The notes under the pieces were generated by a model. It saw only the letters and a list, made by a program, of their open reading frames with translations, was not told where the DNA came from and did no database searches. A stretch of DNA of 44,109 bases, taken from NCBI GenBank assembly GCA_024654065.1, contig JANLIQ010000076.1, forward strand, positions 1 through 44,109, read 5' to 3'. The position numbers and the translations under genes are program-made. The stretch comes from Candidatus Berkelbacteria bacterium. Its GTDB lineage: Bacteria > Patescibacteriota > UBA1384 > 2-12-FULL-50-11. Shown one piece after another: positions 1 to 44,109 of this stretch (within the stretch, counting starts at the first letter, position 1; each line of letters opens with the position of its first letter).

Positions 1-1
1 C

Positions 2-229
2 GCCAGTCTCGTAGCTCTCGAGACAAAGCTGGATGAGTGTATCGGTCTCGAAGGGGGACCGAACCCGCTTCTTCGAATTCAAATCGCTCAAAGAGCAATT
101 GCTCTGGCGATCAACATGGGTTCCGACAATCTGCCAGAGTTCCACAGGAACGTGCTAAGCTCCGGAATGGATCCGGAATTGGTCTTCGCAGTTCTTTCTA
201 CGAGGAACCTCCAACTCGTCGCGAAGTAG
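2..229 (+). CDS. C-terminal end of an unrecognised protein (5' truncated by window edge)
   Basis: Frame 2 is open from the first bases to a TAG at 227-229 and encodes 75 residues ending in NLQLVAK. The residue mix is protein-like, with alternating Leu/Ile/Val and charged residues (for example RIQIAQRAIALAINMGSD). An intrinsic terminator follows 20 nt after the stop, as expected for the true 3' end of a gene. A longer-looking reading frame from 37 to 264 in frame 1 reads through the terminator stem and is an overlap artefact. I do not recognise the family. The gene starts upstream of this window. Confidence 0.6.
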   Translation, partial: ASLVALETKLDECIGLEGGPNPLLRIQIAQRAIALAINMGSDNLPEFHRNVLSSGMDPELVFAVLSTRNLQLVAK

Positions 230-248
230 CCAGCTACTTCGCCCGCCC

Positions 249-280
249 AGCTCTCCGCCACTAGGTTGGGGAGCTTTTTT
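249..280 (+). terminator. Intrinsic terminator of the gene ending at 229
   Basis: Stem AGCTCTCC (249-256) pairs with GGGGAGCT (268-275) with one G-U pair, followed by TTTTTT. A second perfect hairpin, GAAGTAGC-CA-GCTACTTC (223-240), overlaps the stop codon just before it. Confidence 0.8.
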
Positions 281-336
281 AAGACCAGGGTAGTTCCCAA
301 TCAAAAGGCAACATAGTAACGCAAAGGTATTGTGTT

Positions 337-606
337 TTGAAAATGGTGTATATTGGTATTAGACCTTCCCTGAGGTCTACAGAACGAGACGTAAGTCTCT
401 CTGGAGTTGTTACGGGAGTGTGTTTGTTCGTTAAGTGCATCAAGAACAACAACGGCGAAAAGGCTACTAGTAAAAAGTTAAATGAGGTTGTTCTAAAAAA
501 CACAGCTGGATCCTTCCACGGGGTAAGTGTGTTTAGGGAGAGCGGTGGCGGAGTTTGCGCCTCGCCCGACGACAAAGAGCTCTTTGTCAACTTAACCCAC
601 CCTTGA
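337..606 (+). CDS. Possible small protein, or part of a structured RNA locus
   Basis: An 89-residue frame starts at TTG 337 (alternatively ATG 343, two codons in) with AAAGG at 323-327 as a weak ribosome site. It stops with TGA 20 nt before a strong intrinsic terminator, which favours a real transcribed unit. The product shows no signal peptide, membrane segment or motif I recognise. The same stretch is full of inverted repeats: AGACC/GGTCT at 361-378, GAGAC-GTAA-GTCTC at about 386-399, and a perfect 18-bp palindrome at 571-588. The alternative is therefore a non-coding RNA of about 290 nt ending at the same terminator. I cannot tell these apart by eye. Confidence 0.4.
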   Translation: MKMVYIGIRPSLRSTERDVSLSGVVTGVCLFVKCIKNNNGEKATSKKLNEVVLKNTAGSFHGVSVFRESGGGVCASPDDKELFVNLTHP

Positions 607-625
607 TGCAGAACGTGGAAGAAGT

Positions 626-659
626 CCTCGTATACGCAAATATACGAGGCTTCTTTTTT
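626..659 (+). terminator. Intrinsic terminator, plus strand
   Basis: Perfect 9-bp stem CCTCGTATA / TATACGAGG (626-634, 641-649) with a 6-nt loop, then CTTCTTTTTTA. On the minus strand the hairpin lies just after the cupin stop codon but lacks a T-run there, so it mainly serves the plus strand. Confidence 0.85.
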
Positions 660-1053
660 ACTCGGTTGTTTTACCGTCAAAATGCTCTTCGTGACCCTCT
701 GCGACTTCTTTTGTAGCTGCTACTGTCCCATCTTTGTGGTTAGCAGGTGAATAAATTGTGTAAAGTTTAAGCGAGAGGGAGTCTGAAGTGTTAACTACAT
801 TATGCTTAGCTCCTGCTGGTACAACTACTGCATCCCCGTTAGAAACATCATATAGGTTACCGTCAACAATCGACTTCCCAGTTCCCTGCTCAAAACGGAA
901 AAACTGGTCAACAGTATGAACTTCTTCGCCTATCTCTTCGCCTGGCTTAAGAGCCATTAATACCAGCTGGCTATGTGGCCCGGTATACAATACCCGACGA
1001 AAGTTCTCATTTTCTACTGTTAGTTTTTCAAGGTTTCCGTAGTATCCCTTCAT
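658..1053 (-). CDS. Cupin-domain protein
   Basis: A single small cupin barrel of 131 residues. Conserved elements are PGEEIGEEVH, followed by the metal-site stretch HTVDQFFRFEQG, then GDAVVVPAGAKHNVVNT with the second-motif His. This matches the small stand-alone cupins often labelled mannose-6-phosphate isomerase-like, many of which bind a divalent metal; substrate is not predictable. I chose ATG at 1051-1053 because AAGGAGG sits immediately upstream; the frame extends to 1080 but that would place the ribosome site inside the gene. It is last in a three-gene minus-strand cluster with the DUF167 and hydrolase genes. No membrane or export signal, so cytoplasmic. Confidence 0.85.
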   Translation of the reverse strand: MKGYYGNLEKLTVENENFRRVLYTGPHSQLVLMALKPGEEIGEEVHTVDQFFRFEQGTGKSIVDGNLYDVSNGDAVVVPAGAKHNVVNTSDSLSLKLYTIYSPANHKDGTVAATKEVAEGHEEHFDGKTTE

Positions 1054-1085
1054 AATCCTCCTTTCGATACAAATATACACCTATT

Positions 1086-1322
1086 CTAAAAAAGATTCTG
1101 ATTAATGTCTATCTCGATGGTCTTCTGTTTACTTGTTTCGCCTCTTTTGATCGTAAATAGGCTTTTTGGAAGCTTAAGATAGTTCGCAAGCAGTACGATC
1201 GTTGCCTTGTTAGCCTTTCCTCCAACTGGCGGTTCGGTAACCGAAACTAAGTAATGTTTCGCGTCTATCTGCTCAACATTAGCGATTCTCGAACTTGGCT
1301 TAACTTTCACAAATATCTTCAC
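1086..1322 (-). CDS. DUF167 / YggU-family protein
   Basis: 78 residues, the usual size of this family of unknown function (YggU/UPF0235). It has the typical N-terminal strand KIFVKVKPSSR, the central PPVGGKANKATIVLLANYLK, and a C-terminal KRGETSKQKTIEI that matches the family signature of small residues followed by KxxxI. The start is GTG at 1320-1322, 1 nt after the hydrolase stop, so the two are probably translated together. No catalytic residue is assigned to this family. Assignment to the family is firm; role is unknown. Confidence 0.85.
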   Translation of the reverse strand: MKIFVKVKPSSRIANVEQIDAKHYLVSVTEPPVGGKANKATIVLLANYLKLPKSLFTIKRGETSKQKTIEIDINQNLF

Positions 1323-1323
1323 C

Positions 1324-1899
1324 TTAATGACTGCTAATCTTCTCAGACATTTCTAATACTGCTTGCAGAACCTCGGGAAGCTCTTTGATACCTTCTACGC
1401 CAGAAAAATGTTCCCAATTATTATTCTTGATCAGCCTTGCTCCCAAATGTTGTTGAAATTCGTAAGCAGACTCAACACGGACGTAATTGTCCCTTTCTGA
1501 ATAAACTGCAACGAAGTATGGGCAATGAAGTAAAATCTTCGGGTAATTTAAGCCTTTCTCATAATACTTTTGAAGAATTGGGATTGGATGCTTTAGCGCA
1601 CCGCTAAATCCGGCTACCATCACTACCCCTCCGATCCTTTGGCTATCAGGTAGCGTTTCTAGATATTTCAAGATCGTATAGCACCCCAAGCTGTGGCCAA
1701 CTAGGTATGTCTCTTCGTCTGGTAGTCCGATAAGTTCTCTTAAGGTTAAAAGCCATTCATCCAGCTTTGGGAGTGCTGCGTGTGGCATTTGTGGCGCAAA
1801 AACCTGAAAGCCATTTCTCTCCAACTGTTGACGTAGCCACAGCTGCCAGCCCTCACCCGGCTTCCCTTCCCACCCATGAATAATTACCGCTCGCTTCAT
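1324..1899 (-). CDS. RBBP9/YdeN-type alpha/beta hydrolase
   Basis: 191 residues, full length for the RBBP9/YdeN serine-hydrolase family. It opens with KRAVIIHGWEG (oxyanion strand and HGW), carries the nucleophile elbow GHSLG, an acidic residue in SERDNYV, and the catalytic His in NWEHFSG followed by ELPEVL, the family's usual ending. No signal peptide, so cytoplasmic. Substrate unknown. It is the first gene of the hydrolase-DUF167-cupin cluster. A -10-like TATCAT (minus strand, 1906-1911) lies 6 nt before the ATG and I see no ribosome site, so the mRNA may be leaderless. Confidence 0.88.
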   Translation of the reverse strand: MKRAVIIHGWEGKPGEGWQLWLRQQLERNGFQVFAPQMPHAALPKLDEWLLTLRELIGLPDEETYLVGHSLGCYTILKYLETLPDSQRIGGVVMVAGFSGALKHPIPILQKYYEKGLNYPKILLHCPYFVAVYSERDNYVRVESAYEFQQHLGARLIKNNNWEHFSGVEGIKELPEVLQAVLEMSEKISSH

Positions 1900-1958
1900 G
1901 GAGCTATGATACCAAATTATTTTAATCAGATTCTAAACTCCCAAAGAGAAGTCGCCTC

Positions 1959-1987
1959 TTGACTAAAAAGCAAGTTTCTTGTAATAT
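1959..1987 (+). promoter_or_regulatory. Sigma70-type promoter for the gene at 2028
   Basis: TTGACT (1959-1964), 17-nt spacer, TAATAT (1982-1987). Predicted start near 1994 falls inside the 12-bp palindrome TGTCACGTGACA (1991-2002), a candidate operator. Confidence 0.75.
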
Positions 1988-1990
1988 TCT

Positions 1991-2002
1991 TGTCACGTGA
2001 CA
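1991..2002. promoter_or_regulatory. 12-bp palindrome at the transcription start
   Basis: TGTCACGTGACA is a perfect palindrome centred on the predicted +1 of the gene at 2028. A repressor bound here would block initiation; no regulator is identifiable. Confidence 0.4.
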
Positions 2003-2027
2003 TTGAGTCACTAAGGACGTACATACG

Positions 2028-2504
2028 ATGTCAGATCTGTTCGTAGCCCCAACAAAACCTGGTTTCCAGGTCCTTCTCGACTCCATAAGCGAGCTCAGTT
2101 CGGATTCTCCTAAGCCCAACTCTGGACGTTTTGCGTTCAGCAACCTAGAGGCGCGGGCGAGGGAGTTCATCCCCCCGGAAAGACGACAGGAAGTTTGCGA
2201 TGCCGTCTACGAGCTTGGAGACAAGATCGGGAATATGACGGACGGTTGCCTTCTACCAGACGCGATCACAGGCTTTCTTCTTCTTCAACTGGGGCCCGAA
2301 GAGCTAGCCGAGCTTCTCAAGAGTAAGGGTGGCAAGTGGGAGCTGAGGAAGTGCGAGCACCATTGCAACCAAGCTTATCACGCTTACACGACCGACCCCG
2401 AACGTCTACGCTCGTCGGCAGGCCGTGCCGCTGAGCAACTGGCAAACATGATTTTCTCCGATCTGACCGAGGTGTCGAGAGTACACTTCATCAGGCTGGA
2501 GTAA
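2028..2504 (+). CDS. Orphan soluble protein of unknown function
   Basis: 158 residues starting at ATG 2028, with AAGGA (2013-2017) 10 nt upstream, its own promoter and its own terminator. The product is soluble and mostly helical by appearance, without signal peptide or membrane segment. Cys and His cluster near the middle (KCEHHCNQAYHAYTT), which could bind metal but matches no motif I know. Codons favour C at third position (GAC, TCC, CTC) more than the adjacent housekeeping genes, hinting at separate origin. It is oriented against its neighbours and lies alone between the hydrolase cluster and rpsJ. I do not recognise the family. Confidence 0.75.
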   Translation: MSDLFVAPTKPGFQVLLDSISELSSDSPKPNSGRFAFSNLEARAREFIPPERRQEVCDAVYELGDKIGNMTDGCLLPDAITGFLLLQLGPEELAELLKSKGGKWELRKCEHHCNQAYHAYTTDPERLRSSAGRAAEQLANMIFSDLTEVSRVHFIRLE

Positions 2505-2544
2505 CGGTTTTCCAACTGAATTGTTCGCGATTCAGACCCGTAAC

Positions 2545-2577
2545 ATGCGCTGGCTCCCGTGAGTCGGCGCATCTTTT
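2545..2577 (+). terminator. Intrinsic terminator of the gene ending at 2504
   Basis: ATGCGC (2545-2550) pairs with GCGCAT (2567-2572), with an inner GCTC/GAGT pairing, followed by CTTTTAAA. Confidence 0.7.
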
Positions 2578-2580
2578 AAA

Positions 2581-2606
2581 AGCAAAAAGCCGCCCAATGG
2601 ACGACT
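2581..2606 (-). terminator. Intrinsic terminator of tuf-rpsJ
   Basis: On the minus strand AGTCGTCC pairs with GGGCGGCT across a 3-nt loop (2588-2606) and is followed by TTTTTGC. It lies 26 nt after the rpsJ stop, so the unit ends here and does not continue into rplC. Confidence 0.85.
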
Positions 2607-2632
2607 TTATTGCTTTCTAATTATCTTGTTGT

Positions 2633-2962
2633 CTAAGTCTTGATTTCAATATCTACTCCCGCCGGCAGATCTAAATTCATCAATGCATCTAATGTCTTTG
2701 GATTAGGGTCTAATACGTCAATTATACGTTTGTGAATACGGATCTCGAACTGTTCACGAGCGTCTTTATGAACGAACGTTGAACGGTTTACCGTAACAAG
2801 AGACTTTTCCGTAGGCAACGGAATCGGACCGGCCACCACTGCGCCGGTTCGTTCCGCTGTTTCTATGATTTTTTTGGCACTCCGATCAATGACCCTGTAG
2901 TCGTAGGCTTTGAGCTTAATCCTTATCGAGCTTTTAGCTTGTTCACGTTTAGTGTTGGCCAT
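2633..2962 (-). CDS. rpsJ: 30S ribosomal protein S10
   Basis: 109 residues with the complete S10 fold: N-terminal [14 protein letters not shown], the central loop segment [21 protein letters not shown], and the C-terminal [13 protein letters not shown]10 binds 16S rRNA in the 30S head and also serves as NusE in antitermination. It follows tuf by 25 nt and is the last gene of this unit. In most bacteria S10 leads a long ribosomal operon (rplC, rplD and so on), but here a terminator follows it directly, so the str and S10 clusters are separated at this point. Confidence 0.97.
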
Positions 2963-2987
2963 TGATTAAAGTGCAATTGTTATTATT

Positions 2988-4169
2988 TTACTTAGTGATC
3001 TTAGTGACCACACCTGCGCCCACGGTTCGGCCACCTTCACGGATAGCGAATCGGAGCTTTTCTTCCATGGCAATTGGTTGAATTAGTTTCACCTTGAAGG
3101 TTGTAGTATCCCCTGGAACAACCATCTCCATACCTTCTGGAAGCTCAACTTCACCCGTAACGTCAGTGGTTCGGAAGTAGAACTGCGGTTTATAGCCTTT
3201 GGTAAACGGAGTGTGTCGGCCACCTTCTTCTTTCTTTAAGATGTAGCACTCGGCTTCAAACTCAGTGTGGGGAGTAACGGAGCCAGGCTTACAAATAACC
3301 TGACCACGTTCGATGTCTGTTCTCTCAAGGCCACGAACGAGTAGTCCGATGTTGTCACCAGCTTGACCGGAATCCAACATCTTACGAAACATTTCAACAC
3401 CGGTAACAACGGTTTTCTTTGTTGGGTGTAAACCAACAATTTCAACTTCTTCACCAATCTTGACAGTACCTCGCTCAACACGACCAGTAGCAACAGTGCC
3501 ACGGCCTTTAATTGAGAAAACGTCTTCAACTGGCATCAGGAAAGGCTTGTCAGTTTCGCGGACTGGGTCTGGAACGTAGGTATCTAGAGCCTCAACAAGA
3601 TCAGTGATAGATTTTTCAGCCTCGGCATCACCATCAAGAGCCTTTAGGGCAGAACCTTTAATGATTGGGGTGTCTTTGCCTGGGTACTCATATTTAGTTA
3701 ACAGATCGCGAACTTCTTCTTCGACTAGATCTAAAAGATCTTTGTCGGTAACCTGGTCGCACTTATTCAAGTAGACAACGACGTAAGGTACACCAACCTG
3801 TTTGGCTAGCAAGATATGTTCACGAGTCTGTGGCATCGGACCGTCAGGTGCAGAAACAACAAGAATTGCCGCATCCATCTGAGCGGCACCAGTAATCATG
3901 TTTTTTACGTAATCTGCGTGTCCGGGGCAATCAACGTGAGCGTAATGTCTTTTATCACTCTCGTACTCAACGTGATAGGTAGCAATCGTAATACCGCGCT
4001 GTTTCTCTTCTGGCGCGTTATCGATCTGATCAACTGCTCTTTTCTCAGCCTTGCCTTGCTTGGCGAGCACATTGGTGATCGCGGCAGTCAAGGTAGTTTT
4101 ACCGTGGTCGACGTGGCCAATAGTGCCAACGTTGACATGCGGCTTGGTGCGTTCAAATTTGTCTGCCAT
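2988..4169 (-). CDS. tuf: Elongation factor Tu
   Basis: 393 residues, full-length EF-Tu, the GTPase that delivers aminoacyl-tRNA to the ribosome. G1 is GHVDHGKT (18-25), G3 is DCPGH, G4 is NKCD, G5 is GSALKAL; domains 2 and 3 are complete to the end [13 protein letters not shown]. The ATG at 4169 is preceded by GGAGAAAGG. It has its own minus-strand promoter (4238-4267) and is cotranscribed with rpsJ. The usual fusA-tuf adjacency is broken by about 900 bp of plus-strand accessory DNA, so tuf does not depend on the fusA transcript here. Confidence 0.99.
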
Positions 4170-4237
4170 TTGTATTACCTTTCTCCTTTACTATTCTAAT
4201 ATTTTACTTTGATTTATTGTAACTCAAAACGAGTTCA

Positions 4238-4267
4238 ATTGTAACAGGTTAACTGCTTGTACGTCAA
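4238..4267 (-). promoter_or_regulatory. Promoter of tuf-rpsJ
   Basis: Minus strand TTGACG (4262-4267), 18-nt spacer, TACAAT (4238-4243). Predicted start near 4231, giving a leader of about 60 nt. It is back to back with a plus-strand promoter whose -35 begins at 4290. Confidence 0.75.
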
Positions 4268-4289
4268 CTGTGGGGTGCATAGAAATGTG

Positions 4290-4319
4290 TTGACAGCGGG
4301 AATTGTTACTAGGTACACT
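4290..4319 (+). promoter_or_regulatory. Promoter of the short RNA at 4326-4530
   Basis: TTGACA (4290-4295), 18-nt spacer, TACACT (4314-4319). No long reading frame follows; the transcript would run to the hairpin at 4490-4530. Confidence 0.65.
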
Positions 4320-4325
4320 GGATTT

Positions 4326-4530
4326 GTTCGAATCTCGTAGGACAGGAGGCATCTTGCCTATGATGAACCTGATCACCTAATAACCCCTCGGCCTGCGGGC
4401 AAGCAAATCGTCACTTGTTCGGATTTGTGCTCCAGCAGTAGGAGCGTAAGCCCGACCCGACTCACTGCTCACGAATGTATGGGACTCCCGCCTGTGGTCA
4501 CTACCGCCTTCGGCCACAGGCGCTTCTTTA
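4326..4530 (+). ncRNA. Short structured transcript with a tiny leader frame
   Basis: A promoter precedes and a terminator-like hairpin (GCCTGTGG 4490-4497 with CCACAGGC 4514-4521, then GCTTCTTTA) ends this roughly 205-nt unit. Near its 5' end AGGAGG (4344-4349) stands 10 nt before ATGATGAACCTGATCACCTAA (4360-4380), a six-codon frame followed by a second stop. AGGC/GCCT (4347-4350, 4356-4359) can form a hairpin that hides the ribosome site. A GCTCC/GGAGC hairpin follows near 4428-4444. No family I know (tRNA, tmRNA, SRP RNA, RNase P, 6S) fits. It may be a regulatory RNA, or an attenuated leader for the gene at 4604, which also has its own promoter. Confidence 0.45.
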
Positions 4531-4541
4531 TGCTTAAATGG

Positions 4542-4570
4542 TTGACATCCCATAGGTACGAGCCTATTAT
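4542..4570 (+). promoter_or_regulatory. Consensus-like promoter for the gene at 4604
   Basis: TTGACA (4542-4547), 17-nt spacer, TATTAT (4565-4570). This is the closest match to the sigma70 consensus in the window. Confidence 0.85.
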
Positions 4571-4578
4571 ACACTCGA

Positions 4579-4602
4579 ATCTTCGGACCTAATGGAGGAA
4601 CC
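4579..4602 (+). promoter_or_regulatory. Conserved 5' leader with ribosome binding site, copy 1
   Basis: Blocks ATCTTCGG, CCTAA and GGAGGAACC are shared with 29982-30005, giving 22 of 24 identical bases, each immediately before a GATG start. The GGAGGA lies inside the earlier in-frame ATG at 4592, which argues that 4604 is the true start. Confidence 0.7.
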
Positions 4603-4603
4603 G

Positions 4604-4834
4604 ATGCAACAAAACATAAGGGTCACCGAAGGAAGTCCGCAGCTTAAAATGTGGCGACTTGGTTTTTGGGGTGGACTACTTCTATTCGTCCTGGGCGTCA
4701 TCTTGTTCTCGATACCTTGTTTTGCTCAGAGCGGCAAGCTATTCGAGGACTTCTTTCCGCCGGGCTGCCTGCTGATGGCTTTTGGTGGATTAGGCTTGGC
4801 CTACGCGAGTCAAGTTGACCGACCGAAAAGCTGA
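4604..4834 (+). CDS. Small two-helix membrane protein, unknown function
   Basis: 76 residues from ATG 4604; an in-frame ATG at 4592 is rejected because it overlaps the ribosome site. Two hydrophobic segments are visible, one around residues 19-41 (FWGGLLLFVLGVILFSIPCF) and one around 57-68 (GCLLMAFGGLGLAYA), separated by a short acidic/aromatic loop, so a hairpin in the membrane is likely. It has its own strong promoter, a leader shared with the gene at 30008, and its own terminator, in an island between fusA and tuf. No family recognised. Confidence 0.75.
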   Translation: MQQNIRVTEGSPQLKMWRLGFWGGLLLFVLGVILFSIPCFAQSGKLFEDFFPPGCLLMAFGGLGLAYASQVDRPKS

Positions 4835-4858
4835 GACATCGACCTCGGCCACACACAA

Positions 4859-4896
4859 GGCCTTGGGGTGCTAACACTCCAAGGCCCCGTTCTTTT
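4859..4896 (+). terminator. Intrinsic terminator of the gene ending at 4834
   Basis: GGCCTTGG (4859-4866) pairs with CCAAGGCC (4879-4886), with an inner GTG/CAC pairing, then CCGTTCTTTTGC. The palindromic stem could also slow transcription arriving from fusA on the other strand. Confidence 0.8.
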
Positions 4897-4961
4897 GCTT
4901 AATATTTATCCCAAAGCCATAATCACACCCCCAAGGTGTACTAGAATCTGTTTTCTTCTAT

Positions 4962-5114
4962 CTAATAGTGTGGACAACGTGACGAGGTAAACCATTCGGG
5001 ACAACGGGAGAATTCAGGGAAAAATACTGAGCCAAGGATCGCCCCCACTAACGAGGCCGAGATTATCAGAAACCACCAGTAGTGCTTATAGATGAAGGTC
5101 CTAAGCCTCAGCAT
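4962..5114 (-). CDS. Small single-helix membrane protein overlapping the fusA end
   Basis: 50 residues starting at an ATG inside the last codons of fusA (14-bp overlap), read in another frame. The frame continues 139 nt past the fusA stop. One hydrophobic helix is visible ([20 protein letters not shown], about residues 12-31), then a Cys-containing tail ([15 protein letters not shown]). The overlap suggests translational coupling to fusA. A second small membrane protein lies immediately upstream of fusA, so EF-G is flanked by two of them. Coding status is inferred from the frame, the overlap and the coherent membrane helix. No family recognised. Confidence 0.5.
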
Positions 5115-7206
5115 CAACAGATTTGGCTGTAGGAGATTTACCAATAATGCCTTCGGCAATGTTACGAGGAACCTCTTCGTAATGGTCAAATTCCATAGTG
5201 TATGCAGCACGACCCTGGCTCATGCCACGAAGTTCGGTAATATAGCCAAACATTTCAGATAACGGCACTAAAGCATCGACAATATGGGAGTTTCCACGTT
5301 CTTCAGAGCCCTGAACTCTTCCGCGTCTGGCGTTCAAGTCTCCGACAACAGAGCCAAAGAACTCGTCAGGAGTTGTTACTTCCACTTTCATGATTGGCTC
5401 GAGAATCACCGGGCCAGCTTTTCTCACACCATCTTTAAAGGCCATTGCACCCGCAACTTGGAAAGCAACATCAGATGAGTCGACGTCGTGGTACGAACCA
5501 TCATAGAGAGTAACCTTAACGTCAACTAACGGGTAACCCGCAATCACACCCTTGCTTAAAACGTCTCGTACACCCTTTTCAACTGATGGGATAAATTCTC
5601 GGGGAATTGCGCCACCAAAGATCTTGTTAACAAACTCAAATCCTCCGCTTTGCTCAAGCGGTTCGATCTCAAGCCAAACATGACCGTACTGACCACGTCC
5701 ACCTGATTGTTTAATATATTTACCTTCCTGCTTAACAGACTTGGTAATTGCTTCTTTATACGCAACCTGGGGAGCGCCTTTATTAGCTTCAACACTAAAC
5801 TCTCTCTTCATCCGATCAACAATAATATCCAAATGTAACTCGCCCATACCTTCGATTAAAGTTTGGTTCGTTACGGTATCCTGGCTTAAACGTAGTGTTG
5901 GGTCTTCAGCTGCTAAGCGTTGTAGGGCCGCACCCATCTTTTCCTGATCGGCTTTTGTTTTTGGTTCGATAGCCATCTTAATAACTGGCTCTGGGGCAAC
6001 GATTCGCTCTAGGACAATTGGAGATTTCTCGTCACATAGAGTATCTCCGGTAGTCGTTCCTTTTAAACCAACTGCGGCAGCAATGTCTCCCGTATATACC
6101 TCCGTCACATCCTCACGGGAATTGGCGTGAAGTCGAACAATACGACCAACACGTTCTTTGTCTCCTTTAGAACTGTTTAAGACATATGAACCCGCAGATA
6201 ACTTTCCAGCATAAACCCTAAAGAATGTAAGAGATCCAACGAACGGGTCGGTAGCAACTTTGAATGCTAAGGCAGTAAACGGCTCGTCATCAGAAACTTC
6301 CCGGATAAGTTCTTTTTCGTGATCTTTAACATCAGTTCCTTTAACGGCTTCGACATCTAGTGGAGATGGTAAGTAGTCAACCACGGCATCAAGAAGAGGT
6401 TGAACACCTTTGTTCTTAAGAGCAGAACCCGCCAGTACGGGAAACAAACTTACGTTGATAACTGCAGTTCTTAGAGCAGCCTTTAGCTCTTCTTCGGTTA
6501 GCTCAGTACCTTCAAAGTATTTGTTCATAAGTTCTTCGTTGGTTTCGGCAATCTGTTCGATAAGCTTATGACGATACTCTTCGACTTCAGCTTTCATATC
6601 TTCTGGAACTTCTTCAACAGTTGCTTCTTTTCCTAAGTCATCAGATTTCCAAACAATAGCTTTGTTTTTAATCAAATCTACGACCCCCTTAAGCTGGTCT
6701 TCTGAACCTATCGGTAACTGCATAACAACGACTTTTGCCCCTAGTCTATCCTGAATGGTTTTAACGACGTATTTAAAGTCAGCCCCAATACGATCGAGTT
6801 TATTAACAAAACAAATCCGAGGAACCTTATACTTATCTGCTTGGCGCCAAACAGTTTCACTTTGAGCTTCAACTCCCGCAACACCGTCAAAAACAGTTAC
6901 CGCACCATCCAAAACACGCAATGATCGCTGAACTTCAATTGTGAAATCAATGTGTCCCGGAGTATCAATAATATTGATGTTGTGGTCTTTCCAAAATGCA
7001 GTTGTGGCTGCAGCGGTAATGGTAATCCCCCGCTCCTGCTCCTGTTCCATCCAGTCCATAACTGCAGCGCCTTCGTGAACTTCACCCATTTTGTAAGTTT
7101 TACCGGTATAGAAAAGTATACGTTCGGAAACGGTGGTTTTACCAGCATCGATGTGGGCGATGATACCGATGTTGCGAATCCGCTCGAGCGGGTACTGACG
7201 AGCCAT
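5101..7206 (-). CDS. fusA: Elongation factor G
   Basis: 701 residues, the full five-domain translocation GTPase. G1 is AHIDAGKTT (17-25), switch [13 protein letters not shown]3 DTPGH, G4 NKLD, then domains II-V. Domain IV loop residues appear as RGQYGHV and domain V ends in the usual [22 protein letters not shown] short acidic tail follows. It begins 1 nt after the stop of a 62-residue membrane protein and belongs to the rpoB-rpoC-rpsL-rpsG-fusA unit. Nothing is missing from the catalytic machinery. Confidence 0.99.
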
Positions 7207-7207
7207 T

Positions 7208-7396
7208 CTAGTTTTCTACTCTATTTTTATCAAGGAAGAAGTAGTGAACGACCGAATAAACCAAGAAGATCGCCACAAACATAATAAACGCTTCACGGAA
7301 GTTGACGTCGTCGAATCCAACAAATATCGTGTTAATTATTACACTCAACACTGCCACCATAAGACCGTTTATGAGAGAGTTCTGGCGCTTACTCAT
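7208..7396 (-). CDS. Small two-helix membrane protein between rpsG and fusA
   Basis: 62 residues with two hydrophobic helices (about 9-27, [20 protein letters not shown]; and 35-54, [19 protein letters not shown]) and a charged, positive tail. Its ATG overlaps the rpsG stop as TAATG and its stop is 1 nt from the fusA start, so it is almost certainly cotranslated with the ribosomal genes. A membrane protein in this position is not part of the classical str operon. No family recognised. Confidence that it is a gene is high because of the exact packing. Confidence 0.8.
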
Positions 7397-7869
7397 TAGT
7401 ACCTGGCAAAGTGAGCAAAAGCCCGGTTGGCTTCGGCCATCTTATGTAAATCTTCTCGCTTCTTCATAACCGCACCGGTATCTTCAAGGATATTCTTCAT
7501 TTCGGCATACATTGCATCAGCCATTGGTTTGCCTTTAACGCCACGGCAAGCAGCAATCAACCAACGCATAACCAAAATGACCTTACGGGCAGGTCGAACT
7601 TCCATCGGTACTTGATAGTTAGCGCCACCAACACGACGAGATTTAACTTCAAGAATCGGTGAAGCTTTTTCAATAATTAGTTTCAGAGTGGCTGGAACTT
7701 CCATTTTTTGTTCGGCGGCTAGACGCTCGATAGCTGAATAGACAATTGTAGTAGCAGTTTCTTTTTTACCACCGATCATCACTTTGTTTATAAGTTTCGT
7801 TAACTGCGGATCCTGGTATTTAGGGTCTAAATTTATCGGAGGTCTTTTTATTGTTACTTTTCCACGCAT
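7396..7869 (-). CDS. rpsG: 30S ribosomal protein S7
   Basis: 157 residues from ATG 7867-7869, the usual S7 length. The frame extends 22 codons further to 7935, but that would overlap rpsL by 65 nt and adds residues foreign to S7; the chosen start begins MRGKVTIKRPP, 1 nt after the rpsL stop. Recognisable segments are LINKVMIGGKKETA, RRVGGANYQVPMEVRP, WLIAACR, and the C-terminal KMAEANRAFAHFARY. S7 nucleates assembly of the 30S head and contacts the 3' major domain of 16S rRNA. It overlaps the next gene as TAATG. Confidence 0.96.
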   Translation of the reverse strand: MRGKVTIKRPPINLDPKYQDPQLTKLINKVMIGGKKETATTIVYSAIERLAAEQKMEVPATLKLIIEKASPILEVKSRRVGGANYQVPMEVRPARKVILVMRWLIAACRGVKGKPMADAMYAEMKNILEDTGAVMKKREDLHKMAEANRAFAHFARY

Positions 7870-7870
7870 T

Positions 7871-8287
7871 TTATTTTGGCTTTTTAGCGCCGTATTTACT
7901 TCGGCCTTGGTTTCGATTTTCAACTGCTTCGGCATTCAACACGCCTCGAACAATGTGGTACTTGACACCTGGCAAGTCTTTAACGCGACCGCCCCGGATT
8001 AAGACCAGAGCGTGTTCCTGCAGATTGTGCTTAATGCCTGGAATGTAGGCCGTTACTTCTTGACCGCTAGTTAGACGAACACGAGCAATCTTTCGTAGAG
8101 CCGAGTTTGGCTTTTTTGGAGTTGTGGTTGTAACTTTAACGCAAACACCACGCATAAACGGCCGACCAGCTGGATAATCCACTGGACGGTTTTTGAGTGA
8201 ATTGAAACCACGATGCAACGCCGGGGATTTAGATTTCTCCTTTGTTTTCTTGCGACCGTATTTTACTAGCTGGTTTATGGTTGGCAT
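7871..8287 (-). CDS. rpsL: 30S ribosomal protein S12
   Basis: 138 residues, complete S12, which lies at the decoding centre. The signature [20 protein letters not shown] and [17 protein letters not shown] are intact. The two Lys positions whose mutation usually gives streptomycin resistance (in PKKPNSA and in GRVKDLPG) are wild type here. It starts 31 nt after rpoC and is followed by rpsG. Compared with Escherichia coli S12 it carries a short extension at both ends. Confidence 0.98.
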
Positions 8288-8318
8288 TTGACTATTATAC
8301 CTTGGGGTTTCATTTGGC

Positions 8319-11300
8319 TCAACCCTTATTCCCTGGTGCTACTTTAGACTTTTCGGCAGCCAAACCAACGGTAACTTCTGTTGGGTCAATTTTGACATCC
8401 ACCCCGTAGCCCGTACCTGCCGGGATAAGCTTACCGATAATAACGTTTTCCTTAAGGCCACGGAGGGGGGCAACCTGACCCTTCATTGCGGCTTTAATCA
8501 AGACGCTCGTTGTCTCCTGGAAGGAAGCAGCAGAGAGGAAGGATTTAGTGTTTAGAGAGGCTCGAGTAATACCAAGAACGATTTGTTCGTAGTCAATTGG
8601 AACAGCTTTCTCTTTTTTAAGTCGGAGGTTGATGTTGTCAGACTCCAACTTGTCTATAACCTGGCCGGTTAAGAAGGTTGAATCACCGCCCTGCAGTACA
8701 CGAACTTTGGCAAACATTGCACGAGCAATAATCTCGATGTGCTTTTCATTAACCGCAGCACCGTGAGAAGCGTAGATGTTCTGAACTTCTTTAATAATGT
8801 AGGCCTGGGTTGCTTCTAGACCACGTAGATCAAGAGATTGACCTAGATCAATATGGCCATCTGTTAATTTAGCGCCCTTTTCAACCATATCACCGTTCTT
8901 GATAGAGACGTTTATATCTGGGGAAACAGTGTAGCTTACAGTCACAGGCTCAAGCGAGGTAACGGTAATAGTCTTGCCTTTGATGTTGACACGCCCACCA
9001 ATATTAGAACGGATCGCCTTTTTATCTATTGCCGTTGCAACGGCTTGCTTTGCCTTAACAACATCGCCGTTTTTAACTGATAGTTGGTAGTCCTCGATGA
9101 GCACGAATGACTCTTTTGGAATGTCATCGGAAATTATTTCAATAAGCTGTTTATCTTTGTGTTCACTAAGAAGAGCCTTTCCAGAAATCTCGGCTAGAAT
9201 TGCTGGATTGTGAGGCGGACGAGCTTCAAAGATTTCTTCAACTCGTGGCAAACCAGAAGTAATATCTCCGACAGAAACACCGCCCATGTGGAAGGTTTTC
9301 ATTGTTAGCTGAGTTCCAGGTTCACCAATCGCCTGAGCGGCCATGATACCAACAGCGGTACCTACTTTAACAATTTCGCCACTTGCAAGATCGCGTCCAT
9401 AACATTTCTGACAGATCCCCCAAGGTGCACGGCAGTAGAGAGCAGAACGAACCAAAAGTTCGGTTTTTCCAACTTCATTAAGACCAGCTACGATCTCTTC
9501 AGTAATTTCCTGCCCAGCCTTAAGGATAACTTTTCCATCTTTGCTCTTAACTGTCTCCATGCTTACGCGGCCAAGCAGTCTCTCCAAGAATGACTCACCG
9601 TACTCCTGTGATTCAGATTCACGAACAATATTACCGCGCTCAGATTTACAGTCTTCGATAGTAATTACTAAGTCCTGCGCAACATCAACCAGACGTCGGG
9701 TTAAGTAGCCGGCATCGGCAGTTTTAAGAGAAGTGTCAGACTTTCCTTTTCGAGAACCGTGAGTTGAGATGAAATACTCAAGTACTGAGAGTCCCTCTTT
9801 GTAGTTAGATATAATAGGGACTTCAATGATTCCACCGGCCGGGTTAACCACCAATCCCTTCATTCCAGAAAGCTGTGTCATCTGGTTACTTGAACCTCGG
9901 GCACCTGATGACACCATAGTGAAGATTGAACGAGACTTCGGAAGGTCGTTCATAACCTCTTTCTGAATGCGGTTACGGATCTCAGTCCATTTCTCAATAG
10001 TTAGTTTACGTCGCTCATCGTCGGTAATTAAACCACGTCGGTAACGCTTCATAATCTCATCAACAGCTTCTTCGCCTTCGGCAATAAGTTTGCCTTTCTG
10101 TTCTGGAACGTGAACGTCTGAGATAGACATTGTCATTCCGGATTTCTCAGCGAACTTAAATCCGAGCTGCATTAGATCGTCAGCAACACGGGCAGTTTCA
10201 GCCTGACCGTATATTTTGTAGATGTGACGAATAACTACCTTAAGGCGTTTTGTATCTAATGGCTCGTTGATGAAAACATATCCCTCTGGGAGCACAGCAT
10301 TTAATAGTGCTCTACCGACAGTGGTGTCAATTCGCTTTCCATCACTCATGCGAAGTTGAATTTTTGCCTGAGGGTGAATATTGCCACGTTGGTAAGCAAG
10401 ATCTACCTCTTGTGTTGAAGCGAATGCTCGGCCTTCGCCCTCGACTCCTGCCTGTTCGTTAGTTAAGTAGAAGATACCAAATACGATATCTAGTCGTGGT
10501 GTTACCAATGGCTCACCAGAGGCTGGTTTTAGAAGGTTGTGGCTTGAAAGCATCAAATCGCCTGCCTCTTGTCTGGCTTGGGTGGATAACGGAACGTGAA
10601 CAGCCATCTGGTCACCATCAAAGTCGGCGTTGTAAGCAGCACAAACCAACGGATGTAGCTGTATGGCTTTACCTTCAATTAAAAGTGGGCTGAAAGCCTG
10701 GATACCAAGACGGTGAAGCGTTGGAGCACGATTAAGAAGAACGTGAGCTCCTTTAGTTACGGATTCCAAAATTTCCCAAACTTCAGGAGTACCACGATCA
10801 ATCAAACGAGAAGCGTTTTTAACATTGTGAACGTAGCCTTCGCTAATGAGTTTTGAGATTACAAATGGCTTAAATAGCTCTAATGCCATGACTTTCGGTA
10901 GTCCACATTGATCAAGTTTAAGTCGTGGACCAACAACAATAACGGACCGGCCTGAGTAATCTACTCGTTTACCAAGTAAGTTCTGGCGAAAACGACCCTG
11001 TTTACCGCGGAGCATGTCCGACAATGAACGAGGTTGGCGTCCACCAGCTGTAGTCTGACCCTTGCGAGCAGAGTTATCTATCAAAGCATCAACTGCTTCC
11101 TGAAGCATTCTCTTTTCGTTACGAACAATAACGTCAGGTGCACCCTGGTTCATCAGTCTCTTAAGACGATTGTTTCGGTTTAAAACACGGCGGTAAAGAT
11201 CATTCAAGTCACTGGAAGCGAAACGACCACCATCAAGCTGAACCATCGGTCGCAAATCCGGTGGTAGAACAGGCAATTTACCGATTATTAACCAGTCTGC

Positions 11301-12131
11301 ACGGATACCTGCAAGCTTCATGTCAGTTAAGACACGGAGACGCTTCATCAAACGACGGTAAGTGTTGCTTTGAACATTGCTGGCGTGTGCCTTAATTGCA
11401 GAAATCTCAGCGTCAAGGTCAATCTTTTTCAATAGTTCGAGAATTGCTTCTGCGCCAATAGCGACTTTAATAATATTGCCAAACCTTAATGAAATCTCAT
11501 GGAATTTGGCTTCTGGTAGAATCTGACGAGGCAGTAAGGACTGAAGGTCAGATTTAGTTTGTTTATAGTTTAATTCTAGCTGCTCAAGACGCTCCACGGA
11601 ATCTTTAAGCATTTCTTTTGCGCTCTTATATTCACTCTCTAGCTGAGAAAGCGCTTCAGCTTTAAGCTGTTCGTCAACACCAGTTACCACAAAGCTTGCA
11701 AAGTAGATTACTTTTTCAAGATCACTCACAGAGATGTCAAGAATTGTGCTTAAGATATATGGCACACCACGAACGTACCAGATATGGGCTACGGGTACCG
11801 CTAGATCAATATGACCCATCCGCTCACGTCGAACGGAGCTACGAGTTACTTCAACACCACATTTATCACAGATAACACCTTTGTAACGAATCCGCTTGTA
11901 CTTACCGCAGTAACACTCCCAGTCTTTAGTAGGACCAAAAATCCGCTCATCGAAGAGACCATCACGCTCTGGTTTCTGTGTTCGGTAGTTAATGGTTTCA
12001 GGCTTCATAACCTCGCCGTAAGACCATTTTTCAATATCTTCAGGCGAAGCAACACGAAGACGGAGTCCTTCAAAATTAAGAAGGCTAAATTCGGCTTTCT
12101 CTGGCTTGGTATTTAGTTTTAGTTCGGCCAT
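8319..12131 (-). CDS. rpoC: RNA polymerase subunit beta prime
   Basis: 1270 residues. The N-terminal zinc site has Cys73, Cys75, Cys88 and Cys91 (ECYCGKYKR...CDKCG). The catalytic magnesium loop is [16 protein letters not shown] near residue 500. A second Cys set occurs later ([25 protein letters not shown]). Bridge-helix and trigger-loop segments follow, with [16 protein letters not shown] marking the trigger-loop region. It is shorter than E. coli RpoC (about 1400 residues), mainly because large lineage inserts are absent. Its ATG overlaps the rpoB stop as TAATG, so the two large subunits are made together. Confidence 0.99.
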
Positions 12132-15100
12132 TATTTTGTCTCCTTACTCGCTTCTTTAATTTCTTCTGGTTCTTCGGCTAGTTCTGCTTCGTCCATCTGG
12201 GGTTCTTTTAATTCTTCTGAAGCTAGGTCAAGAGATTCCGCTTCTTCGTCTACTTTCATACCCGAAGCAAAGACTTCAGCCTGCATTAAGGCTCGCTGGC
12301 TTTCCAGCTCCTGCAACCGCTCTTCGTTTTCGATTACTTCAACGTTCAAGCTCAGCCCCTGTAATTCGCGCACCAAGACGGCAAACGACGCTGGAACCTG
12401 TGGTTTCTGGATCTCTTCACCACGGATAATTGCTTCGTAAGCCTTCGCTCGCCCGATAACATCATCAGATTTGATTGTTAGCATTTCCTGTAAGGAATGG
12501 GCTGCCCCGTAAGCTTCAAGGGCCCAAACTTCCATTTCACCGAAACGCTGTCCGCCAAACTGGGCCTTACCACCGAGAGGTTGTTGAGTAACCATTGAGT
12601 AAGGTCCGGTTGAGCGAGCATGCATCTTGTCATCAACAAGGTGAATTAATTTAAGCATGTACTTAATACCGACCGTTGTCTGTTCGTCGTAACCGATACC
12701 TGCTCGTCCGTCACGGAGCTGGATCTTACCGGTCTCAGGCAATCCAGCCTTTTTAAGCTCGGTTACTATATCTTCTACCGGAACACCGAAGAAGGCAGGT
12801 GTTGCAACTTTGTAGCCCAGTATTTTAGCGGCCCAACCTAAGTGAGTTTCTAGAATCTGACCTAAATTCATACGTGAGATAACGCCAAGTGGGTTAAGGA
12901 TGATATCAACAGGTGTACCGTCAGGTAGAAATGGCATATCTGCCTCTGGGAGAACGACTGAAATAACACCTTTGTTGCCGTGTCGTCCTGCCATCTTATC
13001 CCCTACCGTAACTTTACGTAACTGTGCGATCGAAACTTCAATTTGCTGGTAAACACCAGCTGGTAATTCGTCGCCTTTATCTTTTGAGAAGATCTTTACC
13101 TCAACAATCTTGCCGCGTTCACCGTGCGGTAGACGGAGTGAAGTATCTTTTACGTCTTTAGCTTTTTCACCAAAGATTGCTCGTAGCAGTTTCTCTTCCG
13201 CGGTAAGTTCGGTCTCACCCTTAGGTGTAATTTTTCCAACGAGAATATCACCAGATGAACACTCTGCTCCAATACGAACAATTCCTTGTTCGTCGAGATT
13301 TGCTAGAGCTTCATCACCAACATTTGGAATGTCTCGAGTGATTAACTCTGGACCAAGTTTAGTGTCACGAACTTCTGTTGAATATTTCTCAATGTGAATA
13401 GAAGTAAAACGATCATTTCGAACTAAGCGCTCCGAAACGATAATAGCATCCTCGTAGTTGTAACCGCCCCAGCTTAGATATGCGACAGTTACGTTTTGAC
13501 CAATTGCAAGCTCTCCTTGATCTGAAGCCGAAGAGTCGACAATCACCTGGCCTTTAGTAACCTTATCGCCAATCTTTACTGTTGAGCGCTGGTTAATACA
13601 GGTGCTTTGGTTTGAACGAACAAACTTAGATAGAAGGTAAGTTTTTTCCTTAGAACCGGTTTTAATTCGGATCTGCTCACCGTCAGCGTATGTAACTACA
13701 CCGTCATCTTCCGAAACAACTAATTGTCCAGAATCTTTCACAGCACCTTCTAGTCCGGTACCAATAATTGGTGCCTGCGGTCGTACCAGGGGGACTGCTT
13801 GTCGTTGCATGTTTGAACCCATCGATGCACGAGTAGCATCGTTATGTTCAACGAACGGAATTAAAGCAGAGGAGATAGATACAGTCTGTTGAGGAGATAC
13901 GTCGATATAGTCAACTTTGGTTGGGCTTTCAATTAATGGATCACCGTGGCGACGAGCAATAACCTTAGAGCCAACAATGTAGCCGTCTTTATCTAGTTTA
14001 GTTGAGAACGGTGCTAAGGTGTATTTCTCTTCTTCGAAAGCATCTAGATATTCAACCTTACTAGTAACACGAGCTTTCGAGCCTTTTATTTCAATCTTAC
14101 GAAACGGGGTTTCGATGAAGCCATATTCGTTAACACGAGCGTTAGATGCCAGGTAGCCTACCAAGCCAATATTTTGACCTTCTGGAGTTGTGATCGGACA
14201 AACACGACCGTAGTGAGAACGGTGAACGTCACGAACGTCAAAGCCGGCATGTTCTCGAGACAATCCCCCAGGGCCGGTAGCAGATAGAGTTCTTTTATGC
14301 TCCAACTCTGCCAAAGGGTTGGTTTGGTTCATAAACTGGCTCATCTGACTGGATGCGAAGAACTCCTGTAGAATAGCGGCGACTGGACGTGAGTTTATAA
14401 GAGCAATTGGGTTAACCTCATCTGGCTCAGCAATCTGACTCATACGGTCTTTGATAATACGTTCTACACGAAGCAGACCAACACGAATGCGGTTCTGAAC
14501 TAACTCACCGACAGCGCGAACTCGTCGATTCTTTAAATGATCCACGTCATCAGGCAGACTTCCTGGAGTATTGTTTAGACGAATTATCTCTTTGATAGTT
14601 TCAACAACGTCCTCAAGACGTAACACACGATTCTTATCTGTGTTTGGAACGTTCATCTCTAAACGTTGATTGATCTTGTAGCGACCAACACGACCTAGGT
14701 CGTATCGTTTTGCATTGAAAAAGATTGTATCTATATAGCTTTTGGCAGTCTCTGGAGTTACTAAGTCACCGGGACGAATTCGCTTGTAAACCTCAACTAA
14801 CGCCTCTTCGTAAGTAGCAGCAGGGTCACGAGCTAAAGTTGACTCTATATACTGAGCATCTTTATTGGTATCTACGTCCTTAAACAAGGTGGTGATCTGT
14901 TTGTCGTCTAGTTTTGCCAGTGCTCGCAAGAAAGTGGTAATGGGGATGCGTCGTTTTCGATCAACCTTAACCGAAATGACATTGCGAGAGTTCGTTTCAA
15001 ACTCTAGCCATGCGCCACGATTAGGGATGACTTTAGCCCCAAAGAGATTTCTGCCACCAATGGTTTCACTAGTAAACAACACGCCAAATGAACGAACAAT

Positions 15101-15469
15101 CTGGGAAACAACAACCCGTTCGACACCGTTAATAATGAAGGTGCCACGATCAGTCATTAATGGGAAATCACCTAAAAAGACCTCTCCCGTTTTAGTCTTG
15201 TTGGTTAGTTTATTCGTTAGTTTAATTTGGCACCGAAGAGGAGCCTTATAAGAGAGATTCTTGTCTTTAGAAGTCTTCTCGTCGTATTTAGCCGGATCTA
15301 GTGAGTATTTGCCAAATTCTAAGGAAAAGAGCTTACCGGTGAAATCTTCAACTGGTGAGATTTCATTCAAGAGTTCACCAATGCCCTCATCAAAAAGCCA
15401 GCCGTAACTTTTCAGCTGCACTTCAATTAAATTAGAGAGTCCCTCCTGAGCTTCCAATGGGCGAAACAA
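12131..15469 (-). CDS. rpoB: RNA polymerase subunit beta
   Basis: 1112 residues with the complete beta core, including the rifampicin-pocket segment (residues 372-402), GRVCPITTPEGQNIGL, GDKMAGRHGNKGVIS and the C-terminal clamp segment GGQRFGEMEVWALEAYGA. An acidic tail of about 50 residues rich in Glu/Ala ends the protein. The frame begins at TTG 15467-15469; AGGAGG lies 13 nt upstream, so an upstream non-ATG start such as CTG at 15478 is possible. Several rifampicin-contact positions are altered (see findings). It leads the rpoB-rpoC-rpsL-rpsG-fusA unit from a promoter at 15588-15615; no rplJ-rplL precedes it. Confidence 0.98.
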   Translation of the reverse strand: MFRPLEAQEGLSNLIEVQLKSYGWLFDEGIGELLNEISPVEDFTGKLFSLEFGKYSLDPAKYDEKTSKDKNLSYKAPLRCQIKLTNKLTNKTKTGEVFLGDFPLMTDRGTFIINGVERVVVSQIVRSFGVLFTSETIGGRNLFGAKVIPNRGAWLEFETNSRNVISVKVDRKRRIPITTFLRALAKLDDKQITTLFKDVDTNKDAQYIESTLARDPAATYEEALVEVYKRIRPGDLVTPETAKSYIDTIFFNAKRYDLGRVGRYKINQRLEMNVPNTDKNRVLRLEDVVETIKEIIRLNNTPGSLPDDVDHLKNRRVRAVGELVQNRIRVGLLRVERIIKDRMSQIAEPDEVNPIALINSRPVAAILQEFFASSQMSQFMNQTNPLAELEHKRTLSATGPGGLSREHAGFDVRDVHRSHYGRVCPITTPEGQNIGLVGYLASNARVNEYGFIETPFRKIEIKGSKARVTSKVEYLDAFEEEKYTLAPFSTKLDKDGYIVGSKVIARRHGDPLIESPTKVDYIDVSPQQTVSISSALIPFVEHNDATRASMGSNMQRQAVPLVRPQAPIIGTGLEGAVKDSGQLVVSEDDGVVTYADGEQIRIKTGSKEKTYLLSKFVRSNQSTCINQRSTVKIGDKVTKGQVIVDSSASDQGELAIGQNVTVAYLSWGGYNYEDAIIVSERLVRNDRFTSIHIEKYSTEVRDTKLGPELITRDIPNVGDEALANLDEQGIVRIGAECSSGDILVGKITPKGETELTAEEKLLRAIFGEKAKDVKDTSLRLPHGERGKIVEVKIFSKDKGDELPAGVYQQIEVSIAQLRKVTVGDKMAGRHGNKGVISVVLPEADMPFLPDGTPVDIILNPLGVISRMNLGQILETHLGWAAKILGYKVATPAFFGVPVEDIVTELKKAGLPETGKIQLRDGRAGIGYDEQTTVGIKYMLKLIHLVDDKMHARSTGPYSMVTQQPLGGKAQFGGQRFGEMEVWALEAYGAAHSLQEMLTIKSDDVIGRAKAYEAIIRGEEIQKPQVPASFAVLVRELQGLSLNVEVIENEERLQELESQRALMQAEVFASGMKVDEEAESLDLASEELKEPQMDEAELAEEPEEIKEASKETK

Positions 15470-15500
15470 CTTGCGCAGTATTCCTCCTAGCTAGTTAAAC

Positions 15501-15523
15501 AAAAAGCCACTCCGTTATGGAGC
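15501..15523 (-). promoter_or_regulatory. Weak hairpin plus T-run in the rpoB leader
   Basis: On the minus strand GCTCC-ATAAC-GGAGT (15509-15523) is followed closely by GGCTTTTTG. It sits about 60 nt after the predicted start of the rpoB transcript and could act as a partial attenuator. The stem is only five pairs. Confidence 0.3.
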
Positions 15524-15587
15524 AAAACACCCTCGACGCTATGTCGTTTGTTTATTTCTCCTATTTCCCCAACCTGTTCCGAAACTA

Positions 15588-15615
15588 ATAATAACTGAAT
15601 CGAACCGTTTGTCAA
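15588..15615 (-). promoter_or_regulatory. Promoter of the rpoB operon
   Basis: Minus strand TTGACA (15610-15615), 16-nt spacer, TATTAT (15588-15593). Predicted start near 15581 gives a leader of about 110 nt with AGGAGG near its end. Confidence 0.8.
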
Positions 15616-15654
15616 TAGGCAATTTCTGACAGCTAAGTTTGAAGAACCCTACGA

Positions 15655-18600
15655 CTAACTCAGCACCTCAAGCAGGTTATTATAGCCAGCGTTTTTAGCA
15701 AAGTTGTTCAGACTATAAAGGTTTTTTAATAATAACGTGATCCGTAGAGGTACTTTTAAGCCGACTTCTTTAATCTTCGTAACCAGATCAAATATTCCCT
15801 CTGGATTCTCAGCAATAGATACCGAGTTAACACCGTTTGATAATAAAGCCATAAGCTCTTCTTTGGAAAAAGTTGTATCATGATTCTCTGGCTGTCGAAG
15901 GAGATATTCGGCTAAAGCTCCCCTGACATTATCACCTGTTAAGCTCCCGAACAGTTGACGGTCATCATCTGATAGCTCTAAATAAAAATTTCGATCCAAG
16001 ATAGCCACCTTCTTATCTTCGGTTATTCTGAAGTTACCCGGGTGAACGTCGGAGTGTACGACACCGCTGACTATTTGATAGAGATAGTTGGAGGTAACTA
16101 GTCGAACGACTTCTTTCATGTCCTGTTCGGACAGTATTCCTTCTTGGTAATTTGTTGAATCGCCAACGCGAAACTGCGTCAGATTCTTTCCTTCTATAAA
16201 CTCCTCGACCTTGACGTACTTACCGCTATTCTCATCCAAACGAGGTACTTGAATCTGATAATCGCTTCCCTCAACCTTAAACCCGTTCCAATTTGCGTTG
16301 AATTGCCTTTCATTCTCGATAAAGCGCTCGTCATTAATATCCGACAAAAGCCATTCCTCGAGATCGGCAAGTAGATGTTCTTTAACCATCTTGTAATGAA
16401 GGTTGTCTGGAGACTTTTTTATAAGACGATCGGCAGTACGATGGGCAAGGTTCATTGACTCTCGAATTCGCTGTTCGGCATTCGGATTAAGAACTTTTAC
16501 TACCGTAGGGGTCTCGACGGACGGATTGTCATGGCGATAGACTGTTAAAAGCGAGCCGCCGCCGACTCGCGCCGAAAGCATACTGTCTTCCTGGAGTAGG
16601 TCCGGTCTTTCGCGTTGAATTGTACGGAAAGCTGATAATTTTGATTGGCCTTTAATTGAGTCGTACACGGCGGAGAATTTCTGCTCCACGGCCGGATCAA
16701 TATGGACATATTGTCCGAGTAGTTGCAAGAAGCGAACGCCGGGAGCGCCAAGCGTCGTAGCGACTTCGATCATTGCCTCGGACTCCTCCATCTTTTCAAA
16801 AATAACCCCCTCACGATAAGCCTCGGGCAGAGACCGTAGCACTTCCTGCTCCCCGAAGTTAATCGGTCGCTCCGAGTTCTCGGTGCCGATTTTTCCGTGG
16901 AATGACCAACGGTATGTTTTTTCTACAGCAGCGTCACCAAGTGTTTCATAGCCTGGAACCTCTACGGGCAGTTCTCGATCCAGTTCGTCTTCGAATCCAG
17001 AACCCTCCTGCTTGTACTCGTCGCGGATCGTCTCTTTGATAATCGAGCGGTAATCGGCTGACTCGGTCGGACGTTGAAGAATTGCGCGAGCCAGTAGAGG
17101 GCTTAGAAGAAAGTAGAGTTCGTCTTTATTGGCTGCACCCGCTAGTGACTCCATAATCTCATCCACCATTTGCACGCGTTCAGGCTTCAGTTTGACGTGA
17201 TTGTCGAATAAGCGATGAGCAACCTCCATAGTATTGTGTCGGGTATTTAGAACACCATCCTCGGGTTTGGTTAAAAGCTTTCGAACAATGCCGTGCCGTT
17301 CGACGATGTTGCTTCGATACAAACGCTCAAGCAGGTCGTCTATACGGACATATAATTGTCCTCTGTATGAATCGACATCCTGACGCAGAGCCGGTTTGTC
17401 TTCTATCCAACTATTAATTTTTTCAGGCGAGTCAAAATAGGTAAGCGTAGACGGATCAAGTCGTCCGGCGACATCTGATTCTTTCGTAATTACACCCCAC
17501 CAGTGTTCAATTAAAATACGGGCAAAACCCTGTTCATCCTCCCGAGTTTCGGTAAGCGCCAGAAGCGAGCCACTTGGATCTTTCAGTATCTTTTCCAGCA
17601 CCGCGTCTGCTCCGGTGAGCGTGCCGATTTCCTTCGAAGATTCTTGGTATGAATCCAGAATATATTTTTGAACTTCGATCATCTGCGCAGGAGTTTGAGC
17701 CAGATTCTCTGTCAGGTGGTCGATAAGTTCCGGCGAGTCTCCGACGCCGATCTTTTTATCCACAAAAAGAAGAGTCTTCAGCTCGCCATAAGTAACACCA
17801 TGAGCCAGCTCATTCGCGGCGAAAGCTTTAACCCGCCGTCGGATATCCGAGTCGATGAATAAGTCTGCCAGCAACATCTTTCTTTCGGGTAATAGGTTCG
17901 GGTTCCATAATTTTTGAATAACTTCCTGAATCGTTTCTAATAGTTTCTCGACATCATAAATGTCGGAATTAAGCCGCGGCCATGAGAATCTGGTGAATTG
18001 ATACCAGCGTTCCAATCCGCTCCACGCTTTTTCATTTTCGAGCTTGATTGCTTTTTCCATGAGGTTGGTGAAAAGATTAGGCCATTCATACAAACCCTTC
18101 ATCCATTGGCCACTGCCTTCAAAATAAGAGTCGCTCAAGCTCTTAAACAGCTCCAGGAGCGCCGCCTCCTTTTCTGAATCATCTTGCGAGTAAATACTGT
18201 CAAAAGCGCGGATGGTAGAGTTACAGATATCGCTCCAAAGTGAACTGTTAATATCGTAATGTCCCGCATCTAGCATTAATTCCTTATAAAGATTCAAAAC
18301 TCGCGCCTGCGACTCGGGCTGATTATTATCGATCTTCAGTCGATCATCTTCTTCTAGTGCAAGTAGAATGTTCAGGTAGGTAGAACTAGCATCCATCGGC
18401 GCCATTGAAGAGCAATTCTCTCGTAAGATAGTCGGGAATCTCTCCATATTAGTCGCGATATAGCTGATAATTTTTTCGTCCGCATCTCCGGACACTTCGT
18501 TGCTTCCACCGGTTGTTTTGTTGAACTGTTTCAGTAGCTGCGAGAACTCATCGGACTCTACTCTCTCTTTTGAAACGATCGAATCTAACACCCGGCGTAC

Positions 18601-20154
18601 TCCATCAATCCCCTTGGTCGAACCAGTACGCTCGAGAATTTCGATAATGGTTGCTTCATTACTGTCACTGATAGATGTTGCGACGTTGTTGATAAATGTT
18701 TGTTGATTAAAGAAGCGGTCGTAGCCGAGCTGGAGCATAAAGCGATCAACAGTAAGTGCAAGCTTTTGAAGCTCTAAGAGAAATATTCCGGGGTCAAACT
18801 CTCCGTTTGCTTCGTTCGTAAAAACGGCCGCAATTTTATCAAGATGGACAATGTAGTCCTCTAGCCGCGACTGGAAACCGTCGGAACAGAACAAGAAATC
18901 AATATCGCCTTTTTGCCATAACTCTGGATCGAAAATATTGCCGATGCTCTGCAATCGATTTTCGCTGGCATCATCTACTATCTCTAATGATAGAAAGTCA
19001 CCCTCTTTAGATTTGATATCAGCAACTTTCGAGTATTTTTGAAGAGGAATAGCTAGTCCTATCTCGAGCAAGGCGAATAACTGTGGTGCTTTTAATGATT
19101 CTGGAAAGTTATTCGCGTTTTGCAAGCTGTCGAAGATTTTTTGGCTGGCTTCTTGGTATGCGATAATTTCGAAGGAAGTAGTCGTTGTATTTTCCGCGCT
19201 TGTTCGTATCATCTGCTTCTGTTCGTCTCGGCCATTATTTCTAATATGTCGCTGAACTAGGCGATAAGTCTCTTCCCTCCATTTGGCAAGGGCTTCTGTC
19301 GCAAGAAGTAAAGATCGAGCGTCGCCCGTCCTTGTTAAGTTTGTCGCCAACTCCTCAACAGCCTGTCGCTCCATCTTCGCTAATGCCTCAAATTCCCGAT
19401 AGAAAGGTTTTTCCTCTAGTTGCGTTAACTCTTGGGTTGACTCCTTAAACTCGGATGAGAGTGGACTCGATTCTTGAGAGATATTTTCTATATCAAGAAA
19501 GTATTTCAGTGACAAAATATTCAAACGCCTGTCTTCGAGACTCCCATGTGCAACGGACCAGCCACCTTCTTCTGTCTGAAGCCGCTCAAAGAGTGAAGCT
19601 CCGGCTAACGGATTATAGCCTGATTTTTCTAGGAAATTCACAACGCTGACCAAGTCGGCTTCTACTTCGTTCATTCGGTCAAGTCCGGCGTGTGATTTGA
19701 CCCGATCTAGCGCTCTCTTGCTAAGCCCTTTATTCATCTGTCGAGCGGCATGCCCGGCTTTAACATGCTGACCTTCATGGGCAAGAAGAGCCGCGAGCTC
19801 GTCTTCGGTTGTCACCTTTTGAAGAATTCCAGGGTGGATGATAATGTGGCCATCAGGCAGAGCAAAAGCGTTGGCGATCGAATTTCCTCGACTGACCCTT
19901 ACCTTGTAAAGACTATCTTCCCCAAACAGTCGACTGCTGATCTCATCAATTTTAGCTTGAGTCGGACTATCTTTTGGGGCAAATCCGTAAACCGCTTCTA
20001 GTATTTTGACTTCTTGGTTGCTTGCCGCCGATAAATAGCGTTCGTCTACATCTTCGTGAGTTGTTCCTTGCTCGTTAAGCTCCTTCGGTTGCAACGTAGA
20101 CTCGTCCGAAGGAGGGACGGCATGTAATCCCAGGTCTCGAGACTCTATACTCAT
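15655..20154 (-). CDS. Giant fusion: M48-type zinc protease plus UbiB-like kinase fold
   Basis: 1499 residues with no signal peptide or membrane segment, so probably cytoplasmic. Residues about 45-220 are an M48 peptidase: NAFALPDGHIIIHPGIL, zinc motif HEGQH (126-130), the third ligand in NEVEAD (Glu163), and the later SLEDRR motif. Residues about 230-1130 are long, acidic and helical, with no domain I recognise. Residues about 1139-1499 resemble the UbiB/ABC1 atypical kinases: LLGQ (1145-1148) where UbiB has KxGQ, GGGS (1198-1201) replacing the Ala-rich loop, Lys1220 in VVKVLNP, Glu near 1280, the catalytic loop HSDVHPGN (1367-1374), and LDRN (from 1386) in place of the DFG motif. Whether it phosphorylates anything is uncertain. 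UbiB proteins normally act in lipid/quinone metabolism and M48 enzymes are usually membrane-bound, so this soluble combination is unusual. A -10-like TACTAT (20163-20168) lies 8 nt before the ATG. It lies between rpoB and obg. Confidence 0.88.
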   Translation of the reverse strand: MSIESRDLGLHAVPPSDESTLQPKELNEQGTTHEDVDERYLSAASNQEVKILEAVYGFAPKDSPTQAKIDEISSRLFGEDSLYKVRVSRGNSIANAFALPDGHIIIHPGILQKVTTEDELAALLAHEGQHVKAGHAARQMNKGLSKRALDRVKSHAGLDRMNEVEADLVSVVNFLEKSGYNPLAGASLFERLQTEEGGWSVAHGSLEDRRLNILSLKYFLDIENISQESSPLSSEFKESTQELTQLEEKPFYREFEALAKMERQAVEELATNLTRTGDARSLLLATEALAKWREETYRLVQRHIRNNGRDEQKQMIRTSAENTTTTSFEIIAYQEASQKIFDSLQNANNFPESLKAPQLFALLEIGLAIPLQKYSKVADIKSKEGDFLSLEIVDDASENRLQSIGNIFDPELWQKGDIDFLFCSDGFQSRLEDYIVHLDKIAAVFTNEANGEFDPGIFLLELQKLALTVDRFMLQLGYDRFFNQQTFINNVATSISDSNEATIIEILERTGSTKGIDGVRRVLDSIVSKERVESDEFSQLLKQFNKTTGGSNEVSGDADEKIISYIATNMERFPTILRENCSSMAPMDASSTYLNILLALEEDDRLKIDNNQPESQARVLNLYKELMLDAGHYDINSSLWSDICNSTIRAFDSIYSQDDSEKEAALLELFKSLSDSYFEGSGQWMKGLYEWPNLFTNLMEKAIKLENEKAWSGLERWYQFTRFSWPRLNSDIYDVEKLLETIQEVIQKLWNPNLLPERKMLLADLFIDSDIRRRVKAFAANELAHGVTYGELKTLLFVDKKIGVGDSPELIDHLTENLAQTPAQMIEVQKYILDSYQESSKEIGTLTGADAVLEKILKDPSGSLLALTETREDEQGFARILIEHWWGVITKESDVAGRLDPSTLTYFDSPEKINSWIEDKPALRQDVDSYRGQLYVRIDDLLERLYRSNIVERHGIVRKLLTKPEDGVLNTRHNTMEVAHRLFDNHVKLKPERVQMVDEIMESLAGAANKDELYFLLSPLLARAILQRPTESADYRSIIKETIRDEYKQEGSGFEDELDRELPVEVPGYETLGDAAVEKTYRWSFHGKIGTENSERPINFGEQEVLRSLPEAYREGVIFEKMEESEAMIEVATTLGAPGVRFLQLLGQYVHIDPAVEQKFSAVYDSIKGQSKLSAFRTIQRERPDLLQEDSMLSARVGGGSLLTVYRHDNPSVETPTVVKVLNPNAEQRIRESMNLAHRTADRLIKKSPDNLHYKMVKEHLLADLEEWLLSDINDERFIENERQFNANWNGFKVEGSDYQIQVPRLDENSGKYVKVEEFIEGKNLTQFRVGDSTNYQEGILSEQDMKEVVRLVTSNYLYQIVSGVVHSDVHPGNFRITEDKKVAILDRNFYLELSDDDRQLFGSLTGDNVRGALAEYLLRQPENHDTTFSKEELMALLSNGVNSVSIAENPEGIFDLVTKIKEVGLKVPLRITLLLKNLYSLNNFAKNAGYNNLLEVLS

Positions 20155-20225
20155 TTAATCTTATAGTAGTGTTAAAACTGCTATACGAGAAGCTATGCAA
20201 TATCACGAATGTTGCGAAGATATGA

Positions 20226-21188
20226 TTAGACAATTTCAAGCAAGCGGGTCTGAAGCTCTTTTAGGTTAGCTCCAGTCGTGGCACTGACCAGAACTGCTTG
20301 AGGATATTTTTTCTGCATAGCTTTTGTTTCGTCAAGCGAGAGTAGGTCGGACTTATTGATGACCACCAATCGCGGTTTATCAAGTAAGGTCGGATCGTAC
20401 TTCTTTAGTTCAGTTAAAACGGAGTTTTCTGATCGCTTGAGTTCCGGCGCAGTACCATCGAGTACATGCAGCAGTACCTTGACGCGCTGGGTATGCTTGA
20501 GGAATTCCGCACCCAGCCCTTTGCCTCGATGAGCGCCTTCGATTAAGCCTGGTAGATCAACCAAGGTTAAGGATTGCTCGCCAAGCGGTAAGACCCCTAG
20601 AACTGGTTCAGTGGTGGAGAAATTATAGGCACCGATTCGGACATTAGCTCCAGTTAGAGCCTTGATTATTGACGATTTGCCCGAGCTTGGCTCGCCGATC
20701 AGGGCTACATCGGCTACTAATTGTAGCTCCAATTTAACATTCAAAACCTGTCCGGGCGTGCCTTTGGTGGCTTCGAATGGATTCTGATTGGTCGACGACA
20801 CAAAATGGACATTACCTAGTCCGCCCTGGCCGCCTCGAGCAATGACGATACTCTCGTCGCTAGTGGTTAAGTCGGCAATGACTCGATTATCAACAAGATT
20901 GATTACCCGAGTTCCGGTAGGAATAAGTAGCTCTAAGTCAGCGCCGGCCGAACCGGTCTTTCTTTTATTGGCGCCGTTGTGGCCCCGTTCGGCCTTAAAT
21001 GTTTTTCGAAAACGAAACGAGGCTAAGGTATCTAGGTTGTGAGTACTGCGCAAAATAATACTACCGCCCCGACCACCGTCGCCACCCTCAGGACCGCCCC
21101 TAGCCACAAACTTCTCTCTTCGCCACGCAATCACTCCATCGCCACCGTCACCAGCTTTGAGCTCAATCTCAACTGAATCTACCAACAT
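20226..21188 (-). CDS. obg: Obg-family GTPase
   Basis: 320 residues. The N-terminal Gly-rich Obg domain is clear (GDGGDGVIAWRREKFVARGG, then GGDGGRGGSI, and ARGGQGGLGN). The G domain has G1 GEPSSGKSS (about 165-173; the family more often has GxPNAGKS), G3 DLPGLIEGA, G4 NKSD and G5 SATTG. It ends right after the G domain, so the C-terminal OCT domain of Bacillus Obg is absent, as in many short Obg proteins. Obg binds 50S particles and acts in late ribosome assembly. Its ATG overlaps the preceding gene's stop as TAATG, which couples this conserved GTPase to a secreted surface protein. Confidence 0.96.
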   Translation of the reverse strand: MLVDSVEIELKAGDGGDGVIAWRREKFVARGGPEGGDGGRGGSIILRSTHNLDTLASFRFRKTFKAERGHNGANKRKTGSAGADLELLIPTGTRVINLVDNRVIADLTTSDESIVIARGGQGGLGNVHFVSSTNQNPFEATKGTPGQVLNVKLELQLVADVALIGEPSSGKSSIIKALTGANVRIGAYNFSTTEPVLGVLPLGEQSLTLVDLPGLIEGAHRGKGLGAEFLKHTQRVKVLLHVLDGTAPELKRSENSVLTELKKYDPTLLDKPRLVVINKSDLLSLDETKAMQKKYPQAVLVSATTGANLKELQTRLLEIV

Positions 21189-22552
21189 TAACTTGAGGTT
21201 CCGAAAACGATCTTCAACAATTCACGCAGGAGAACGGGCGGATTCTTAAGGATATTAGTGTCAGGGTTGATATTGAAGGTTTCGGTCAACAGACCGGGGT
21301 TTGGGAGTAAAATATTGCCTTTGGCTATAAAGATACCATTCACAGTTCCTTTTTTTATGTCGTTATTCCCAAAAATAATGTTGCCACCTAAGGAAATATA
21401 CGTTCCACAGTCAATTTTCAGATTGCCATTCGAAGGAGCCTCAAAGACAATGTCACCTTCTGTGATTAAGGCAAATCGCGTTCCAGAAGCACAAGAAACG
21501 CCACCAAGAAACTTGACTGGCATTGAACCTTCAGTCGCATGTCTTCTAACGGAAATTGTTCCTGCTCCAGAAAATGTAGTTCCCTTTTTTTCATCTTGAC
21601 CAATTTTGTAAAAACCATCAGGCGAATCAACAAAGACATTCCACAGCCTTCCCTCTGGAGGAGTCGAAAATGTATTCATATCTAGTTTATGTGGAATATA
21701 TTTATCGGCAGAGTTGAGGTTCCAATTTGCGTCATTATAGATAATAACCTCATTGGCATTATAAGATTTATTAGAATTAAATTGATTAATTAATGTAGAT
21801 CCAATTTTAGTCCAGTTAATGGTAGAAATACGATCTTTATCGTAATTAGAAATAGTTTCTCCATTCACGGATGTACCAACTAAATTTCCAACTGCTAGCG
21901 CGGATTCAGATTGAATGAAGCCGTCCAACGTTCCATTTAAAGCGGCTGTGTTACCACTAATAATAATTCCTTTATTAAGGGGGATTGTCTGGAACAGATA
22001 TGCAGATAAATTACGACTACCTCCTTTTACTGTAGTAATCGTCTTGAGACAAATATGAGTTGTGCCAACCCCGCATCCCGGTCCAGATAGGAAGGTAGTA
22101 GGATGAGATTGCCCTGATGGAGGATTCTCTAAATAGCTCTTCACCTTCTCGATATCTTCTTTACTAACGTCTGTATCAAATGTTAATCGGAAGTCTTTTA
22201 ACACAGGAAGTTCATCTTTCTCAATACCTTTAATGGATATCTTATAATATTCTCCATCAGCACCACCATTAATAATACTGGTGCTGATGGTATGGTTAGG
22301 AAAGCTACCCTGACCCTCAGTGAGGGTAAACTTATTATTATTGAAAGTGTAAGTAACCCCAGCTTTCGGAAAACGAAGTTTCGCTGGCATCATAATCAAT
22401 TTCGGGGGTAACTCAATGATAATCTGTGCTGTCCTTGGTGGTAGTCGTGAGAAAATAAACATGCTTCCCCCCGGTGGTGGTCCGTATGCTTTCGCCGACG
22501 GAATTAAGATAAAAATAAGTAGCAAGGAGAATAGAAACCGTTTAATCATCAT
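21188..22552 (-). CDS. Secreted surface protein, module B copy 1
   Basis: 454 residues with a clear signal peptide (MMIKRFLFSLLLIFILIPSAKA, then YGPPPGG). Two parts follow. The first (about 25-155) is beta-rich. The second (about 165-454) resembles a repeating-strand or beta-helix fold, with FSTPPEGRLW, TFSGAGTISV, GGNIIFGNN and VNGIFIAKGNILLP, ending in RELLKIVFGTSS. The second part is clearly related to the C-terminus of the 826-residue protein at 24974-27454, which ends in QELLRIVFTTSS. Its start overlaps by 11 nt the preceding membrane-anchored gene, and its stop overlaps obg. I infer export and a cell-surface or pilus-like role; no named family recognised. Confidence 0.8.
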   Translation of the reverse strand: MMIKRFLFSLLLIFILIPSAKAYGPPPGGSMFIFSRLPPRTAQIIIELPPKLIMMPAKLRFPKAGVTYTFNNNKFTLTEGQGSFPNHTISTSIINGGADGEYYKISIKGIEKDELPVLKDFRLTFDTDVSKEDIEKVKSYLENPPSGQSHPTTFLSGPGCGVGTTHICLKTITTVKGGSRNLSAYLFQTIPLNKGIIISGNTAALNGTLDGFIQSESALAVGNLVGTSVNGETISNYDKDRISTINWTKIGSTLINQFNSNKSYNANEVIIYNDANWNLNSADKYIPHKLDMNTFSTPPEGRLWNVFVDSPDGFYKIGQDEKKGTTFSGAGTISVRRHATEGSMPVKFLGGVSCASGTRFALITEGDIVFEAPSNGNLKIDCGTYISLGGNIIFGNNDIKKGTVNGIFIAKGNILLPNPGLLTETFNINPDTNILKNPPVLLRELLKIVFGTSS

Positions 22553-22904
22553 CGCATAACGTTGTTGTACAGTATCTTACTGTTCCCTGTATTCTAGGAA
22601 GTGCCACTAGCTTACCATTACTGTCTCTTTTCAAAGCTACTGCTCCGTAAGCATCGTACTTTGGAATATCTTCACCTTCTAGCTGATTAACTAAAAGAGG
22701 ATTTTCGGTATCGGCAGTTTGATCACTGACGTACCACTCCAAAGTAGTGCCATTGGAGGGCCCTCCTGTCATCGGACCCAGAAAACCTGTTCCACGAAAG
22801 TCGAAATATACAAATCCACCAATGACTATTGCAACCACAACGATAAGAGTTAAGTGGCGATGCATCTGATGTACGATTCTCTCTTCACGTTCTGCATGCT
22901 TCAT
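22542..22904 (-). CDS. Short membrane-anchored protein, module A copy 1
   Basis: 120 residues: a short charged N-terminus, MHRH, one transmembrane helix (about 19-36, LIVVVAIVIGGFVYF), then an exported-looking tail with Cys112 and Cys117. The helix region HRHLTLIVVVAIVIGG...FRG parallels HRHSFAIIGLGAILII...WKG in the 27451-27786 protein, and each is followed directly by a module B gene. It overlaps the next gene by 11 nt. A -10-like TACATT (minus, 22913-22918) is 8 nt before the ATG with no ribosome site, so the message may be leaderless. The next in-frame ATG, 13 codons on, is an alternative start. Confidence 0.75.
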   Translation of the reverse strand: MKHAEREERIVHQMHRHLTLIVVVAIVIGGFVYFDFRGTGFLGPMTGGPSNGTTLEWYVSDQTADTENPLLVNQLEGEDIPKYDAYGAVALKRDSNGKLVALPRIQGTVRYCTTTLCDDD

Positions 22905-22986
22905 CTATTACTAATGTAGCACTTAAGGCGCTTAGAAAAAACAATCCAAATCTTATCAGTCAACCTGAATGTATGATGATACTAAT

Positions 22987-23010
22987 AAAAAAGCCCCGAT
23001 AAATCGAGGC
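22987..23010 (-). terminator. Intrinsic terminator of the lipoprotein gene
   Basis: Minus strand GCCTCGAT-TT-ATCGGGGC (22993-23010) followed by TTTTTT. A second small CCCA/TGGG hairpin with a T-rich loop lies between it and the stop codon. Confidence 0.85.
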
Positions 23011-23029
23011 AAACCCAAAAAAAGTGGGC

Positions 23030-23770
23030 CTAGGGAATGTTGACGCCTGACAGTTTGTAATGAACTTTGGTCAGGAATGTGTTGGGACGACTGGGCCAGA
23101 TGTCTAGTGTGACGTCCTTTTCGATCGCATTCCTTAACTCATAAGACTGCGTGATGTAAAGGATTCGTTCCACCGGTGTACCGTTATTCACATTCGCCGG
23201 AGGCACGATCGTAACCGTGATTAAGATAACCTGATTCTGGTCGGCTCTCTTCACTACCGTTAGATTTACTCCAACCGGTTGACTGGAAGTTGAAAGCCGA
23301 ACAGTATTTGATGCGTCATCGATCTTAAGAACGACGTCGTAGTCAGCCGTAGTTGGCCAGTCAGAGGTAACAAGCGTAACTTCAGCCGTAACCTCCATCT
23401 CTACTCCGATTCCGATACTTAAGTCTCTTGTTTTTAATCTTCCCGCTCCATCATTAACCTGGGCAGTGAACTCGTAATAACGGAACTGATTGGGTACTCC
23501 TGAAATCTCACCGGTTTCAGAATTCAGGCTCAGACCATTCGGTAATAGTCCTTTGGCTATCGACCAACGGTACGGTAGCTTTCCGCCAGTAGCCCGTAGA
23601 AACTGGGAATAGTGTCGTCCTTCATTGCCCGACGGGAAGCTTGATGTGGTAATCGTCAGCTCGTTCGTCGCACCAGCACCACCACAACCAACCATGGAAG
23701 CTAGCAACAAAAGACCCACGACCATGAACATGCCTATCGCATAACAGGCGAGACTGTTTGTAATTTTCAT
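23030..23770 (-). CDS. Putative lipoprotein with a putative-Ig (He_PIG) domain
   Basis: 246 residues from ATG 23768-23770; GGAG at 23777-23780 supports this start over the longer frame to 23797. The N-terminus is a lipoprotein-like signal (hydrophobic stretch MFMVVGLLLLASMVGC, then GGAGAT). Residues about 40-115 match putative Ig-like surface domains: an opening SFPSGNEGRHYSQ, GLLPNGLSLNSETGEISGVP, and EFTAQVNDGAGRLKTRDLSI. The rest is beta-rich and unassigned. Expected location is the outer face of the membrane. It is a single-gene unit with its own promoter (23834-23862) and terminator. Confidence 0.8.
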   Translation of the reverse strand: MKITNSLACYAIGMFMVVGLLLLASMVGCGGAGATNELTITTSSFPSGNEGRHYSQFLRATGGKLPYRWSIAKGLLPNGLSLNSETGEISGVPNQFRYYEFTAQVNDGAGRLKTRDLSIGIGVEMEVTAEVTLVTSDWPTTADYDVVLKIDDASNTVRLSTSSQPVGVNLTVVKRADQNQVILITVTIVPPANVNNGTPVERILYITQSYELRNAIEKDVTLDIWPSRPNTFLTKVHYKLSGVNIP

Positions 23771-23833
23771 TATCGACTCCATGTGAAGATGCACCAAATC
23801 TCAAGGGCGTATCTGATGATCTAAGATGAGTGC

Positions 23834-23862
23834 AATGTAGCTCACCGACAATGAAGAGTCAA
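23834..23862 (-). promoter_or_regulatory. Promoter of the lipoprotein gene
   Basis: Minus strand TTGACT (23857-23862), 17-nt spacer, TACATT (23834-23839). Predicted start near 23827. Confidence 0.75.
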
Positions 23863-23889
23863 TGTGTATGTTTTCTGATTTGAAAATTT

Positions 23890-23916
23890 TAGAGTTTAGT
23901 TTAGCTCTAAACTCTA
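23890..23916. promoter_or_regulatory. 10-bp inverted repeat between divergent promoters
   Basis: TAGAGTTTAG (23890-23899) and CTAAACTCTA (23907-23916) are perfect inverted arms around a 7-nt loop. There is no T-run, so an operator is more likely than a terminator. It lies between the -35 boxes of the two divergent units. Confidence 0.45.
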
Positions 23917-23940
23917 TTCAGAAGAAATTTCCAGAATTGG

Positions 23941-23968
23941 TTGACAAATACAACGACTGAAGTACATT
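23941..23968 (+). promoter_or_regulatory. Promoter of the gene at 23975, leaderless geometry
   Basis: TTGACA (23941-23946), 16-nt spacer, TACATT (23963-23968). The ATG begins 6 nt after the -10 box, so transcription should start at or next to the first codon. Confidence 0.75.
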
Positions 23969-23974
23969 TGTTAT

Positions 23975-24664
23975 ATGAAGAACTATTTAACTAAATTTCT
24001 TAAAAAACTAAATCCTAATCAGAATGTTGTTATGGGACTAATTGGCTTGATTTTAGCATCTTTTGGAGCAATGTTATTAATGGGCTACACGCCCGCTAGT
24101 ATTACACACGGACAAACTGGAAGACCGTATACAAGTACGTGGAAAGCTCAAAAAGCCATTACTGTTTGTTGTTGGGGATCTAATAATGTCGAGGTTGGAA
24201 TAGGGATATCTGAGTGGCTAGTTGATGGAAAGATAGAAGGAGTCCCAGCATTTACAGAAACCTGGAAGACAAATGATCCTAGTGCTATTTTTGTTAAAAC
24301 TAACGCAGGCCATGGCGATAGGGTATTTGTTCCCTATCCTCCGAGTTCTAGCCATTTTGATGCTTCAAAGTGGTTACTCGGAGCGGTATTCACTGAAAGA
24401 GGATCAAGTGTTTTATACCTTAAAGAAAAGACAATAGATAGCTTACGAGCCGATTGGGAAATAACTAAGTGGAAAAGTAGGGCGGGTGGTAATGGAGGTG
24501 TGGCTTGTGACGGAGATGATATCGACTGTCGCTATGCGACAGGCGCATACGGCTGGACCGATAGTGAATCAATTGGTTCAGCCCGAAATTCATCCCAACC
24601 AACTGGTGGTGGTATATTCATGCCCCTTGAATGGACGGTGAATGGTACGCTTTTCCTCGAATAG
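23975..24664 (+). CDS. Membrane-anchored extracellular protein
   Basis: 229 residues: a basic N-terminus (KNYLTKFLKKLNPNQ), one transmembrane helix (about 19-37, VMGLIGLILASFGAMLLMG), then about 190 residues predicted outside the cell, with Cys pairs (VCCWG; VACDGDDIDC) that could form disulfides. The tail looks beta-rich with several Trp. No family recognised. Its AT-rich composition and plus-strand orientation set it apart from the surrounding surface genes. It overlaps the following gene by 23 nt and probably works with it. Confidence 0.75.
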   Translation: MKNYLTKFLKKLNPNQNVVMGLIGLILASFGAMLLMGYTPASITHGQTGRPYTSTWKAQKAITVCCWGSNNVEVGIGISEWLVDGKIEGVPAFTETWKTNDPSAIFVKTNAGHGDRVFVPYPPSSSHFDASKWLLGAVFTERGSSVLYLKEKTIDSLRADWEITKWKSRAGGNGGVACDGDDIDCRYATGAYGWTDSESIGSARNSSQPTGGGIFMPLEWTVNGTLFLE

Positions 24665-24959
24665 CTTGTTTTTTCGTCAATTGACATCAAGTGTTTTTGC
24701 GCTTGGTTCTTTGATATTTTTAATTGGAATCTTTCAGTTCGCAAGTGGATTGCCAAAGGTAGTTAGTGAGCTAACACCTTCCAGTTTAACTGAAAGAAAT
24801 ATTGCAATTAAAGCGGCTAAGGAGTCTGGGCGTACAGACTATAGTTATACTACTCATTTCATTCCGGGTATCGGAATTATTGCCAATCCCCAGGATTACT
24901 TGAATCAGATGAATACCAAGGTAAGTGAAGGAGAAACCCAGAGTAGTGAGACAAAATAA
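24642..24959 (+). CDS. Small membrane protein partnered with the gene at 23975
   Basis: 105 residues from ATG 24642, inside the end of the preceding gene. One hydrophobic helix (about 15-34, VFALGSLIFLIGIFQFASGL) is followed by a polar tail containing TTHFIPGIGIIANPQDYLNQ. No ribosome site is visible, which fits translational coupling. It ends 14 nt from the convergent gene's stop at 24974, and I see no terminator between them. No family recognised. Confidence 0.65.
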   Translation: MVRFSSNSLFFRQLTSSVFALGSLIFLIGIFQFASGLPKVVSELTPSSLTERNIAIKAAKESGRTDYSYTTHFIPGIGIIANPQDYLNQMNTKVSEGETQSSETK

Positions 24960-24973
24960 AAACGAGAAAAGGC

Positions 24974-27454
24974 TCAAGACGAGGTGGTAAAAACAATCCT
25001 CAGCAGTTCCTGGTAGAGTGCGGTTGGATTACTTGCAAATAAAGAATCGTATTCAACATTAAATGGACCAGTCAACGAAATTTTACTGGGTAATCTAATT
25101 GAATTCTTAGCAATAAAAATACCTTTAACTTGACCACTTGGAACATTTTTGAAAATTATTGTCCCATCATTACTACTTGAGCTCCGACTTAAAGCAGTAT
25201 AAGCACCGCAACCAACGAAATCAGTATTGATATTTATTTTCCCGTGAACGATAAAACCGAGACGAGTACTATCCTCACAAAGAAGTCTTCCGTTGATATT
25301 AAGATCCCCATTTATAACAATCGTACCAGCTCCATGGAAAGTAACCGAACCTAGAGTTAAGCTATTATTTTCGATTTTCCAAATTTTACCCTCAGGAGGG
25401 GAAGAAAAAGTACTACTATTACTATTAGTTGGAATATTTGTATCTGAGTTTAAAAACCAATTAGCTCCATAATAACTTCCGCCACTTACCCCAGTACCAA
25501 GACCTTGACCCTTTGCATAAAGAGCACCCAATTTGAGACTAATTCGGTTCCAATCAAATGTTTCTGATTGACCATCAATATAATCATCGAGTTGATTAGT
25601 CGAACCCTGAACATTTACCGAACCTCCTACTGCTATTGCCTTAGAGTCAAGCGTGAAACCAGCTACTTGTTCGGGTGCAGCCACATTGCCTTCGACATTT
25701 ATTTGGCTAACATCGATCGGTATTCTTTGTAATAAAGTTTGGTTAATTGGGTTTCCTGGACGCTCGGTGGGATTATTTAGAGTTAGTCTAGATCGCAAAC
25801 ATAGGTTAGTCGCCACATCTTCTTGAGCTGGAACACAATCTGAGTCTCCAAGAAAAGTATGATCAAGAGATTGTGGTTGGTTTCTAAGAGATCCGACAAT
25901 ATTATTGAAAACAGCAAACGTCACCCGTTCTTTATATGTTAACCTCACGCCCCAATTCTGAATTCTGGGATCATCTAAATTAATTCCGTCACCCTTAATA
26001 ATATCTTTTATGGTTAGCCGGAAGGTATTATCAACTAAGTTGTTATTGACCCGATCCACACTTATTTTTGGTGAACAAAGACTGTTTGTCATAAAACAAA
26101 GGCTGGTTTCGTCGAATGTATAAAGCTGATCACCAAACCGTAATCGATCAGGGGTATAAATCTGGCTCGTAGGTAAGTTGATCTGCAAACTAGCCGGATC
26201 TGGCAATATCCCACATTTGTCTCCGGGAAATGATTTAAGCGAACTAATTGGGGTTCTCCAAACTTTAGCAACATTTGTCGAACCTTGATTAGTACTGCCC
26301 GTTCCTCGACCCTCGGCAATAAAGATATTGTCTTTATGAATGGCTATATCAGTAACCGAGTAGCCTCTAAACTCCGTATCCCTCCGATCGATAGAACGAT
26401 AGAAGTATGAATCGGAGCCTACCGGCAAAACATGTGAAGGACAAGCCCGATAAAAATCTCCCTCTTGCGTCCCGATCATTAGCTGACGATCAGTCAATGC
26501 CCGCAGGGATGTGACAGCACCCTTACTGAAACCATAGCTGTTGCCGGGGCAATGTTGTGAGCTTCCCTCCAGGAAGCAAGTCGAGTTCAATTTTACATAA
26601 GTAACCCCATCCCAAGTTTGGTAAAGAGTATCAGATACGCCATTTGCCCTTTTTGATAAACCGACGTAATTAATGCCAAATAATTCGGCGGACGAGCCGA
26701 TACATTCTGTCATTGTTCGAGGAAGACCATCTGGGAAATATGATTTCCAGCTATTGGCATTGCCATTGTCAACAGATCTGATAAGTCGACAGCCAACGGT
26801 TCCTTGGCCTGAATTCAAAAATGATGCAAACAGAGTCTGTCCGATTGAGAAAATGTGTTGAATAGCATAATAGCCGCTGCTACCTAGACCATCAGTAACT
26901 ACCTGTTCCCAATTGGGGTTTCGTGGATCTTCAGTATTTTTCAGCCGCCAGATTTGAGCTCCATCGTAATTACGGGTTCCGGCATAGAGATAGTCACCGA
27001 AAACTGCAAGTGACGTAATCTCTTTATTTCCAGGATTAGGCCAGGGGGGAGACGGTAATTTAGTGTTGAACCATGTATTTAAATTCGGGTCAAACGCAAA
27101 CACATATGACTTGCCCGCCCCTATGGCTCGTGATCCAGCGTAAACATACTTCGTACCATCGGTATTAGGAAACTCAACCAAAGAAGTAGTTTTATCACCA
27201 CTAACACCACCTAAATTGCCTGAAGGGAAAAATAGGTTGGTCGTTTGACGAACCTGGGCACCGTTGGTATTTTCCGTTCCAGCCATTAAGGTATCTCCGT
27301 ACGAAAGAAGTTTCGTAGCACTAATATTTTCTGATTGTCCAAAACCAAAATCACTAGCACTACTCCAATTGTCAGCTGCTTGAGCTGTCATCGGCCTACT
27401 AAAGACGCTAATAACTATTAAGACTGCCAATAAGACTTTACTTACTTTCTTCAT
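24974..27454 (-). CDS. Secreted beta-propeller-like plus module B protein, copy 2
   Basis: 826 residues. Signal peptide MKKVSKVLLAVLIVISVFSR...AQA, cut near residue 27. Residues about 40-430 contain repeated blade-like segments (GDTLMAGTENTNGAQVRQTT; GDYLYAGTRNYDGAQIWRL; GQTLFASFLNSGQG), so a beta-propeller is likely. A middle region follows, then a C-terminal strand-repeat region (about 590-826) with FSSPPEGKIWKI, TFHGAGTIVINGDLNING, VKGIFIAKNSIRLP and a closing QELLRIVFTTSS, related to the 454-residue protein at 21188-22552. It overlaps the preceding short anchored gene as ATGA. I infer a large cell-surface adhesin or structural protein; function is not known. Confidence 0.8.
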   Translation of the reverse strand: MKKVSKVLLAVLIVISVFSRPMTAQAADNWSSASDFGFGQSENISATKLLSYGDTLMAGTENTNGAQVRQTTNLFFPSGNLGGVSGDKTTSLVEFPNTDGTKYVYAGSRAIGAGKSYVFAFDPNLNTWFNTKLPSPPWPNPGNKEITSLAVFGDYLYAGTRNYDGAQIWRLKNTEDPRNPNWEQVVTDGLGSSGYYAIQHIFSIGQTLFASFLNSGQGTVGCRLIRSVDNGNANSWKSYFPDGLPRTMTECIGSSAELFGINYVGLSKRANGVSDTLYQTWDGVTYVKLNSTCFLEGSSQHCPGNSYGFSKGAVTSLRALTDRQLMIGTQEGDFYRACPSHVLPVGSDSYFYRSIDRRDTEFRGYSVTDIAIHKDNIFIAEGRGTGSTNQGSTNVAKVWRTPISSLKSFPGDKCGILPDPASLQINLPTSQIYTPDRLRFGDQLYTFDETSLCFMTNSLCSPKISVDRVNNNLVDNTFRLTIKDIIKGDGINLDDPRIQNWGVRLTYKERVTFAVFNNIVGSLRNQPQSLDHTFLGDSDCVPAQEDVATNLCLRSRLTLNNPTERPGNPINQTLLQRIPIDVSQINVEGNVAAPEQVAGFTLDSKAIAVGGSVNVQGSTNQLDDYIDGQSETFDWNRISLKLGALYAKGQGLGTGVSGGSYYGANWFLNSDTNIPTNSNSSTFSSPPEGKIWKIENNSLTLGSVTFHGAGTIVINGDLNINGRLLCEDSTRLGFIVHGKININTDFVGCGAYTALSRSSSSNDGTIIFKNVPSGQVKGIFIAKNSIRLPSKISLTGPFNVEYDSLFASNPTALYQELLRIVFTTSS

Positions 27455-27786
27455 TTATAATCTATCTCAAACTGAAATCTTGGTATTTTAATATTTGTAT
27501 TATTCTTCTCTAGTTTTGTCGCTCCGGTGTTAATATCATCAGCGTACTCTGGTCTAGTGGTATCGGTTATGGTATTTGGTAAAGCAATTTTTTGTTGTCC
27601 GACTTTAGAATGATCACTCGATTTTAAGCGGATTGTTGTCGGACCAACATTGCCAGTTGTGCCTGAGTCCGGAGATAGATAACCTTTCCAATCAACAACG
27701 ATGCCTGAGATTAAAATTATCAAAATCGCTCCAAGTCCAATAATGGCAAACGAATGGCGATGGAGAAACTTCTTTAATAAACTCAT
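27451..27786 (-). CDS. Short membrane-anchored protein, module A copy 2
   Basis: 111 residues from ATG 27784-27786 (MSLLKKFLHRHSF). The frame extends to a TTG at 27825 but that would run into the end of the YbbR gene. One transmembrane helix (about 14-32, AIIGLGAILIILISGIVV) precedes a polar exported tail. Position, HRH motif and helix resemble the 22542-22904 protein, and each sits directly before a module B gene (ATGA overlap here). Function unknown; a membrane partner for the secreted product is the simplest guess. Confidence 0.75.
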   Translation of the reverse strand: MSLLKKFLHRHSFAIIGLGAILIILISGIVVDWKGYLSPDSGTTGNVGPTTIRLKSSDHSKVGQQKIALPNTITDTTRPEYADDINTGATKLEKNNTNIKIPRFQFEIDYK

Positions 27787-27805
27787 CGTAAACCAAAAAT
27801 CATGC

Positions 27806-29383
27806 CTAACGGTTTTCCAAAACAACGCTTACCGCCGAAGGCAGGTAACTTACTAGACTAATTCCTTCGGGGAGGGTGAAATCAGATAATTTGATCGTAA
27901 TGGAATATGTCCCAGCCGACTGATAAGGCGAAAGGCTTAGTTTAAGTTTGGCTGTACCGTCTGCCAGATTACTTAAAATTGTTGACGGTCCAGAAACTAA
28001 GACTGAAACTGAGCTTGGCGTAAGAGAAGTTACTTTTAGAAGTGAGCTTAATCCATCGTACTCAATTTCGGGAACGATGGTTTTTACCGTACTAGTAAGT
28101 TCTAAGTCGATCTTGGCACTTATTTTGCTAGTTCCGTCCGCAATGGTAACACCTGAGGGTAAAGATAAAGTAATTGAAACAGTAGTATTACTACTCAGAG
28201 CAGCAACGGGAATTGGTTCTGTTGGAATCTCAGTTAAATTAGCTAGTTGATCAGCTGAGCCCGTAACGGTCACTACTGATGGATCAACGATAATAGATTT
28301 GATCCAAAAACCACTTGCGGGTTGACCTGATGTAATTGGACGAATGCCAACGGTTTTCAAATTTCCAGCTTTTACCAAATTAATTGTGGCCTCAACTTCA
28401 GTTGGATTAAAACTGACCGAACCAATAACTTCACCAGCAGAATTAAGGGCAACTAAACTAAACTTCTGAATTATTTTTTGGATTTCTCCATTTAATTTAA
28501 CTTGAATAAATGCTTGAGATAAATTAGTTAAAACAGATTTTGGTCCCCTTGCTTCAACCTTCAATGGCTCATAGGTTGGTTCATCGGGTACTAAATCATT
28601 TCCAGCTTTACCAGAAAATTTAGCTATTACGGTCACAGTTTTTTTAATAACAGGTTCAACAGTAACTACAACATTACTGGGGTTAATCCTAACTATTGTC
28701 ACATCTTGAATTTTAGAAGTTAGTTTTACCGGCAGGTCGTAAGTTCCTTCTCCACGAGCGGCTACATCGACAGTAGCGGAAAAGTTATCTGCCGTTAAAG
28801 ACTTCCACTTATTATTTTGGGCACTAACAATTATTTTTGTGTTTACTTGGCTACCAAAGCTTGCTGCCATTCCTTCAGGAAGATTGACAGCCACCAATGG
28901 AACACCACTTGGAAGTTCGGCAGTTTTGGCTCCGATACCACTAACTAATCCCACAATTAAAAAAGAACCTATTAAAGAGAAAAAACCAATAAGAAATGAA
29001 TTCAAATATGGTGGTTCAGAATTGGTTAGGCTTGCCTTGTTACTAAATAATCCCAACCATCGATCATCTAAATAAAGTGGTAAACCTATAACTAGTAATA
29101 CTAAACCGAATTGGGCTAATACGTGGAGACCGGGAAGAGTAATGTAGGCACTAATAACGAGTAACGAAAGAGCTAAACCAATTAAGGAAAAATAGTTTAT
29201 ATTCTTCCTAGAATTAAAAGTTCGCACAATCAAGTACAAGATTACCGCTACCAGTAAAATATCAAAAGAAAAATATAACCAACGTGTGGTGTCACCAACA
29301 CCAAACTGCAACCATCCCTGCCAGATATCTTTCAGCGTCTGTATATCCCCTCCTAGATTTAAGTATCGAGTATCAAGTGTCAA
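27806..29383 (-). CDS. CdaA-type membrane region fused to YbbR/CdaR repeats, no cyclase domain
   Basis: 525 residues as framed. Three N-terminal helices (about 34-53, 62-82, 84-104) with FDILLVAVILYLIVRTFNSR and FGLVLLVIGLPLYLDDRWLGLF resemble the membrane part of the diadenylate cyclase CdaA. In CdaA the cyclase domain follows; here a fourth helix (about 128-150) leads straight into about four YbbR repeats to the end (for example LVAVNLPEGM, IVRINPSNVVVTVEP, IVDPSVVTVTGSADQLANL, VTSLTPSSVSVLVSGPSTIL). CdaR is the YbbR partner that regulates CdaA. The N-terminal TTG at 29383 is doubtful because AGGAGG at 29349-29354 lies inside the frame; initiation near 29335 (CTG) is more likely, giving about 509 residues. 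First gene of the surface cluster. Confidence 0.85.
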   Translation of the reverse strand: MTLDTRYLNLGGDIQTLKDIWQGWLQFGVGDTTRWLYFSFDILLVAVILYLIVRTFNSRKNINYFSLIGLALSLLVISAYITLPGLHVLAQFGLVLLVIGLPLYLDDRWLGLFSNKASLTNSEPPYLNSFLIGFFSLIGSFLIVGLVSGIGAKTAELPSGVPLVAVNLPEGMAASFGSQVNTKIIVSAQNNKWKSLTADNFSATVDVAARGEGTYDLPVKLTSKIQDVTIVRINPSNVVVTVEPVIKKTVTVIAKFSGKAGNDLVPDEPTYEPLKVEARGPKSVLTNLSQAFIQVKLNGEIQKIIQKFSLVALNSAGEVIGSVSFNPTEVEATINLVKAGNLKTVGIRPITSGQPASGFWIKSIIVDPSVVTVTGSADQLANLTEIPTEPIPVAALSSNTTVSITLSLPSGVTIADGTSKISAKIDLELTSTVKTIVPEIEYDGLSSLLKVTSLTPSSVSVLVSGPSTILSNLADGTAKLKLSLSPYQSAGTYSITIKLSDFTLPEGISLVSYLPSAVSVVLENR

Positions 29384-29391
29384 GTTTCAAG
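29361..29391. repeat. Imperfect tandem 7-bp repeat containing the promoter
   Basis: Four units AAGTATC, GAGTATC, AAGTGTC, AAGTTTC run head to tail, followed by AAG. On the minus strand they provide TTGAAA-17-GATACT and TTGACA-16-TAAATC pairs upstream of the YbbR gene. Confidence 0.6.
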
Positions 29392-29422
29392 GGCGCTATT
29401 ATTACTAACAGACGTCTGAGTC

Positions 29423-29451
29423 TTGACGGCATCTACATACCGTGGTATGGT
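29423..29451 (+). promoter_or_regulatory. Promoter of the small RNA candidate
   Basis: TTGACG (29423-29428), 17-nt spacer, TATGGT (29446-29451). Predicted start near 29458. Confidence 0.55.
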
Positions 29452-29457
29452 AATCTT

Positions 29458-29542
29458 ACAAATGGCCTTCGGGCTTTAGTCTGCGCAAGCAGACTAGGTA
29501 AATGCAAGGGAGCGGTCAGAGTAAATCTTTGGTCGCTTTTTT
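29458..29542 (+). ncRNA. Small structured RNA candidate of about 85 nt
   Basis: After the promoter come a short UUCG-type hairpin (GCC-TTCG-GGC near 29465-29474), a perfect 7-bp stem closed by a GCAA tetraloop (AGTCTGC 29478-29484, GCAGACT 29489-29495), and a terminator (GCGGTCA 29512-29518, TGGTCGC 29530-29536, then TTTTTT). UUCG and GNRA loops are typical of folded RNAs. It overlaps the 3' end of the MazF-like gene on the other strand, so it is antisense to that end. It matches no RNA family I recognise. Confidence 0.55.
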
Positions 29543-29908
29543 GATTCTTATAATCGAACTTTCCTTGGCAAGAGTGATTTTGTCTGTAAGGCGCTTAGAA
29601 CTAATGAGTCGTAACTGGGAAATCATAGCTGCACGGGTCTCTCCGTCGTTAGCTAAACACTCAACATAAAATCGGTTATCTTTCATTTTGGTCGAAAGAG
29701 GCACAGCCCAGAAAAGGAATTGATTAAACTTTCTTAGTATAATAACCGGCCGGCTAAAGGACTTGCCCTTACCATCTTCCTCGTGCCCAACATTAGCTCC
29801 GAGACGACACCACCAAATCTCTCCATCGCGAAAATATGATAATTGAACTGATTTCTCCTCTATACTCCCCTTCGCTTCGTGCCATTTCTTGTAATCCCGT
29901 TTCGTCAT
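29516..29908 (-). CDS. PemK/MazF-family toxin-like endoribonuclease
   Basis: 130 residues. A 25-residue N-terminal helix precedes the MazF fold: FRDGEIWWCRLGANVGHEED, FSRPVIILRKFNQFLFWAVPLSTK and a C-terminal ISQLRLISSKRLTDKI. The conserved Arg of the SRP motif and the PLST segment fit the RNase active site. Family members cut single-stranded RNA at short motifs. No MazE-like antitoxin gene sits next to it on the same strand; the divergent gene at 30008 encodes an HTH-like protein. A -10-like TATGCT lies 9 nt before the ATG, and I see no strong ribosome site. Confidence 0.85.
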   Translation of the reverse strand: MTKRDYKKWHEAKGSIEEKSVQLSYFRDGEIWWCRLGANVGHEEDGKGKSFSRPVIILRKFNQFLFWAVPLSTKMKDNRFYVECLANDGETRAAMISQLRLISSKRLTDKITLAKESSIIRIKKATKDLL

Positions 29909-29946
29909 CTATTTTTCAGCATAACAAAAAAGTTCAGTGGAAAGTG

Positions 29947-29975
29947 TTGACTTTCGAGAACGAATTCATTATAAA
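29947..29975 (+). promoter_or_regulatory. Promoter of the gene at 30008
   Basis: TTGACT (29947-29952), 17-nt spacer, TATAAA (29970-29975). Predicted start near 29981, at the 5' edge of the shared leader. Confidence 0.8.
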
Positions 29976-29981
29976 TACTGC

Positions 29982-30005
29982 ATCTTCGGCCCTAAAGGAG
30001 GAACC
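29982..30005 (+). promoter_or_regulatory. Conserved 5' leader with ribosome binding site, copy 2
   Basis: Identical to 4579-4602 at 22 of 24 positions (blocks ATCTTCGG, CCTAA, GGAGGAACC). The ATG follows after CG. Confidence 0.7.
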
Positions 30006-30007
30006 CG

Positions 30008-30424
30008 ATGACGAACAACACCTTAAAACTAGTAGTCGCCCTGGATTGTATTCGCAACGAAGTGTGTAGTGGCATCAGTTCTAACGGGGGCGGAGCCGCA
30101 ACTGAAAAGCAGTTTAGAACTCTACACTCCAGTTTGTTCATAATAGCTGACGCCCTTAATATCGACGAGCAAACAATGTTTGCTGATTGGGGCATTACAA
30201 AAGAGACCTGGCGTCGATGGCAAAAAGGCAAACAGTATCCCTCGCTCTGGTCTCTACTGGGCCGTGAAAAAAGTCTGGTCAACTTGATCGAGCGTAGGAC
30301 GTACCTGCCGAGAGACCTCATGCGCGATGCAGCAAGAGAGTTCTATCAGGTTGTCGGAAGACTAGTTTCCCAGTTGCCTGCGGAAAATCTTTTTCCACCG
30401 CATGGGGAGATATGTGGGATGTAA
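30008..30424 (+). CDS. Small protein with an HTH-like segment
   Basis: 138 residues from ATG 30008, with GGAGGA 8 nt upstream. The middle (about 47-80) reads like a helix-turn-helix: a helix ending in ADALNIDEQTMFADWGI followed by TKETWRRWQKGKQYPS, where a Trp-Gln/Glu-Lys-Gly-Lys run after the second helix is typical of XRE-like folds. N- and C-terminal parts are unassigned. It has a consensus-like promoter, a leader shared with the 4604 gene, and a strong terminator. It diverges from the MazF-like gene, so it might regulate that gene or act as its unconventional partner; this is a guess. Confidence 0.7.
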   Translation: MTNNTLKLVVALDCIRNEVCSGISSNGGGAATEKQFRTLHSSLFIIADALNIDEQTMFADWGITKETWRRWQKGKQYPSLWSLLGREKSLVNLIERRTYLPRDLMRDAAREFYQVVGRLVSQLPAENLFPPHGEICGM

Positions 30425-30452
30425 GGATGGCTTATGACTGCCCTTCGAATCT

Positions 30453-30486
30453 GCCCTGGCGCACACCGCGCCAGGGCCTCTTTTTA
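30453..30486 (+). terminator. Strong intrinsic terminator of the gene ending at 30424
   Basis: Perfect 10-bp stem GCCCTGGCGC (30453-30462) / GCGCCAGGGC (30468-30477) with a 5-nt loop, then CTCTTTTTAT. Confidence 0.95.
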
Positions 30487-30563
30487 TAAATGAGATATCG
30501 TGAGGCATGACCCATCAAAAGCAGGTCAGTGAGCGGTTTTTCACCATATTTCGTTAGAGAAGC

Positions 30564-30618
30564 GGGTGGAGGTAGGGATCGCGAGGGGGTAGGGGGCGGC
30601 TTCGCAAATCAGCCCCCT
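30564..30618 (+). other. G-rich stretch and G/C inverted repeat downstream of infB
   Basis: Four G-runs (30564-30566, 30575-30577, 30585-30589, 30592-30596) with loops of 8, 7 and 2 nt could form a G-quadruplex on the plus strand. AGGGGGC (30591-30597) and GCCCCCT (30612-30618) are inverted repeats. No reading frame or T-run goes with them. Confidence 0.35.
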
Positions 30619-30673
30619 GGTCCTCGGTTGAAGCCAGGTGGGCGCAGGCCACAACAGTTAGCTCGAAGTAACT

Positions 30674-32377
30674 CTACTCAACACTAATTTTGATAAAGGC
30701 TAGGACATCGCCTTTTTCTAATTCAGGAGCGCCTTCCATACCAACTCCACATTGTTCACCAACTTCGGCTTGATCAACAGCAACTTTACCAATCTTTAAA
30801 CCAGTCATTTTAGCCTTCCCGATTTCTTCTTTATCGCGGTAAGCAACAACTTCATCGCTCATCGTCACGATGCCTTGAGTAACATCTCCACCAGCAATAG
30901 CAATACCTTTTTTCTGAGAAAAGACTTGCAAAATTTTTAGTCGTCCTGTCTCTTCACGCACATAAACTGGAGTAGCAATTTTCTTTAATTTTTCCGTTAA
31001 AAGATCTAGAGCTTCATAGATAACCCAAAACTCACGTAATTCCACTTCTTCTTTTTCGGCTAAGTCCAACATGCGTTTTGTTGGAGTCGAACGAAATGCA
31101 ATGACTAAGGCCTTCGCCGGTTTAGCTAAATTAATATCATTTTCGTTAATCGCTCCAATGCCACTTGAAAGTATCTCAACTGTCGCATCTTTGATTTTAA
31201 GTTTAGAAATCGAATCCTCAAGTGCCGCTAAAGAACCCCCAACATCAGTTTTTAAAACTATTCTTAAGTGATTATCGTTTTCGTCTGTTACCGCTTTGGA
31301 TGTAGTTGCCGTTTGAACCACCATTGTTTTAGCGACTTTTTCATTAGGTGCTGTTATCAGACGATCACCAAATATTGGTACATTTTTTAAACCCATAATT
31401 ACAACCGGAGTGGCTGGTCCAGCAGTGACAATATTACGCCCTAGATCATTTTCTAATACTTTAATCCGACCATATGTCCCACCCGTAACAACGACCTGAC
31501 CAGCTCTGAGTGTTCCGTTATAGATAAGGACGGTAGCAATTGGACCACGTTGTTTATCCATATTGGCTTCAATAACAATGCCTTCGCTTGGAGCCTCAGG
31601 ATCAGCTTTAAGCTCAAGTAAATCGGTTGTTAAAATTACCATTTCAAGTAACTGATCCACACCCTTACCAGTCTTAGCAGAAACGGGGACGACTACAGTT
31701 TTACCACCCCATTCCTCGGGGGCTAGATCATTTTCGACTAATTGTTGTTTGACTCTTTCGATATTTGCCCCAGGTAAATCAAATTTATTTATTGCAACTA
31801 TAACCGGTACATTAGCGCTACGAGCATGGTGGAGAGCCTCAAGAGTCTGTGGTTTGACACCATCATCAGCTGCAACTACTAAAATAACTAAATCCGTAAT
31901 ACTTGCTCCGTGAGCCCTCAGAGCCGAAAATGCTTCGTGACCAGGCGTATCCACAAAAGTAATTTTTCGTTTACTTCCTTCTGAGGTTTTAAACTCAATC
32001 TGGTAAGCACTGATATGTTGGGTGATCCCACCAGATTCACCACCAGCAATGTTAGATTGTCGGATAAAGTCTAATAGAGAAGTTTTGCCATGATCAACAT
32101 GACCCATTATCGTTACGATCGGTGGTCGGGCAATTGAAGATTTTGTATCCGTACTTTTAGTAAAAACATTTGTTGCTACAACTTCTTGTTCGGCTGTCCA
32201 CCCAAATTCCTCGACCAATAGTGCTGCAGTATCATAGTCAATCGACTGGTTAATTGTTGCCATAACACCGTTTTTTATCAACTTACCAATCACGTCAGTA
32301 GCACCAACCTTCATTTTATCTGCCAACGCTCTGACGGAAATAGATTCCGGTAATTGGAGAACCTTTTGTTCGGCCAT
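30674..32377 (-). CDS. infB: Translation initiation factor IF-2
   Basis: 567 residues, short because the long variable N-terminus of E. coli IF2 is missing; a minimal N-terminal domain (about 1-60, ISVRALADKMKVGATDVIGKL) remains. G1 is GHVDHGKTS (92-100), followed by the switch GGITQHIS, G3 DTPGH, G4 NKFD and G5 SAKTGKG. The C-terminal domain that binds fMet-tRNA ends in ELEKGDVLAFI. Its ATG overlaps the gyrA stop as TAATG, so initiation factor and gyrase are translationally coupled. No clear intrinsic terminator follows on this strand. Confidence 0.98.
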   Translation of the reverse strand: MAEQKVLQLPESISVRALADKMKVGATDVIGKLIKNGVMATINQSIDYDTAALLVEEFGWTAEQEVVATNVFTKSTDTKSSIARPPIVTIMGHVDHGKTSLLDFIRQSNIAGGESGGITQHISAYQIEFKTSEGSKRKITFVDTPGHEAFSALRAHGASITDLVILVVAADDGVKPQTLEALHHARSANVPVIVAINKFDLPGANIERVKQQLVENDLAPEEWGGKTVVVPVSAKTGKGVDQLLEMVILTTDLLELKADPEAPSEGIVIEANMDKQRGPIATVLIYNGTLRAGQVVVTGGTYGRIKVLENDLGRNIVTAGPATPVVIMGLKNVPIFGDRLITAPNEKVAKTMVVQTATTSKAVTDENDNHLRIVLKTDVGGSLAALEDSISKLKIKDATVEILSSGIGAINENDINLAKPAKALVIAFRSTPTKRMLDLAEKEEVELREFWVIYEALDLLTEKLKKIATPVYVREETGRLKILQVFSQKKGIAIAGGDVTQGIVTMSDEVVAYRDKEEIGKAKMTGLKIGKVAVDQAEVGEQCGVGMEGAPELEKGDVLAFIKISVE

Positions 32378-35300
32378 TATTTCTTCCCCTTTGGCTCTAC
32401 AATCTCCTCGGGCGAAACTTCGTCGGATTCGTTGACAACTGTCATGGAGACAACTTTGTCATTACCACTTGAGCGCATTAAGATAACACCCGAAGCTTGA
32501 CGTGATAGTTTTTTTACAGAAGCAATTGGTATTCGAATAACTTGACCCGTATCTGAAACAATAATTAAATCTTTAGACTGTTTATTGATAACTGTCCCAC
32601 CTGCCAGTAAACCAGTTTTAGGTGTTAATTTGGCTATTCGGATACCGCTTCCACCACGATGCTGGTTGCGAAATTCTTTAACGTTAACTTTTTTACCAAC
32701 ACCATTTTTCGAAATTACACAGATAGCCTCAGATTCATCAGTTAGAACAGTTGTTTCGATTATTTCGTCGTCTCCTTTAAGCCGCATTCCTCTTACCCCT
32801 GAGGCGCTTCGACCCATTACCCGAGCTTCTGACTCATTGTATAAAATAACCTGTCCATTTTTCGTCATTTGAGCAATCTCATCGCTCCCAGTAGTTCGTT
32901 TAACCCAAAGTAAAACATCTTTTGGTTTCAGACCAATAGCGATCACTCCACTTTTACGAACATTTTTAAATGCTTCAGTCGCAACACGTTTAACTACACC
33001 TAATCTTGTTGCAAAGAAGAAAAATCCAGCTCGATTTTTATCCGACATTGTGATTAAGGCCGTAACTTTTTCTTCGGCTTCAATTCGAATTAAGTTAGGT
33101 AGGGCAATACCCTTGCTTTGGCGACTAGAAGCTGGAATTTCGTAAGCTTTAATAGTGAAAACTCTTCCGGCATCGGTAAAGAACATAATATCGTCGTGCG
33201 TTGAAGCAAAAACAATATCAACAACAGCGTCATCCTCACGCGTTTGCATCCCAATTACACCTTTACCACCTCTTTGTTGGCTCTTATAGGTATCGGCCGG
33301 AAGACGCTTGACATAGTTACCCCGAGTCAAGCTAATTAAGACAGACTCTTCGGGAATCAAATCTATAGCCGTAAGTTGACCCAGAGCTTCAGGACGAATT
33401 TCAGTTTTACGCTCAATATTAAACTTAGCTTTCATTTCCAATAACTCGTCCTTAATAATTTTTTGAATTCTCGCTGGCTTAGCAAGAATGTCTTCCAAAT
33501 CAGCAATTAGTTTCAAAATTGCATCATATTCATCGTAAATTCGCTGACGTTCGAGATTAGCTAATTGGGACAAACGCATTTCCAAAATAGCATTGGCCTG
33601 TATCTCAGTCAGTTCGAACTGCTTCATCAATTCGGTCTTAGCCTCTTCCCGATCTTTAGAAGCTCGAATTAATTTAATGATGGCATCAAGATGATCAAGA
33701 GCAATCTTTAATCCTTCTAAAATATGGGCCCGAGCTTTGGCAATCTTCAAATCATATTCAGTTCGACGAGTAACAATAGTTATTCTATGGGCTAAGAACT
33801 CGCAAAGGACTTCCGTGACATTAAGTAATCGCGGCTGGATTCCGTCAATTAAAGCCACTAGATTATAATGGACAACAGATTGTAATTCAGTTAGCTCATA
33901 TAGTTGGTTTAAGATTTTTGAGGCCATCGCTCCAACCTTTAGCTCGACTACCACCCTCACACCATCTTTTTGATCCGACTCATCGCGAAGATCACTTATA
34001 CCCTCGATTTTTTTACTTTTGACCAAATCAGCAATATGAGTAACAAAAGTCGCTTTATTTGTTTGATATGGAAGTTCACTTACAATAATCCTGTTTCGAT
34101 TTTTCTCTTCTTGAATTTCTGCTCGTCCGCGTACCACGACTCGACCCCGACCAGTTGAAAGAGCTTCCTTAATATCATTTTGACCGTAGGCAATTCCTCC
34201 AGTAGGAAAATCAGGTCCCTTAATGATTTCGATTAATTCATCAACGTCGGCTTCTGGTTTTTCTTGTAATAAAAGTAACCCATCTATTATTTCACCGACA
34301 TTGTGAGGAGGAATATTTGTAGCTAAACCTACAGCAATTCCTTGCGAGCCATTAATTAACAGATTAGGCAAGCGCGCCGGTAAGACTACTGGCTCTTTGT
34401 GGGTACCATCGTAGTTGTCTTGAAAGTCCACCGTGTCTTTGTCAATGTCCGCCAAAAGGGCTTCTGCGGCGCCGACTAACTTTGCCTCGCTGTACCTCAT
34501 GGCCGCTGCCGGATCCCCATCCATCGAGTTGTGGACAAAGATACCGCTCGCTAGAGCAAAGTTATGACTGCCTTCAATAGTCAGATCGAATACATCTTCC
34601 CGCTCAGCTAATACTTTAATACTAATAACTTTATGGTTCTGATTGATCGAATGCAAAACTAAATTAGGATCGTTGTCGTAATATTTATTAAGCCCTATTT
34701 CCCATTTAGTTGCGCCGCCGTAATTGTACAACTCAGTTCGTTTCTTCTCATACAGTTCCTTATTGAGAGGTTTTTTATCGTTCAATACGGCCCTACAGAT
34801 GTTTAGAAACTTTGATTTACCCGTAAGATTCGTAAGTCGTCTTTTATTTGAAGCGACAATCTTTTCGTGAAAAATTTGTCGATACTCCGGCACTTGCCAT
34901 AGTCTCTTCAAGGTCTTTGAGCCACGGGTAGCTAGCTCGAGTCGCTTCTCGGGGTGGTTCTTGACAAACTCCTTATTAACCGCACTGAGAAAGAGTCGCA
35001 TTTTCTCCTGATAGGCCGGATCCTGCCAATTCTTCAGGTTTCTTTCAGACAGTCTAGCCCCATATTCTTTTCGATTTTTTGGGTCAGACCAGAATGCGGC
35101 TCGACCAATAGCTATTTTTTGTCGATATTCCTCATCTTTATGCAGTTCAGTAGCGTGTTGGTAATGAATTTCCCAGTGATCGCCCCATTCAACCCTTAAA
35201 ATGTTATCAGGATTATTGTTGAGCTTATTAAAATCGACATGATGCCTCACTCTTCCCCTGCTCTTGGAGTAGATTCCCTGGGTAAGGTTGTAATTGTCAG

Positions 35301-36111
35301 CCATGTGATGGGCCGGAACCCAGGTCTGGGTTTTGTTTTGATATATGAGTCGATAACCTTTTCTCTTGAGGCGGTCTTCTTCTGTAGAGAGCTTTTGGTA
35401 CAATGGCATTAGCGATTGGCCGGTGGTAAGATCTCGAGCTTCCTTATAGGAGCCGTCCCTCAACATAAATCGATGGTTTGGCGTACACCTTATCCTCGCA
35501 CCGTTATCAAGCCGAACTTCAATTAACTCGGCTTGAGTTTGGGTTAAGCGGGGCTTCAGGATTTCTGCGATCGAGATTAAGCCAGAATTATTAACTGTGA
35601 AAGTATAGTTTTTCTTACCGTCTTGATACTCTCTGACTAAATTCTCAAAACTAAGATTTCGGCCGTCTGCCAGTAATACCTCCGTGTCTTTGGTGAAACA
35701 ACCAAAATTACCTTGACCGTTAACAAGTGGCATTCGTAAACTCCACCATTGAGCCATTCTTACCATGGCTTCATAAATTGATGAGTCGCCATGAGGGTGG
35801 TAAAGACCCATAACTTGACCGACAATTTTTGCCGATTTTTGGTGCTTGGAATTGGCCGACAAGCCCATCTCACGCATAACATAAAGGATACGACGTTGAA
35901 CAGGTTTTAATCCGTCTCTAACATCAGGCAGGGCTCGAGCAACAATAACGCTCATGGCGTAATCTAAATAAGACTCGCTCATCTCGTCGTGAATCTGTCG
36001 TGGTTTAATTACACCGAAGTCAGTTTTTTCAGGCATCACTTTAACACTCTTATTGAGAGTATTGGGCTCGCTATCAGCTTGTCGATCTTTTTTTTCTACT
36101 TCTTCAGCCAT
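32377..36111 (-). CDS. gyrA: DNA gyrase subunit A precursor with an intein
   Basis: 1244 residues, of which 391 (138-528) are an intein; spliced GyrA would be 853 residues, a normal length. Extein features: [10 protein letters not shown] in the quinolone region (the usual Ser is kept, and Glu stands at the second position), AAAMRYSE with the catalytic Tyr, and the C-terminal GyrA box QQRGGKG. The C-terminal beta-pinwheel repeats are complete. It starts 1 nt after gyrB and overlaps infB. Function requires protein splicing, because the intein splits GQGNFG from SMDGD in the catalytic core. Confidence 0.98.
34528..35700 (-). mobile_element. GyrA intein with an HNH homing endonuclease
   Basis: Intein residue 1 is Cys138 ([13 protein letters not shown], block A) and the last is Asn528 ([11 protein letters not shown]), followed by Ser529 as the +1 nucleophile. 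Block B is CTPNHRFML. The inner part carries an HNH-type nuclease ([18 protein letters not shown], then HWEIH; intein residues about 152-179). After it come repeats of the type [33 protein letters not shown], likely DNA-binding modules of the NUMOD3 kind. All splicing residues look intact and the endonuclease seems full length, so this may be a recently mobile intein. Confidence 0.93.
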
Positions 36112-36112
36112 C

Positions 36113-38068
<1,956 letters not shown>

Positions 38069-38125
38069 CTAATATATGGAGAAAACCAAGCCAAGAAAAT
38101 CATTCGAGTTTGAGTTAAATGACAA

Positions 38126-38151
38126 GCCCCCGATCCGCGTGGAAGGGGGGC
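38126..38151 (-). terminator. Weak terminator or attenuator in the gyrB leader
   Basis: Minus strand GCCCCC (38146-38151) pairs with GGGGGC (38126-38131), followed by TTGTCATTT. The stem is strong but the T-run is poor, which would suit conditional termination before gyrB. Confidence 0.45.
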
Positions 38152-38251
38152 CTGGTTGACGGGGTTAGTCGGCGACACGATTGTGCCGAGTCCCGTCTTT
38201 GGGTGGTTTAGGCGTTTGACACCTGCCCACCCTGTTCGCGCCGGCTCCGGA

Positions 38252-38350
38252 TCAGCCGGTGTCCGTGGATGTGGCCGTCGAGGCCGTTGTACCGAAATAA
38301 GCTTCACCTGCGGACATGTGACCCGCAGGCCCTGCGCGTGAGTTCATCAT
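38252..38350 (-). CDS. 32-residue leader peptide candidate before gyrB
   Basis: AGGAGG (38360-38365) lies 9 nt before ATGATGAAC, and the frame runs 32 codons to TGA, ending within the folded region. The peptide is rich in Thr, Ser, Ala and Gly (TTASTATSTDTG). GTGAGTT and AACTCAC pair so that the ATGATG lies in the loop, which could gate translation. A leader peptide affecting the downstream hairpins is plausible but unproven. Confidence 0.4.
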   Translation of the reverse strand: MMNSRAGPAGHMSAGEAYFGTTASTATSTDTG

Positions 38351-38404
38351 TTAAACTCACCTCCTCATTTTCCGCCTCATCAACTCTGACGATTTGGTAA
38401 AGAT

Positions 38405-38433
38405 AATATAGCAAAAAACTTTATATAAATCAA
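38405..38433 (-). promoter_or_regulatory. Promoter of the gyrB leader
   Basis: Minus strand TTGATT (38428-38433), 17-nt spacer, TATATT (38405-38410). Predicted start near 38398. It sits just past the stop of the glycosyltransferase gene. Confidence 0.75.
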
Positions 38434-38449
38434 GGCTTTTTAGAGAATT

Positions 38450-39541
38450 TTACAACTGGCTCTCAACGATCTTTTTTATCTTTTCTTGAAAGATTTTTGT
38501 ATCAAACTTTTCGGCGTGGGCACGGATTTTGGCAGGATCGTATTTGGTGGCATTAAATTCTTTGAGCACCGTCACGAGTGATTCGACCGTCTGTGCGGTG
38601 AAGAATTCGCCCGTCACACCCGGCACCACCGATTCCAGTGCCCCACCTTCGCCGTAGGCGATCACCGGCCGGCCAGACGCCATCGCTTCGAGCGGCGTCA
38701 TCCCAGCATCTTCTTTCGGCGGAAATATCAAACCAATGGCCTGCGAATAAAGATCGGCCAATTTGTCGTCGCTCACCCGGCCGACAAACTCAATTGTTGG
38801 CCCCGCGATCGCCATTAGTTCAGTTATTTTGGTCCCGCCACCAACTACTTTGAGTTTTAGGCCGAGTTGGTTGGCCGCCTTAATCGCTAAGTCCGTTCGC
38901 TTATACGGTTCGTTTCGACCCAGCGTCAACCAGTAGTCGCCAATTTTGTCGGTAATTCTAAACCGGCTGGTAGCAACTGGCGGAAAGATCACTTCGTCCG
39001 GAGTCCGCCCGTAGTATTTCTTCGTGCGTGCGGCAATGTAATTAGAATTCGCAATTAAGTAGTCTGGTCGCTTACTGGCTTGAAGATCCCACCGAGTTAG
39101 GTATTTCAAAATTTGTCCTACCACCGGTCGACCAATTATCGGTAACGGGATTGGGGCGTCTGCCAGATACTTCTCTCTATCACTGGTTAAATATCTTGTA
39201 GGCGTATGGAGATAGCAGATATGTTTAGTGGGCGGTTTAGTTATCGCGCCCTTAGCGTAAGCCGAAGAATCCGACAATATGACATCATAAGCAGACAGGT
39301 CGAAAGATTCGATCGCACGTGGCATCAGCGCTAGATAGTACTTGAAAGCTTTCGGTATTCCGGGAAAATCTTGTAAAAAACTTGAAACAACTTTGCGCCC
39401 AGGCAGAAATTCGTCGACTAGTTTTTGGTCTTTGGCGATGACATAGATTGGTGCCTCTGGCCAAATCTCGCTAAAAGTTCTTAAAACTCGCTCTCCCCCA
39501 CCCCATTGGGTAAAAAAATCATGTACTAGCGCAATTCTCAT
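38450..39541 (-). CDS. GT4-family glycosyltransferase
   Basis: 363 residues with the two-Rossmann GT-B fold. The N-terminus is ALVHDFFTQWGGGERVL, the Gly-rich acceptor loop. The C-terminal half has LGRNEPYKRTDL and the retaining-enzyme EX7E motif EDAGMTPLEAMASG (Glu277 and Glu285), which binds the sugar nucleotide. No membrane helix; such enzymes work at the inner face of the membrane on lipid-linked sugars. It overlaps the sugar transferase gene as ATGA, so it probably adds the second or a later sugar to the lipid carrier that enzyme charges. Donor sugar not predictable. Confidence 0.92.
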   Translation of the reverse strand: MRIALVHDFFTQWGGGERVLRTFSEIWPEAPIYVIAKDQKLVDEFLPGRKVVSSFLQDFPGIPKAFKYYLALMPRAIESFDLSAYDVILSDSSAYAKGAITKPPTKHICYLHTPTRYLTSDREKYLADAPIPLPIIGRPVVGQILKYLTRWDLQASKRPDYLIANSNYIAARTKKYYGRTPDEVIFPPVATSRFRITDKIGDYWLTLGRNEPYKRTDLAIKAANQLGLKLKVVGGGTKITELMAIAGPTIEFVGRVSDDKLADLYSQAIGLIFPPKEDAGMTPLEAMASGRPVIAYGEGGALESVVPGVTGEFFTAQTVESLVTVLKEFNATKYDPAKIRAHAEKFDTKIFQEKIKKIVESQL

Positions 39542-40899
39542 TGTTCCGATCTAGCCAGCTGTCTTACCATATAAATGAAGGTCGCTAAAATAATGCGGAT
39601 ATCAAACCAGATCGACCAATTCTCGATGTAATAAAGATCGTATTTGACCCGGTCCGCAATCGGGGTATTGCCTCTGGCGCCGTTGATCTGTGCCCAACCG
39701 GTCATACCAGATTTTACATGATGTCGTTTGAGATATTCTGGTAATTCCTGAGCGAATTTAGCTACGTATTTGGGCTGTTCTGGACGCGGTCCGACAATAC
39801 TCATCTTGCCTATGAGTACGTCCCAAAGTTGAGCCAATTCGTCCAGATTTGTCTTACGCAAAATCCGACCGGCTGGAGTAACGCGCGGATCTTTCACTTC
39901 ATTACTCGACCAGCCCCGGAATTCTGGAAACCGATCGTCCCCATCAACATACATACTTCGAAACTTATGAAGGAAGAATTCTTTGCCGTCTTGCCCGATC
40001 CTCTTCTGACGGATAATTCCCGAGCCAGTAGAAACCTGACTAATAGCAAAGAGTATGAGTAACAGTGGCGAAAGAATGATTATGGAAGGTATGACTATAA
40101 CTAGATCCAATAGCCTTTTATAAACCCGTCCCCAGCCTTCTAGCGGTGTTCGGCGAAAGAATAATACCGGACTTCCAGCCAAAGTTCCCATCTCTACGTT
40201 AGTTGAGCGTACTGTGCTCAAGCTCGGCACCAGTACGAACTGTGTATTGGTTCTGTCTGCCCAACTAATAACCGACAACATTGACGCTTCGTCAAGAACA
40301 TTATCTTGTACAACTATCTCGTCAACTTGTCCAGGTTCTAGCTTTGTAAGTTCAGAAAGGTAGTCGCTTTTAATAATCTGGCTTAAGTGGCGACCATGTT
40401 TTTCTTCTATTCGGAAACTGCCTATCAAATTTTCGTGGTTACCCGAAACCAGTAAAACAGAACGAATAACCCCTATCCCTTGGCGACGCAGTATCCCAAT
40501 AGTAGCACTCAAAACCAACTTATCTACGATACACAACAAACTAGTCAGGCCTACACCGTAGACAATCAACAAACGAGGAAAGTTCTGGGCTTCAGGTGAT
40601 CTGCTTAGATATAGAAAGATCATAAAAGCCCCCCAACCCGACAGCAGACCTATAAGCAAGCGGCTAATAGCACTCCAGCCAGTCGGCAAAGAACGTTGGT
40701 TGTACAGACCTTGGCTAGCAAGAAAGACTAGCCAGGCTGGGGTAGCCCACCACAGAAGTCGTAGGTAATTAGAAAATGGGAGTAGATAAATATCTCCGCC
40801 ATCGGAGCGAAGTTTGTAGGCTAAAATCATCGCCAAGACGATTGCTACAGCATCTAAGATGACGGCTAGTATTGCTAAACTTACACTGAATTTTCTCAT
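39538..40899 (-). CDS. Polyprenyl-phosphate sugar-1-phosphate transferase
   Basis: 453 residues of the WbaP/WcaJ-like type. Four N-terminal hydrophobic helices (within about 5-130), a nucleotide-binding-like middle domain (about 150-245), a membrane-inserted helix (KRLLDLVIVIPSIIILSPLL, from about 262) and the C-terminal bacterial sugar-transferase domain with RQKRIGQDGKEFFLHKFRSM, DELAQLWDVLIGKMSIVGPRP and GMTGWAQINGARG. It starts glycan assembly by moving a sugar phosphate from a nucleotide sugar to undecaprenyl phosphate. A TACAAT (40908-40913) lies 8 nt before the ATG with no ribosome site, suggesting a leaderless message. Confidence 0.94.
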   Translation of the reverse strand: MRKFSVSLAILAVILDAVAIVLAMILAYKLRSDGGDIYLLPFSNYLRLLWWATPAWLVFLASQGLYNQRSLPTGWSAISRLLIGLLSGWGAFMIFLYLSRSPEAQNFPRLLIVYGVGLTSLLCIVDKLVLSATIGILRRQGIGVIRSVLLVSGNHENLIGSFRIEEKHGRHLSQIIKSDYLSELTKLEPGQVDEIVVQDNVLDEASMLSVISWADRTNTQFVLVPSLSTVRSTNVEMGTLAGSPVLFFRRTPLEGWGRVYKRLLDLVIVIPSIIILSPLLLILFAISQVSTGSGIIRQKRIGQDGKEFFLHKFRSMYVDGDDRFPEFRGWSSNEVKDPRVTPAGRILRKTNLDELAQLWDVLIGKMSIVGPRPEQPKYVAKFAQELPEYLKRHHVKSGMTGWAQINGARGNTPIADRVKYDLYYIENWSIWFDIRIILATFIYMVRQLARSEQ

Positions 40900-40917
40900 T
40901 CAAAGATATTGTACACC

Positions 40918-40944
40918 AGAAAACCGCTCTTTCGAGCGGTTCTC
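40918..40944 (-). terminator. Intrinsic terminator after the 67-residue gene
   Basis: Minus strand GAACCGCTC-GAAA-GAGCGGTTTTC (stem 40922-40929 / 40934-40941), T-run TTTTC. The plus strand reads TTCTCC, so it is mainly a minus-strand terminator. Confidence 0.75.
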
Positions 40945-40952
40945 CTTGCTTG

Positions 40953-40966
40953 TAACACGCGTGTTA
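40953..40966. repeat. 14-bp perfect palindrome
   Basis: TAACACGCGTGTTA lies 8 nt past the stop codon of the gene at 40975 and before the terminator hairpin. Purpose unknown. Confidence 0.4.
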
Positions 40967-40974
40967 AAGCAATA

Positions 40975-41178
40975 CTAACGAGCCTTACGCAACATTGGGA
41001 GACCTGTGCGAGCGTTCTCCATTACTTCGTAGCCGGCTGGAATTGCATCAAGGGCGCCCGGTCGGACGTCTTGAGCGAAGAAATAGATGGTCTGTTGGCG
41101 ACCGCCACGCAGGGTAACATCTCGGGAGTGTAGGTAGTAAGTCTTACCAGACTTTGCTGATACTTTGCTAAATGCCAT
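40975..41178 (-). CDS. Small conserved protein (MAFSK-type), unknown function
   Basis: 67 residues from ATG 41176-41178, with AGGAGGTGAG just upstream; the frame extends three codons to a GTG inside that ribosome site, which I reject. The sequence MAFSKVSAKSGKTYYLHSRD then GGRQQTIYFFAQDV and GYEVMENARTGLPML matches a small protein I recall as widespread in Patescibacteria and some other bacteria, of unknown function. Aromatic residues in short strands suggest a small beta fold. Own promoter with repeated ACCTGATA boxes, own terminator. Confidence 0.8.
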   Translation of the reverse strand: MAFSKVSAKSGKTYYLHSRDVTLRGGRQQTIYFFAQDVRPGALDAIPAGYEVMENARTGLPMLRKAR

Positions 41179-41241
41179 GCTTCTCACCTCCTTCCCTAAA
41201 GTTTTTTATTTTTAACTTGTGATACAGCAAACCAGTACCGT

Positions 41242-41318
41242 ACCTGATATACATTACTAAAGACCTGATACGAACCTGTCAAGAGGAAAGAGAGTTTTGC
41301 AGGTTCAATTACCTGATA
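41242..41318. promoter_or_regulatory. Three direct ACCTGATA boxes over a promoter
   Basis: ACCTGATA occurs at 41242-41249 (around +1), 41263-41270 (between -10 and -35) and 41311-41318 (upstream), spaced 21 and 48 bp. The 21-bp step is two helical turns, which fits a regulator binding one DNA face. Confidence 0.5.
41254..41282 (-). promoter_or_regulatory. Promoter of the 67-residue gene
   Basis: Minus strand TTGACA (41277-41282), 17-nt spacer, TAGTAA (41254-41259). Predicted start near 41247. Confidence 0.75.
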
Positions 41319-41324
41319 TTTTGT

Positions 41325-41376
41325 ATAAAAAACTCGAGGTGGCTATTCTGCTACGTTAGCTAAAACGGCCACCTCG
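41325..41376 (-). terminator. Intrinsic terminator of the gene at 41381
   Basis: Minus strand perfect 9-bp stem CGAGGTGGC / GCCACCTCG (41368-41376, 41335-41343) around a 24-nt loop that itself holds a small GCTA/TAGC hairpin, then AGTTTTTTAT. Confidence 0.8.
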
Positions 41377-41380
41377 GAGA

Positions 41381-41599
41381 TCATGTTACCTCGGGTGTCT
41401 GAATGCTGATGGGGGCTCTACCAACCCCCTTGCATGTTGATCCAGATTTGTCTAGGTGGTCTCGTAACATATAACGTGACTCCGGAACAAAAGAGTCAGC
41501 TAGTCCCTTTCTGTAACCTAACGGATCGAGATCTAGCCCGATCCCCTTCTGGTGACAGACAGGACAGACCCCTAATAAGACGGGGATTTCGATACTCAT
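41381..41599 (-). CDS. Small zinc-finger-like protein
   Basis: 72 residues from ATG 41597-41599, with AGGAGGTTG about 11 nt upstream. The layout CPVCHQKG (Cys12, Cys15), then after about 30 residues RDHLDKSGSTCKG, resembles short bacterial zinc ribbons with the pattern CxxC...H...C. These are often small nucleic-acid-associated proteins, but the exact role is unknown. It has a promoter (41631-41658) and a terminator, so it is an independent unit sharing the upstream region with uvrB. Confidence 0.7.
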   Translation of the reverse strand: MSIEIPVLLGVCPVCHQKGIGLDLDPLGYRKGLADSFVPESRYMLRDHLDKSGSTCKGVGRAPISIQTPEVT

Positions 41600-41630
41600 T
41601 TTCAGTTACAACCTCCTGGGTTATGGCTTG

Positions 41631-41658
41631 ATTGTATTAGCTAAGTTGGGTAAGTCAA
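41631..41658 (-). promoter_or_regulatory. Promoter of the zinc-finger-like gene
   Basis: Minus strand TTGACT (41653-41658), 16-nt spacer, TACAAT (41631-41636). It is divergent from uvrB, whose ATG is 38 nt away. Confidence 0.75.
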
Positions 41659-41696
41659 GGGAAATACTGGTAATTTTCAGGTAGAATTGCAGAGTC

Positions 41697-43688
41697 ATGA
41701 AATTTGAATTGGCAACCGATATGAAACCAGCCGGCGATCAGCCGAAGGCGATTGAGGCGCTGGTTAAAGGAATCAACAAAGGCCTGAAGCATCAGGTGCT
41801 TTTAGGTGTGACCGGATCTGGTAAAACCTTCACCGCTGCTAACGTCATCGCTCAAGTTCAAAAACCTACCCTTTTTATAGCTCACAACAAAACGCTGGCC
41901 GCCCAGCTCACTAGCGAGTTTCGTCACTTTTTTCCAAAAAACGCTGTTGAGTATTTTGTCTCTTATTACGATTACTACCAACCAGAGGCATATATGCCCA
42001 ATTCAGATACATATATTGAAAAAGAAGCTCAGATTAATGATGAAATAGATCGGTTACGTCATGCCGCAACACAGGCGCTTTTAAGTCGAAAAGATGTTAT
42101 TATCGTTGCTTCTGTTTCCTGTATCTACGGTCTAGGTTCGGCAGAAGAGTATCAGAAAGCAACATTAGTTTTAACTAAAGGGGATAAAGCTGATCGTGAA
42201 GCAATTATAGATAAGCTTGTTTTTCTACAGTACCAACGCAACGATGTTGAGTTAGCTCGTGGTGATTTCCGTGCTCGTGGCGAAATTATCGAAGTGATGC
42301 CATCTAACGCCACTACACTAGTTCGGATTAAACTTGACGGAGATACTATTGCAGATATTCAGGAAATCGATCACGTAACAGGGACGATTACGGCAACCCC
42401 AAGGTTTGTGGTTATTTACCCTTCTCGCCATTTCGTTACCCCTCCAGAAAAAATTGAAGGAGCCCTTTCTTCAATCGAGACCGAACTTAAAGATCGACTT
42501 AAAGTGCTGGAAAAAGAAAATAAAGGTATAGAAGCAGATCGTTTAGCTCGTCGCACTCTTTATGATATGGAGATGATTCGCGAGGTCGGTTACTGCAACG
42601 GAATAGAGAACTACTCCCGACATTTTGATGGTAGGGCTCCAGGCGAGACTCCAAACACTTTAATGGATTACTTTCCTAAAGATTTTTTAACAATTATTGA
42701 TGAGTCACACGTTACTGTTCCCCAAATCGGTGGAATGTTTAATGGAGATAGGGCTCGTAAAGAAGTCTTGGTAGATTACGGGTTCCGTCTTCCGTCTGCC
42801 AAGGACAACCGTCCATTGAGATTCCCTGAATTTGAACAAAAAGTTGGTCAAACCATTTACACTTCCGCCACACCAGGATCCTATGAACTTGAAAGAACAG
42901 AGCAAACCGTGGAACAGATTATTCGTCCAACTGGTTTGGTTGACCCTGAAATAATTATTCGACCGCTAGATAACCAAGTTGGTGACCTAATGGAGCGAGC
43001 AAAAGAACGTGTTAAACGTGAGGAGAGAGTGCTCGTAACGACCTTGACCAAGAAAATGGCTGAAGATTTAACAGATTATTTCACTGAACAAGGTATCCGG
43101 GTTCGTTATCTGCATTCTGGTATTGAGACTCTAGAACGTATCGAAATACTGCGTGAATTACGTAAGGGTACTTTCGATGTATTGGTTGGGGTTAACCTTC
43201 TGCGAGAAGGCCTGGATCTACCAGAGGTATCGCTTGTGGGAATATTGGATGCTGACAAAGAAGGATTTCTCCGTTCTGACAGATCACTAATCCAAACAAT
43301 TGGTCGTGCCGCCCGAAACGTTCAAGGCCAGGTAATTCTTTATGCGGATAATATTACTGGGAGTTTAAAACGAGCAATCGACGAAACTGATCGGCGCCGA
43401 GCTATTCAGGAAGAGCACAATAAGAAACATCACATTACCCCAACGACAATTTCTAAAGAAATAACCTCAATAGTTGAGCAGGAGCTCTCTGAATCTGTAG
43501 GTTTAGATAAAATTGAAACCCAGTTAGCTAAGTCTAATATTGAATCCCTTATTAAAGCCAAGGAGCGAAGTATGAAGTTAGCCGCCCAAGAATTGCAATT
43601 TGAACTGGCTGCGATACTGCGCGACGAGGTGATAAAGTTGAAGAAAATGCAGAAAGAGAAGGCAGGTTTTGTCGACATAAAAGACTAG
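41697..43688 (+). CDS. uvrB: UvrABC system protein B
   Basis: 663 residues, normal length. Walker A is GVTGSGKT (37-44); the damage-probing beta-hairpin region is [16 protein letters not shown]; motif II is DESH; helicase motifs V and VI are [20 protein letters not shown] and QTIGRAARN. The C-terminal UVR domain that binds UvrC is present ([20 protein letters not shown]). UvrB verifies DNA damage handed over by UvrA. It is the only large housekeeping gene on the plus strand here. TAGAAT lies 9 nt before the ATG, with no clear -35 or ribosome site. Confidence 0.99.
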
Positions 43689-43717
43689 GGACTCCCTTTT
43701 CATGGGGAGTCCCTTCT
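43688..43717. terminator. Hairpin shared by uvrB and the convergent gene
   Basis: GGGACTCCC (43688-43696) pairs perfectly with GGGAGTCCC (43705-43713) across a 7-nt loop. It overlaps the uvrB stop, and the convergent gene's stop lies in the loop. The T-runs are weak (TTCT on plus, TAGTCTTTT on minus). Confidence 0.6.
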
Positions 43718-43960
43718 GAGGGTGTCGGCAAGGTGTTGCCGCAACCTCTGGTCGAGAGAAGGGCACAAAGACTCGTGCCCTTGAGTCACTAGATGAGCCC
43801 CGAGGCGCTTAAGCTCATCTCTTTCGGCGGTTTCGAGTCGAGAGTAGATCTCGATTGCCTTTTGACAGGTGATCGGTTCTGCTTCGAGCGTGACAAGATA
43901 CTGCCGAGCGGTTTGGCGACGGACAATCTGCACCTCGCGTCGGCTACCGGGCCTAAACAC
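43700..43960 (-). CDS. Small Arg-rich protein, unknown function
   Basis: 86 residues from GTG 43958-43960. The composition is basic and helical (SRLETAERDELKRLGAHLV; LDQRLRQHLADTLRRDSP) with no membrane segment. A near-consensus promoter (43968-43996) puts the transcript start on the first codon, so the message should be leaderless. It converges on uvrB with a shared hairpin at the stop codons. No family recognised. Confidence 0.65.
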   Translation of the reverse strand: MFRPGSRREVQIVRRQTARQYLVTLEAEPITCQKAIEIYSRLETAERDELKRLGAHLVTQGHESLCPSLDQRLRQHLADTLRRDSP

Positions 43961-43967
43961 GCCTAGT

Positions 43968-43996
43968 ATGATACCCTAATCGAATCAATTAATCAA
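43968..43996 (-). promoter_or_regulatory. Promoter of the gene at 43960, leaderless geometry
   Basis: Minus strand TTGATT (43991-43996), 17-nt spacer, TATCAT (43968-43973). The GTG start follows 7 nt after the -10 box. Confidence 0.75.
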
Positions 43997-44075
43997 GAGT
44001 TTAGAGCTCGAGGTAGATTCTAGAGTCATCGAAACACTTCGGCTAATATAAGCCGACTAGAAGGTGTGGAGATGC

Positions 44076-44109
44076 ATGACAAGACTGACGTATTATGAAC
44101 GAGAGATTA
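44076..44109 (+). CDS. Start of a gene cut by the window edge
   Basis: ATG 44076 opens MTRLTYYEREI and runs off the window; GGAG lies 4 nt upstream. The opening loosely recalls the first residues of some IS30-like or HTH proteins (LTxxER), but 11 residues are too few to decide. An inverted repeat CGGCT/AGCCG (about 44039-44055) lies upstream and includes a TAATAT that could be its -10 box. Confidence 0.35.
   Translation, partial: MTRLTYYEREI

What the first reader, a model, noticed from the sequence alone, without database searches (positions are those of the whole stretch)
15655..20154. Soluble M48 protease fused to a divergent UbiB-like kinase through 900 unassigned residues
HEGQH with a downstream ExEAD and SLEDRR define an M48 peptidase at the N-terminus. 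VVKVLNP, HSDVHPGN and LDRN define a UbiB/ABC1-type fold at the C-terminus. Key UbiB features are altered: KxGQ becomes LLGQ, the Ala-rich loop is Gly-rich, and DFG becomes DRN. No membrane segment is visible, although both parent families are usually membrane-associated. It sits between rpoB and obg. A protease whose activity is gated by a nucleotide-binding domain is one reading.
Basis: partly seen in the sequence, partly recalled or inferred. Interest (0 to 1): 0.82.

Follow-up and report, generated by a model that had tools for sequence, protein, structure and literature searches.

The report
Protease-kinase fusion in dwarf bacteria
One very large soluble protein of a tiny, uncultured bacterium carries a zinc protease at its front and a UbiB-type kinase at its back; the same pairing recurs, patchily and with both active sites kept, in distantly related Patescibacteria and inside the giant proteins of Omnitrophota, which suggests a so far undescribed two-enzyme machine.

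Summary
The finding is real. Window 15655-20154, minus strand, is one intact 1499-codon frame with an M48 zinc-peptidase domain at the N-terminus and a UbiB/ABC1 kinase-like domain at the C-terminus (Pfam 1.5e-14 and 1.2e-14). It is not an assembly artefact. I found the same order, M48, then about 850-1400 mostly helical residues, then UbiB, in seven more fused or split Patescibacteria proteins (one split as two ATGA-overlapping genes) and in giant ORFs of 13 Omnitrophota genomes. A profile built without the window protein finds both of its ends. Both catalytic centres are conserved across the 25 other modules, and M48 and kinase divergence are strongly correlated (r 0.75). The middle evolves fastest. 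The gene is extremely patchy: its place between obg and rpoB is an insertion peculiar to this genome. The window copy has GGGS where UbiB has an Ala-rich loop, matching the COQ8A A339G change known to unlock autophosphorylation. Best reading: a cytosolic, nucleotide-gated M48 protease on a helical scaffold. The pairing is shown; the gating is inferred. I found no description of it. Interest 0.72.

The parts
15655..20154 (-). M48-helical-UbiB fusion gene, 1499 aa
   Evidence: same architecture in other genomes
19504..19980 (-). M48 peptidase domain, residues 59-217
   Evidence: Pfam PF01435; PDB 3c37 by sequence 1.9e-10 and by fold 8e-6
19765..19779 (-). HEGQH, zinc-binding and catalytic motif, residues 126-130
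   Evidence: H, E, H conserved in 25 of 25 other modules
19654..19671 (-). NEVEAD, third zinc ligand E163 and D167
   Evidence: E 24/25, D 24/25
19528..19548 (-). Active-site plug motif H203-G-x4-R209 (M48 HPx4R)
   Evidence: H 22/25, R 22/25; plug function in BepA, PMC7950410
16870..19449 (-). Long middle region, residues 236-1095, almost all helical, fast evolving
   Evidence: AF2 secondary structure all helix, low confidence; weak colinear profile hits at 590-718 and 809-855
16585..16842 (-). UbiB-type N-terminal extension, residues 1105-1190
   Evidence: profile hit 1105-1406, 85.9 bits, model built without the window
16723..16734 (-). R1141-F-L-Q1144, counterpart of KxGQ
   Evidence: family: K 22/25, Q 25/25
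15949..16566 (-). UbiB/ABC1 kinase-like core, residues 1197-1402
   Evidence: Pfam PF03109; fold matches to UbiB-family structures 7cz2 and 5yjz
16552..16563 (-). G1198-G-G-S1201 in place of the Ala-rich loop
   Evidence: family consensus G-S/A-A-S, Ala at 1200 in 22/25
16483..16503 (-). VVKVLNP with catalytic lysine K1220
   Evidence: K 23/25
16309..16329 (-). E1276-R-F (counterpart of ExD) and alpha-C glutamate E1282
   Evidence: both Glu invariant in A4, the Asp of ExD is Phe in the window
16033..16056 (-). HSDVHPGN catalytic loop, D1369 and N1374
   Evidence: D and N 24/24 aligned modules
15988..15996 (-). D1387-R-N, counterpart of DFG; metal-binding Asp kept
   Evidence: D 24/24; Gly in 23 of 24, Asn here and in one other
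20226..21188 (-). obg, gene upstream of the fusion
12131..15469 (-). rpoB, gene downstream of the fusion
15588..15615 (-). promoter-like site before rpoB (TTGACA-16-TATTAT)
   Evidence: consensus match only

Best explanation
The gene encodes a soluble two-enzyme protein: a catalytically competent-looking M48 zinc peptidase at the N-terminus, a long helical scaffold, and a UbiB-type nucleotide-binding kinase domain at the C-terminus that controls it. I propose that the M48 site rests closed by its own plug (H203/R209, the HPx4R element that supplies a fourth zinc ligand in BepA), that the helical middle binds and positions client proteins, and that ATP binding, turnover or autophosphorylation in the UbiB domain, possibly on binding a lipid or client, changes the scaffold and opens the plug. 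Shown here: the pairing, its order, conservation of both active sites, co-divergence of the two domains, and the fast-evolving helical middle. Inferred: cytosolic location, client binding by the middle, and nucleotide gating.
For: Both domains pass Pfam cut-offs in the window. The same order occurs in Daviesbacteria, Roizmanbacteria, WS6 and three further Patescibacteria genomes, and in Omnitrophota giants with Pfam M48 and ABC1 both above cut-off in 6 of 6 scanned. In Uhrbacteria the two halves are separate genes with an ATGA overlap. A module profile built without the window hits it at 59-305 and 1105-1406. HExxH 25/25, E and D 24/25, plug H and R 22/25; kinase K 23/25, D, N and D 24/24. M48 and kinase distances correlate, Mantel r 0.754, 0 of 2000 permutations. 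In the Daviesbacteria-Roizmanbacteria pair the middle is 20-28% identical while the M48-bearing and kinase blocks are 43-65%. M48 plug regulation: PMC7950410.
Against: No direct evidence that one domain regulates the other. The whole-model AF2 confidence is low (mean pLDDT about 54), so no inter-domain contact can be read. The window kinase has lost DFG (DRN), ExD (ERF) and KxGQ (RFLQ) consensus residues and could be a nucleotide-binding pseudokinase or inactive. The window is among the most divergent members and has no close relatives, so selection on this particular copy cannot be measured.
Confidence: 0.45

Rival explanations
1. Bifunctional modifier: protease and kinase act in parallel on the same clients held by the helical scaffold, the kinase phosphorylating or otherwise modifying and the protease cutting, without one gating the other. 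This would resemble plastoglobules, where ABC1K kinases and the M48 protease PGM48 share one lipid particle as separate proteins.
For: Both active sites are conserved in nearly all modules. Plastoglobule proteomes hold ABC1 kinases and an M48 peptidase (PMC3635846; PMC9725166). The window loop GGGS matches the A339G state that allows autophosphorylation in COQ8A (PMC4718504).
Against: No trans-phosphorylation has been shown for UbiB, Coq8 or COQ8A (PMC7263595). Patescibacteria are not known to have plastoglobule-like particles (own knowledge). The DFG glycine is lost in the window copy.
Confidence: 0.25
2. An interaction or conflict protein: the module is used by ultra-small, host-dependent bacteria against or inside other microbes, with the middle as a fast-changing recognition part.
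For: Extremely patchy distribution, absent from same-genus genomes; fast-evolving middle; at least five copies in one Omnitrophota genome; it sits in giant ORFs of a phylum with predatory or symbiotic signatures (PMC10066038).
Against: No membrane segment or signal-peptide-like hydrophobic start in nearly all Patescibacteria copies. No conserved secretion or toxin neighbours. No specific defence-system match: only generic kinase hits in PADLOC.
Confidence: 0.2
3. Quality-control chaperone-protease of BepA type: the UbiB domain only senses or carries prenyl lipids, and the protease removes misfolded envelope proteins.
For: BepA also couples an M48 domain to a helical (TPR) scaffold (PMC7950410) and is among the best fold matches of the N-half.
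Against: BepA is periplasmic; these proteins have no export signal that hydrophobicity would show. No TPR family match in Pfam.
Confidence: 0.08
4. Chance fusion or assembly artefact of two unrelated genes.
For: No close relative of the window protein in 380 phylum genomes; absent at this locus in relatives.
Against: An intact 1499-codon frame, and the same ordered architecture in many independent genomes.
Confidence: 0.02

Closest known systems
UbiB/ABC1 (COQ8, ADCK) family, PF03109; solved members Rv3197 (5yjz) and MSMEG_1954 (7cz2)
   Same: Kinase-like core with K, alpha-C E, HxDxHxxN and metal Asp; N-terminal extension with a KxGQ-type motif; GQ-type E and alpha-C E spaced by six residues
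   Different: Fused behind about 900 helical residues and an M48 protease. In the window copy KxGQ is RFLQ, ExD is ERF, the Ala-rich loop is GGGS and DFG is DRN; no membrane segment
M48 peptidases with a helical scaffold, above all E. coli BepA (M48 plus TPR)
   Same: HExxH, third-ligand E with following D, plug motif H-x5-R, peptidase N-terminal to a helical solenoid
   Different: No signal peptide seen, no TPR match, P of HPx4R is G in the window, and a C-terminal UbiB kinase domain
Plastoglobule PGM48 (M48) with ABC1K kinases
   Same: An M48 protease and UbiB-family kinases working in one compartment
   Different: Separate plant proteins on a lipid droplet, not one polypeptide; a resemblance of pairing only
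Giant ORFs of Omnitrophota (PMC10066038)
   Same: Many of them contain the M48-helical-UbiB module found here
   Different: Described as having few annotated domains and poor conservation; the paper's main text mentions neither M48 nor UbiB; the window protein is far smaller

Membership tests
M48 peptidase (PF01435) | Pfam score above the curated cut-off | tested here: met
   54.7 bits against 20.3
M48 peptidase (PF01435) | HExxH plus third zinc ligand E | tested here: met
   H126 E127 H130 E163 D167, aligned to five relatives and 25 modules
M48 peptidase (PF01435) | Active-site plug HPx4R | tested here: inconclusive
   H203 and R209 kept at the right spacing, P replaced by G; motif definition PMC7950410
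M48 peptidase (PF01435) | Zinc-dependent proteolysis | not testable with these tools
   needs purified protein
UbiB/ABC1 family (PF03109) | Pfam score above the curated cut-off | tested here: met
   54.5 bits against 22.9
UbiB/ABC1 family (PF03109) | KxGQ motif in the N-terminal extension | tested here: not met
   R1141-F-L-Q1144: only the Gln is kept, Lys is replaced by Arg
UbiB/ABC1 family (PF03109) | Ala-rich loop | tested here: not met
   G1198-G-G-S1201; the loop is Ala-type in most relatives
UbiB/ABC1 family (PF03109) | Kinase-like catalytic residues K, E, D, N, D | tested here: met
   K1220, E1282, D1369, N1374, D1387
UbiB/ABC1 family (PF03109) | DFG | tested here: not met
   D1387-R-N; Asp kept, Gly lost
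UbiB/ABC1 family (PF03109) | Role in quinone or prenyl-lipid metabolism | not tested
   no quinone pathway search was done
UbiB equivalog TIGR01982 | Score above the NCBIfam cut-off | tested here: not met
   43.8 bits against 487.55: not a ubiquinone UbiB
BepA equivalog NF052400 | Score above the NCBIfam cut-off | tested here: not met
   42.6 bits against 570
M48-helical-UbiB module described here | Ordered M48 and UbiB domains matched by a profile built without the window | tested here: met
   59-305 and 1105-1406, in order
M48-helical-UbiB module described here | Homologous middle region | tested here: inconclusive
   only weak colinear hits at 590-718 and 809-855

The most novel reading that the evidence does not exclude
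A new class of ATP-gated soluble metalloprotease, M48 regulated by a de-repressed UbiB kinase domain across a fast-evolving helical recognition scaffold, spread patchily through host-dependent nanobacteria and built into the giant proteins of Omnitrophota, where it is used in cell-cell interaction.
Probability: 0.25. Interest if true: 0.88.

Novelty: new variant of a known kind. Interest (0 to 1): 0.72.

Why it matters
UbiB proteins are among the commonest kinase-like proteins of microbes, yet what they act on is still unsettled. A natural, repeated fusion of a UbiB domain to a protease gives a direct handle: proteolysis becomes a read-out for what the UbiB domain does with nucleotide. The window copy also carries, by nature, the glycine-loop state that was engineered in COQ8A to release autophosphorylation. 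In Omnitrophota the module puts recognisable enzymes into giant proteins that were described as having few annotated domains.

Tried and rejected
Full-length searches with the window protein found no relative in viral contigs, genome contigs or 380 phylum genomes; the relatives came only from the kinase part and the Pfam ABC1 scan. M48 proteins of 494-574 aa in the same class are separate, most with N-terminal hydrophobic or export-like stretches, and unrelated beyond M48. Long ABC1-like hits in L057-L072 are mostly Ser/Thr or other kinases without M48. No conserved neighbours around the Patescibacteria copies. PADLOC and PHROGs gave only generic kinase or M48-range hits. Viral contigs with the kinase profile: two weak hits, not followed. 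The first M48 profile used the wrong HExxH for L076 and was rebuilt. Global hmmalign did not place the window M48 part; it was aligned separately.

Full report
What is there. Window 15655-20154 on the minus strand is a single uninterrupted frame of 1499 codons. Pfam finds Peptidase_M48 at 70-142 (54.7 bits) and ABC1 at 1197-1402 (54.5 bits), both far above their cut-offs. By sequence the best solved relative of the N-end is the M48 peptidase 3c37 (1.9e-10) followed by BepA. NCBIfam UbiB and BepA models match but lie far below their cut-offs, so the protein is neither a ubiquinone UbiB nor a BepA. No segment is hydrophobic enough to cross a membrane (highest 19-residue mean 1.3).

Is it a real fusion? 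Searches with the whole protein found nothing comparable in the 55 genomes of the class or in 380 genomes of the phylum, and scans of viral and genome contigs were empty. The C-terminal part alone, however, hit a frame of 1799 codons in another genome, which proved to encode M48 at its start and UbiB at its end. A Pfam ABC1 scan of 380 phylum genomes exposed more long frames. Reading them gave M48 plus UbiB in G264, G115, G385, G073 and G102 besides the window. A genome-contig scan with a three-sequence alignment then named Daviesbacteria (G264), WS6 OLB20 (G385) and Uhrbacteria (G251), and added Roizmanbacteria (1739 aa) and an Omnitrophota protein of at least 3987 aa.

A natural split. In Uhrbacteria the M48 part (922 aa) and the UbiB part (1426 aa) are neighbouring genes whose stop and start overlap as ATGA. 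A frameshift error cannot be fully excluded there, but the overlap is what translational coupling looks like.

Omnitrophota. A profile of the pre-kinase and kinase region matched 27 of 193 Omnitrophota genomes, many in frames of 2,000 to 12,257 codons; some of the 27 are ordinary standalone UbiB frames of about 555-579 codons. Of 20 long frames fetched, 17 have an M48 domain about 850-1400 residues before the kinase profile start; the three without are all cut at their 5' end. With L076 these come from 13 genomes. In the six frames scanned with Pfam, M48 and ABC1 both pass their cut-offs. One genome, G833, holds at least five copies.

Does the window belong? A module profile built from 25 sequences without the window matches it at 59-305 (39.6 bits) and 1105-1406 (85.9 bits), in order, with weak colinear hits at 590-718 and 809-855. 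The E-values there are for one sequence; the bit scores are the evidence. The window is among the most divergent members, together with L058 and L056.

Active sites. HExxH is kept in 25 of 25 other modules, the third ligand E and the following D in 24 of 25, and the plug H and R in 22 of 25 each. In BepA this HPx4R plug supplies a fourth zinc ligand and blocks the substrate site (PMC7950410). On the kinase side K1220 is kept in 23 of 25, and D1369, N1374 and D1387 in 24 of 24 aligned.

How the window copy departs. KxGQ: the family has K in 22 and Q in 25 of 25; the window has R1141-F-L-Q1144, not LLGQ. ExD: E1276-R-F, with the alpha-C glutamate E1282 six residues on, the same spacing as E405 and E411 of ADCK3 (PMC4718504). 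Ala-rich loop: G1198-G-G-S1201, where the family has G-S/A-A-S. Position 1200 precedes the loop serine. PKA Gly52, to which the paper equates ADCK3 A339, also precedes a serine (own knowledge), so I equate G1200 with A339; this equation is an inference. A339G in ADCK3 reverses the ADP preference and enables autophosphorylation.

One unit or two? M48 and kinase distance matrices of 26 modules correlate (r 0.754; 0 of 2000 permutations reach it). Shared overall divergence contributes to this. Between Daviesbacteria and Roizmanbacteria the middle is 20-28% identical while the M48-bearing and kinase blocks are 43-65%: a fast-changing middle between two conserved enzymes.

Structure. AF2 with six-sequence alignments gave modest models (mean pLDDT 54 each). 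Parts of the M48 core and the kinase C-lobe reach 70-88; the middle is predicted almost wholly helical but with low confidence. Fold search gives 3c37 and then BepA for the N-half, and the UbiB-family structures 7cz2, 5yjz and 5yk1 as the first three hits for the C-half. Inter-domain contacts cannot be read.

Context. In six relatives of the same family obg is followed directly by rpoB. The same-genus genome (rpoB 97% identical) has an unrelated TolB-like gene on the opposite strand in that place. Close relatives of G115 and G073, including same-genus genomes for G115, lack the gene at the threshold used. Neighbours of the other copies are not conserved. The gene is therefore accessory and patchily distributed.

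What it most likely does. I favour a cytosolic M48 protease whose plug is released through the scaffold by the nucleotide state of the UbiB domain (confidence 0.45). The rivals are a parallel kinase-plus-protease, an inter-organism effector and a BepA-like quality-control protease. The closest functional parallel is the plant plastoglobule, where ABC1K kinases and the M48 protease PGM48 share a compartment (PMC3635846, PMC9725166); this is a resemblance only.

Novelty. The Omnitrophota genome paper describes giant ORFs with few annotated domains and its main text mentions neither M48 nor UbiB (PMC10066038). My paper searches found no description of the pairing, but the library lacks preprints and most subscription papers, among them the giant-gene preprint of West-Roberts and colleagues. 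Both parent families are known, so I call it a new variant of a known kind.

Noticed in passing
window 32377-36111 (-): gyrA encodes an insertion of about 370-390 residues that begins with Cys ([14 protein letters not shown]...) and ends ...FVHN-S, with HNH-like stretches: an intein with a probable homing endonuclease.
   Followed up: no
window 21188-22552 and 24974-27454 (-): Two exported proteins share a C-terminal motif (GIFIAK...LP...ELLxIVF.TSS), apparently a small family of surface proteins beside obg that is also present in family relatives.
   Followed up: no
L088 5245-6246 (-): In the same-genus genome the obg-rpoB gap holds an unrelated TolB-like lipoprotein gene instead of the fusion, so this spot takes up different genes.
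   Followed up: partly
L091 4427-6664 and 6668-7768 (-): In family relative G004 rpoB reads as two adjacent frames, a split gene or a frameshift in the assembly.
   Followed up: no
L129, L133, L134, L138, L139: One Omnitrophota genome (G833) carries at least five paralogous M48-UbiB giant proteins, an expansion worth its own study.
   Followed up: partly
L076 3-11966 (+): The Omnitrophota protein has more regions around the module, with a hydrolase-like N-terminal part and hydrophobic segments after the kinase; it runs off the locus start.
   Followed up: no
L060, L061: Two paralogous proteins of about 1370 aa in Patescibacteria genome G200 with a Ser/Thr-kinase-like domain in the middle of otherwise unassigned sequence.
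   Followed up: no
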